Below are positions 1-64,000 of a stretch of 64,000 nucleotides of DNA, in pieces. The notes beneath the pieces are model-generated. The model was not told where the DNA came from, ran no database searches, and worked only from the letters and a program-made list of their open reading frames with translations. Positions within the stretch are counted from its first letter, which is position 1, and each line of letters begins with the position of its first letter. The DNA comes from Gossypium raimondii (lineage: Eukaryota; Streptophyta; Magnoliopsida; Malvales; Malvaceae). Made by a program: the position numbers and the translations under genes. The stretch lies in NCBI RefSeq assembly GCF_025698545.1, contig NC_068569.1, positions 19,468,001 to 19,532,000 on the forward strand. The letters run 5' to 3'.

Positions 1-2641
1 CTACGGATGAAAAATGAATATAAGACTCTTATACTTTCATAAACAGAGTCATATTTGAAAGTAGACATCCATTTCAAAACTGCCTAACAAACAATAGGAT
101 CTCGATTTTTCACTCTTTAGCTATTTAAACAGGAAATATGTAACAAAAAAGGGAACAAAATAATCTGTATCTAAATTTGGGTCTATAGGCTCTTATTCAT
201 TGATTTTCAGAAATATGAACATAATCCAGTATATTAAACCAAAACACTAGATGAAATCCATAATAAGAAACTGTTTCAAAGCACTAGATGTGACCCGGCA
301 AGTCAAGCCGTGAAGCTTTAGTTTTCGACCATTCCTAGTCAAACGAAACGGTCAACCTAAATCCTCCATGATGTAAGAAGTAGTAATATTATGAACAATG
401 AAAGTCAAAGAAAAAAAATAGCAGAGAAATGAATCTGTGACCAAAATTAAATAACAAAAAAGATTAAATCTTTAAGTCCTGAACACTTGATCAAGTTTTC
501 ATTTAATTACCACACAACTTAATCTCCAAAATAATAATAATAATAATAAACCCTGAAAAAATTATCGATAGGATTTTTGCAAGTTAATCATAACGGGAAG
601 TATGAAAACTGAAAATAAGAGAGAGAGAGAGAGAGAGAGAGCTTACAGATCCAGAGAGAGTGAAGAAAAAACAGTGAATATAAAAGAAAAGAAAAAAAGA
701 TCTGGAGAGAGTTACAGAACCAAAAAAGAAAGATTTAAGTTAAATATATATATCAACTTTGGAGTTACAAATTTTGTGTATTAATGTTTTGAAAGGAAAC
801 TTATAATTGAAAATTGAAAAGGAAAGAATCGTCAACTAATGGAGGGGTGGATGATTTTCAGAAGCAGAGGCGGGCGGTCGGGACAAGCGGGAAATCCGTG
901 GGCCTATCTTTCTTTTGTCTTTTTAGACTTAAGGACCCCCTTATCCTATTTCTTTATTTTGGACACCCAATACTTTTGATTTCTTTCCAAACCATCCCTT
1001 ATTGGTTCCACTTTTTAAAATTGAGGAAGAATTAAGATGACTAAATTGCTAAATCAAATATAATATTATTTTAGTAAAACAATTGTTAATAATATAATGT
1101 AATTCGATGGAATCAAGGGAAGCCAAGGTCCTTGCTTGACTCTCTCAAGTCTAAGTTATATATAAGATTAGAAAACTAATTTTACTTTTCCATTACTTAA
1201 CTTTAAAATTTTATAAAATTAAACTATTCAAAATTTTTCATTCAAAGCATTAGACTGTTAAAATGGTCACTATATAGCCTTCTTTATTCACATTGCTTGC
1301 ATAATCGAAAACTCTCATTAATATTCTCTTTTACAGTTCAATTTTTTACAGACCAAATTCCAAGTAGCTTTCTTCTTCGATATCTGAAATTAATTGTCAA
1401 ATTAACTTGAATCTAAAGCATGTTCTTCTACTTGTCGAAGGGTACTGATCCACTATACTAATCATCGAATTGTCACTTGAAGTTCACTAGCCGAACTTTA
1501 AAAAAAAAAAAAAAACCTTAATAGCTCAGTAACTTAAATAAGAATTTTCGAATAGTTTAGTGAAGTAAATGAAAAGTTCTAAATAGTTTAATAACCATTT
1601 TAAAAATTTTAAAAGTTAAGTAACCAAAATGTAAATTTTCTAACAGCTTAGTGACAGTGGGTGTAATATACCCTTCATTCAATTGCGTAAACATAATAAA
1701 ATTTATTTAATGTAATATGGAATTGTACATATATTAAATGTTTTAATAAAAATTCAAATGTAAAACACTATCAATGGATTTAATAAACTATAAAATACTA
1801 ATACTAATCGTTATTCAACTCGTTGAAAACTATAGCACAACTTTTGATTTTGAGTTGTTGCGTATTTTACTGCTTTCATGTTGTGGAAGCTTTCAAGGAC
1901 AACGACACATATCATGCAAACGTTTTAAGTTTATTAACACGTCTTCTTTGGATTATACGAACGGATTGGATTTACCAAGCAATATGAAGCTGTAGATTGT
2001 AAATATCTTGTCAAACACGTTGACTGCAATGGCTGCATGACATGTTCCTATCCGTTTTCCAGGCATTGCATGTGACGATTACATGAAAAAGCAGACTGCT
2101 TAACATTGGCCCATGAAGAGGTATTCCAATGCAGTAATGTTATAACTTATAAACGAAGGAGAACAGATACTTGATTTCTACTCGTATTTAATAATTCAAA
2201 ATTCGTACGAAAACGAAGGAAGATGCACGGGTTCGCCCAGGGGAAAAGTTATTTAACATGACAAATAAGAGCAGCACAGACAATAAGGATAAGCAAGACA
2301 TCATCTTTCTTTCTTTCCTTTTTTTTTAAAGTTTGTGAGTATGAACTAGATTTACATGGTGTTTACAAAGAACATAACTACCTATATGTACCTGTTGCCG
2401 GAGTGATATTCAGTGCTCAGCACAGCATGATAGAAAAGCTTGTGACATTTTTTGAAGCTTGGAAGGAACAGAACCGGCATGCCTTTCTTAATACAATAGG
2501 GAAAGGCAATGGCGTAACTGGATAACAGCATAGCGATCTTTTTTTTAACTGTTATTTTTCCTTGTCCATCGCATATATGACACATATACGCTGCAGTGAA
2601 AAGAAATAATTTTGACAATTGCAACTCCATGCCTAAGACAA
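1..2641. other. Noncoding left flank
   Basis: No supportable coding gene is seen. The stretch holds A/T-rich sequence, a GA microsatellite, a GC-richer patch near 840-900 and degenerate repeat-like A/T-rich sequence at about 1180-1680 with recurring phrases such as 'agcttagtgac' and 'agttaagtaacc', typical of decayed plant miniature elements. On the minus strand a TC-rich leader followed by a good donor (ATCT|GTAAGC near 648) could be a noncoding first exon of a gene lying off the left edge. Short open frames here are low-complexity or random. Confidence 0.6.
619..641. repeat. (GA)n microsatellite
   Basis: About 11 uninterrupted GA units. On the minus strand this is a TC tract next to a possible splice donor, a common feature of plant 5' leaders. 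Confidence 0.9.
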
Positions 2642-4504
2642 TTAGGTCACCAGTAATATTTCCGATGAAGGACCTTCATCCAATTCAATATCTCCGCATG
2701 CACTAAGAACCGTAGCGAGGATGTAATCATCCACCTCAAAACCTTCTGCTTCCATCCGATACATGAGTTGCAAAGCTTCTCGACATAGCCCGTTTCTTGC
2801 ATAACCCATGATCATGGCCTTCCACGAAACCAAATTCCTTTCTGGCATGCTGTCAAAAACACGAGAAGCCTCCGCTACAAAACCGCATTTCGCATACATA
2901 TGGATCAATGCACTGCCCACAAAGACATTAGAAAAGGCAGGAGTTTTATTTGCGAAGGAGTGAATTAACTTCCCTTTTGTAATAGCTCCAAGCTTAGCAC
3001 ATGCTTTCAAAGCTGAAGAATAGGTAAAAGAGTTAGGTTCTACACCCTCCTCCATCATTTCTTTCAAAATATCAAGAGCCTCAGCCTCATGCCCTACGCT
3101 TGCACAGCCAGAAATCATGGCAGTCCACGAGACAACATCCCTCAGCGGCATCTGTTGAAGGACTTTGGAGGCAATATCGTACTCCCCACATTTACAATAG
3201 AACCATACTAGAGTGCTTCCTATGTACATATTCGTTTGGATAGATTTTTTTACTATTTGTGCGTGGACTTCCTTGCCCATAAGTAAATCCACAACTGAAC
3301 CACAAGCCCTGAGTATGCTAACGATGGTCAAGTTATTAGCAATTATATTTCGTCTCTTCATTACTCGAAAAAGACTAATGGCATCCTCACCGAGACCCTT
3401 CCTAGCATACCCTGCTATAATAGAAGTCCAGGTAACCGTATTTCTACTACTCATCCCATTAAACACAATCCTAGCATCTAATATCTCCCCGCATTTTGCA
3501 TACATGTCCACAAGAGAAGACCCTAAGAAAACATCATTTTTGAACATCTTTTTTATTATGGCACCATGTAATTGTCTACCTGGTCTCAATGCCTTTTGCT
3601 CTCCACAAGCCTTCAAAACACTGCAAACGGTGAACTCATTAGGCCAAAAACCATCACTTAGCATTCTCGAAAACAACGAGAAAGCCTCCTCCGCATATCC
3701 TTGTTGGGAGCAAGCAGTTATCATAGCTGTCCAACAAACCACATCCTTCTCTGCCATCCCATGAAACACTTGAAAAGCCCTTGACAACTCCCCACATTGT
3801 GCATAAAAATAAGTAACAGCACTATCCACAATCAAGTTCCTACAGTTCGCTTTCAGGATACACCCATGAATTTGTCTGCCTAATTCAAAATCCGCCCGCC
3901 TACTACACAAATTCATCAAACAAACAAGCATCTTCCTGTTCCCTTGAACCCCACATGATATCGAATCCCAAAACAACCTCAAAGCTTCATCATCAAAACC
4001 CAATTTGGAGTACCCATTAATCATTGCTGTCCAACTGACGACATTTCTTTCAGCCATATTATCAAACACCTTTCGAGCTTCCACCAGCGTCCCAAATTTT
4101 AAATACGAACTTAACAAATTATTCTCAACATAGGTCACTGGGTTCCCTAAACGCTTCAAAACAACCGCATGGACTCTCCTAACTTGTCTACCATTGCTAC
4201 AAGATTGAAGCAAAGCTGCCAGCTCATCAGAACCGACATTTCGACTAACCGACGGTGGGGTTCTATCCCTAAAACCAGCATCTGGGTCTTCATGGTAAGT
4301 TGAAATACTGGTTAAATCATCGAATTCGGGTAGAAAACATGAATCTTTGGAAGAAAAACAAGAAAATTGGGGTGGGTTTTTGGTGATTCTTGGTCTGGAC
4401 TCGTTTCTGGAATTCGAATAATGAAATGATGGACTTTGAATAGTGAAAAAGGAAGGCCATTGAAAGTGCGTCACTTGGGGTGAAATCACCGTTAACGAAA
4501 GCAT
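2642..4504 (-). CDS. PLS-type PPR protein, SEL1/PDM1-like, plastid
   Basis: Single-exon gene of 620 residues. Residues 1 to about 60 are Ser/Arg-rich with few acids, as in a plastid transit peptide. From about residue 100 to 600 there are PLS-class pentatricopeptide repeats, shown by recurring phrases such as 'NVVSWTAMINGYSK', 'LVDMYAKCGEI' and 'ALIHMYAKCGF'. The protein ends soon after the last repeat and has no E or DYW domain. Length and order match Arabidopsis At4g18520 (SEL1/PDM1), which is known to act in plastid RNA processing and editing (rpoA and accD transcripts). PPR proteins bind RNA with about one repeat per base. The orthology call is from memory of the family. A nearby paralogue cannot be excluded. 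The gene is divergent from the next gene across 290 bp. Confidence 0.85.
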   Translation of the reverse strand: MLSLTVISPQVTHFQWPSFFTIQSPSFHYSNSRNESRPRITKNPPQFSCFSSKDSCFLPEFDDLTSISTYHEDPDAGFRDRTPPSVSRNVGSDELAALLQSCSNGRQVRRVHAVVLKRLGNPVTYVENNLLSSYLKFGTLVEARKVFDNMAERNVVSWTAMINGYSKLGFDDEALRLFWDSISCGVQGNRKMLVCLMNLCSRRADFELGRQIHGCILKANCRNLIVDSAVTYFYAQCGELSRAFQVFHGMAEKDVVCWTAMITACSQQGYAEEAFSLFSRMLSDGFWPNEFTVCSVLKACGEQKALRPGRQLHGAIIKKMFKNDVFLGSSLVDMYAKCGEILDARIVFNGMSSRNTVTWTSIIAGYARKGLGEDAISLFRVMKRRNIIANNLTIVSILRACGSVVDLLMGKEVHAQIVKKSIQTNMYIGSTLVWFYCKCGEYDIASKVLQQMPLRDVVSWTAMISGCASVGHEAEALDILKEMMEEGVEPNSFTYSSALKACAKLGAITKGKLIHSFANKTPAFSNVFVGSALIHMYAKCGFVAEASRVFDSMPERNLVSWKAMIMGYARNGLCREALQLMYRMEAEGFEVDDYILATVLSACGDIELDEGPSSEILLVT

Positions 4505-4794
4505 CGGCTATATCTTTGGATTTCTTCAAAACTCCCCGCGGAAAACAGAACCCAGTTTCCCGAAGTTTAAGCTCTTGTTTTTGTTAAATCCTGAGGCTTT
4601 CAAAAACTCGATCAGGTAAAAGACCATTTTGCCACTAAGCCAGCAAAACGACATCGTCTTGTAGGTTGCAACCTCTTCACAATATCACTTCTTTGCCGGT
4701 CTCTAAAACCTTATTCTAGAACCCGCTGCCAAAAACCTTCGTAAATTTCTTCCTGCTATAAACTTACAAAAAAAAATTTAGTCTTTTTCTTTCC
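4505..4794. promoter_or_regulatory. Compact bidirectional promoter (PPR / At4g37920-like)
   Basis: Only 290 bp separate the two divergent start codons, so both promoters and both leaders lie here. A perfect short inverted repeat (ACGA-CA-TCGT, about 4648-4657) sits within AAACGACATCGTCTT, a kind of element often seen near plant housekeeping start sites. Both products are predicted to be plastid proteins, so coordinated expression is plausible but is inference. Confidence 0.6.
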
Positions 4795-7739
4795 ATGGAA
4801 TTGGCTTGTGCAAGTTTTCAAGCTTGTTCTATATTTCCAGTGAGATTAAAATCTTCTAAAGCCACAAAATTTGAATCTTCTTTAGCTTTACTTCCTTCCT
4901 GTAAAAGTTCAAACTCATCTCGGATTCGTTGTTTGTCTTCAAAGTTCTTAAGTAAGTTACTCTTTTTTACCTAATAATTTGCAGCTAAAGGTTATTAATT
5001 TAGCGTTTTATTCACTGTATTTATCTCTCTTTCCCGCGCTGCCTTCCTGCGTAAATAATGGTTCAACCTGGAATTGAATACATTAATAATAATTAAGTGC
5101 TATAGCTGAAGTATTCTATGATGATTAGCTTTATCTTTTTGTTTGTTTTTAAAGTCCTTTTCGTTTAAAGTAAGAAAATTGGGAACTTCTTCTAGCATGA
5201 TTATTTGGGAAAGCATTGTTTGTTAGGAGCTTCTTTGGTGCTTGCAGAGATGCATATATTATTTTTAGGCCATTTGTCTTTAACAGATAGTTCTCATGGG
5301 CAGGTTATCCTGCATTGTGTATTAATCGGGTAAGCGGGCAGCAGCGGTTTTCTCTTGCGGCTGTTGTTGGTGATAAAACTGCGGTGCCAAATAATTGTGA
5401 TGAAGAGAAGATTTCAGATTCAGATTCTGCTGGTTCCTCGCTAATTAATGATGAGGTGACCAGAGATGGGGAAAATGATGGTGATAAAGGTAGTGTTGAG
5501 GGGATGGATAGCGTTAAAATGATCAGAGTATGTGACAAGTTAATTGAGGTTTTCTTGGTTGACAAGCCTACGCCGACTGATTGGAGAAGATTACTTGCTT
5601 TCAGTAAGGAATGGAACAACATCCGACCTCATTTCTTTCAGCGTTGTCAGGAACGAGCTGATGTTGAAGGTGATCCTGGAATGAAGCATAAGCTTCTTCG
5701 ACTTGGAAGGAAATTGAAAGAGGTGGGTTATTTGATTATAATTATAATCTTTTGCAAGCAATATCAGTTTGTTGTATGAGATATTGAATCTGGAGAATTG
5801 TCTAGCTGCTCATGATTAATTCGAGATTGATTATAGAGAGAGTACGAACAAGGGAGAGAAATCTACCTGCTTTTATGATGCTGACATGCTGAACAGATCC
5901 ATGTGCAGTGAAGATTCCTAGGAATCGAATTTCTTATACTCTTTGGATGGCATGTTAGTAATATGGCTTTAATAGTTGAGGCATGTCTGATGCATACTGT
6001 TCTTATTTTCAAGTTCATGCTGATGTCATGGTGATTCTCGTTATACAGATTGATGAAGATATTCAAAGACACAACGAACTTCTTGAAGTGATCAAGGGTT
6101 CACCATCTGAGATTAGTGAAATGGTTGCTAGACGTCGTAAAGATTTTACAAAAGAATTCTTTGTGCATATCCATACTGTAGCAGAATCATATTATGACAA
6201 TCCAACTGAACAAAATGGTAAGGCAGTATGATCAAATAATTTAATTATCAAAACCATATTGATAATTATTAGTATGAATGTTTAGTATCGTGTGCCAGTT
6301 TAAACTATATGCCTAACAAAATAAGCTGTGTGGTGAGTTGCATGGCTTGAGATCAGAACATTTAGTTCATATACTTGTTAACCATGTGCCTTCCTGAGCT
6401 TATTCCTTCATTTATTTGTTTATACTTGACAGCTCTAGCAAAGCTTGGGAATACTTGCTTGGCTGCTGTACAAGCTTACGATACTGCTGCTGAAAACGTT
6501 GAGGCACTTAATGCAGCAGAGTTGAAATTCCAAGATATCATCAATTCACCTTCTCTAGATGTTGCTTGCCGGAAGATTGATAGTTTGGCTGAGAAAAACC
6601 AACTTGACTCAGCATTGGTGCTAATGATCACTAAAGCTTGGTCAGCTGCCAAGGAATCTAACATGACGAAAGATGAGGTACTGTTGCTGACTTCAGGGAG
6701 GAAAAAGCCATCCACCTGCTCTATAAATCGCATGATGCGGTGGTCAACCAGATGTAGTTCTTGTTTTGTGACTCAGGGTGACTGCACCTAGAAGAACCCT
6801 ATGATGATATTCTTATAAATTAATGGAATGATTACTAGGTTGGGGATGAAGGGAAAAGGGATTATTCATTTTGGCATTCTAGTAAAGAGCGGAACTAATT
6901 TTAGGAAGTACAACCATAGAGTCATTTGTGGGGAAGCCAACTGATGTGTTCCTTTGGATAAGCATTAAAATTTTCAGTAGGATTGCTAATTTAAGCACCA
7001 TCAGCCGATGGTTTTAGAAAAAAAAATTAACTTTATGATAAATTCCTATGTTTTGGAGTGCTGCTGTAAGATGTCTTACCAAGTTATCATCTCAATTGCA
7101 GGTAAAAGACATATTATACCACTTGTATATGACTGCTAGAGGTAATCTACAGAGGCTCCTTCCAAAAGAGATTAGGATTGTGAAGTACCTTCTTACAATT
7201 GAGGATCCTGAGGAGCGACTGTGTGCCCTAAATGATGCCTTTACACCTGGAGAAGAACTTGAAGGGAGCGATATGGACAACCTTTACACGTATGTCTTTT
7301 GCTCTGACTTGATTTTTGTCAGAATTTAGTACCATCTAGGAATTAGGCTTGCAATGCATTGGCTTAATCTTCCAAGTCAATCATCCAGCCTTCCAGGTCC
7401 TGCTTTTTATAGTTTCAGGTGCAAATGATGAGTTGGGTTGGTAGTTATCCCAGGAAAGGATTTGATAGTTACTCTGGTGTCCTGCTATTTGCCTAAACCA
7501 AACATCGTTTAAATTTTGTGTCATCCTCTTTTGCGCGTAAGTTTTTTCCTTCATTTAACTCATTGTAATGAAATTTTAGGACTCCGGAGAAGCTTCATAC
7601 CATGATGAGAGCTGTGGTGGATGCTTATAATTTCAGCCATGAAGGCACTCTCTTAAGGGAAGCTAGAGATTTGATGAATCCGAAGATAATCGAAAAGCTG
7701 GGGGAGTTAATAAAGATTGTGGAGAAAAACTTCATGTGA
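4795..7739 (+). CDS. At4g37920-like plastid protein (6 exons)
   Basis: Exons by splice signals and phase: 4795-4951, 5304-5722, 6049-6217, 6433-6677, 7102-7289, 7580-7739. They join in frame to 445 residues. The first 50 or so residues are rich in Ser, Lys and Ala with almost no acids, a likely plastid transit peptide. An acidic linker follows, then a conserved helical region with 'DKPTPTDWRRLLAFSKEW', 'RHNELLEVIKG' and 'LPKEIRIVKYLLTIEDPEER'. This matches the uncharacterised chloroplast protein At4g37920, sometimes labelled endoribonuclease E-like. I see no known catalytic motif, so the molecular role is open. The ATG at 4795 is the first in the exon and gives a sensible transit peptide. Exon 1 ends at GTAAGT. 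Confidence 0.85.
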
Positions 7740-8377
7740 CATGGAGCTAAGTCGTACTTTGAATAGCTTTACGTATATTTTTTGGTCCAGAAATCATAAT
7801 CTTTAATCTCTGCCTTGCTTGAGAATCTGAATATATATAGGTGTGATAACTCTAAATTTCGGGTTGGTTCATAGCTCGAGCAGTAATACTGCCCGTACCC
7901 GAGAGCATCAAAGTAGAGTTACTTCACAACAAAAATTGGCAATAGAAGAAGAATAGTTTTTAGGTGTGAATGTTCAAACATACAAGGTGCCAATGATCTC
8001 CTGCAGAGATTGATCTTGTTGTGGTCCCATAATTTTCTTTTCTTTTTCTTAATATTAGAGCTTGTTAATTAGATGTTATATGAATTACTGGCAAATATTC
8101 CTTGATTTCATATTAAATATTAATTTAACAATATTTCAATAAAATTAATTGCCATAATGCGATTTCATTTTTTCTAATAAAGTAACACAAAATTATAAAG
8201 GTTCAAAGTTCTCTGTAAAGAGCATTTATGAACTAAATTAGAAGCCATTAACTCTCGTGACTTGTCCCACATGTTATAAGTTTAGGTAAAAACTGTGGTC
8301 AGTTCTTAATTCTTAGGAAACTTAGGCTTGAATTATTGAAGTTGAACACCGAAAAAAAGTCTAGAATCTGTAAATGA
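7740..8377. other. Convergent intergenic region
   Basis: Holds the 3' ends of the At4g37920-like gene (+) and the acidic protein gene (-). It is A/T-rich, and I see no further gene. Confidence 0.6.
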
Positions 8378-11300
8378 TTACTTCTTCCTCTTCTTTGGTG
8401 GCTGAATCGATTCTTCTTCATCTTCGTCTTCGTCTTCATTTTCAGGCTCTTCATCTTCTACAGTTTCTTTTTCTTCCTCATCATCATTGCCTTCATTGTC
8501 GTCACCGTCACCGTCCTCCTCATCCTCGTCTTCCGGCTCATCATCCCCATTTTCACCTTCTTCCTCCTCTCCGTTCTCTTCTTCCCCTGCTCCATCAGCC
8601 TCTCCACCACCAATTTCCTTGTTGGAGTTGCCATTTTGGTCATTGGAATTGTTCCCATGATCTTCACCATCAGAAGGGTCTCCTTCTTCATCGTCTTCTC
8701 CGGGTCCATCATTATCAATGTCTTCGTCTTCGTCTTCATCTCCATCTTCCTCAGCATCAACTACCGCTTCACATCTATGTCCACCCAAATCACTTTCTTG
8801 CTTTTCACCTTCTGGGTTTACCATCAACAGCTCAACCAGATTCTGACACTATTACAACAATCTAATCTAATTATCACGTATGCTTGACAATTACACCATG
8901 AAAATATATTGAAACCAACAAATTACAAACCCCACAAAACGAAATACTCCCATTGTAAAATGACCAAAACGGGAATTAGCTTTTCATCCATGGTCATGCA
9001 TAACCCAACCCAAGTTTCTTCTTACATGCATATTAATTTATGACAAATTATTGAATCTACTACATTGAAATATTAAACTCCACGAACAGAAAGATGAATA
9101 CTTTTCAATATACAATAACAAATAGTAGATTAGAAAATTAAAACCACTGAATACTAATTTTAAATTAATTCTATAAAGCAATTGAATTCAATGTGAAGTT
9201 AACATTTTCTATATACACGAATAAAATATTAGTAAAAATATATCGTTTTTGGTGTCAAAATTATTTTAGTTGCTTTAAAAAGGAATCGGGAGTTTTTTCT
9301 TATATCGGTACTCGACTAACCAATTTTTCTTACATTTAATCTTCAACTTAGCAATTTTTCTTACATTTGATCTTCAACTTAGCAATTTTTCTTGAAATCT
9401 TTTTCATATTAGTTTAAAATTTTGGTAGCTTTTTCAATTTGATCTCTAAACTTAAACTTAGATTACGAAAAGTTTCTAGTTTCAATAAAAGAGTAGGGTC
9501 AATTTTTTTAAAAATCTTATAAATGTTAGATTTTAATAGGTTGATATTGTTATTTATTAATAAAAGTTATAATTTAAAATTTTTATTAATTTTGTTTATA
9601 ATTTTATATTTTTAAATAATTTTTTAATTTTAAAAGGGTTTAATTGATTTTTAAAATTTATTACTAAGACCTTTTTTATTATCCTCTAGCATTATTAGTT
9701 TCAAACTTTCTAATATACTTCAAATAAAAGAGTATGGATCAAATTGAATAAATGTGTAAAGGTTGAGGCTAAATTTATTATTATACCTAAACACTAAAAC
9801 AAACATTTAACAGTAGAAAAATTTTAACGAATGGGTTGTTTTGCTCATTCATCTAACATACAATAGCTAATTTGCTCATTTTTTAATAAAGACGCTAAAA
9901 TGTAATCATTATGTAGTACAAGGGGTTTTGTGGTACTTTTACAAATTAGAAAATTACTATGATAGCAATTATACCCTCGCGTAATTATAAGGAATTCTAA
10001 TTCCCTATACCTGTTTGGCTCAAAGAGTATAGTTATGTCGTAATTCTCTATATCTTGTTTGGTAATATAAATTATAATTATAAATTTACATATTTTAAAT
10101 TCTAAATGAAAAAGGAATATTAATTATTATCAAAATTATGAATAATACTTAAGAAAAAACCACTATACAAATAACAAAACTTAAAATCAAATTATCATAT
10201 ATAATATGTTATTCCAAAAAAATTTTGATAATACGATCATTAATAAAATTAACAAAAAAAACATTCTATACATGGGCTATTCTTTGACATTAAGCATATA
10301 CTTTTTATAATCAAATGGTTTTTGCCCAAATATTAATAATTAATAATAAATATTATGCAATTAGTTAAAATTAGTATAAATATTTTATAATAAATACTAT
10401 GTAATTTAGTTAATTATTTAGTATATCAAAATGTATGATAAATTATCTTTCATCAATAAATTTTTAAATTATTAACAAGATTAGTAAAATAACATATAAT
10501 TATAGATATTTTTTAAATTAAAATACTATTATTATATAAAATAATTTTTAAACTTAAATAATATAGGACATAATTGAAAAGTTATAAGATAACTTGATTT
10601 TAGTATGATTGTTTGTAATTACCAGCATAAGTACTCTAATACTCCCTTTTCCTAAGAATTGGAGTGCGTGGTTGAGGTGTTCTAGTTACATTTAATTTAG
10701 TAATGGTTATCTAAACATGCCACATATGCATAATTACAAATAATTAAACTCAAACTGAATTATTAGACAATTTTTCAAAGGCAAATCTATAAATAAACCC
10801 TTAATAAATAAGGATTAATATATTTTAATGAAAGCCTTTATGACTTACAAGCCATTTCTAGCCATTGGATTAGTTTTGGTTTAGAATGTAAGGTTAGGGT
10901 TTAGCTTTTAAAGTTTAAAGTTTAAAGTTGGTATAGACTTTTAGGATTCAAGATTTATAGTTTATAATTTTATAAAATATAAATTTAATTTTTAGATTTA
11001 AGATTTAGTATTTAAAATTTAAGGTTATACTAATCAAGATTTAAATTTTGTATTTTAAATATATTAATAATTACTAATTATACAAATTTAAAATAAGAAA
11101 TAATATAATAAACTCACTGTACGTGAGTCCAAATAGGAATTGAGGAACTGTGAGCATGGTCCTACCCATTTTTTATTGGGGGAGGTTTGCACGCTTTATT
11201 TAATATTTATATATATTGGTGGGCCGACAAGGAATCAAATCCCCGGAACTCAACATAATTTTACGTAAAACAGAATCTATGTTTTCTATTTCAGTTCCGC

Positions 11301-11524
11301 ACATTGTACGCTTCACCCACACCAGCAGCGCAAGTTAGCAATCACCAAAAATAAAAAATAAAAATAGAAACCTAAAAAGAACCAACCCTTACTTGAGGCG
11401 AAAAAGCAAGAGCTTGAAACGTAGAGGAGGCGAGTAGGGTGAGTACGGTTCCCCACCACGCACGCATTAGCAAACCATGGTTAAACTTAACCATCAATTC
11501 GCCATAACCTTCTTTGGTCTCCAT
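8378..11524 (-). CDS. Acidic-tailed protein, 2 coding exons
   Basis: Proposed model: coding exon 1 is 11393-11524 (44 codons, donor CAA|GTAAGG) and exon 2 is 8378-8842 (acceptor TGTCAG|). Both are phase 0, giving 198 residues. A noncoding first exon probably ends at 11757 (donor CAG|GTATGC), with an acceptor near 11550. The N-terminal part contains 'FNHGLLMRAWWGTVLTLL', with one hydrophobic segment. The C-terminal 130 residues are almost pure Asp/Glu/Gly/Asn and end in PPKKRKK, a textbook monopartite nuclear signal. Such proteins are often given misleading names such as spermine-binding-like. Function is unknown. The acidic exon is certain to be open. The link to the upstream exon across a 2.5 kb intron is inference, supported by matching phase and good splice sites. 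Confidence 0.55.
8843..11392 (-). other. Long A/T-rich intron of the acidic protein gene
   Basis: 2.5 kb without a plausible open frame. It holds a short tandem repeat at about 9323-9390 (unit like 'ATCTTCAACTTAGC', two near-identical copies of about 31 bp) and, at 10880-11060, degenerate 'TTTAGGGTTTAG'/'AAGTTTAAAG' sequence. It probably contains decayed miniature elements. Confidence 0.45.
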
Positions 11525-11880
11525 TTGTACGGCACAAGGGAAGAAAAAATTAAACCTAGGGACAAAAAACAATAACATCAATCAACCATAGCACCGTTAG
11601 ATCTGATACCTGTCATCTCAGCCGTCAGATCTACAGAGTTTGGTTCGAAATTATGAAAGAAAAAATACAATAAGACAAGAGATAGAGGATAGCATATTAA
11701 ACAGTTAACGTTAGTTAAAAGAAAACGACAAAAAAAAAAAAAAACAAGCTGCATACCTGAGAAATTCTAGGGAGCTCGGAAAAATTTTCCGGGAAATGGG
11801 AGGAAAATGTAAGAAAGAAAACAAGACAAAGTTAAGAGTGGGAAGGGGCGGTTGAAAGTATAGGAAAGGAAAAGTTTCTA
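11525..11880 (-). promoter_or_regulatory. 5' leader, leader intron and promoter of the acidic protein gene
   Basis: On the minus strand an untranslated exon is suggested by the donor CTCAG|GTATGC (exon end at 11757), followed by an intron with a T-rich tract and acceptor TCCCTAG| near 11553, just before the ATG at 11524. The start site itself cannot be fixed from sequence. Confidence 0.4.
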
Positions 11881-14800
11881 AAAAGAGAAAGACAAAGGGG
11901 ACGATGTTTGTTTAGATCCAACACTTGTTTTTTGCTACAAAAACATTAGTGGTTTTTGAGTCAATGTTTAAGGGTGATGAAACACATGGGAGAAAAAAGA
12001 AGAAGAAAAAAATACCTTCAAAATTCAAAACAGGAGAAATGAACAAGTTTTTGTTTATTTATTACTATTTTCTTTGGGTGGTTCGGATTTTGGAATCGGA
12101 TTCCATTAATAGTCTATTATTGATGCCTTTTTCATCCTATCTGGGGCTGCTTCTTTTTTTCCTTTTTTGAGAATATTGAAGTAATAGTTAGGTTTTTCAT
12201 TCATTTATTTTAAGTAATTTATGAAGAAAAGGTAAATTAATTATTATATAAGTTCATTTATTTGTTTCTCATGATGGAGAATTGATTCAAGTTGTGGTGG
12301 CTGATTTGAAGAACAAGTCGAAATCCTCGTGAAGAGCTGCGGTATCCGTTTTAATTCCCCTAACACAAAATGCTGAGCTTCCCCATGTGACACACAGGCA
12401 GCGCAAAATTACGGTACTTTCATTGCGCAGTTAACATAGGCCGGTGCAGAATTGAAATGTGGTACGGGTGCCGTTGGGCTGGCCCAATAGCTAAGTTGGC
12501 GGACCAGAATTATGATTTACGGAATGCCATCGAGCGTGCTTTCGACCATGTTTTAGTTTTTACTACTAACATTGGCCGACAAGTCTGCTCCATACTCTCT
12601 CTTTAAAACTGAAGTACCATATGAAATAAATGATCCGTATTATCATATTAAAATTTATTTTAATAAAACAAACAAGAAATAAGAAACGAAATCATACTAA
12701 TTATCACCCAAAAATGGACCTTAATTCCATAAAGTTTGATCACATCAATACAGCATGAGATATTCAAAATCACTGAACATGATTACATGCAGCTTTGAAC
12801 TACAATGGCCGCCCCCCTAAGCTTCCCCTAACCCTGCTGTTAGACCACCAAGTCGCAATGCTTTCCAACAATCCCATACTATCTTTTCTTCCTTATTGGC
12901 TCCAATCTATAGCTTTGCATTTGTAATTCTGCACAAGTTTTTAACTGTAAAGATCACCCTACCCCCTAAGCCAATAAAAATTATTCTCTAGCCTTTCTTT
13001 TCTTTGCTTTGCTTCCCCCCCTTCAATGATAAAAGCTTTTAATTGTAAAGATCACCCTACCCCACTTTTCTTGGTTATTGATGGAATTTCAGCTTAGAAT
13101 TCATGGCTTTACAGCCTTTGCTGGACCATGGCAGGTGGGCAATGGCACCATAACTCCCCAAACCATAAAATCTTGGACAATGGTCCCTCTCCAACTTAGA
13201 CCATAATCAATATTCAGACAAGTGTTAAACCGTAATCAACATTAAATACAATGAAAAGAATCAAAACACATCCTTATAGTTTAATTAATGCCACTAATTT
13301 TTTTCCCTTCCTTTAATTGTGTGTACCTAAAACAGCTGGCGAACTTTGAAGGGGATTGTCAAGCATGAAAGAATATTCATGGAGGCCATTATCACATAAC
13401 AGCTCAAGAAAAGGACAATATCCAAATAAAGATAATATACATGAAAATGGGTGTCCATTAAAGTCAATGGGCTGTTTCAATGATCTAACCGTTCCCATTT
13501 CATGATCTGTAGAAGAATGGCTTTGCCTGACAAAGGGTTTACTTTTCCACAAAATGGACTCAGTTGAGTTGGTGAATTGCATGCATTCAACATACTTTAA
13601 ACATCAAAACGAAGATTGCAGCTATACTATAGCTGTGTCTATCAATTAGTTATCTATCAATGCACATGATTCACTCCAATTGGATTAAATTTGAATCAAT
13701 TTATTTAACAAAATAAAGTTTCAAAATTGGTATTCTTTGAAATTAGTTCAACTTGATTCATGGTATTATTAGATTTACAACATGTGGCATGCTCCCATTT
13801 AGCACATGATGAGTAAGGTCCTTAATCAATTTGGCAATGCAAAGGAGGAAAGAAAAAGAAAAGAAATTCTACTAAATCAAAACCATAATCATGAAAAGAG
13901 AGAGGATGCCCCCTAAATAGCTTTCAATTGATTCCTTTATTTTTATTTTTATCATTCTAAAGCCTAAGGCCTACAAAGCACTAGTACTAGCATTACATTA
14001 CTATAAATGCTAAGTTGATGGGGTTTTGAGGAAGATAGTAAGTTTATTTATTTATAGAACTTTAAAATGCTCCCTCTTTTAGGGGATGAGAAGGGGCTAA
14101 AAGCCACTCTATAGTGGGAATAGGAATCCCAAAGTGGAGTTTTTTATTTATTAAAATAATTAAATTTGGATAGCAATCTCTTCCCTAGTTTTTCTCACCA
14201 TCAATGTTAGTCAAAGAGGGTAAGTAGGCTATAGGATCTATCTCCCTAAAGGAATTTGAGCCTCAACTGTCCTTAAAAATAATATATATACTTCGGGTCC
14301 ACGTTGATACGGGAGAATGGGGAGGGAAGAGTGAAATCTATATATTCTCAGTTTTGAGTTGATCGAATGGTTAGATATTAATTTAAATTTAGTTACCAAT
14401 ATTAAATTAGGATTTTAGTGTGATTTTATTCAAGATTATTTCATTCTTAAATCTATTTAATAGCTTGGAAATTTGAATAAAGTTTTTTGGTGACCGAGGA
14501 ATGGTTTAGCACTTTAGAATAAAGTGGTATTTTATTGTCTTGAGATTGCGTATCTGTATTTCCATTTCGTTTACCATATTTTTTACTTCATTTTAAGTAA
14601 AATGTTTATACATGGACCCTAATTTCCACGTTTATTAACATTAAAAAGTTTTTAACCACAAATCATTCTTTCTAAAAGAAAACTAATACGACCTTTCAAC
14701 CTTCCAATTTAGAATATGGTAAGCAGAGATTAACAAATATTTTTTAACATTAAATTATTTTTTTCTTTTTATTTACCTCATAACTCAATAAACTAACCAT

Positions 14801-16012
14801 GTAAAACACAATTCAATCGAAACCCCTACATGTTTACTTCGGAAACTGTTTTTTTAAAACTCGTCTTTTGAGTTCACCATTTCTTTTCAAAAATTTTAAT
14901 TTTTGGTCGAGATTTCTCATTTTAGCTTTCACGTAAAACCAACAATAATTGTGTTAGAGAGATTTATGGTATCAACCACATTGAATATTGCAATGGTTAA
15001 ATTAAAATTAATTGTAAGATATGTGTTCAATTCAAATACAATTGTACTAATGTACAGAGGATAATGAAAAAATAAAACTATCACCTTGATCTAAACATAG
15101 ACCGTAAAAGAAACATTTATCAAATGAATAAATAACTATAATTGTTGTGGTTATATTTATGTCAAATAGTAGTTTTATTAATAAATAATTCATGTTCAAG
15201 CTTTGTTGATATAATTCCTCTTAATTTATAATTCGGTTCACTAAAAAATATTATAATATATCAAATAATATTTTATTTTTATTTATTACTCTAATAGTTA
15301 TTAAAATCTTTTATTTAAATGAAAAATTAAGCCATCAATATGTTTTTCATCTATATCAATTTTCTTATAAATTTAAAAAATTAGTTCACAATAATATTGA
15401 ACCATTATGTTATTTAAAATAATTACATGAATTTACTTTTTAAATATTATTTTATTAGAAAAATACAAATGATATAACTATAAATGAAAGGAAACGGACC
15501 CGCATACACCAAAGTAAAATTAAAGTGGTGTTACATCATTTTGTAATTTTTATACGATTAATATTTTAACAATTTGACCGTTGAATTTATCAATATATAA
15601 TCACTCTTCATGCATGTAATTTTTGAATCGATCCAATATCTTTATCATATTAATTTAGAATATTGCCTATATTAATATATATATTAACGGTTGAAACTTT
15701 TTACATAACGTGAATAGTTAAAATTTTATTTTTTCTTCAAACTTAACATACATGATTTACATGAATGAAGTATGAAATGTAATGAACATATTATTAAAAT
15801 ATTAATCGCAAAAAAATTATAAAAGAATATAAAACTACTTTAATTTTACATCAAGATAAAAAATTCTCCCTAAATAAAATATATTTTTAAATCTGCTGAA
15901 AAACATTGTATAAAAAAATCATTTTAAACATAAAAAGAATTAAGATAAAAAGTACAATCGAATATCTTTTTAAGAAAAAAATATAAAAAAAAGTAATAGT
16001 GTTGCGGTGAGG
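11881..16012. other. Intergenic, no gene seen
   Basis: Four kilobases of A/T-rich sequence between the acidic protein gene and the MITE. A 27-base phrase containing 'GTAAAGATCACCCTACCCC' occurs twice in direct orientation (about 12940-12966 and 13036-13063). A minus-strand open frame at 13313-13582 (89 codons) has no recognisable domain and no supporting splice context, and I do not call it. Confidence 0.55.
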
Positions 16013-16616
16013 TAAGCCTGTCCATGGGCCGGGCGGCCCGGCCCGACGGCCCGTCTGAAATATGGGAGGGTTCGGGTAAAAATATAGGCCCGAAATATGA
16101 ATTTGGGCAAAAATTTAGGCCCGTTTAAAAAACGGGCCGGGCCTCGGGCAAAATTTTTTGGCCCGGCCCGGCCCGAAAAATATTAAATATATATTTTTTC
16201 TATTTTTAAAATATAATAGTTTTTTTATTTTAAGTTTATTTACTTTCATTTCCTTGACTAGTGTTACCAAAATAATAATAATAAAACATCAAGTTTGTTT
16301 TACTAATAAAATGTTAGATTTTGTTACAACAATTAATACAATTAATACAATTAATAATTTGATAAATTTACTAATCAAATGTTAGATTTTATTACAACAA
16401 TTAATACAATTAACAATTAATAATTTGATAATTTTACTAACAATTAATTTTAATAACAATTAGTTTTAATTTTATTAAAAAATAATTTTAATTTTAATTA
16501 AAAACGGGCCGGGCCGGACTTGGGTAAAATCTCAGGCCCATATTTTGGGCCGGGCCCGGGCCTGGTAAACAGGCTGAAATTTTTTTAGGGCCGGGCCCGG
16601 CCCATGGACAGGTCTA
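16013..16616. mobile_element. hAT-type MITE with intact target-site duplication
   Basis: Terminal inverted repeats of 22 bp with two mismatches share the perfect 18 bp core CCTGTCCATGGGCCGGGC. The 8 bp CGGTGAGG occurs directly on both sides (16005-16012 and 16617-16624), as expected of hAT transposition. The termini are GC-rich (GGGCCGGGC motifs). The interior is A/T-rich and contains a direct repeat of about 70 bp (16310-16441). There is no transposase, so it is non-autonomous. Confidence 0.88.
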
Positions 16617-18383
16617 CGGTGAGGTCACTACACATTCCCTTCTATGTGAAAAGTTTTTTACGTAGCTTTTATTACATTATATATTTTTTGAATATTAATT
16701 TTATTATAAAATTTTATCATATTTATTTTTTGATAAACTACTCATAATCCATCTATAACCGTTAAATAGAAGAATAATGCGCTTCAGCGCACTTGAACTC
16801 ACCTACACTAACAACAATCCAATTCCGATCAAATTAAAACTCAATCAATTACTATATTACATCATATATATATATATTAGAAACAATCAGTGATCATTTT
16901 CATTAAATTGTATAGAGGGCATTGGACCATCCAGTTGTATCCATCTAACATCATTAAGAAGAAAATGAAACATTCCCTCCCTATTTATTACGCCATTTCT
17001 TGGCTACTTTTAATACCCCTTTTATTTTCATATCTATAATTCTAAACTTAAAACACTTTTTCTATTTTCATTTCCCATTATAGGATTAGCCAATGCGTGT
17101 AACAATGATAATACTTCCAATCATATTGGTTTTTGTTTATAAATTTACGTTGAATGTAATAATTAATAATTTTATTCATCCAGGTAAATAACATGGTACA
17201 TGTAACAAGTACAACACAAAAAAAGAAAAAAGAAAAGGCAACATATAATACGAAAAACGTAAATAGACCATAAAAACAGGGGGGGAAACCATGAAATATG
17301 AAAACTAAAAGAGATAAAAAAGACCAACATCCTTTGAACAAGTGAACATTTGTCCCATTCCCCAAAAACCCACGACCAACCTTCTCTCAATCCCCAATTT
17401 CTTTTTATTTATTAATTAAAACATAGCCCGAATAAAAAGTAAGAGTGCTGGTCCCACCAACAAATTAAAAATTAGAAGACAACATTCATATCATTAAGAA
17501 AATTATGATAAGGGAATATGTATATATAAATATCATCCACTTCAACATTCTATTGCCTTTGATTAACAAATAGGAAGGGTTTGATCATTAGGGATTTGCT
17601 TGGTCAAATGTAACCACAAATTTGGGTCCCAAAACAATTCCACATCCTTTTTTCCCCTTTTGTTGTTTAAGATCCGCCGTTTGATGGGTCCTTAAGCTCG
17701 TGAAAGCAACGGTTTTTGATTAGTTTAAGACTAATCGAATTGAAAATTGATAATGTCATCCATTTTGTATGAAAATTATTGCTGGCGGGCAAAGGAAGAG
17801 TACTGATTCAAGCATCTGGAATTCTAAAATGAAGGAAGAAATAATTACAAGTTAGCTGAATCTCAGTTGTTAATGCCTAACTTAATTAATTCTAAGCAAA
17901 GCATTTTCTTTAAAAAAAATTATTCTTTAAATTACAAAAAAAAAAACTAACTTGTCATCTTCTCTCTCATTCTCTTTATTTTTAAATAAAAATATATAAA
18001 CTTTAGCTACACAGAATCTGGGGGTGAAAACAAAGGGAAGAAATCAGAAGTTCACGAAAATTTCATTTCTTTAAGAAAGGCGTTAAGCCCCATCTTTTCT
18101 TTCTTTCTTTTTTCTTGAACTGTTTTCCAGATTGGTAATTTTCTTTTTCTTTTTTAAATATATTTTTTTCCTTTCTGCCAATTAAACAATGAAAATGGCA
18201 TATTACCAATCATCCTTTCCCCTCTATAGGAAACACCCATCATTGCTGCCAACAATCCTTTTCATTTCAACCTTAGAAACCTGAGCTTCTAAGATATTCC
18301 TTCCCCTTCCTTTCCTTTCTATTTCTTCTTCTCTCCCTCTCTTTCAACCTTCTTCTCCACTTTCCTTTGTTGCTTTTTCAACA
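16617..18383. promoter_or_regulatory. Upstream region of BPS1-like gene
   Basis: A/T-rich sequence. The last 200 bp before 18384 are CT-rich ('TTCTTCTTCTCTCCCTCTC'), typical of a plant 5' leader. No other gene is seen. Confidence 0.5.
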
Positions 18384-19479
18384 ATGGATGCATCTTCTAC
18401 AAGCTCAGTCAATGGGTTCTATACCTTCTTGACTCGTGGCATAGATGATCTTGAACGTGTTTATCTCTCTAATAACTTCATGTCCATCCAATTCCTTCAA
18501 AGGGTTCTTTCCCTTCTCCGATCTTTCCATTCCCAGCTACTCCTCCTCGTCCAAAAACTCCACCTTCCAGTCGGTGATAAGTGGCTCGATGAATACATGG
18601 ATGAAAGTTCTAAGCTCTGGGAAGCTTGTCATGTTATTAAATCAGGCATCTCCGGCATCGAAAATTATTACTCGGCTGGCTTTAACATCATTTCTTCTTT
18701 TGATAATCATCGCCATCTTACTCACCAGCTTTCTAGACAGGTTCTTGCTTAAATTCCCAAACCTTACAACAATTTCGTTATATGTATATTCTTTTTCGAG
18801 TTTTTAGCATTGAATTCATGATCTGATATGGCTTTCTCTTTTTTCTAAAAAAACTATATGGAAACAGGTAATCCGGGCAATTTCGGCGTGCCGCAGGGAA
18901 GCTGTGGGATTGGAAGAAGAAAACAGGGCGTTGATGGAAACGAGAATCCAACCGCTTTCGTTAAGGTTTGACGAGAAAGTTTCGATCGAATCAAAGCTGA
19001 ACGGGTTCAATGGTTTCCGAGGAGTTTTATACGCAATGAGGAATGTAAGCTCGTTGCTCCTAATGATCTTGTTGTACGGACTAGTTTATTGTCGAACGGA
19101 ATCCAGTTTCCTACGAGGAGGATATGAAGGGTGTCTAATTTTCGGATCAGCTTTCATGATCTCAACGGGGAGATTGCAGCAAAGAGTGGCCGCAGAGATC
19201 AACCAAATGAATGGGAGGCCGGGGATATTGCTTTATGAGTTCAGGAGATCGAAGTTGGCAATGGAGGAGCTGAGAGGGGAGCTGGAGCGGAGGGGCGGCG
19301 GAGGGGTGGAGGAGTGGGAAACGGAGGTAGGGGGGATAAGGGAAAGGGTTGAGAACTTGAAAGGGTGGTTTGGGGTGTTGAGATCTGGTGCTGACAACAT
19401 TGTTGTGCAACTTGATGATTTCTTTGATGAGATTGTTGAAGGGAGGAAGAAGCTTTTGGACTTTTGCAGTCATAGGTAG
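18384..19479 (+). CDS. BPS1/ROH1-like (DUF793) protein
   Basis: Two exons, 18384-18740 and 18868-19479, both phase 0 (GACAG|GTTCTT and AACAG|GTAATC), giving 322 residues. The N-terminus '[23 protein letters not shown]' and the '[20 protein letters not shown]' segment are characteristic of the BYPASS1/ROH1 family. Two hydrophobic stretches ('[15 protein letters not shown]' and '[12 protein letters not shown]') follow near the middle, and a coiled, charged C-terminus ends the protein. The closest Arabidopsis relatives by order and length are At1g22030/At1g77855. Family roles include a root-derived long-distance signal (BPS1) and exocyst interaction (ROH1), but the role of this subgroup is not established. 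Retaining the 127 bp intron would end the protein three codons later. Confidence 0.87.
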
Positions 19480-21074
19480 AGAAGAAAAGAAGATTAAATT
19501 ATAAAAAAAAATGTAGGATGGTTGAAAAAAAAAAGTTACAAAAATACTTGATAGAAGAAGGTTGTTGTTGTACCTTTTGACCCTTCTCTTCTTTTCTTTT
19601 TCTTTTTTCAAAAAAAAAAAAGATTCTCTTTTTATTTTTCACTTCATGCATTTGTTGTTGTTTCTACCGCAGTTGAAACATGGAAATAGTGGTTTGTTTT
19701 CCCCAAAAATCCAGAAGGAAAATATATGCAGGGGAAGGGGAAACAGAGTAATTCAGGGGTCTCAACTATCTTAACAATGTAAACAGTTAAAATAAAAAAT
19801 AAAATAAAATAATGGTTAGGACTATTTTTCATGCAGGGAAGGGGATGGAATCTTCTATATATATAATAACTAGAAAGTGTCTATGTTAGAGCTACATATA
19901 TAAATATTTAGTGGGTTATTAATTAATTTATATATGTGTTTTTAAAAGTGACTTCCCTCTTGACCTGTTGATTTATATATACAGTTGTCAATTTTAGAGA
20001 TGAAAAGAGAGAGGAAAAATCAGGGGTAGAGGGTGCTTTAAGATGATATATTAGAGGGGGAGGGAGTGCAAGAGAGAGGTTTTCCTGGGTAGCTTTAAAT
20101 GTTTAAAGCACAAGTAATGGGTTCGTTGCTGCTGGGGGTGCGTCTGATCTAGGGTTTTTCAACTTCGGAAGCAATGGAGTTTTTAATGATGAAAGCTTCA
20201 AAGTTCTAATCACTATCACCCCCTTTCTTCCTGACATGTCCCCATCTATGGGTAGCAGAAAGTTTTTGCAGAACATTATGAAATCCGACCCTGCTCTATG
20301 CATAGGCTACCGTTGCCTGTTTCACCAACAGATCCAGCAAAGCCCGCTCAATTATCAACCCAAATCATTTTCTTCACTTGCTTTATTTGTTATTTAAAAG
20401 AGAAAAAGAAATGGGGTTCCAGCTTTTGTTTCCTCTTTACGCACTAGTTACTGAAATTAGACAACAATTATTATATATGATTCCAAGAACAGAAGCTATT
20501 GCAAGTAAAATGCAGAGACAATTTAATGGCAGGCTATAAGAACAAACATCAAAAGCAACAGGTAGGTATAATGCATGTCTGAGGTAGTATATATACACTA
20601 GAGATCAAACATCTCTCGAATATCACATATTCAAATTCGACTAAGTAGCATAAATATTAACTTAAATAAATGGAGCTCCGCAATCCACCAAGGAACATAG
20701 TAGTACTATGCTCTGTCAACTAATTCAATAGGCTGCTGCATATAAATGTAGGAGTTGTTGCCAAGGTTTCTTCACATGTGGATATATGTATAGTTCTATA
20801 AACCATGATTGTATCAAAAATATTTTAATACCGTTTTGAAAGAACTGACTATAAATTTTTACAAACAACACATGTGGAAGACAACTGATTCAGCAAAGTG
20901 ATTTTGAGGAAAAAGAACCAGAAGTGTATACCTATGCTATATAATTTACAAGAGTAGAATGGGAAAAACATGGACGGCCAAAAATATACTTAAATTACCA
21001 GGAAAAAGTGAGGGTATTGCTAGAGATATAACAAAATGATGTCAAGTAATATGCAGGCCATCTTTTATAACTGT
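19480..21074. other. Convergent intergenic region
   Basis: 3' ends of the BPS1-like gene (+) and the SHMT gene (-), 1.6 kb. No convincing gene. The open frame at 20103-20303 (-) is short and unrecognised. Confidence 0.55.
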
Positions 21075-24000
21075 TCAATCATCGAATCCCGGCATTGCAA
21101 ACTGAGCAGCAAATGCTTCAACTCGATTCCGAAGATCAATGATATCTTTGTTATTCTGAAGACCCTTGAGAAACTCTTTCTGCAATTTTCCGTGATCTCT
21201 CTGTACAGCACTTGTAATCTGAGCTGCTCTGTAAAGAAAGTCAGCCATTGTCTCAAAATCAGACTCTAAACAACCTCTTGATGTCATAGCAGGCGTACCT
21301 GAGAGAAAATTAGGGAAGTTAAAAACATTAATGGAAAAAGATGGGTTGTAAGCCAATACTTAGGTGACAAAGAAGCACAAACCAAAAACACAAGATGTGC
21401 TCTTTTTAACACCTTCGTATCCTCAAATGATCTTTGGTTGCTATAATACTCTCTAGCTATAACACGAATTAGTCACTTCTAAATATGTTATTAGTGTAAT
21501 AAAACATATTAATGCACTTGAAAGAACTGATTAATAGTAGTCCATAACATCATTTTACCAATTGGTTAATTTCAACGACTCAAAAACAATCTGCAAACAA
21601 ACCTAGAAAATGTGCTTGCCTAACAATAATAAAGGCACGATCTACTTTGACCTTTAATGAAGCTCTATTTATTCCCGCAACACCCCCCCCCCCAAAAAAA
21701 AAAAATGGAAAACAAGAATACTGCTTACCAATTCTAACTCCTCCAGGAGAAATAGCACCATTTTCACCAAATATAGCGGTTTTATTCAGGGTGATGTGGC
21801 ACATCTCACACACTTTCTCATAACATTTACCTGGGGAACAGAATAAGAGAGTTATTTATAGAAAGAAGCGTTCAAGGAAGCATATGTTATGATATGAAGG
21901 AAATGCACTGTGTATGACTAATTGCGCATGTAGGTCATTTTTCATAGTAATAAATTTCTAGAATTATCAAACAGGTTAAACTCCAAATTCCCATCGACAA
22001 ATAGATGGGCTGGGATGTAGACAGAAGAAAAACTTGTAGAGAATATAGTCTAGAAGCAATTCTTCCTTCTCTTAAGATTCTCAGGAAAATAGGCAGTGTC
22101 TAAACTGAACTATAAACGTTTATTTTCACTTCTCAGAATATTTTATTTCAGTTGTATTAGCTTTTCCAGACTGAATTTATAAAAACTAACCTATCCATAC
22201 TCCTTGGAGTAAAACACAGTCATAAGCTTTCCCCTTTTAAAACATAGCCAAGAAATGGCTATCAAAAGAAAAAAAAAGCCTTGAACAAGACTAGTAAGAT
22301 TTATTACAATGAATTGCGAGTTGATCTTCACAAGGGGCTTATGATAAATCCAAGAATCTATGTCATGTTCTCCAACAAGGATGAAGAAAAGAACAGAAAA
22401 AATTTATTGATAAAGCCATTAAAAAGTTTTTAAGTGAAAACTGGTCGCAAAAATCTACAATGCTTACATAATCGAAGGAAACTACATGGAGAAATAACTT
22501 AATTCCAACCAGAAACAAATTCAATATATTAGCATATATATGCTCAGCATGTAAATGCACCAAAAATCTATCATATTGAGCAGGCGAGAGCAAAGAACCT
22601 GTCAAGCCTAGAGTAGTGAGATCCCAAAGCAACAAATGGTTGTCAGTGCCCCCAGTAACCAACTTGCATTTTCTTCTCAGCAGAGCAGATGCTAATGCCT
22701 GAGCATTTTTCTTCACCTGTTGCATATATGCTTTGTACTCTGGTGTTGCCACTTGCTTCAAGGTTATGGCAAGAGCAGCAATATGATTATTATGAGGCCC
22801 CCCTTGTAATGATGGAAAAACAGCAAAGTTTATCTTTTCCTCAAAATCATACTGGCCACTACAATCACCACTGTTACCGAGACACATGCCTTGCTTTCTT
22901 GATTTTGCACCCCTCCTATAAAAAATTATACCTCCCCTTGGGCCACGTAGACTTTTGTGAGTTGTTGAAGTAACAACATCACAGTAGTCAAATGGACTGG
23001 AACATTCCTGCAATGGAAAAAAGTGAACATGCTGGTAAGGGGAAAGAAGGAACACAAATTTGCCTTGCATGAAAGGAAATACTGATTTCATCAAAATGAA
23101 GTAACATTACAAATACCGATTCCATTCAACTTCAATAAGCTATAAGTTCCAAATATTGCTAGGAAATTCAGATTAAAAGGGTGATATTTGGTTTCTGCCA
23201 AATAAAGTTTAACCTTTCTCTCTAAATGGTAAGTATAGTATGGGGCATTTTTGGTATTCCATAAATGCAAATGTTAGCATGAATGTTTAAGTTGAGTTCA
23301 GTAGCAAGAACTGCATGCATATTCAGCAGTCAAACAGTAATTCTAATTGACAATTTACCAAGAGCAATGCTACTTGTAAGTTAACCTAAGTGATACCAAG
23401 GAAATGGACACTTTTATGGTTTAGATAACTAACTTAACTCGGGCCTATTAATATCCAAATGAATTGCAAGACACCTCAACTCAGGGCACAAAAAACTTTA
23501 TAATAAAATCAGAACATCAAACCAATAATTACTCAAAACAAGAAAATTTCGAACCTTAGCTGCCACAAGACCACTAATTTGAGCCATATCACACATCAAC
23601 ACCGCTCCACACCTATCTGCAATCTGCCTAAACCTGGCATAGTCCCACTCTCTAGGATAGGAACTCCCGCCACAAATAAGAATCTTGGGCCGGTAATCAA
23701 GCGCCTTTTCCTCAAGCTTATCATAATCGATATACCCTGTTTGAGGATTCAACTTATAAGGAAAACTCTCAAAAAATATAGAAGCAGCAGATACTTTCTT
23801 CCCACCCGGCATATACCATCCATGACTCATATGCCCTCCAGACGGCGGATCCAACCCCATTATCCTATCGCCTGGCAACAAAAGTCCGGTATAAACAGCG
23901 AAATTAGCGGAAGTACACGAATAAGGCTGCACGTTAACACCCCATTTCTCGGAATCAAGATTAAAAGCTGTCAATGCACGCTCGTGGCATAGGGTTTCAA

Positions 24001-24550
24001 TTTGATCTATAAAGTGGTTGCCCGTATAGTACCTGGCGCCAGGCATCCCTTCGGAGTACTTGTTCGTTAAATGGCTGCCCAATGCTTCCATCGCAGCTCG
24101 GCACACAAAGTTTTCGGAAGCAATAAGCTCAATTCCCAAGAACTGCCTTTGTTTTTCCTTATTCATGATTTCATTCAATTCTGGATCCGCCTCTTCTAGC
24201 GGTTGGTTTCCCCATGACCGGACAGCGGCTCGTCTTTGGTCAAAACTTGGCTCGGAACATAACAGTTTACAAGGGTTCGAAACAGGTTTAGGATCCCTTT
24301 GTCTTTTCACGCACATAGATCGCCCTAGAATCCTAATTTCTTCATCTTCGTAGTTGTGGTCTTCGTGCTTGCCGTTCTCCAAACGAGGGGCACCGTCGTC
24401 TTTTTCCTCGAAGAACTGTAAAGGAACAGACCGCACCGGGTTCGACGAGCAGCGAAAGCTGGTATCGATTTGAAGCGAAATCGAATCGTCTGCAATGGAA
24501 TTTTTAGCAAAACCCAAAGGCAAACCCGATTGAGCCTGAGATAAATCCAT
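21075..24550 (-). CDS. Serine hydroxymethyltransferase, SHM6/SHM7 type
   Basis: Four exons: 23555-24550, 22599-23007, 21729-21830, 21075-21298, joined in frame to 576 residues. SHMT is a PLP enzyme that converts serine and tetrahydrofolate to glycine and methylene-tetrahydrofolate. Visible motifs: '[20 protein letters not shown]', '[14 protein letters not shown]', the PLP-lysine signature '[16 protein letters not shown]' and '[14 protein letters not shown]'. A non-conserved N-terminal extension of about 125 residues, including a basic 'CVKRQRDPK' patch, distinguishes the SHM6/SHM7 clade from the mitochondrial, cytosolic and plastid forms. SHM7 (MSA1, At1g36370) is nuclear and linked to S-adenosylmethionine supply and DNA methylation. 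Nuclear placement here is by analogy. The downstream neighbours on the + side, a small membrane protein and GrpE, match At1g36380 and At1g36390. Confidence 0.9.
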
Positions 24551-25157
24551 TCAAACCCTAAAAAAGGCAACTATTGAAATTAAAATAGAAAAATGAAGTG
24601 TTTGGGAGAAACTCTTTGAGGGAGTAGGGGAATAACAGCTTACGGCCCTTAAGGGTAAGCGTAAAAGCAACAAAAACAATGGCAGCACTTCCTAAAGCAA
24701 TTACAACGGAAATAACGAAGCATTGCCTGATTCTTTGAAGCAAAAACAGAGCAAAAATTTGAAAAAGGAGTAACTTTTTTTTTCAATTCATGTATCTGAG
24801 CCTTGAAAATGGAATTATTAATACATATAGATATAATGTTGAAAGGGAAAGGTTCTAATGTAGACGGAATCACGGCTAGGTTCAAGCTTGTCAGAGGGCA
24901 AAAAAATTTGAAGCCCGGCCCAGAACCAGAATAAAAGGGGGAAAAATGGAAAAGGTGTGATCTTTTTTCCTTTTCAATTCATATATTATAATGCAGTATG
25001 GGAAAAGTTAACTCATGCAGACTGAATCACCGCTAGGTTCAAGCTTGTCAGAGGCCCAAAATAATTTGAAGCCCGGCCCAGATCCAGAATAAAAGAGGGT
25101 TCGTGGATTCTAATACAATGTTTCTTTTCAACCTTTTTTGTCGTCGTCGCGTCGTCC
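24551..25157. promoter_or_regulatory. Bidirectional promoter with internal direct duplication
   Basis: Separates the divergent SHMT and small membrane protein starts. A block of about 78 bp is present twice in direct orientation (24861-24938 and 25018-25095) at about 85% identity, sharing 'GGTTCAAGCTTGTCAGAGG' and 'TTTGAAGCCCGGCCCAGA'. A weaker matching phrase 'TTTTCAATTCAT' precedes each copy. Each copy carries GGCCCA (24917-24922, 25075-25080, plus 25053-25058), the site II type motif bound by TCP factors in plant housekeeping promoters. Confidence 0.7.
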
Positions 25158-25563
25158 ATGGAGTCGTCTTCATCGTCGACTTCCTTGAATTTTCTTTCGT
25201 ACTGGAATTATCTCAATTTTCTACTATTCCGTCCGGTTCTCGCTGTGCTTTTCGTTCTCTCCTTCATTATTCTCTGTAATTCTTATTTTTTTCCTTTCAA
25301 AACTTATCCTTTACTTTTTCGTAATTTAAGGGTTTTGCTGGCTGATAATTCTCTTCTCTTCTCTTTTTTTTTTGCTTGAATTTATTAATAAAAATTTTAA
25401 ATTTATAGGGTGGCTGTTGGCGTGGAAGTTGGTTCTGGTTCATGTTCCACTGGTTCAAGAAATTTTCGGTCTGAGGAAAAAACCGGTTAAGCCAAAGCCG
25501 CCGACTCGTCGATTATCAAGATATTATAACAGCATCAACTCTCATAGTTCTACTTCTCAATAG
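25158..25563 (+). CDS. Small membrane protein, At1g36380-like
   Basis: Two exons, 25158-25275 and 25409-25563 (phase 1), make 90 residues. A Ser-rich start is followed by 'FLLFRPVLAVLFVLSFIIL' and 'WWLLAWKLVLVHVPLVQE', one long or two short hydrophobic segments, then 'IFGLRKKPVKPKPPTRR', a basic cytosolic-type tail. The function is unknown. Its place between SHM7-type SHMT and GrpE matches my recollection of At1g36380, an uncharacterised membrane protein, which supports it being a real gene despite its size. Exon 1 ends CTCT|GTAATT, a modest donor. Confidence 0.75.
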
Positions 25564-28522
25564 GTAATTTATTTATTTATTTTTAATTTGTTGCATTATG
25601 TTGTGTTGGCATGAAAAAGAGATTGAATTTTTAGTTATAGCTTGGGTGTGTGCTAGTTTATTAATGAAAGCACATAATTTGATTAGAGAATGTTAATTAA
25701 GGTGAAATTGAAGTGATAAATTGCATCAATTAGCACTGAGAACCCTTAATGTAGTAGCTGCTAAGATATTGATTCAGTGATGGTGATATGCTACATCACT
25801 TGAACTGGACCTAGTGAGTGTTTAATACGAGTATGTGTCTAGACATGAGTTTACTTATTCTAAGTTTTTCGGTATATTTTGAGGATATTATTTCGTACTC
25901 ATGTCCGAAGATATATTGAATGAAGAGTCCAGAATCCAAATGACTTCTTATTCCCCACCAAACCAAGGTCAGGTTAGCTCATGATTTGGCCTTAGACCTT
26001 GGAAGATGCAATTTGGTGAATGGGATTTATTGCTATACACTATTCACCTGGCTTTGGGATTTGCATTGGAAAAGAAATATTCTCAAAAGAAAGGGCAATT
26101 AACCAATGTTTAATTTATGAAGGGAAGAATCAGTGTTCATATGTGGATCCTTCGACGTTGGTTAGTTAAAAAAATCTTGTATAACGATTGGAATTGTGTT
26201 CCCTTGCATTAGCCGTTAGGTTGTTTTTTAATGGTTTTCTTGCTGTTCATTGGGTTGTTTTACGATTCTTAGTTTCAGTATTTCCCTTGGATACTCTCTA
26301 TCCATGTTATCTGAACTTTTTATTTAACTTCAAGTATGTGTTAGATACCTGTGTGGAACATATTCAGGCGTGTTGGACATTTACCCGTATTTGACACCAA
26401 ATTTATGGTTATATTTGTCAAATTAACCTGCAGTTCAGTCTGTTCTTCTTTCTTATTTTATTCGCCTATAATTTAGCAGTGCCAGTGGCATATCTAAACT
26501 GTATGGTTGGTGTTGAAAACAGAAAAAAAAATGAAAGAAAAAAAGAGGCTTTATTGATAGCTTGTAAAATACAATGTTTTATACACTTTTCATCCCCAAT
26601 CTGAGTGCAACTTTGTGTGGATGATAGCAGCCATAAAGCTCTGTTTCCAGATGGTGGAAACCTAAAGCAGTGCTGGCAGCTTGAAATACATTGGAGAAGA
26701 TTGAGATGATTCAATTTGTTTCATACTTTTCTGGACAGAAAGTTGTCAAACAGCAAAAGGTAAACTTGTTCATTATTTGATCTAAATGAAGGAAATGACA
26801 TTCGAGATGACTAGAGAATGTGGTGTTTTGTTTATCACTTCTGTAAATATATTTTCAGCAGTTGTAAAAAACTCCATTACTGAAAATATATGATGATCAT
26901 TAAAAGTTTACCATTTCTTGTTCCATTAGAATTGGAGTCATGAGTACTTCCAATTATAGTATAGGTGTCATTAAAATTATCTTAACCGTGCAAGTGAATA
27001 ATAAGTGATTTGGCAACCAGAAGTGGCCTTATTATGAAAGTACATTACAGATGAAAATTTTAATCCGAATTTGTAAGTGAATGTCAAATGTAAGTGGCCT
27101 TACTATGAAGAGATGACAGAAATGTAAATGTGAGTATATACTGTTGTACATTTATCCTACACAGGTGTGGATATATATACATCTCTCTCCAAATTACTGT
27201 ACGAGGAGTTTATGTATATAAATATTTTAAAATTTTTAATCATTGTTTATATATTTTTATAATTCTTAATTAATTCTTTTTTAGTTATTTAAGAAATAAT
27301 GAACTTGGTAAACTATTTGCCCTAAATCATTCTAGATGCCTTTAGTAATTTTAAAAACTATCTTTTCTCTGTACTTAATAATTTTAAATAATACTCAATA
27401 TTTTTATAATGTTCTAAAAATATATGTCCGAGATGAAATGAATCAGTACAATCATTTGTCCATGTTCATCATGATGTGATTTTTAAATAATTATAAATAA
27501 TTATTTATTTTAAGAATTTTTAAAATATTATCACCTTAGCATGAGGTATACATCTAATTCCTCCATCGGCTACATCAACATTCAACAGAAGAAATAGATG
27601 TAATTTAAACAAAATAATCAATTTGTTTTTATCTAACATATAGGAATTAATTTACCCATTTTTAATTAAAATGGATATAATTTTAAACAAAATTATCAGT
27701 TTTTTAATTTTACATAGAGAATTAATTTGTCCATTTTTGAATAAAATAGATGTGATTTTAAATAAAATGACAAGTTGACCTTTTGATCTTACACACGAGA
27801 TTAATTTAATCGAATGTCTGCATGTACTCTTACCTAATCTTACTCGCTTTTTAATTTCACATTTTATAAAAAAAATTGAAAAGTCAAATTATTACTTAAT
27901 AACAACACATAAAATTTTAACGAAAAGATTAATTTGTATATTTTTTAATAATATATATAGACTAATTTATCTATTTTCTAAATAAAAGAGGCAAAATACT
28001 AACATATACTCTTACCAACTCCATTATTTGAAAGATCACATTCCTGATCGCATATGCTAGACATGGGTTTTAACAATGTGCTCAAATGTAGCGATGAGAA
28101 CGTTACTATTAGGGACGTCCGAAGGATTATGGACGGAAGAAATATTCAGAATGGAAATTTACACAAATCTGCCGGTTGAGTTGCATGGTGAAAAACGATG
28201 GTTGCTTTTCAGCTAATAATGAGTTGATATTCACCAAAACCAAAGCCCATCCAAGCTCAGGCAGCTATCAACAAAAGAAAAGGAATGGGAAAATATGTTG
28301 CTTTGAGAAATAAATAAATCTGAATAATCTTTAGTTGTACAAGTGTTTGCCCCCTTTCGGAAAAAAGAAACATTTAATAAAATGTGGCCCATGAAAACCA
28401 AAATGTGATAATGTTACATAGGCAAAAATAGCAAATGAAATATGAAAAAGAGAAAAAGCCTTCACGTACTAATGAGATTTGTCAGAGGACCAATTGCATG
28501 TAGCAGCAATGCCCACTTAGAT
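25564..28522. other. Convergent intergenic region
   Basis: Nearly 3 kb between the small membrane protein (+) and GrpE (-). The first kilobase may include 3' untranslated sequence or downstream exons of the former. The rest is A/T-rich with one tandem repeat, listed separately. I see no other gene. Confidence 0.5.
27597..27805. repeat. Degenerate tandem repeat, unit about 75 bp, nearly 3 copies
   Basis: Three successive blocks share the order 'ATTTTAAACAAAAT' - T-rich - 'GAATTAATTT' - 'CCATTTTTNAATAAAAT'. Copies differ by substitutions and small indels, so the array is old. Nothing suggests a function. Confidence 0.65.
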
Positions 28523-30421
28523 TTACTGATCATCTCCCAAAGATTCATGAGTAACCACAGTTGCTTTCTTACTACTACCTGGCCCTGAAGAAACTTTAAC
28601 CATCGCTGGTCTTAGTAGCCGATCCCCAAGGAGGAATCCACGACGAAATTCTTGGATGATAATCCCTTCCTTGAACTCTTGCGACTCTTCGCGTGCTATT
28701 GCTTCGTGTAGCTGTAACATACAAGTTGGAACCAAGTGAATCAATAACAAAAATGACTAGGAATGTACTGATTCTTGTGACAAGTCACTCCAAAGCCTAT
28801 ACAATTTGTTCAACCAAATTTATGGATAGGTATATTTCTCTTTTGGGCTCAAAACAGGAATATTCAATCAGATATACCCCGAAGAATAAACTTATGTCAA
28901 CCAGATGAGATGATCTAAACATGAAAACTAAACCGAACAGGTATATGCACCGAGCTTTGTAATTTTCTGTTCAAGATTTAGAATGATCCCTAATATGGAC
29001 ACAAGCTCTCAATCTAAAGAAGCATGGCATTCAACTTTGGAGATCAAAAGCAGATTTTCATCATACGTACCTAGCAGTAGCACAAACTTGCAATATAGTT
29101 TCTGAATGGATGTTACTCACTTAACACCCCCATAAAGTGCACACCTCGAAGATAACCAATATAGCACATAGAGTTTGAAACTGAAACACAAACTGAACCA
29201 AGAGAATCCCTAAACAGACTAAACTAACAATTAAACCAAAGTGTTTACCAGACTGAAGGTTTGGTTCCTACGATACATATTCTAACCTTTTGCAAAAATT
29301 TAAGCAGATAGGATACTAACTGAACCATGTGTGTGCCTGTGGGTATAAATGTATCCAAAGTATCCTACACTTGCAATATGTTCTTTAATGTGACTGAACC
29401 AAACAAAACCCTATTGAAGGCTAGCAACAAATAAAGTAACAAACAGACATTACTCGTAGCATTTAAAACTTACAGAGGGATCAAAGGGCTTTCCAACTGT
29501 AGGGACAACAGCCACTTGCAAGCTCCTCATGATCTCCACAAATTGCTTGTATATACCCTGATAACTCGTATCTATCTTCTTTTCTTTCTCTGTTTCGGGT
29601 TTAATTTGTTGCTTGGCTCTCTCAAAACTGTCAACCATGGGCAACAGACTCTCCATCACTTCTCCTTTAGCATCAGACCTTGCCGTAAGTCTCTCCTTCT
29701 CCGATCTTTTCCGATAATTATCAAAATCAGCTTGTAAACGGATATACTTCTCTTTCCCAGAGGTTATCTCTGCCGACAATTCCAAAACTTGTTTTTCCAA
29801 TCCATCCTTCTCGTTTTCTAAAATGCTAATTCTACTCTCAATTTCAGATACAATCCTATCATCTCCATTGAGAAGCGCCTCCCTGTAAACTCTAATCATG
29901 GCCTTTAAACTGGGAAAATCTTCTCCAGCTGATGCTTTTACATTTTCCTGATAAAATTCCTTAATGAAATTAATACTAGTTACAAACAATTAAACAATAA
30001 TAAGCATCTCTTATCGATTGATTTGATTCAATTTTCATCTTCAGCCAGTTTTTTTCCTACTGTGATATAATAAAGGAGGGAAATTCTACAAATCCTTTTC
30101 TCAATCTAATGCTACAACTTATAATAGATACAAGAAAAGAAAATAAAGAACCCAGGAGGGAGGGAGAAAAAAATAACTTACAGTGCGAGCAGATTCCTGG
30201 GCTGAAAGAGAAGCCTTGAAAGTCCACCTTTGTGGACAGTTTTTGATGTTCAGAGGGAAGGAGAGGTTAGATGGAGAAAACCCAGAAAAGGGTTTTGAAA
30301 AGCGAGGTCTTTGGTAAAGAAATTGGACCGGCGATGAAGCTATATGGGTGTGTTTTGAGGGTTTTAAAGAAGCAGAGAAGTGAGGAGGCAAGAGAGAGTG
30401 GTTAGAGAATGAAGCAGCCAT
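28523..30421 (-). CDS. Plastid GrpE nucleotide exchange factor (CGE-type)
   Basis: Exons 30182-30421, 29474-29947 and 28523-28711, all phase 0, give 300 residues. GrpE releases ADP from Hsp70. Residues 1 to about 70 are Ser/Pro/basic with no acids until the end, a plastid transit peptide. A long coiled coil follows ('[20 protein letters not shown]'), then the GrpE signature region '[16 protein letters not shown]', '[17 protein letters not shown]', and the beta domain '[18 protein letters not shown]' with '[17 protein letters not shown]'. All usual family landmarks are present. The Arabidopsis counterpart in the same neighbourhood is At1g36390 (CGE2). At5g17710 (CGE1) is the other copy. It probably serves stromal cpHsc70 in protein import and folding. 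Confidence 0.9.
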
Positions 30422-32688
30422 CTAGAATGGTGAATGATGAACCTGGGATTAGTAGGTTGTGCAACAGATTGGAGTGTAAAAATTTAACCAAATTAAAGCC
30501 TGATAAAAGAGTCCTTGGCGGCAGCCACGAGCAAGCCCGCCCTTTGGCCTTCTTGCCTTTGCCGGACACCGTGACTGAGTGAAGGATTTCTCTGGAGAAA
30601 GGAGATTGAATTGAAGCGATTTCGCTTACTAACTTACTCTTTGGGCTGTGCTTATGGGCCTGGCTTTGTTTTGGACAAAACCCCCCAAAAAACCCAATTG
30701 GAATGCTCTCTTCTCCAATATTCTCAACTTTTCTTGTTTTCTCAGAAGTGAATAATCAATAATAATATCTTCCAAAAATAATAATAACAAATATATAATA
30801 CAGTTGAATAAAAGAATGAGAAATTGGATTTTTTTTATAAATAATAATTAATATTAATAATAAAACATTTTAATTTTTTTAAGACTGAGAGTATAATTTT
30901 AAGATACTAAATTAATAAATTATTTTTTAATTACCACTTTAAATAATTAACAAATTTCTTTCAAACATTTTTTTTAGTATGATCAACATTACAATCCAAC
31001 CAACAAGTGTTAAATGTAGTATCAAAATACATTGCACTCTCAAGAGAAGAACGAACAGGGTTTAAATCTTGGAGATAACATTGTGAGGAAAGACAATCAT
31101 GAACCCTGAGTATGAACCGTACAATAGACATGAAAAGTAAAAAAATAATAATAATCTTACAATCAATAAAAATTTCAAAACTCCTACTAACAGTATATCT
31201 TACCATTCAACACTTCTTGTCGATTATGCAAACACAATGTTTTATTACTTCTAACAAATTTAACCACTTTTTTGGATTTTTCAGGACTTGAAAACTTCTA
31301 AAGAAAAGAAAATTCCAGTTCTCTCATGCATCTCTGGATTCTCTTTGTTTTTGTAAGAAGCAAAAGCTAGATCTCATTACCATGCCATTCATTATAGGTT
31401 CATTTACTTTTGCATTGTGTCACTTAAGCTAGTCATCTTTTTAGCTTATTATCTAGCTTTATATATACTTGCAATTCTGGCATTGGTAATCCTGAAAGCT
31501 TATAAATAAGTATTTGCATTGTTAGACAATAGGTTTTAACAAATTAGTATAAAGAGTTTTAGCATTGTTAAACAGACATATTCGGCCTCTAGCAATCAAC
31601 AACGGCCCCATCAAGGGACCATGATAGGCATGTCCCACTCATCATCAAAATGAAAGAATATAGAAGTTACCTGCGCTACCAATGATGGCCACTTGTCCTC
31701 CTCTTCTTCGTGCTCTTTACTTTGCATGTGTCGGACTCGAGTCGAGAATTTACATATGTTACGAAGAAACCCGACAACGCAATTACGTCAAAACAAACCA
31801 CTAATCTCCAATTCATCCGTGTGGAAAGAGATAATAAGCCCTTTTCTTGTTCTTGTTTTGCGGAATTGTGGTTGGCAAGTAGATATTTTAGTTTTGAAAA
31901 AAATTTCATTAGGCGAGTGATAATTTTTCAAAATAGTACCAACTTCAGGTTTGGAGTTAAAATTAAAAATAAAGAGAATAAATCTCAAATTTGATAAAAG
32001 AATAAAATTTTCTAAATTCATAATTTCAATAAAATCAGCCTCATAGTTGGCTAAATTTTTAACACTATTTTCGATTTAAACTATAATTAATTCGTCACAT
32101 TAAGAGAACAAAAAAATTGTCAATATCAAAATTAAATTTCAAATTTGGTGATAGTCAAAAGACCAAAATCAAAATTTGACCATAATCATATTAGCAAGAA
32201 CAAAAGCCCAGAAAAGATAATGTAACACGGAAATGGCAGAGTCAACTAATTTGCTCTAACTCCAATTCCAATCTAAGCATCCGTCCACACACACAAAAAA
32301 ATTTCCACTGTCGTTTAGTACCAAGAAGAAAAAGGGGAAAAAAACCGAGATTGTGTCAAATATCAACATCTTTGAACAGACTAGAATCAAAACCTAAGCA
32401 CGTATTTATATGAGCAAGTAAACAACTAGAGATAAAATCATATTAGGTGTCAACCTCCTGACTGCCTGCCTGCCTGCCTAAAATTACCTGCAAAACAAAA
32501 TATTTTAGCGAACAACATACCAATATATGGGTCAGACAGAAAACAATAGCATCTCAAGCCAGTATTGAAATGCTTCTGTGCGGGTAAGCATATGAAGCTA
32601 TGCATCAGAATATAACAGTACGATACTATTTCACACCAAAATTATGGAGCTCATATTCAATAAATGATGTTTAGGAATTAATATATAC

Positions 32689-32756
<68 letters not shown>

Positions 32757-33475
32757 AACAGGTATAACTAGGCTTAGACCAAAATAGATCACCATTATGC
32801 ATTTTCTCACATACCCTTTGATTTTGTTTTCTTATTATTAAGCCAACCCTATTCCAACCCCAGAAAAACACTCACAAAGCAAACTGGTTTTCTCAAAATC
32901 CTGAACGCAAGTCTTTTTGGACCAGACCCCTTGGAGACCAAGGCTTTTGGGTGTACCACAAAACCATGAGCATTTTGACAAACTGTTTTTATGACTCTAA
33001 GCAAAGCCTGCTTCAAGTCTTCAACCATTTCCCGGATCAACTCTTCTATTTCCTTTTAATACTGTTGCTCAAAGAAAATTAATGGCAGGCAAATACATCC
33101 TTTGGTAATAGGGAAATTATTAGTTTGGATGCACGCTCATTCTTGACAAGCAGTCAGCTCCGGCCAGCAACAACTAAAATATTTATGTATTCCAGTGTTC
33201 TTTTTGAGAAATGTAGGTACAACTCTCTAGACGACATTGGTCACAACTTTTTCCCCAACCTTCCTAATACTAAAATACACAAGCAAGCAGATGAAAATGG
33301 AAAAGGAAAACAGATCGTTTCTAGAAGAACAGGATGAAAAATAGATAAAGCTTTATAACATCCAGGCCTCATGTAAGCATCAAATAGCAGTAGCAGCGTG
33401 ATAAAATTGTAAAATCCAATAACAGAAACCATACCTAAACAGTTACTCATCTGCATGATCTGGACAACAATTCAT
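30422..33475. other. Intergenic region: GrpE promoter and 3' side of ARF17-like gene
   Basis: 3 kb with no convincing gene. Several overlapping short frames at 31676-32021 on both strands lack any recognisable domain. It contains a long GT microsatellite and four CTGC units at about 32464-32479. The part just below 33476 is probably the 3' untranslated region of the ARF gene. Confidence 0.5.
32692..32754. repeat. (TG)n microsatellite, about 31 units
   Basis: 63 bp of perfect alternating TG, preceded by a short AT/ACAT tract. It should be highly polymorphic, and its exact length is uncertain in long-read assemblies. Confidence 0.95.
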
Positions 33476-34425
33476 TCACAAGGAGAAGCCTTCAAAAGTT
33501 GAGGCTCGTTGGCATTGGACATCAAGCCTGTCAAGCAGCTTCGAACAGCCATAAGTCAATGACAGATCTAAGGAGTTCTTTTCACTCACAGCTTCATCAT
33601 GCCTTTTACCTCCAACATCATCCATACAACCAACATCATCAAATCTGCTTCTGACAGGCTCTTTCAAAGCAATTATCTTGCCAAACAATCGAAACGAACC
33701 AACACCTACTTTGCTTGAGTTGCAACCCCCATGTTCGATAAGTTCCGTGCCAAAGGAAACCATGCTGCTCTGACTATCAGGTGACAAGTTGTCAGACTGT
33801 GAACTGCCAATATTGAGCTCAGTGGATATCCTAGTTGGCTTGGGTACCACATAGTTGCCAGAGAAGTTATCAGTGGACATCATTGGGGTATTCTCACTCA
33901 TATCGTTGGTTAAACTTTGCAAGTGAAAATGATATTGCCTGGCTCCCTGCATGCCAGCAGGAAAAGAATTGTAATTCAACAGTGATGGATTCAAATACCC
34001 CATTGTTGAATTAGTTAACCCTGATATAGGAAAGATTTCACCCTCTGCATCAGCCAGCCCTGAATCCTGAGAAAACTTCAGCCTCTTTTCCGAGGGGAAC
34101 GAGGAATGAAGCGGTGAGGAGGAAGAAATTTGAACTTGCCATGGGTTCACTTTCCTTGCATTCTGGAGAACTTCAGGTTCATCCCAAGCAACCTAATGAT
34201 ATAAATATAATGCAATAGTGAGTCACAAAAGATAGAGGAGAAAAAAAATTCTACAAGTAGCAACATTGATGAAATTAAAAAGTTAGACTCAATTACCATC
34301 AAAAACTTAAATAAAGATTAAGCAAACACCATCCTACCACAAACCCACCCCCAAAATGCTGCCTTGGAAATATGAATAAACTTTTCTATCATTAGTACCA
34401 GTCATAGAACATGAATAAGGAAAAG

Positions 34426-34471
<46 letters not shown>

Positions 34472-36471
34472 AACCAAGCCTTGATCATAGAACCAAAAGC
34501 TTACCTATTATATGTTATGAAGATAGTATGGCATATGAATATCACAAGATACATCTCACCTAAGCATCAAATTTAAAACTTAGGAAAGCATGATTTGATG
34601 GGGCTGAAGTTAACTCAACATGACTAAACTCATTTTCTTTGTTAGTCAAGTGGCTCAAAATTGAATGAATCCTTTATTCTTTTCATAAATATAAAGTTAT
34701 AGAAATTCAGATTTACCTACAATCAATATCAAGTCAAATATTTAATGATTTTACAAATACCTTGCCGAAATGCAATAAACAGAAAAAATAAGAACACCCA
34801 TCTTACTTTGAGTGAGAAAACACTACCTAACAAGGCACACAAAATCCAAACACAACCTAGAAGAAAAGAAAAGAAACTGGTACAAAATCATTTCTGATCT
34901 GAATGAGATTCTAAGGAAATTCTACAAGTCTAATCTGATTGGCACCACCCATCCTTGGCCAAATTCCTAAGGAGAGTAACTCTCAAATTTGTTGACGTTT
35001 TTCCACTTTCTGTTTCTTAAGTCTCATTAAAATGTTAATAATGATTCGAAGCCTAATATAGGGCACTGATTTTTATTCTTTTTTTTTTTTTTGGAGGAAG
35101 GGGGGGTGGGTGTGATGCAAAAACAGATATACAAGAAGTAAAATGCAGCCTACTCGTAAAGCTTTAGAATCTCATTCCAACCTCAATTCCTAAGTAAAAC
35201 ACCATAACTTACGTTATATAAGCATTTTGTACTCTTTCACTTTTAAGTGCACTTAATTTAAATACTGTTGAAAATATAGTGCATACTTCTGGATTATTAC
35301 TGATTAAATTGTTCATTGAAAATAGATCAACAGTAAACCACGTTCAATTTAAACTTCATTTGGATGACCGGTCTACCACCCGCCATATAAATGAAGCTCT
35401 AATCACAATGAATAACCACAATTCAAACAATTGAGCCCGAAGCACCTTTACCTGAAGCATTCGCCAAGGCGAGCCAATCCAGGGGCCAGAATCCGGTACA
35501 GCAGCAGACATAACTGTCCCTTGAAACCAAGCCAATCGCGAGGAGTCCTCCGTCTCAACTGCCATCTTCACTCTGGTCCCCGCAGCCCAGTAAGTACTGA
35601 TTCCAGCCTCCACCAACACCGCCCTTGCCACGAAATCAGTCCAACCGGCCCGAGGATAATACACAACCTCGAACGGGAACCCCCTCGCTGCCTTCTCCGC
35701 CGCTTCAGCCACTGCCTCCGCCGTCATCCTCCCCCTTCCTTCCCCTTTCATTGCTCCTCCATCACTCGGCTCTCTCCACCTCCCAGAATCCCCTCCGCCT
35801 TCTCCCGCCTTCATCGCTCGTCGGACTCCAATAAACATTTTCCAATTACAGTCCCTCATGAAAACAACAGAATCGCCGGCGATAAGCTTCTTTTGATTAA
35901 CGAACTTGCTCCATCCCGTAGTGAGCAGATGCCTACGTGGCGTCCCTCGATAAATGTGACGAAACTCCCAAACACCGCCGCGAACGTCGGTGACGGAGAG
36001 AGTCTGAACTGGCGGATCAGCATTGTAGTCGAGCGGCGGGAAAACAGAATCGGCACAAAACCGCGGGACGGAGAATCCACCGCCGTTGTTGGCATCAGAG
36101 GGTGTTAAAACCTTAGCAAACGACACGATCTTATTCCTATCAGAATCCTCAACTTCACCATTCACATTTAGAAATTGATTAGGAAGCCTAGAAGTTTCAA
36201 CAGGGGTGAGTAAAAGCTTAGCGAAGACCTCATCGGTTCTCGGATCGGCAAGATAATGAACGTCTGAGATAACGCAATTGATGAGAGGCCTAGACAGTAC
36301 GAGAGAGGACAGTTTGGGAGTGGAACCGCAAACTTGTTCAAGGTGGCCTTGAGGGAAGTAATAAACCCTAGAATTAACGGTGGGGATCTGAACGGAAGAG
36401 CCGGCACAAGCTCGCCAGATCCTTGGATCAACATGACGTAGCTCCGGAGGACTAGACCGTGAAGGCGGCAT
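33476..36471 (-). CDS. ARF17: Auxin response factor, ARF17-like (no PB1 domain)
   Basis: Exons 35452-36471 and 33476-34192 (phase 0; CTTCAG|GTAAAG and CATTAG|GTTGCT) give 578 residues. The B3 DNA-binding domain is clear: '[20 protein letters not shown]', then '[20 protein letters not shown]' and '[17 protein letters not shown]'. The ARF ancillary domain follows ('[18 protein letters not shown]' to '[17 protein letters not shown]'). The middle region is Ser/Asn-rich rather than Gln-rich, as in repressor-type ARFs, and the protein stops without the C-terminal PB1 (Aux/IAA-like) domain. That shape and the miR160 site identify the ARF10/16/17 clade, specifically ARF17 (At1g77850), whose neighbour At1g77840 is eIF5, as here. 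It acts in the nucleus on auxin-responsive promoters. A GC-rich Gly/Ala segment (around residues 225-260) interrupts the usual spacing after B3. Confidence 0.92.
33936..33956 (-). promoter_or_regulatory. miR160 target site in ARF17-like mRNA
   Basis: On the + strand these 21 bases equal the miR160 sequence except for one base (TGCCTGGCTCCCTG-C-ATGCCA instead of T at position 15), so the transcript pairs with miR160 along its length with a single G:U wobble. It encodes 'AGMQGARQ', the peptide kept in the miR160-targeted ARFs. Cleavage is expected opposite miRNA bases 10-11. Confidence 0.93.
34193..35451 (-). other. ARF17-like intron with (GA)n microsatellite
   Basis: A 1.26 kb intron that holds about 19 GA units at 34431-34468 and a poly-T/poly-G run near 35080-35107. 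No other feature is seen. Confidence 0.75.
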
Positions 36472-38292
36472 TGGGCCGCTTAGGGTTTAATTCAAAAGGG
36501 TTAAAAAGAAAAGGGGCAGCGAGTCTAAGAGTGAGTGATGTTTGTTAGATTTTTACTTGAGAGATTTATATTTTTTAATTTTTTTTGATGTTTTTATAGT
36601 ATTTTATGGTGTGTCTGACTCTGACGCAGACTCTAAGAGGTGAGGTAGGAAAGAGAGAGAGTTCCGTCTCAAGGTCGGAGAAGCGGGCAGGGACGGGCAG
36701 ATGGGCAATCACGAAACCCAAATGCTGTTATGTTAGCGTTTGTTTTTTTCTTTACCTTTTCGGGGAGAAAAAAGGGCAGAATATTTGGTCGGTTAGAAAT
36801 TTACATAACCGTCTCAACGTCGTCGTTGTGGACGCTCTACCTTCCAAAACGTAGAGTACAATCGCTCTGGAAATGAAGGTGAAGTTTGTTTTGGAGTAAA
36901 GTACGAAAATAACCTTTTGATGGTATGAGGAAGTCAACCAATCAAATGGTCGTGAGTACTTTACATTTGGAAAAAGGTCGACGGAGACAGATTGAGTGAA
37001 TCCCTGTTTGGTTGGGGTGGGGATTGTGATTTGTGAGAGAAAAAAACCGAGGGAATTTTGCAACGACCGGATTTGGATTCCCTCTCTCTGCCTAGCTGTC
37101 GCCATTCACATTCACTACCGACATTGGAATTTTTTGAATTTAATTTTCTCTTGTTTTTTGGGTCGTATTTAAACATAATAATTACTGGCAATAGCCATGA
37201 CATGGTAATAATCTGGACTCTCAATTTTGTTACAAAAGAGATCAATGGTTTAATCTGACACTGAAATTTTGTTTAATGAAAAATTGAGGATAATTCCAAC
37301 TTAATTTCCTTCTAATCTAACCAAAATAAATACTATTATTAAACATGAGGAAGTAGATGCTATTTATTATAGTCCTTATCTATCATTTCATGTTTTTCTT
37401 TTATATATTAAATCCAACATTCTCCGTCTTTTCATTCCAATTGCTCCCCCTATGCCTTATAATAGAGGATGGGGTTTAGAGCACATGGTGGACCACCCTA
37501 TTGGAAGAACTTTGGTTCCCAAAATATCATATTCGAAAAATGTGGGGTCAAACTTAGATTAAACCTTTAGGAGTCTAGTCCAAGGCGAATTTCTAGACAT
37601 TTACTTATTTATATTTTTTAATTAAAATTTTGATTATAATTATATAGTGATTCTTTATGTATTAACAATACAAATTATAATTAAACAATTAAATAATTTC
37701 AAATTCTATAAAATATTAATTATTATAAAATACACTTAAAATCTCTTAACGAACATTGATTCAAGAAAATGTATTCTGCAATCTCATTACTAATATAGTT
37801 AACAAGAAACCTACTATATATTCTATGGTAAAGTTTTTAACTAAAAGGAAACATTCAGTTGTGGTATAGTTTTATGCTTGACAAGTGGCACACCTTATGA
37901 ATTAGCATGTGGACAATAGACATTAAAAGTCATTTTATTTGTTAATTAAGTCTTAACTTAATTAGTAGTAATATTGTTGCTAATTCGAAATATGTAGGTT
38001 CAAGTGTGTTAAAATGAATTATTCTCCTATTTAAAAGTTGGAAAAGGGATATAGATAGTTCTAAACCTTATGTATAAAAAAAGAATGATATAATAATAAC
38101 CTATAATAAAATTAATGTTAAAAAATTCATCAATTTATCTCCTATATTAATTATTAAACTTTTTTGGAAATATATACTAAATAATAATAATTCTACAAAG
38201 CATTCAATTATAATTTCTTTCCTATATTTTAACACCATATATGAAATGATTTTAGTAAAATAACAATTACCATAATTAGAATTCATAGAGAG
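36472..38292. promoter_or_regulatory. Upstream region of ARF17-like gene
   Basis: 1.8 kb noncoding. On the minus strand there is a canonical auxin response element TGTCTC (36984-36989, seen as GAGACA), about 510 bp before the ATG. A GTCTG-N9-CAGAC inverted repeat lies at 36613-36631, one arm of which reads TGTCTG. These short motifs also arise by chance. Confidence 0.4.
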
Positions 38293-38654
38293 TAGAGGTG
38301 CTCATGGGCCGGGCGGCCCAGTCTAGCCCGACGGCCCGCCTAAAATATGAGAGGGTTTGGGTAAAAATATAGGTCCTAAATATGGGTTTGGGCAAAAAAA
38401 GAGGCCCATTTAGAAAACGAGCCAGCCTCAAAAGACTTTTGGCTGAGCCCTACCACCAAATTAATATAATAAATATTTTTATTTTTTATTTTTTTAAAAA
38501 AAAATTGGTGTTTATTTAAAAAATAGGCCCGGCCGGGCTCGGGCTTATGATTTTTATCCCGGGCCGAGACAAAATTTTGGGCCAGGCTAGGCCTGGGCCT
38601 AGGACACGGGCCGAAAAGTTTTTATGGACCCGGCCCGGCCCATGAGCACCTCTA
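38293..38654. mobile_element. hAT-type MITE, second member
   Basis: Inverted termini TAGAGGTGCTCATGGGCCGG are nearly perfect on both ends. The flanks ATAGAGAG (38285-38292) and ATAAAGAG (38655-38662) match at 7 of 8 bases, as expected for an ageing hAT target-site duplication. At 362 bp it is shorter than the 604 bp member. It shares the GGGCCGGGCGGCCC start and the 'AAAATATAGG' subterminal stretch. Confidence 0.85.
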
Positions 38655-40100
38655 ATAAAGAGCCTATAAATAAATTGTCTGCAATAAACAACACAGAATA
38701 AATAATATTTTGAGTCATCGTTCAAGAAAATTTTGAAGGTATCATTTTAAATTTAAACTTTGATTTATATTCTATTATTTAGTTTTTGTAAATTATGTAT
38801 ATTATATGTTTTTATATTTTTAAAGCTTAAGAATGTAAAAAATTCTCAAACTTAAAAAAAAAATTAAGTTACTCTTTTTTTTTTACACTCAATTGAGCAC
38901 TTAAACTTTCAAAATGTATCAAAAAGACCCTCAAACTTCTCAAAAAAAATCAATTAAGCCTTTGCTCCCTTTTTTCACTCATTTGGGTACTTGAACTTTC
39001 AAAATGCATCAAAAAGACTCTTTTAAAAAAAAGCAATTAAACCCTACTCTTATTAAAAATTAGAAAAAAATTATAAATAATAATAAATAATAAATTTTAG
39101 AAAATTATTAAATTTTACTAAAAATAGAATTTTTTATAAAATCGTAAAAATAAAAATTGTAAAATTTTATAAAAATCATAAAAAATTAACGACCCTAGTT
39201 TATTTCAATTAAAGTCATCACATGTAGCAACACAACATGGCATATGGTGAAAATGATAAAAATAAAAATTATAGAAAAATTATAAAATGTTTCTTTTGGT
39301 ACGATAATTTTATATTTTTTTACAAAATTTATATTTTTCTACATTTTGTATAATTTTCTTACGACTCTATAAAATTTTGCAATTGTTTATATTTTTACGA
39401 TTTTTATATTTTTAATAGTTGAATTTTTATTTAAAATTTAATAATATTTATAGCTTTTATTTATTATAATTTTAATAAAAACATGGGCTTTTTTGAAAAA
39501 GTTTAAGGTCTTTTGATGCATTTTAAACGCTCAAGTACTCAAATAAATGTAAAAAAAAACTTAATTACTTTTTTTGAAAAAAATTGAGGACTTTTTGCAC
39601 CATTAAAACTATGTGTTTTTTAGTAACCCTTAAGCCTATTTTGAATCTTCTGTTTTTATCGACAATAACTCCCCTATTGTAATCAAATGTGATGTGTTTT
39701 TATTCAGCTGAGCGTGGAAGAGTTTTGATCGCAGTAGATAAAAACAAATATCGACTGGTTATCAGAAAATTTCATCCCATAAAAGTCAGGTAATAGCTTT
39801 TCAATTTATCCTTTTGAATTATTTTACTTTACATTCAAATTTTTATTAAGTGTTATTACAAATTACACTTACAATTTTCAATATTGATTTTTTAAAATAA
39901 TAATAAATTCCAGGATCGAAGGTTCAAATTCATACAAGAAAAATGATTATGAAGATTTATTTCATGTTTCTATTTGATTTATTTATGTAATCAATTTTCC
40001 ATCTAATTTAATATGGTTTTCCTTATTCTTTATTGACATATAAATGATGCCAATTTTGTGTAAATTTGAATTTTTTTCAATGACTTTATTATTTGCATTT
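38655..40100. repeat. A/T-rich region with a degenerate foldback element (about 38825-39625)
   Basis: Sequence at about 38850-38960 ('CAATTGAGCACTTAAACTTT', 'AAAATGTATCAAAAAGACC') recurs inverted at about 39495-39605 ('TTTTGATGCATTTTAAACG', 'CTCAAGTACTCAAATAAATG'). The left arm also holds a second direct copy (about 38965-39045). No coding potential. This looks like an old foldback or long-TIR MITE. Exact ends and target duplication are unclear. Confidence 0.5.
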
Positions 40101-41336
40101 AGGGTAAACTATACTAATGGTCTCTCAATTATGCCTATGTTTTTGCTTTGGTCACCTAACTTTAAAATTTTCAATATAGGCATTAACATTTGAATTCGGA
40201 AAGTCTTTTTCTAATTGGTATAATAACACATCTAGTCTCCAATACTTATATATTCTATCAATTTGATCCTAATTCTAAATAATTTAATAAATTTAACCCT
40301 TCCCCATTTACAGGTTCTTTCAAATTGATCCTCAAACTTCCTAATCAAAGCTTTCAGCTTTTAAAACAGAGACATTCCACATCTATAAATTTGTAAAATC
40401 TCAAAAAAAAAAAACTTCTTCAACTAACAAGCCGTTTTCCAAGCCAATTCCCGATACTAATGAGTTTATCTTGAATCTTTATTTCCTTTTCTTTTTATTT
40501 TTTCATTAGTTTTCTTCCAAATATAATATTTTAGAACCCTTTCATTGATAAAATGTTGGCTAAAGAAAATGAAAACAAAACACTTTAGATTTACTCTTAT
40601 TGTTATCAGTATGATAATTCTTTCAAGGTACATAGAAAAAGTCTTCAAAGTTGGTCATTGAAATTAGAAATTAAATCTAGAGTTAAAAACATGGCTTTGA
40701 AAAATCCAATCGTTCAATCAATAATTATATAAGAAAAAAATATATAAACTGATTAAGAGATTATTATGTGTTATATTTATTTTAATTATTAAATCCACAA
40801 TAAGTAATATGTCTAATTTAGTGTCAAATCATTCACCAAGTTAATTAAAACTAAATTTATGTTAGTTAGAGTGAAAAAATATATTTATAAAAATATAAAA
40901 TTATTTATATAATTTTATTATATATAATTTTTTAATTTTTCTATTATTTTTAATAGTGTTTAGTTAATTTCTACCACTAACTTATTAAAAATAAACAAAA
41001 GGGTTATATATACTAAATTGAATAATTTCAACCATAAATAAAACAATTAATAGGTGTGAAATGCCTCTATTTTAAAAGTTGGAAGCTTTAGTTAGGAAGT
41101 TTGAGGATCAATTTGATAGAATTTATAAATGTGAAGGATTAAATTTATTGAATTATTTAGAATTAGAATCAAATTGACAGAATAAGTAAGTATTGAGGAC
41201 TAAATATGTTATTATACCAATTAGGAAAAGGCTTTTCGTTATCAATTTAACGGTGCCTAAATTAATTTTTTTTAAAGTTAAGTGATCAAAACATGAACGT
41301 AAGCATAATTAGGTGACTATTTATATAGTTTACCCT
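40101..41336. mobile_element. Non-autonomous element with long (about 300 bp) inverted repeats
   Basis: The ends read AGGGTAAACTATA and TATAGTTTACCCT. The inversion continues for nearly 300 bp each side at roughly 80% identity: 'AATTGGTATAATAACA', 'GATCCTCAAACTTCCTAA', 'TCAATTTGAT' and 'ATTCTAAATAAT' all occur inverted in the right arm. The interior is A/T-rich and noncoding. Long arms of this sort are typical of Mutator-like or foldback elements. The flanks do not show a clear 8-10 bp duplication, so the superfamily is left open. Confidence 0.75.
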
Positions 41337-41807
41337 TATATTTAATATGTTGTATCATTAAAATTATTTTCCAATGCCTTGATTACTTGTACTTAATAGA
41401 AATTAATAAAAAGTTACCTGTTGAGATCAAAATAAAATAAAACTTCTGAGATAAAAGCAAATGTAAAAATACAGCAATAGGTCATATCATATTAGCATGA
41501 AACTAATGCAAATTTTATTACTATAATTCTAATTTATTAAAATGATATTACTTTGTCAAATTAATTTATTAAATAAGTATTTTAATTATTAAATTAGACA
41601 TGTAATATGTTTTACGTAATTATATGTTTATTATATAAAATAAGCTAAATAAATATTTTGTTAAAAATCATATAAGTAGAAGCTTTTATTGCTTACTACG
41701 CCATCCACTATAATATTAATTAATATATAACACTCGCTATAATGTTAATATGAATTTAAGATTGAATTTAAATATTTTTAATATTTAGAATCACTTTTAA
41801 ATTGAAT
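41337..41807. other. A/T-rich spacer, nothing seen
   Basis: No open frame, repeat structure or motif that I can support. Confidence 0.5.
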
Positions 41808-43732
41808 TTTTTCTATTAAAAATTATTGTGAGTTATTTTTAACGGAAAATTTATAATTTAAATTAATTCCACTTTTTAATTAAATAAAATATATTTCTTA
41901 TAATAATTTAATTTGACATATTATTTTTAAAATTTTAAATTAAAATATCTTAAATTGAAGTAATTTAATATGTTTTAATTATTAAATATAATCAATTCAT
42001 GTATCGCATGGGACAAATGCTAGTTTTATCTGATTACATTAACATTCCATGTTGATTATTCCTTCTCTAACATTAAATATCATCAATTGATCATTAACAA
42101 AGTATAAATAATTAATAATAAATATTATGTAATTTAGTTATATTTAGTATCAATAATTTATAGTAATTTAGTTTACTATTTAGTAGTTCAAAATTATTAA
42201 GAAATTATATATAATTATATTTAAAAATATGTCCTAAAATTAAAATACCATTTTGTATAAAAGTGTTTAAAAAACATAAATCGAACATTTTTGGAAAGAT
42301 AATTATATTTGAATTTAATTATTTCTAATTACTTATAAGAATTTAGGAGGGTCAAATTATATTTAATTTAGTAAGACATACTAATTATTGCCGTAGTTAT
42401 TCAAATACGCCACAAATGTATAATTATAAGTATTTATGCATAAATCTGACTTTCTAAACATGATTAAATTTTATTATATGTATATATATTAAATATTAAA
42501 TAATTTCTTAAAGAAAGCATTAAATAAAGTTTGAACCGAAATGGATATATATGAGATTAAGAGAGTCTTGTGAGAGATCAAGACATGGAGTTTCAAATGA
42601 GATAGAATTTCAATCGAATAATTATTTTTAATAGAAATTATAGATAATTATTTGATATATTTTTAATAGAATTTATGGAGTTTTAAATAAGATGCATTTC
42701 AATATAAGTTATTTGGTACATCAATAATTTGAAAATAAATTATTTTTAAGAAAGTGAACACACAATTAATATTTCACAACTTAAAATTCAAATTGAGTTC
42801 CATTGCTAAAATAGAATTCATCAACTTGATTAGCTCAAAAATTTTTTACTCGATTTAACTATACTCACCCCTACAACTAGGTACCTTTCTAACAAAGCAC
42901 TGATTATATCATGTTGATTTGTCCTAAAAACTACAGCGAAAAACGATTTCTCTTGCAAACTGCGGTCTTGAGAATGTTTTTAGATGAGCACTGCATGTGA
43001 TGTTGATATTTTCTTTTATATATTATCAAAGCTCAAGGTTTTTATGGAGTTGTTAATCATATTTCTGAAGAATTTGATATTTTAATTTATTAAAACAAAG
43101 ATTGAGCAAAAGCTCTAAACTTAAATTACACTTAAAAGCAGAATGATTTCAAAAATTATTTTGGACAGTCAATTTTCATCGAATTAAACATACCTAAATG
43201 TTGTTTTGTTCAAATTTAATACTTCCCATTATACTTGTTTAATAGTCAGATAAAGCCAGGCCAACCCAAATAGGAGTTTTGCTTTAATTCGAGGAAAACA
43301 AAGGAAGCGCACAAAACAAAGTGAATTCAAATCATCGTTAAGCACAACCAGAAAAAATTTCAACCCCGGAAACCAGACTCAATACAGACAACAAAAACCA
43401 TAGAAAGCACAACACAGCAGCGGGCACGTAGGGCGGGCGTAGCTCACTGTATTTTATTTAAAGAACACGACCAAGTCCCACACTGAACTATTAGGCCACG
43501 GTAGAGAAAATTATTGTACTATAAATAGCACGTCTGCCATAAAAGGCACAATAAACGACTATACCAAGAGCTTCAGAATCACTCCTCTTCTGTCTCAGAC
43601 TCGGCATTCTGGAGCCACTCGATGAAGGGCTTGGAGTTCTTCCATATCTGAGAACTCTTATTACCACCGGCTACACCCTTCTGGTACCATTCCATGATGA
43701 ACTCTTCTTCCAAGATGTCATTGTCATATAGC
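41808..43732. repeat. Direct duplication 1, unit A (1.9 kb)
   Basis: Nearly identical to 43733-45651 in direct orientation and immediately adjacent. It covers 1.7 kb of A/T-rich intergenic sequence plus the 3' end of the eIF5 gene. It stops abruptly inside the eIF5 coding exon at 'CATATAGC', where it joins 'TTTTTCTATTAAA', the start of unit B. Differences from unit B are almost all single-base homopolymer length changes. Confidence 0.93.
43579..43732 (-). pseudogene. Truncated extra copy of the eIF5 C-terminus
   Basis: Encodes the last 50 residues of eIF5 ('NDILEEEFIMEWYQKG' to 'ESETEEE') and the stop, then breaks off. There is no upstream exon, start or promoter. It belongs to duplication 1 and may be an assembly artefact rather than a true pseudogene. 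Confidence 0.85.
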
Positions 43733-45651
43733 TTTTTCTATTAAAAATTATTGTGAGTTATTTTAACGGAAAATTTATAATTTAAATTAATTCCACTTTT
43801 TAATTAAATAAAATATATTTCTTATAATAATTTAATTTGACATATTATTTTAAAATTTTAAATTAAAATATCTTAAATTGAAGTAATTTAATATGTTTTA
43901 ATTATTAAATATAATCAATTCATGTATCGCATGGGACAAATGCTAGTTTTATCTGATTACATTAACATTCCATGTTGATTATTCCTTCTCTAACATTAAA
44001 TATCATCAATTGATCATTAACAAAGTATAAATAATTAATAATAAATATTATGTAATTTAGTTATATTTAGTATCAATAATTTATAGTAATTTAGTTTACT
44101 ATTTAGTAGTTCAAAATTATTAAGAAATTATATATAATTATATTTAAAAATATGTCCTAAAATTAAAATACCATTTTGTATAAAAGTGTTTAAAAAACAT
44201 AAATCGAACATTTTTGGAAAGATAATTATATTTGAATTTAATTATTTCTAATTACTTATAAGAATTTAGGAGGGTCAAATTATATTTAATTTAGTAAGAC
44301 ATACTAATTATTGCCGTAGTTATTCAAATACGCCACAAATGTATAATTATAAGTATTTATGCATAAATCTGACTTTCTAAACATGATTAAATTTTATTAT
44401 ATGTATATATATTAAATATTAAATAATTTCTTAAAGAAAGCATTAAATAAAGTTTGAACCGAAATGGATATATATGAGATTAAGAGAGTCTTGTGAGAGA
44501 TCAAGACATGGAGTTTCAAATGAGATAGAATTTAATCGAATAATTATTTTTAATAGAAATTATAGATAATTATTTGATATATTTTAATAGAATTTATGGA
44601 GTTTTAAATAAGATGCATTTCAATATAAGTTATTTGGTACATCAATAATTTGAAAATAAATTATTTTTAAGAAAGTGAACACACAATTAATATTTCACAA
44701 CTTAAAATTCAAATTGAGTTCCATTGCTAAAATAGAATTCATCAACTTGATTAGCTCAAAATTTTTACTCGATTTAACTATACTCACCCCTACAACTAGG
44801 TACCTTTCTAACAAAGCACTGATTATATCATGTTGATTTGTCCTAAAACTACAGCGAAAACGATTTCTCTTGCAAACTGCGGTCTTGAGAATGTTTTAGA
44901 TGAGCACTGCATGTGATGTTGATATTTTCTTTTATATATTATCAAAGCTCAAGGTTTTTATGGAGTTGTTAATCATATTTCTGAAGAATTTGATATTTTA
45001 ATTTATTAAAACAAAGATTGAGCAAAAAGCTCTAAACTTAAATTACACTTAAAAAGCAGAATGATTTCAAAAAATTATTTTGGACAGTCAATTTTCATCG
45101 AATTAAACATACCTAAATGTTGTTTTGTTCAAATTTAATACTTCCCATTATACTTGTTTAATAGTCAGATAAAGCCAGGCCAACCCAAATAGGAGTTTTG
45201 CTTTAATTCGAGGAAAACAAAGGAAGCGCACAAAACAAAGTGAATTCAAATCATCGTTAAGCACAACCAGAAAAAATTTCAACCCCGGAAACCAGACTCA
45301 ATACAGACAACAAAAACCATAGAAAGCACAACACAGCAGCGGGCACGTAGGGCGGGCGTAGCTCACTGTATTTTATTTAAAGAACACGACCAAGTCCCAC
45401 ACTGAACTATTAGGCCACGGTAGAGAAAATTATTGTACTATAAATAGCACGTCTGCCATAAAAGGCACAATAAACGACTATACCAAGAGCTTCAGAATCA
45501 CTCCTCTTCTGTCTCAGACTCGGCATTCTGGAGCCACTCGATGAAGGGCTTGGAGTTCTTCCATATCTGAGAACTCTTATTACCACCGGCTACACCCTTC
45601 TGGTACCATTCCATGATGAACTCTTCTTCCAAGATGTCATTGTCATATAGC
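43733..45651. repeat. Direct duplication 1, unit B (1.9 kb)
   Basis: The copy attached to the complete eIF5 gene. It matches unit A base for base apart from homopolymer lengths (for example runs of 3, 4 or 5 A or T) and a 1-base gap in 'AATTTCAATCG'. Confidence 0.93.
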
Positions 45652-46826
45652 ACTTTAAGAACCAAAGCCGCCTCCTTAGCTGCCTCGAGGTTTGCCTTGC
45701 CACAGAAAGACTCGATAGAATTGAGGAGCATCATCTGCCATCCCTCTTCTCTGGCTGCTGCTGCAAGGTAGTTCTTCTTTTTAGTTACTTCCTCCGCGAA
45801 CCCCTTCCCAACATCATGAAAGAGTACAGTAAAAAGGGCGTCCATGATTTCTTGGGACGTTCCAGAGAGTGAACCCAGGAAGGATTTAAGCTGAGCTGCA
45901 GATGACCCCGTATTGAGGTATTTCTTTATCTCATCAAGAAGTTTCTCATGGGCAGTGACACCATTCTCTAGTGCCTTAGCCTCACGCTCTGGAGACTTCT
46001 TCACTGACTTCTTTTCTTCATCAGTAGAAAGCATTACCATATCAGCTGTAACAGCACTCAACTGTTCTTGTATACGCTGTTGAGCAGCCTCCAGTGAAGT
46101 ATCTGTTTGCCACTGCACATTATCATCATCATCATCAGCCACCTCTTTGTTCTCATCAGCCTGGCTGTGAGTTGGGGAGTGATCCTCATCAGAATCTTTG
46201 CTTTTCTTCTTGGTTACTGCACCTTTGGGAGCAGTAGCCTTTGAAGTAGTAGTGGTAGAGGAACCTTTCTTTTTTGCCTCTTTTTTAACCTTCTTCAGCT
46301 CTTCATCAGCGGCCTCACCCTCCTTGAGTCTTTCCTTCTCAGCCCTCCTCATTGCCTTCTTGTCTTTTGAAGACTTCTTAGCCTCAGGTGGGTTTTTAAG
46401 AATGAAAGTTGTAAGCTTATCTCTCATGTCAACATCAGAAACAAACCCACACGCAGCACATTTCAGGGTAAGCATCTGTGTCTTAGTAATAACTATCTCA
46501 GTTTCAGGGTTCCCACAGCCATAGCACTGAACATACTTCTTAATGAAGTTCTCAAGAAGCCCTGCAAGCTTAGCAGTGTCATGGGCCCCATTGACAAGAG
46601 AAGTTCCAGTCTTCTCATCAAACTTGGATTGGGCTCCGAGTTCACAACCAAAATATTTTGTGGTGTAAGAAGCAGGTCTAGCCAAGGCCTTTGCAATTTC
46701 AACCATGTTAACCACGTTAGTCTTGATGCCATTTCCTCTCCCTTCAATCTTGGTTATCATTTTAGGCATCTTATACCTATAAAAGGCATCATCACTGTTC
46801 GAAGCACCAATATTTTGCAAAGCCAT
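45498..46826 (-). CDS. Eukaryotic translation initiation factor 5 (eIF5)
   Basis: Intronless coding region of 442 residues. I take the ATG at 46826 ('MALQNIGASNSDD') because it is the usual plant eIF5 start. eIF5 is the GTPase-activating protein for eIF2 in the 43S complex. The N-terminal eIF5/eIF2B domain carries the Arg finger region ('FYRYKMPKM', Arg17 equivalent to yeast Arg15) and a C4 zinc finger ('CYGCGNPE' ... 'KCAACG'). A Lys/Glu/Ser linker follows, then a C-terminal W2/HEAT domain with the acidic-aromatic boxes 'EEEFIMEWYQKG' and 'PFIEWLQNAESETEEE' that bind eIF2-beta and eIF1. Length is normal. An intron in the leader is likely (donor CAAAG|GTTTGA at 48003, acceptor CCCTCAG| just upstream of the ATG). 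Arabidopsis eIF5 At1g77840 is adjacent to ARF17, as here. Confidence 0.95.
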   Translation of the reverse strand: MALQNIGASNSDDAFYRYKMPKMITKIEGRGNGIKTNVVNMVEIAKALARPASYTTKYFGCELGAQSKFDEKTGTSLVNGAHDTAKLAGLLENFIKKYVQCYGCGNPETEIVITKTQMLTLKCAACGFVSDVDMRDKLTTFILKNPPEAKKSSKDKKAMRRAEKERLKEGEAADEELKKVKKEAKKKGSSTTTTSKATAPKGAVTKKKSKDSDEDHSPTHSQADENKEVADDDDDNVQWQTDTSLEAAQQRIQEQLSAVTADMVMLSTDEEKKSVKKSPEREAKALENGVTAHEKLLDEIKKYLNTGSSAAQLKSFLGSLSGTSQEIMDALFTVLFHDVGKGFAEEVTKKKNYLAAAAREEGWQMMLLNSIESFCGKANLEAAKEAALVLKVLYDNDILEEEFIMEWYQKGVAGGNKSSQIWKNSKPFIEWLQNAESETEEE

Positions 46827-48290
46827 CTTGATCAAACTGAGGGAGACTGTTAATCAGAAAGGAGATATCAGATACTGGTTATCAAAATCGTGGTGAGAAA
46901 TCTGTTACCAGGCTGCCTCCTTGCACTTGGAAGATGTTGCATAAAACGGAAACCCAAACTGTGTCTCTGATTGGCCTCAATATGCATGCAGCTAATTTCA
47001 GAATAGGAACTTCTATTCTTTTTTCTGGACGTGGGACAGTACTCTCCAAGCAATCCAATTGATGACAAAAAGAGAGAGGCCCGTTCAGACATAAAAGAAG
47101 ACTCACAAGTAACAGACTCCACTTTGGCAATCTGCAGCAGAGCAGATTAATCTGCCAACTTCCTGAAAGACAATGACGGAGTTGATTTAGGCAAAGGTCA
47201 GAGCATAGAATATCAATAACTGGCATAAAACCATAACATGAAAATTGCTACATCAGCGAAACTTGAACATTACTAGCAAAACCATAACACTACAATTTTC
47301 AAAATTGCATGTATAATTATGCATGAAGAAATACACATACTAAACATCGTCAACTTTTGTAATCCGATAAAGCATAGCATATTCCAGTATTATAACATCA
47401 AAACTTGGGATATCTATCAAAACCAAGATTAAATTATTTCTTCGTAAGTTTCTCTATACCAATAAAAGTTTAGATTGTAAAGAAAATAAAAATTATTTAT
47501 TTAGGACTGATTAAAGCAACGAAACTAGACAGATCAAAACTTAAAAGAAAAACCTAAACCCGCAGCTCTAAATCTCCTATAATACAAAAATATCTATTAG
47601 AAAACACAAAAATAAGGTAATTAAAACGAAAATTTAAGTACTACGATCTTGGTATAAAAACCTAAGCCTTCCGTCCAACGTTAAATAATGAAATATTAAG
47701 CAAATATATATATGAAAGAATATCTGCATTGCGATAATCTAAATCAGAAAAAAAAAAAGGAAATAGAAAACAAACCCTCTGGTTTCGATCTGATCATATA
47801 AAATAATACAAATACAAAGCTAAATTAAACAATAAGCTCTTACAACATAAACAGGTCAACAACGATCGAACAAAAGAAAAAAAATCTAGCTATCGGTCAA
47901 AAATGAGAGATACAATGAACGATACACAAACAAAAAGAAAAAAGCAAACAGAACAATAGAAAATGAAAATAATAATAAAATTGGAAACAAAAAGAATCAA
48001 ACCTTTGATGAGATGGGGAAAGTGATGGTAGGAGATAATTGGGAATCTGAGGCAGGAGAATTTGGAAGGTAAATAGATATTAGGATTTTTCTTGGGAGAA
48101 GAATTGAGAAGCTCTCAACTTTATACACGCCAACGAAGGAAATGTGAAACGCTAGGGCAAACTCAGCATCTTGAATTTTCTAGTATTGATTATTCTCGAA
48201 TAAACTTATTTTATTAAGGATTCTTTTGGGTTTTCTTAGGTAGATAATAAAACTTTTAATTACGAAATTAGGCCGATTATTTACGAGGAT
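46827..48290 (-). promoter_or_regulatory. eIF5 leader, leader intron and promoter
   Basis: The untranslated first exon is about 48003 to 48125, ending CATCAAAG|GTTTGA. The intron of about 1.16 kb contains short open frames (46868-47226) that I regard as noncoding. The sequence from 47293 onward is repeated downstream as duplication 2. Confidence 0.6.
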
Positions 48291-48995
48291 GATTTATCTT
48301 ATATAATAAAATTAGGTGTAGTTAATGTGTTAAGTGGCACCAACTTAAAAAGCACCCTGTCATTTGACAATCATTCCAGGTAAAAAAAATAAAACATTAT
48401 TTAAAGTTCGGTTTCATAATGCATTCAAAATAAACTCATATATAAATACAATACAACTCATATATACATGTCACATAACCGAGCTCAGAACATATAAATG
48501 ACTATCAAATTGAAAGCTGGATAATGAGAGCTCCGAAACGATTCGATCGACGCGTTCCGTAAAATGACTACAAGTGAAACAAAAAATGAATCAGAGCAAA
48601 CATTTCATAATCTTAGTAAGCTCATATGAAATTGTTTAACTTACCTTGACATTCAGATAATTTAAGAAATGTAAAACATATTGAAGCTAAGCATGAAAAT
48701 CCTTTGACATCCTGTTACTTTTATATGTACATTAACAAATATTCAGAGATTAGTATGTTACTTATCATGAACTTATAACATATCCGTATAGAACATAATA
48801 GTTTGTCATATAGCATATACCAATTCAATCACACTTCAACTGTAACATATATAATTCCATTCATGTCAATCTTTCAATCTTTCAATTATTTACAACCACA
48901 TAATGTCATTTCCATTTATGTCCTTCGCTTGAAAGCTACATAGAATTAAACTCAATTGCACGTAATTGATTTACTTACATACTAGATATATTTGG
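48291..48995. other. Noncoding repeat-like region upstream of eIF5
   Basis: A/T-rich, with no open frame. Together with the tandem repeat that follows and 52540-53786 it resembles interspersed repeat sequence, but I cannot assign a family. Confidence 0.4.
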
Positions 48996-49393
48996 GTTGC
49001 TAACACTAACTTCGGATCGGATTGCTAACACTAACTTGGTTCGATGCTACTAACATTAGCTTCGAGAATTCGCAACATATGTTGGATCTCAAGCCATCAA
49101 ATTAATTCTGATCACAACACCCATTTATTCATACAAACGAAATACTCATGCACTAACATTAGCTTCAAATCAAGGTTGCCAACACTAGCTCGGTTCGATG
49201 TTGCTAACACTAGCTTTAAAGAATCGAACATATGTTGGATGTCAAGCCATCGAATTAATTCTTGATCATAACACCCATTTATTCATACAGACTTATATAC
49301 TCGCCGCAAACATTAGCTTCGATCAATGTTGCTAACACTAGCTTCAAAGAATCCGCAACATATGCAGGATCTCAAGCCATCGAATGACTCTCG
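48996..49393. repeat. Tandem repeat, unit about 157 bp (copy in unit A)
   Basis: About 2.6 units, each containing 'TTGCTAACACTAGCTT', 'GCAACATATGTTGGAT', 'CTCAAGCCATCGAATTAATT' and 'ACACCCATTTATTCATACA'. 'GCTAACACTAGCTTC' itself recurs several times inside each unit, so the array is nested. Confidence 0.75.
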
Positions 49394-49401
49394 ATCATAA
49401 T

Positions 49402-49847
49402 TAAAGGTGCTCATGAGTCGGGTCAGTTGGCCTAAGCATGATATTAACATACTTTATGCTTGCCCAAGCCCGACTAACTCGAAATATGGGCCTAAAATTT
49501 TATCGAATCCCCATATTTGCAAAAAGACTAATCAAGCCCATTTTAGGTCCGCCCATATTATTTTTTAATTTTTAAAATTTTTATAGTATATTATTTTAAT
49601 ATTTAATAAAATTTTATATTTTTTATCTATTAAAAGTTTTATATAGTCATCTTAACATTATTTTAATGTTTATATTAAAGTAGTATTATATATTTAGTAT
49701 AAGTTTATTTTTAATGTGTTCTAAATTACATAATATATAAAATAACATAATATAATGTATTATAAACTTAAAACGGATCAGGTTAGGGGGATCGGCCTTG
49801 AATGTTCAAGCTCGAGCCGACCCATATTTTAAATGGGCCTAGTTTTT
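49402..49847. mobile_element. hAT-type MITE, third member, truncated by the duplication join
   Basis: Same insertion as the complete copy at 51973. Left end TAAAGGTGCTCATGAGTCGGG with ATCATAAT before it. The right end is missing because unit A stops inside the element. Several G and C runs in the termini are shorter than in the other copy, which looks like consensus error. Confidence 0.75.
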
Positions 49848-50562
49848 CAATTTTCAAAATTGCATGTATAATTATGCATGAAGAAATACACATACTAAAC
49901 ATCGTCAACTTTTGTAATCCGATAAAGCATAGCATATTCCAGTATTATAACATCAAAACTTGGGATATCTATCAAAACCAAGATTAAATTATTTCTTCGT
50001 AAGTTTCTCTATACCAATAAAAAGTTTAGATTGTAAAGAAAATAAAAATTATTTATTTAGGACTGATTAAAGCAACGAAACTAGACAGATCAAAACTTAA
50101 AAGAAAAACCTAAACCCGCAGCTCTAAATCTCCTATAATACAAAAAATATCTATTAGAAAACACAAAAATAAGGTAATTAAAACGAAAATTTAAGTACTA
50201 CGATCTTGGTATAAAAACCTAAGCCTTCCGTCCAACGTTAAATAATGAAATATTAAGCAAATATATATATGAAAGAATATCTGCATTGCGATAATCTAAA
50301 TCAGAAAAAAAAAAAGGAAATAGAAAACAAACCCTCTGGTTTCGATCTGATCATATAAAATAATACAAATACAAAGCTAAATTAAACAATAAGCTCTTAC
50401 AACATAAACAGGTCAACAACGATCGAACAAAAGAAAAAAAAATCTAGCTATCGGTCAAAAAATGAGAGATACAATGAACGATACACAAACAAAAAGAAAA
50501 AAAGCAAACAGAACAATAGAAAATGAAAATAATAATAAAATTGGAAACAAAAAGAATCAAAC

Positions 50563-50690
50563 CTTTGATGAGATGGGGAAAGTGATGGTAGGAGATAATT
50601 GGGAATCTGAGGCAGGAGAATTTGGAAGGTAAATAGATATTAGGGATTTTTCTTGGGGAGAAGAATTGAGAAGCTCTCAACTTTATACAC
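50563..50690 (-). promoter_or_regulatory. Extra copy of the eIF5 untranslated first exon
   Basis: Matches 48003-48125, including the donor CATCAAAG|GTTTGA. No second eIF5 coding exon follows it. It is part of duplication 2. Confidence 0.65.
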
Positions 50691-51552
50691 GCCAACGAAG
50701 GGAAATGTGAAACGCTAGGGCAAACTCAGCATCTTGAATTTTCTAGTATTGATTATTCTCGAATAAACTTATTTTATTAAGGATTCTTTTGGGTTTTTCT
50801 TAGGTAGATAATAAAAACTTTTAATTACGAAATTAGGCCGATTATTTACGAGGATGATTTATCTTATATAATAAAATTAGGTGTAGTTAATGTGTTAAGT
50901 GGCACCAACTTAAAAAGCACCCTGTCATTTGACAATCATTCCAGGTAAAAAAAATAAAACATTATTTAAAGTTCGGTTTCATAATGCATTCAAAATAAAC
51001 TCATATATAAATACAATACAACTCATATATACATGTCACATAACCGAGCTCAGAACATATAAATGACTATCAAATTGAAAGCTGGATAATGAGAGCTCAA
51101 ACGATTCGATCGACGCGTTCAGAAAATGACTACAAGTGAAACAAAAATGAATCGAGCAAACATTTCATAATCTTAGTAAGCTCATATGAAATTGTTTAAC
51201 TTACCTTGACATTCGAGATAATTTAAGAAATGTAAAACATATTGAAGCTAAGCATGAAAATCCTTTGACATCCTGTTACTTTTATATGTACATTAACAAA
51301 TATTCAGATTAGTATGTTACTTATCATGAACTTATAACATATCCAGTATAGAACATAATAGTTTGTCATATAGCATATACCAATTCAATCACACTTCAAC
51401 TGTAACATATATAATTCCATTCATGTCAATCTTTCAATCTTTCAATTATTTACAACCACATAATGTCATTTCCATTTATGTCCTTCGCTTGAAAGCTACA
51501 GTAAATTAAACTCAATTGCACGTAATTGATTTACTTACATATACAGATATAT

Positions 51553-51963
51553 TTGGGTTGCTAACACTAACTTCGGATCAGGATTGCTAACACTAACTTG
51601 GTTCGATGCTACTAACATTAGCTTCAGAGAATTCGCAACATATGTTGGATCTCAAGCCATCAAATTAATTCCTGATCACAACACCCATTTATTCATACAA
51701 ACTGAAATACTCATGCAGCTAACATTAGCTTCAAATCAAGGTTGCCAACACTAGCTCGGTTCGATGTTGCTAACACTAGCTTTAAAGAATCCGCAACATA
51801 TGTTGGATGTCAAGCCATCGAATTAATTCTTGATCATAACACCCATTTATTCATACAGACTTATATACTCGGGCCGCAAACATTAGCTTCAGATCAATGT
51901 TGCTAACACTAGCTTCAAAGAATCCGCAACATATGCAGGATCTCAAGCCATCGAATGACTCCT
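51553..51963. repeat. Tandem repeat, unit about 157 bp (copy in unit B)
   Basis: As at 48996-49393 but with fuller CAG and CCTG sites ('ATCAGGATTGC', 'TTCCTGATCACAAC', 'CATGCAGCTAACATT'), which suggests that this copy is nearer the true sequence here. Confidence 0.75.
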
Positions 51964-51972
51964 GATCATAAT

Positions 51973-52539
51973 TAAAGGTGCTCATGAGTCGGGTCAGGTT
52001 GGGCCTAAGCATGATATTAACATACTTTATGCTTGCCCAAGCCCGACCCAACCTGAAATATGGGCCTAAAATTTTATCGAAATCCGCCCATATTTGCAAA
52101 AGACTAATCCAAGCCCATTTTAGGTCCGCCCATATTATTTTTTAATTTTTTAAAAATTTTTATAGTATATTATTTTAATATTTAATAAAATTTTATATTT
52201 TTTTATCTATTAAAAGTTTTTATATAGTCATCTTAACATTATTTTAATGTTTATATTAAAGTAGTATTATATATTTAGTATAAGTTTATTTTTTAATGTG
52301 TTCTAAATTACATAATATATAAAAATAACATAATATAATGTATTATAAACTTAAAAACGGATCAGGTTGGGCCGGGATCGGGCCTTGAATGTTCAAGCTC
52401 GAGCCTGACCCATATTTTAAATGGGCCTAGTTTTTTTGCCTAAGCCAATTTTTTGGGTCTAATATTTTTGCACAAACTTGCCCAAATTTCGGGCGGGCCT
52501 TCGGGCCTGGATAGGTAACCTGACCCGTGAACAAGTCTA
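51973..52539. mobile_element. hAT-type MITE, third member, complete
   Basis: Left end TAAAGGTGCTCATGAGTCGG, right end (reverse) TAGACTTGTTCACGGGTCAG. The flanks ATCATAAT (51965-51972) and ATCACAAT (52540-52547) match at 7 of 8 bases. 567 bp with an A/T-rich interior. Termini resemble the members at 16013 and 38293 but are the most diverged. Confidence 0.82.
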
Positions 52540-53786
52540 ATCACAATGCACGTTTTCTTTTTTTGGAATTTAATAGCTTGTTGTTTGCATTTCAATTGTT
52601 TACTAAATTCACATGGCGTGTTGTCTAATTTGTATCATTTATATTTTTGTAACTGTATACACTTTTCATATTTCAAATAGCAATCCATATACCTTTTAAA
52701 AATTATAGCATAATCCTGTACATATCATTCATTCATATAATAAGTTCACATCCATTCTATTTTGCATATCTATACGTATTTAGCATGTGTTTCATATCTT
52801 TCAATTTAGTCCTTTAGATGCCAAAAACGTTATACTCAACAATCCAAACTAAAAAGCAATAAAATATAATACAAACATATACATATCATAAATTAATAAA
52901 GTAAATTTCATATGAACTTACCAGACAAAATCTGCAATGAGTGAAAAGTCGAAGACTAATCTGTAATTTTCCCTTTTACTCGATTTCCTATCGGTTGATC
53001 TGAATCTCAACCTATACGGTATTTCTTTTCAATTTATTAGTTCTAAATACCTTATAACATCGTATTTCATGTATATCACTTCTTACTTTCACTTTTCACA
53101 ATTACCCTAAAGTTTCGCATTTTATTCAATTTAGATCCTAAAACTGAAACTATAATATCTTTCACATTTAAACTCCATTTTTCAATCCTTTTTCAATTTC
53201 ATCATTGAATAATCCTAAAGAAACAATATTTACAATATATATATAACAAATTTGATGTAATTCTATTTTAGTCCTTATACTCAAAACTATAAATTTTCTT
53301 TTACAAACTAGTACCTATTTCATTTCGAACTTACAAACTAACATATTAACACCAAAAACTTCAAAAATTATCAATGAAAACTTTTACAAACTTTAACAGT
53401 TTTAAAAACGAATATACGGTTTAGCTAAATCGAGTTACAATGATCTAAAAACCATACAATTTATGAAAAAAATAGACTTTTAATACCCTACATGCAATGG
53501 CCGATTCTTGGAAGAATTTTGAAGCTTTTTCTCCCCTCTTCAATGGTTTATATTCTGTGGAGGAAGATGAGAACGAAAATTCTCTTTCCATCCATTTATG
53601 TTTAAGTTTTATTTTACAATTCATTAATTTTAATTAAAAGAAAATTAATAAAACCAAACCAAATTCATGCACTAACAGTCTAAGCTCACTTATTATGGTC
53701 CAAATACTATTTAAATCCATTCAATAATACCATTTGACCCATTTAGCTATTAAAATTTAATAGTGATTAAACTTTTACCTCTTTTA
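52540..53786. other. Noncoding, repeat-like, no gene seen
   Basis: 1.25 kb of A/T-rich sequence with no usable open frame. The style resembles interspersed repeat sequence common in large plant genomes. I cannot assign a family or boundaries. Confidence 0.4.
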
Positions 53787-53858
53787 CAAATTAAACCCTA
53801 GAAGCCAAGAGTGCTATCCCTGGCATCCTAGCGAAAACAGTGGCTGCTGCGGCTTGGG

Positions 53859-55075
53859 ATGAAGGAGAGTGGTGGCAACGATGGGTTTGGGGGAGACGAG
53901 ATCTCCTTATTAGCAGAGGAACTCATTCAACTATTGGTCAAAAGCTCGATGGTAGAACCAAAAGGTAAAACATCTCTGATTTGTTCTGTTTGGACAAAGA
54001 AATCTTATAATCAGGATAGTTTTAAAGCACAGATGAAAAGTATATGGAAAACAAAGAAAAAATTTGAGATTCAATCAGCAGGGCAAAACCTCTTTCTAAT
54101 AATGTTTGAATTAGAGGACCACTTAGAAGCTGTTCTGGAAGGCCAACCATGGTTGTTTAGGAAACATTTAATTCTTTTTGATCGTTTGATAAAACCAATG
54201 GAAAGAGATCAAATTAGACTTGTTTCATCTCCGTTCTGGATTAAAATTGGGCCATGTTTACCAGAGTTTGATAAAAAAGATCTGTTGCATGCTATAGGAG
54301 TTACTTTTGGAGGAGTACTCAGATCTGAAGTTCTAGGTGACTTCTGTCGCCTTAGAATAAAATTAAATGTGCAGAAACCCCTTCGTAAGGGTATATTTGT
54401 TTCAACTGGTAAAGGTCATAAATGTTGGATCCCATTCAAGTATGAGAAGTTACCAACGTTTTGCTTCGGGTGTGGCAGAGTGGGACATGGTCTCCATGAA
54501 TGTACAGAAATAATTCCTGAAAAAAAAATAGAATTAGAGAGAGCCCACCTTTCTCTTTGGTATTAAAAGCAGAATCAAATTTGGTTGGTAGGGAGAGTCT
54601 AAAATTGAATGCTCTATCAAAAAAATTACAATCACAATGTTCATATATAGGAAATACTGAAGAAAACCAGAGGGCGCACTTATATAATGAAAAGAGAAGC
54701 AATACGATGCAAGGAGCACAAGCAGACTCTTTGGAAAAAATACTAGGAAAAGAGATAGAGATTCAAAAGGAAGGAGAAATTAATGAAAAAGAAACCGAGA
54801 ACAGTAAAGCAGATGGAGATTTAATGAGATCGGCCAGGAAAGCCACTTGGAGAATATTAGAACCAGTAGAAGTGAAGAGACATTATGAGGAAAAAAGTAA
54901 ATTGCAGAAAAGGAAATTGGTAGAGATCATAGACGATGATTATGAAGACACAACTAAAAGGATGAAATATGATAGCCAAACTTTACTTAATGAGGATGAA
55001 ATCAGTTTGTTGATAGAAGTTCCCAAACAGAATATATCGGCGGCTGCCAAAAGGCAAGCCGACCGGACGCAATGA
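53859..55075 (+). pseudogene. LINE ORF1 (DUF4283, CCHC zinc knuckle)
   Basis: Open from 53859 to 54566 (235 residues), with the DUF4283 region 'FELEDHLEAVLEGQPWLFRK' and the knuckle 'CFGCGRVGHGLHEC'. One frameshift near 54545 moves the reading frame, after which a Lys/Glu-rich tail runs to a TGA at 55073-55075. ORF1 normally coats the LINE RNA. The stop overlaps the ORF2 start as ATGA. Confidence 0.85.
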
Positions 55076-58000
55076 AAATCATATGCTGGAATGTCCGTGG
55101 ATTGGAGAGTCCGCGGGCAGTGAGAAAGCTTCGGTTTTTACTGAAGCAAAATAATCCCCAGCTGGTCTTCTTTATGGAGACTAAAGTTAGTGATAAGCGT
55201 ATGGAGGACATTAGGAGGAGGTGTGGCTTTATGAATGGGTTGGAGATAGGAGCAACAGGTACGCGTGGAGGGATTTGCCTAACATGGCGAAAGGAGGTTT
55301 AGGTAAAACTGAAAACTCTCTCAACGAGTCATATGGATGTGCTGATTAAAGAAGAAGGTGTTAATGAAGAATGGAGATTCACAGGGTTTTATGGATCACC
55401 CTATTCACAGAATAAAACTGCCTCATGGGATCTATTAAGACTGTTGGGACAGGAACAAAACTACCCCTGGCTAGTTAGTGGAGACTTTAATGAAATAACC
55501 TACTCATTTGAAAAAAAGGGAGGTCTATCGAGGGAGGAAAAAAGAATGGCAGAGTTTCGCAAGGTCTTAAATGAATGCCAACTTATGGATGTAGGATACT
55601 CTGGAACATGGTATACATGGGAAAGAGGGAATTTACTGAAAACGAATATTAGAGAAAGAATTGACAGGGGTGTTACGAATGAAAAATGGTTGGAGCTCTT
55701 CCCAGAAGGCAATATACACCATTTGACGTCTACACTCTCTGATCATTGTCCCCTTTTAATAAGCAAAACTAACGAAAGTAGATTCAAAGGAATTTCAAGC
55801 TTTAAATTTGAAGCATGGTGGACCACAGAAGAATCAATTGAGGAGGAAATTAAGAAGTCATGGGAGTCTTCAAATGGATCAATTCTTGAAAAGATGGAAA
55901 CATTACAAATCAGTCTATCAAAATGGGCAAAATCAATAAAGAAGGAACGGAAGGGATTGACGGCTAAACTTTCAAAGGAGCTTGAAGCTTTAATGGAGAA
56001 AGAACGAGATGATGATATACTGGCAAAAATAATTGATACGAGAATTCATTTGAATATGGAGATTGATAAAGAGGAAAGGTATTGGGAACAGAGAGCACGG
56101 GCTAATTGGCTTAAGTTAGGGGATAAGAATACGACATTCTTTCATAAATATGCCTCAATGCGAAAAAGAATTAATACAATAAGCAGGCTGGAAATAGATG
56201 ATGGAATTGGAATTCACGATGAATCAGAAATAAATAAGACTGCAACGAGCTATTTTCAGAGCCTATTTTCGACTCACGGTGTAGGGGATCTATCCCATCT
56301 TTTAACAGGTATCAATAACAGTATATCTTCGGAAATCAACATAGCTCTTTTGACAAAATATACGTCAGAAGAAATTTTTACAGCAGTCAAAAGAATGGGA
56401 TCTACTAAAACACCAGGTTTCGATGGTTTTCCGGCATTATTCTTTCAAAAATATTGGCATATAGTAGGTAAAGATATTGGTGAATTTTGTTTGGGAGTTT
56501 TAAATAATGGAAAGGATTTTGAAGGTTTAAACCTAACGGAGATCATACTTATCCCGAAGACGTCCAAACCTACAAATCTTGGTAATTTCAGACCTATCAG
56601 CTTATGCACAGTTATATACAAAATTATAGCCAAGACAATTGCAAATCGTCTTCAAGAGTTTATTGGCAGATGTATTGATAATGCTCAAAGTGCATTCGTC
56701 CCAGGGAGACTAATATCAGATAATGTATTGATAGCCTATGAACTTCTACATACACTTCGCCAAAAAAGAACAGGGAAAAAAGGATTCATGGCAATAAAGT
56801 TGAACATGAGTAAAGCTTACGACAGAGTCGAATGGGCATTCTTAAAGGAAATTATGATCCGAATGGGCTTTGCAGAGGAATGGGTGTCATTAATTATGAG
56901 GTGTATTTCTACAGTCTCTTATGTAGTAACTACTAATGGGAGAAGAGGCAGTGTTTTTCAACCTACCAGAGGACTTCGACAAGGTGACCCACTTAGCCCT
57001 TTTCTTTTCCTTATTTGTAGCGAAGGACTCTCGGCCTTACTCAGGATTGCGATAAGGGAGGGTCTGATTAAAGGGGTAAAAGCTAGCAGAAGAGGCCCGA
57101 CAATTTCAAACCTACTTTTTGCGGATGACTGCATTTTGTTTGGAGAAGCGATAAAGAGTAAAACTGGGATTTTAAAAGATATATTGAAAGAATATGAGAG
57201 TTGTTCCGGTCAATGTGTAAATTTTAATAAGTCCACGATCTTTTCAGCACTAATACAGAGGAAGAGGACAAAGAGAGTATCTCAGCTGAAATGGGAATAA
57301 GGCAGTCGACTAATGTAGAGAAATATTTAGGACTACCAAATATGATAGGAAGGAAGAAGAATGAGTCTTTTCAGAATATAAAGGATAGAATCAAACAGAG
57401 GATTGAGAACTGGAGTACACGTTTTCTATCTCAATGGGGAAAAGAGGTGTTCATAAAGTCAGTACTTCAATCAATTCCAAGTTACGCTATGACATGTTTT
57501 CTGCTACCGAAATCATTTTGTGGGGAGCTTGAAAATCTGTTTGCTAGATTCGGGTGGCAAAAAGGTAAAGGCAGAAAAGGCATTCACTGGTGCAAATGGA
57601 ATGATATGTGTAGTCCAAAAGAGGAGGGAGGCATGGGCTTTCGGAATATGGCGCAATTTAACATTTCTCTACTTGCTAAACAAGGATGGAGGATCATTAA
57701 TAATCAGAATGCTCTTGTTACGTAAGTTTTTAAAGCCAAATATTTCCCAGATGATCATTTTTTAAATTCCCGATTAAAAAACTCTTGTTCTTATGCATAG
57801 AAAAGTATCTAGGCAGCTAAAGCCTTATTGATTAAAGGTTAATGTTGGAGGGTGGGTACGGGTATCAGTATATCCATTAACGATGCTTGGATTCCAAATT
57901 CAGTTAATTTTAAACTATCAACAGAGTCAAATACTATGAGCGTGTCAAAAGTAAATGAGTTAATTGACAGCAATGAAAAAAGATGGAAAAAAGAGCTGAT

Positions 58001-59150
58001 TATGAGTACCTTCACAGAAGAAGACGCAGCACAAATACTCCGAATTCCTCTGAAACGAATACCTCATGAAGATTTTCTTATTTGAGGAGGCGAACCGTCG
58101 GGTGATTTCACAGTACAAAGTGCTTATAAACTATTACAGAGAACGGATGAAAATCCTAGAGCTTATGCTTTACAAACCATCTATAAGAAATTTTATAAAC
58201 AACTCTGGAGTCTAAATCTACCATCTAAAGTAAAGGTTACTATATGGAGACTGTCATGGAACTATCTGCCTACAAAGGTAAATTTACAACACAGGAAACT
58301 AGCTGCCAATACAAGTTGTCCCAGATGTGGTCAAAGAGCTGAAACAATGAATCATGTCTTTCGAGAATGTCCTGTCACAGTTGATGTATGGAGAGCATTA
58401 TCATTTTAGAATATTTTGACGAATCAATGTGAGGACTTTGTACAGTGGCTTACCTGGACGATAGAGTAGCTCAACCCTCGTCAAGGTCAGTTTTTCTACT
58501 GTGCACTTTGGGCTATATGGGGAGATAGGAACAAAAAAGTACACGAAGGAAAAGTTAGCAATGGAAATGATACTGCAAGTTTCATAAATAGCTACATCAA
58601 GGAGTTAACTGACTTTGAAAACAAAGATCTGAAAAGAAGAAAAGAAATCAGAAAATGGACGTACCCACAGAGGGAGTTTGTCAAGATCAACTTTGACGGT
58701 GCATATAAAGAAACCCAGAATCGGTTAGCTTCAGGTATTGTGGTCAGAGATTCGGAAGGAAACGTCCTTTTATCCTACTAAAAAATTCACGATGATGTAT
58801 CGTCTCCTTTTGCTGCTGAAGCCATAGCATGTTGGAACGCAGTCAAAGTAGGTATTGACAAAGGATGGCAGTCACTCATTTTTGAAGGTGATTCCCTCGC
58901 AATAATTAAGAAATGCAGCACAAAAGGTCAAGATCGATTAATGGTAGGAACATACATCTATGATATTCAGGAAAAAAATTTTGCCCTAAATAATATCAGA
59001 TTTCAACATACATCAAGATCTGCGAACAATCTGGCACATATTCTAGCAACAGCAACGCTAAGAAGTGGAGAGGAAATTTACCTGGAGATGGGCGTCCCCA
59101 AATACGCTGAAGATCAAGCAAGGCAAGATAGGATGAGTGAGCCAAACTAG
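55072..59150 (+). pseudogene. LINE ORF2 (endonuclease, reverse transcriptase, RNase H)
   Basis: Endonuclease landmarks 'CWNVRGL', 'MET', 'SGDFNEI' and 'SDHCPLL' are present. The reverse transcriptase shows 'NFRPISLCTVIYKIIAK', 'SAFVPGRLISDNV', 'GLRQGDPLSPFLF' and 'FADDC'. A Cys/His region 'CPRCGQRAETMNHVFREC' follows, then a plant RVT_3-type RNase H ('INFDGAYKE', 'AAEAIACWNA', 'IFEGDSLAII', 'SANNLAHILA'). The first catalytic Asp of reverse transcriptase motif A is Asn here (AAC at 56803-56805, in 'KLNMSKAYDRVEW'). There is a stop at 55300, a frameshift near 57246, and stops at 57723, 57798, 57810, 57840, 58083, 58407, 58467 and 58779. Several replace Trp TGG. Confidence 0.92.
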
Positions 59151-59519
59151 AAGTCTCAGAAGACGAAGAAGGTAAGAGAGAAAGTTTTCAGACCACTAAG
59201 AAAATGAAAAGATACACAAGGATGGTTTTGAAAGTGAAATCGTCAAAAGGAAATGAATTGACAGAAAGCAAATATGACAGATTTCAGTAATTCTAATTGG
59301 GCAAAGACGCGGCGCATTTAGTGCTGGTTCTAGAATTTTCCACTTTAATATCAAGATATTTTACTTGAGCATGGCCATCTGTTTGGGCCGACTTCTTAGC
59401 TTAGGTTTTAATTCTGAATTTATGGTTTTGGGCCGTTTTCTTTGTTCTTAGGTTTTTTATAGATTGTTGTATTTTCATTTATTCTATTAATAAAGCCAAA
59501 TCTGGAAAGTTTCAAAAAA

Positions 59520-59767
59520 TCATGGTACGAGTCACGACATGACATGCGGCGTAAATGGCGAGGGCGTGAGAGCCAGCCCAAATCAGGACAGAAAAACTCC
59601 AAACATTTAATGCGGCAATTCCTTTGTTGCCTAACTGTTCTCATTTTCTGTTATTTCGTCGCTCCCGCTCCTGCGCGCCTAATGTTTCATCCAAAATTAC
59701 CACAACAATTCCAATACTCTTTGTTCACAATCTCCACCTCCGCCTCGCTCCTCCTCTTCTCTCGCCC
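59520..59767 (+). promoter_or_regulatory. Leader and promoter of the galactosyltransferase gene
   Basis: A 250 bp GC-richer stretch between the LINE tail and the ATG at 59768. From 59617 onward it is repeated at 62030. If the LINE boundary is right, the LINE lies directly upstream of the promoter. Confidence 0.55.
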
Positions 59768-62029
59768 ATGAAGCAACGTAGTTCGACGAAAATCTCCCTT
59801 AAATGGATCCCATTTGTCTGCATCTCCTTCTTCGTCCTCGGAACTGTCTTCTCTAACAGGTCTCCCTTTCTATTTATTCTTTCTTTTATTAATTTATGAA
59901 ATGGTGTCAATGCCTTTCCTTTTCCTTTTCTCTTTTTTGGGTTCGGGTCTTTAATTGTTGGGGTGGAGTTTTTTTTTTTTTTTGATAGATATTGGATTTT
60001 GGTTACAGGCTATGGATTCCAACTATATTCAACGATTGTGACACTAAGAAAGTATGTTCCTATTATGTTCACAATGACAGTTTTTTTAACTTTAGTTTTT
60101 GGTTTTCTTCAGCTTTTTCTTTTAAAAACAAAGCTTTATTGTGTTTTTGCAGAAGCCTGCAACAGATAATTTTGAAAAGGGCGAAGTTTTGAAAACCCAC
60201 GAAGCAATTGAGTGAGTGCGAAACTGGGTTCTTATTCTTTTAGTTGAAGTTCATGTTTTTGCTTTGGGAAGTCTTCACTCTTCACTATTAATTTCTTTGC
60301 AATTTTTTATTTTTGGTGAGGGCCTAACTAGATCTCTAGACAAGTCATTTGCAACGCTCCAGATTAAGTTAGCTCCCCCAGGTAGTTCTCAGAAAATGAA
60401 GAACTCGGATGCCACCGGTGCTGTCTCGACCTTGGCTGGTATCGACTCGCCGAGGAAGAAAGCATTCATGGTCATTGGGATTAACACTGCTTTTAGTAGT
60501 AGGAGACGGCGTGATTCCATCAGAGAAACTTGGATGCCACAAGGTATTTTATAGAGCATTTGATTCGTTTCTTCTTTGTATTTCATTATCCGAAATGAAT
60601 TCTTATGTTTATGTTTGAGCAGGGGAAAAGCTTGTTCGGTTGGAGCGTGAAAAGGGGATTATTATCCGTTTCATAATCGGCCATAGGTAAAATCGTTTTT
60701 CAGTTCCTTTTTCAAGTGCATGCATAAGGAGATCAAATCTTGAGCGTGAATGGTAATGTTTAAAGTGTGATGAATATGGGAGAAATGTACTTGCTTCAGT
60801 ATGAAATTCAAACTGACTTCCGTTTATATCTGCATTTATTAACTCCAGTGCAACATCCGACAGCATTTTAGATAGAGCCATTGATTCAGAGGATGCTCAA
60901 CATAAGGACTTCCTTAGACTGGTTAGACAAGTGTTTCCGTGATAATGTTGAAAACTCTTACAGACATATTATCCCCATTTCATACCTTTAAACTGTTACC
61001 AACCTTCTAATACAGGAGCATGTTGAAGGATATCATGAATTATCTGCAAAACAAAACTTATATTTGTACTGCCGTTGCAAATTGGGATGCCGAGTTCTAC
61101 GTCAAGGTGGACGATGATGTCCATGTTAATCTTGGTGGGTTTGCCATCTCTAATGTTAGAAACATATAGTAGAACTTAACAAAAGCTTTTGATTGTTTCA
61201 TTAGTGAATTTGTTTATGCATATTTTTTCTGATAGGTAAGCTAGCCGACTTCTTGGCCGTCACCGCTCCAAGCCCATGGCCTATATAGGGTGCATGAAAC
61301 CGGACCGGTTCTTTCTAAAAAGTAATTAGTTCTGGTATTTTTTGTCAATGATAATACTAATCTCCAATTTGCTTTGCTCTGTCCTGCAAAGTTTGTTATA
61401 TACCTTTTCTTGAATTCCTCTATGTCCTTAAGGTCTGTCAAGTACCACGAACCGGAGTACTGGAAATTTGGAGAAGAGGGGAATAAGTACTTTCGACATG
61501 CAACTGGTCAGATATATGCAATTTCAAAGGATCTCGCAAGCTACATTGCCGCAAACCAGTGAGATCATTGATTTTTATATGAAAGTCACTTTTTTTTTGG
61601 CTTTGCCTAATTGAGGATCTTGGTTTCATCTTTATTATGTGTGTGCATTTGGCAGTGTCACCTTCATCCTGCTCCTTCCCTTGGTTTTCGCTTTTTTACC
61701 AGTTAGATCATGTAGCAGTTTCTTTTTACATAAAGCATGTCATCAAAACATTGAAGATCGGTTATTACCCTGCATAAATTCTGTTATATTTTATGTCGTT
61801 GAGCTAAATGGCTGTCTCAGACTGTTGAATTTGCATATTGTTTTGATGTAGTGACTTTGCACCTTTGATCCTCTGCACTGATAATATTCTGCCTTAAAAA
61901 GACAGGCATGGTTGACAACATTCAGAGTGATTCTGACTGAATTGCAGGCATATATTGCACAAGTATGCTAACGAAGATGTGTCCCTCGGTTCATGGTTTA
62001 TCGGCCTTGAGGTTCAGCACTTGAATATT
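59617..62029. repeat. Direct duplication 3, unit A (2.4 kb)
   Basis: Starts 151 bp before the galactosyltransferase ATG and ends inside its tenth exon, where 'CAGCACTTGAATATT' joins 'AATTCCTTTGTTGCC', the start of unit B. Nearly identical to 62030-64000 apart from homopolymer length changes and a few C/T differences. Confidence 0.93.
59768..62029 (+). CDS. Beta-1,3-galactosyltransferase (GT31), copy A, lacks last exon(s)
   Basis: Exons 59768-59859, 60009-60051, 60153-60211, 60332-60543, 60623-60686, 60849-60921, 61016-61134, 61236-61321, 61433-61558 and 61948 to the join. A type II Golgi membrane enzyme: short basic tail, anchor '[16 protein letters not shown]', DUF4094-like stem ('[19 protein letters not shown]'), then the GT31 domain with '[20 protein letters not shown]', the DXD-type metal site '[12 protein letters not shown]' and '[15 protein letters not shown]'. 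The closest relatives are At1g77810/At1g22015, which add galactose to glycoproteins such as arabinogalactan proteins. Exons 7 and 8 are each two bases short (homopolymer or single-base losses) relative to copy B, so this copy does not read through as given. The C-terminus is missing. Confidence 0.88.
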
Positions 62030-64000
62030 AATTCCTTTGTTGCCTAACTGTTCTCATTTTCTGTTATTTCGTCGCTCCTGCTCCTGCGCGCCTAATGTTT
62101 CATCCAAAATTACCACAACAATTCCAATACTCTTTGTTCACAATCTCCACCTCCGCCTCGCTCCTCCTCTTCTCTCGCCCATGAAGCAACGTAGTTCGAC
62201 GAAAATCTCCCTTAAATGGATCCCATTTGTCTGCATCTCCTTCTTCGTCCTCGGAACTGTCTTCTCTAACAGGTCTCCCTTTCTATTTATTCTTTCTTTT
62301 ATTAATTTATGAAATGGTGTCAATGCCTTTCCTTTTCCTTTTTCTTTTTTTTGGGTTCGGGTCTTTAATTGTTGGGGTGGAGTTTTTTTTTTTTTTTGAT
62401 AGATATTGGATTTTGGTTACAGGCTATGGATTCCAACTATATTCAACGATTGTGACACTAAGAAAGTATGTTCCTATTATGTTCACAATGACAGTTTTTT
62501 TAACTTTAGTTTTTGGTTTTCTTCAGCTTTTTCTTTTAAAAACAAAGCTTTATTGTGTTTTTGCAGAAGCCTGCAACAGATAATTTTGAAAAGGGCGAAG
62601 TTTTGAAAACCCACGAAGCAATTGAGTGAGTGCGAAACTGGGTTCTTATTCTTTTAGTTGAAGTTCATGTTTTTGCTTTGGGAAGTCTTCACTCTTCACT
62701 ATTAATTTCTTTGCAATTTTTATTTTGGTGAGGGCCTAACTAGATCTCTAGACAAGTCATTTGCAACGCTCCAGATTAAGTTAGCTCCCCAGGTAGTTCT
62801 CAGAAAATGAAGAACTCGGATGCCACCGGTGCTGTCTCGACCTTGGCTGGTATCGACTCGCCGAGGAAGAAAGCATTCATGGTCATTGGGATTAACACTG
62901 CTTTTAGTAGTAGGAGACGGCGTGATTCCATCAGAGAAACTTGGATGCCACAAGGTATTTTATAGAGCATTTGATTCGTTTCTTCTTTGTATTTCATTAT
63001 CCGAAATGAATTCTTATGTTTATGTTTGAGCAGGGAAAAGCTTGTTCGGTTGGAGCGTGAAAAGGGATTATTATCCGTTTCATAATCGGCCATAGGTAAA
63101 ATCGTTTTTCAGTTCCTTTTTCAAGTGCATGCATAAGGAGATCAAATCTTGAGCGTGAATGGTAATGTTTAAAGTGTGATGAATATGGGAGAAATGTACT
63201 TGCTTCAGTATGAAATTCAAACTGACTTCCGTTTATATCTGCATTTATTAACTCCAGTGCAACATCCGACAGCATTTTAGATAGAGCCATTGATTCAGAG
63301 GATGCTCAACATAAGGACTTCCTTAGACTGGTTAGACAAGTGTTTCCGTGATAATGTTGAAAACTCTTACAGACATATTATCCCCATTTCATACCTTTAA
63401 ACTGTTACCAACCTTCTAATACAGGAGCATGTTGAAGGATATCATGAATTATCTGCAAAAACAAAAACTTATATTTGTACTGCCGTTGCAAATTGGGATG
63501 CCGAGTTCTACGTCAAGGTGGACGATGATGTCCATGTTAATCTTGGTGGGTTTGCCATCTCTAATGTTAGAAACATATAGTAGAACTTAACAAAAGCTTT
63601 TGATTGTTTCATTAGTGAATTTGTTTATGCATATTTTTTTCTGATAGGTAAGCTAGCCGCACTTCTTGGCCGTCACCGTTCCAAGCCCATGGCCTATATA
63701 GGGTGCATGAAATCCGGACCGGTTCTTTCTAAAAAGTAATTAGTTCTGGTATTTTTTTGTCAATGATAATACTAATCTCCAATTTGCTTTGCTCTGTCCT
63801 GCAAAGTTTGTTATATACCTTTTCTTGAATTCCTCTATGTCCTTAAGGTCTGTCAAGTACCACGAACCGGAGTACTGGAAATTTGGAGAAGAGGGGAATA
63901 AGTACTTTCGACATGCAACTGGTCAGATATATGCAATTTCAAAGGATCTCGCAAGCTACATTGCCGCAAACCAGTGAGATCATTGATTTTTATATGAAAG
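62030..64000. repeat. Direct duplication 3, unit B (cut by window edge)
   Basis: Second copy of leader, exons 1-9 and introns. It continues past the window. Differences from unit A are single-base run-length changes plus two C/T changes ('GCTCCCGCTCC' versus 'GCTCCTGCTCC', 'CACCGCTCC' versus 'CACCGTTCC'). Confidence 0.93.
62181..64000 (+). CDS. Beta-1,3-galactosyltransferase (GT31), copy B, partial at window edge
   Basis: Exons 62181-62272, 62423-62465, 62567-62625, 62744-62954, 63034-63095, 63258-63330, 63425-63545, 63648-63735 and 63848-63973. The remaining exons lie beyond the window. Exons 7 and 8 have correct lengths here and give '[19 protein letters not shown]' and '[19 protein letters not shown]'. 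Exon 4 is one base short (a C run) and exon 5 two bases short (G runs) relative to copy A. The errors in the two copies are thus complementary, as expected of two noisy consensus versions of one gene. Confidence 0.88.

Follow-up and report, generated by a model that had tools for sequence, protein, structure and literature searches.

At the right end of the window, the whole 64-kb stretch of DNA that was analysed, a galactosyltransferase-like gene lies twice in a row. Judged by its sequence, this doubling, like two others upstream of it, is with high confidence a "homotype" false duplication, made by overlapping, error-prone long-read pieces that were left unmerged and in which polishing left run-length errors. 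The record contains the duplications; the plant very probably lacks them and very likely carries one such gene at this locus. Two observations carry the case for a false duplication: the exact abutment of all three pairs and the crowding of errors at the joins. Against it stand the joins without N and the residual errors, which are equally expected in a real young duplication.

Three abutting pairs

The whole window was compared with itself for matches of 60 bp or more with E up to 1e-8. Only three self-matches exceeded 90 % identity, and all three were exactly abutting direct pairs:

41808 to 45651, no strand: duplication 1, two abutting units (41808-43732 and 43733-45651) with 99.4 % identity
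47293 to 52435, no strand: duplication 2, two abutting units (47293-49847 and 49848-52435) with 97.6 % identity
59617 to 62029, plus strand: unit A of duplication 3, a DUF4094 + Galactosyl_T gene with its 5' flank and exons 1-10
62030 to 64000, plus strand: unit B of duplication 3, the same gene starting 151 bp ahead of its ATG and reaching slightly beyond exon 9
62029 to 62030, no strand: join of units A and B, without N or spacer

Duplications 1 and 2 lie about 7 to 18 kb upstream of the A/B pair. All three joins fall in ~22 kb, and the other 42 kb hold no such pair. Three near-identical pairs with zero spacer in so short a distance argue for a common technical cause; the argument is one of likelihood. 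N was absent from the window, joins included. Microhomology was found at neither of the two joins that are visible on both sides, which is compatible with a false as well as with a real duplication; the A/B join has zero shared bases on its left side, and its right side extends beyond the reach of the window. In duplication 1, the final 154 bases of eIF5 coding sequence are doubled identically, and the complete frame continues from unit B there.

The galactosyltransferase gene and its two copies

The original prediction had reported one near-identical gene in two successive units, the first ending in exon 10 and the second restarting 151 bp before the ATG. This layout was recovered: unit A is cut within exon 10 at 62029, unit B starts at 62030 with its ATG at 62181, and the window end cuts unit B. 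The coding exons are:

59768 to 62029, plus strand: unit A, exons 59768-59859, 60009-60051, 60153-60211, 60332-60543, 60623-60686, 60849-60921, 61016-61134, 61236-61321, 61433-61558 and 61948-62029
62181 to 63973, plus strand: unit B, exons 62181-62272, 62423-62465, 62567-62625, 62744-62954, 63034-63095, 63258-63330, 63425-63545, 63648-63735 and 63848-63973

Exon 10 (61948-62029) is the last piece of A and stays open in frame as far as the join; it would continue past 62029, with its true end outside the window.

Alignment of A and B over 1,976 columns gave 1,961 matches, with 3 substitutions and 12 indels of one base each (BLAST's own alignment has 5 mismatches and 12 gap bases; identity was 99.1 % in the self-comparison), and 10 of the 12 indels were in runs of four or more. 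All introns of both copies are bounded by GT...AG, in line with the intact splice sites that had been stated. No difference was present in exons 1, 2, 3, 6 and 9. Comparison of exon lengths confined the damage to exons 7 and 8 in A, each 2 bases shorter than in B, and to exons 4 and 5 in B, shorter than in A by 1 and 2 bases, respectively. The frame is broken in these exons by four indels in A and three in B, which agrees with the predicted changes of one or two bases each. The broken copy was the shorter copy for all seven exonic indels. Five of these were located in runs of four or more, in line with the claim of damage mostly in runs, and the remaining two, both in exon 8, outside such runs.

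Neither copy on its own is open throughout. The combination of exons 1-6 of A, 7-9 of B and 10 of A, unedited, yielded 320 codons without a stop, and the reverse mix a broken frame. The combined protein matched DUF4094 (PF13334) over positions 1-85 of 90 and Galactosyl_T (PF01762) over positions 1-193 of 195, with a weak match to Fringe; both Pfam domains share one open frame only if exons of A and B are combined. PF13334 together with PF01762 is a feature shared with the plant beta-1,3-galactosyltransferase genes, which we take to be the family of this gene. Compared to them it shows nothing unusual, with its 3' end outside the window, and on its domain content it is an ordinary DUF4094/Galactosyl_T gene for a putative enzyme. 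The original prediction had also emphasized that the errors are complementary. They do occur at different places in the two copies, but this was over-weighted: three and four exonic errors are expected by chance to differ in place, and as proof of an artefact their positions are weak.

Nature and position of the differences

Real paralogues or alleles are expected to differ mainly by substitutions. The units of duplication 1 differed by 0 substitutions and 11 indels, with 1,916 matches. Pooled with duplication 3, 3 substitutions and 23 indels were counted, and 20 of the 23 indels were located in runs of four or more, which comprise about 12 % of the bases. Duplication 2 had 7 substitutions and 46 indels (14 mismatches and 49 gap bases in the BLAST count), only 16 of the 46 in such runs. 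Its unit B was disrupted at 14 of 37 CAG/CTG and 6 of 21 CCG/CGG triplets, compared to 150 of 2,586 for all triplets and 1 of 28 for GAC/GTC; viewed from unit A, 4 of 27 CAG/CTG were disrupted. The Fisher p of 5e-9 for the CAG/CTG excess in unit B is overstated as triplets overlap. At six places A reads CG against CAG or CTG in B, the reverse at one. This enrichment may reflect nanopore miscalling of methylated plant CHG cytosines; a literature search on this point turned up no paper.

For calibration, neighbouring genes were considered. The window has a G+C content of 33.7 % and a plant-like gene content. Among ten open frames scanned, six matched PPR, SHMT (two), GrpE, B3 + auxin-response-factor and eIF5, one was a reverse transcriptase and three were without match. 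The reverse transcriptase is LINE-like (55303-57725), with an open frame of 665 codons containing RVT_1 that continues in another frame. Calibration of frame errors used SHMT and eIF5, the genes for PPR, ARF and GrpE being followed only partway. Both coding regions are unduplicated apart from the last 154 bases of eIF5. No frame error was detected across the four coding stretches of SHMT (the last two recognised by eye), nor in eIF5, whose frame is open over 451 codons between stops. Seven exonic indels in 2 x 874 bases of the doubled gene against none in about 3 kb of SHMT and eIF5 are an excess (Fisher p = 0.0009, with the 3 kb rounded). The same excess is expected in a real young duplication, thus it supports uncorrected errors rather than a false duplication alone. 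According to PMC8812927, short-read polishing is unreliable in repeats, and with most of the tools tested more than half of the remaining errors lay in them.

Overlapping ends of two pieces would be expected to become worse toward the right end in A and toward the left end in B. The shorter copy was taken as erroneous, since it was the broken one in all seven exonic cases; outside exons this is an assumption extended from these cases. In duplication 1, all eight places with B short were left of all three places with A short (exact p = 0.006). Duplication 3 had the same polarity (AUC 0.86, exact p = 0.024); the A-short place at 59926, far to the left, was the one exception to the trend. In duplication 2 the rank test was not significant (AUC 0.65, p = 0.096), and polarity as a general rule was therefore dropped; 28 of 38 A-short places were in the right half of A (p = 0.0025) and 10 in the left half, and only 2 of 8 B-short places in the left half of B. 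In duplications 1 and 2, the complete units (duplication 3, with its B cut, was excluded), counting presumed errors up to 300 bp away gave 11 at the join against 2 at the outer edges (p = 0.011); the counts were 8 v 1 for 200 bp, 15 v 3 for 400 bp and 17 v 3 for 500 bp, mostly contributed by unit A of duplication 2. Were a join present in the plant, reads should cross it, and a correction equal to that at the outer edges would be expected.

Origin of the duplications

Several explanations were weighed. The window could contain three real, extremely young tandem duplications of 1.9-2.6 kb in ~22 kb, with the run-length differences as residual sequencing errors. Two of these would have formed without microhomology, and in one a truncated galactosyltransferase would precede the other copy. 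A real tandem duplication and an unmerged overlap look alike in layout (u-A-A-v); the joins of a real duplication would be without N as observed, and it is compatible with the non-significant polarity of duplication 2. Residual errors in repeats after short-read polishing would likewise be expected (PMC8812927). The run-length damage on which the original prediction relied was seen, but by the same source it cannot on its own tell a false duplication from a true recent one. However, about 22 kb would have to accommodate three separate events, each almost free of substitutions and without any spacer, and the crowding of errors at the joins (11 vs 2) is unexpected if reads had crossed them. We regard real duplications as very unlikely.

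Even less probable is a heterotype false duplication, in which one sequence retains both alleles of a heterozygous plant as its two units. As a matter of general knowledge, allelic differences should be mainly substitutions, but substitutions and indels numbered 0 vs 11, 7 vs 46 and 3 vs 12 in duplications 1, 2 and 3, with substitutions prevailing in none of them. Duplication 2, as the most divergent pair (97.6 %), comes closest to this explanation, and in the vertebrate assemblies of PMC9516828 false duplications arose mainly as heterotypes.

A homotype false duplication accounts best for the observations. The original prediction of one gene under two overlapping, unpolished ends was strengthened by two more abutting pairs and by differences dominated by indels, and was further backed by the errors on the join sides and by SHMT and eIF5 without frame errors. 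Homotype false duplications (PMC9516828) share with the present pairs near-identical copies on one sequence and differences resembling sequencing errors. Differences of this kind were found in duplications 1 and 3, duplication 2 being less clean. The false duplications of that study are most often separated by a gap, whereas here no N lies at the joins; the accumulation of presumed errors around the joins in duplications 1 and 2 is only an indirect sign of missing read support.

The sequence would have been tiled from a piece ending at 43732, pieces from 43733 to 49847 and from 49848 to 62029, and a piece starting at 62030. The inner pieces, of 6.1 and 12.2 kb, would be about as long as single reads or small contigs. 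Overlaps of 1.9-2.6 kb may have gone unrecognised and the pieces been placed end to end without N, so that each overlap appears twice. Polishing would then have repaired the unique interiors of the pieces; at the doubled ends, reads would map ambiguously or to the better copy, and run-length errors would persist at different places in each copy. We infer this tiling, the failed merging and the history of polishing from the layout of the units.

The value of the finding is a warning on the assembly; the biology is ordinary. If the record is used unchanged, annotation will tend to yield two broken galactosyltransferase genes in place of what is very likely a single intact one, and an extra eIF5 fragment. 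With three such joins in a 64-kb window the fault may recur elsewhere in the assembly, and counts of tandem duplicates and pseudogenes derived from it need checking.

A transposon as cause of the doubling was set aside: no match between the three duplications was listed (E 1e-8, 60 bp or more), and inspection of the joins by eye revealed no sign of terminal repeats. The self-comparison also displayed stretches of 71-75 % similarity between duplication 1 and 10306-10622. Each unit of duplication 2 contains a tandem repeat of 154-158 bp in about two copies (49022-49343 and 51560-51914). Just upstream of duplication 1, very AT-rich sequence contains an inverted repeat pair (40101-40391 and 41045-41336), ~290 bp long and 81 % alike.
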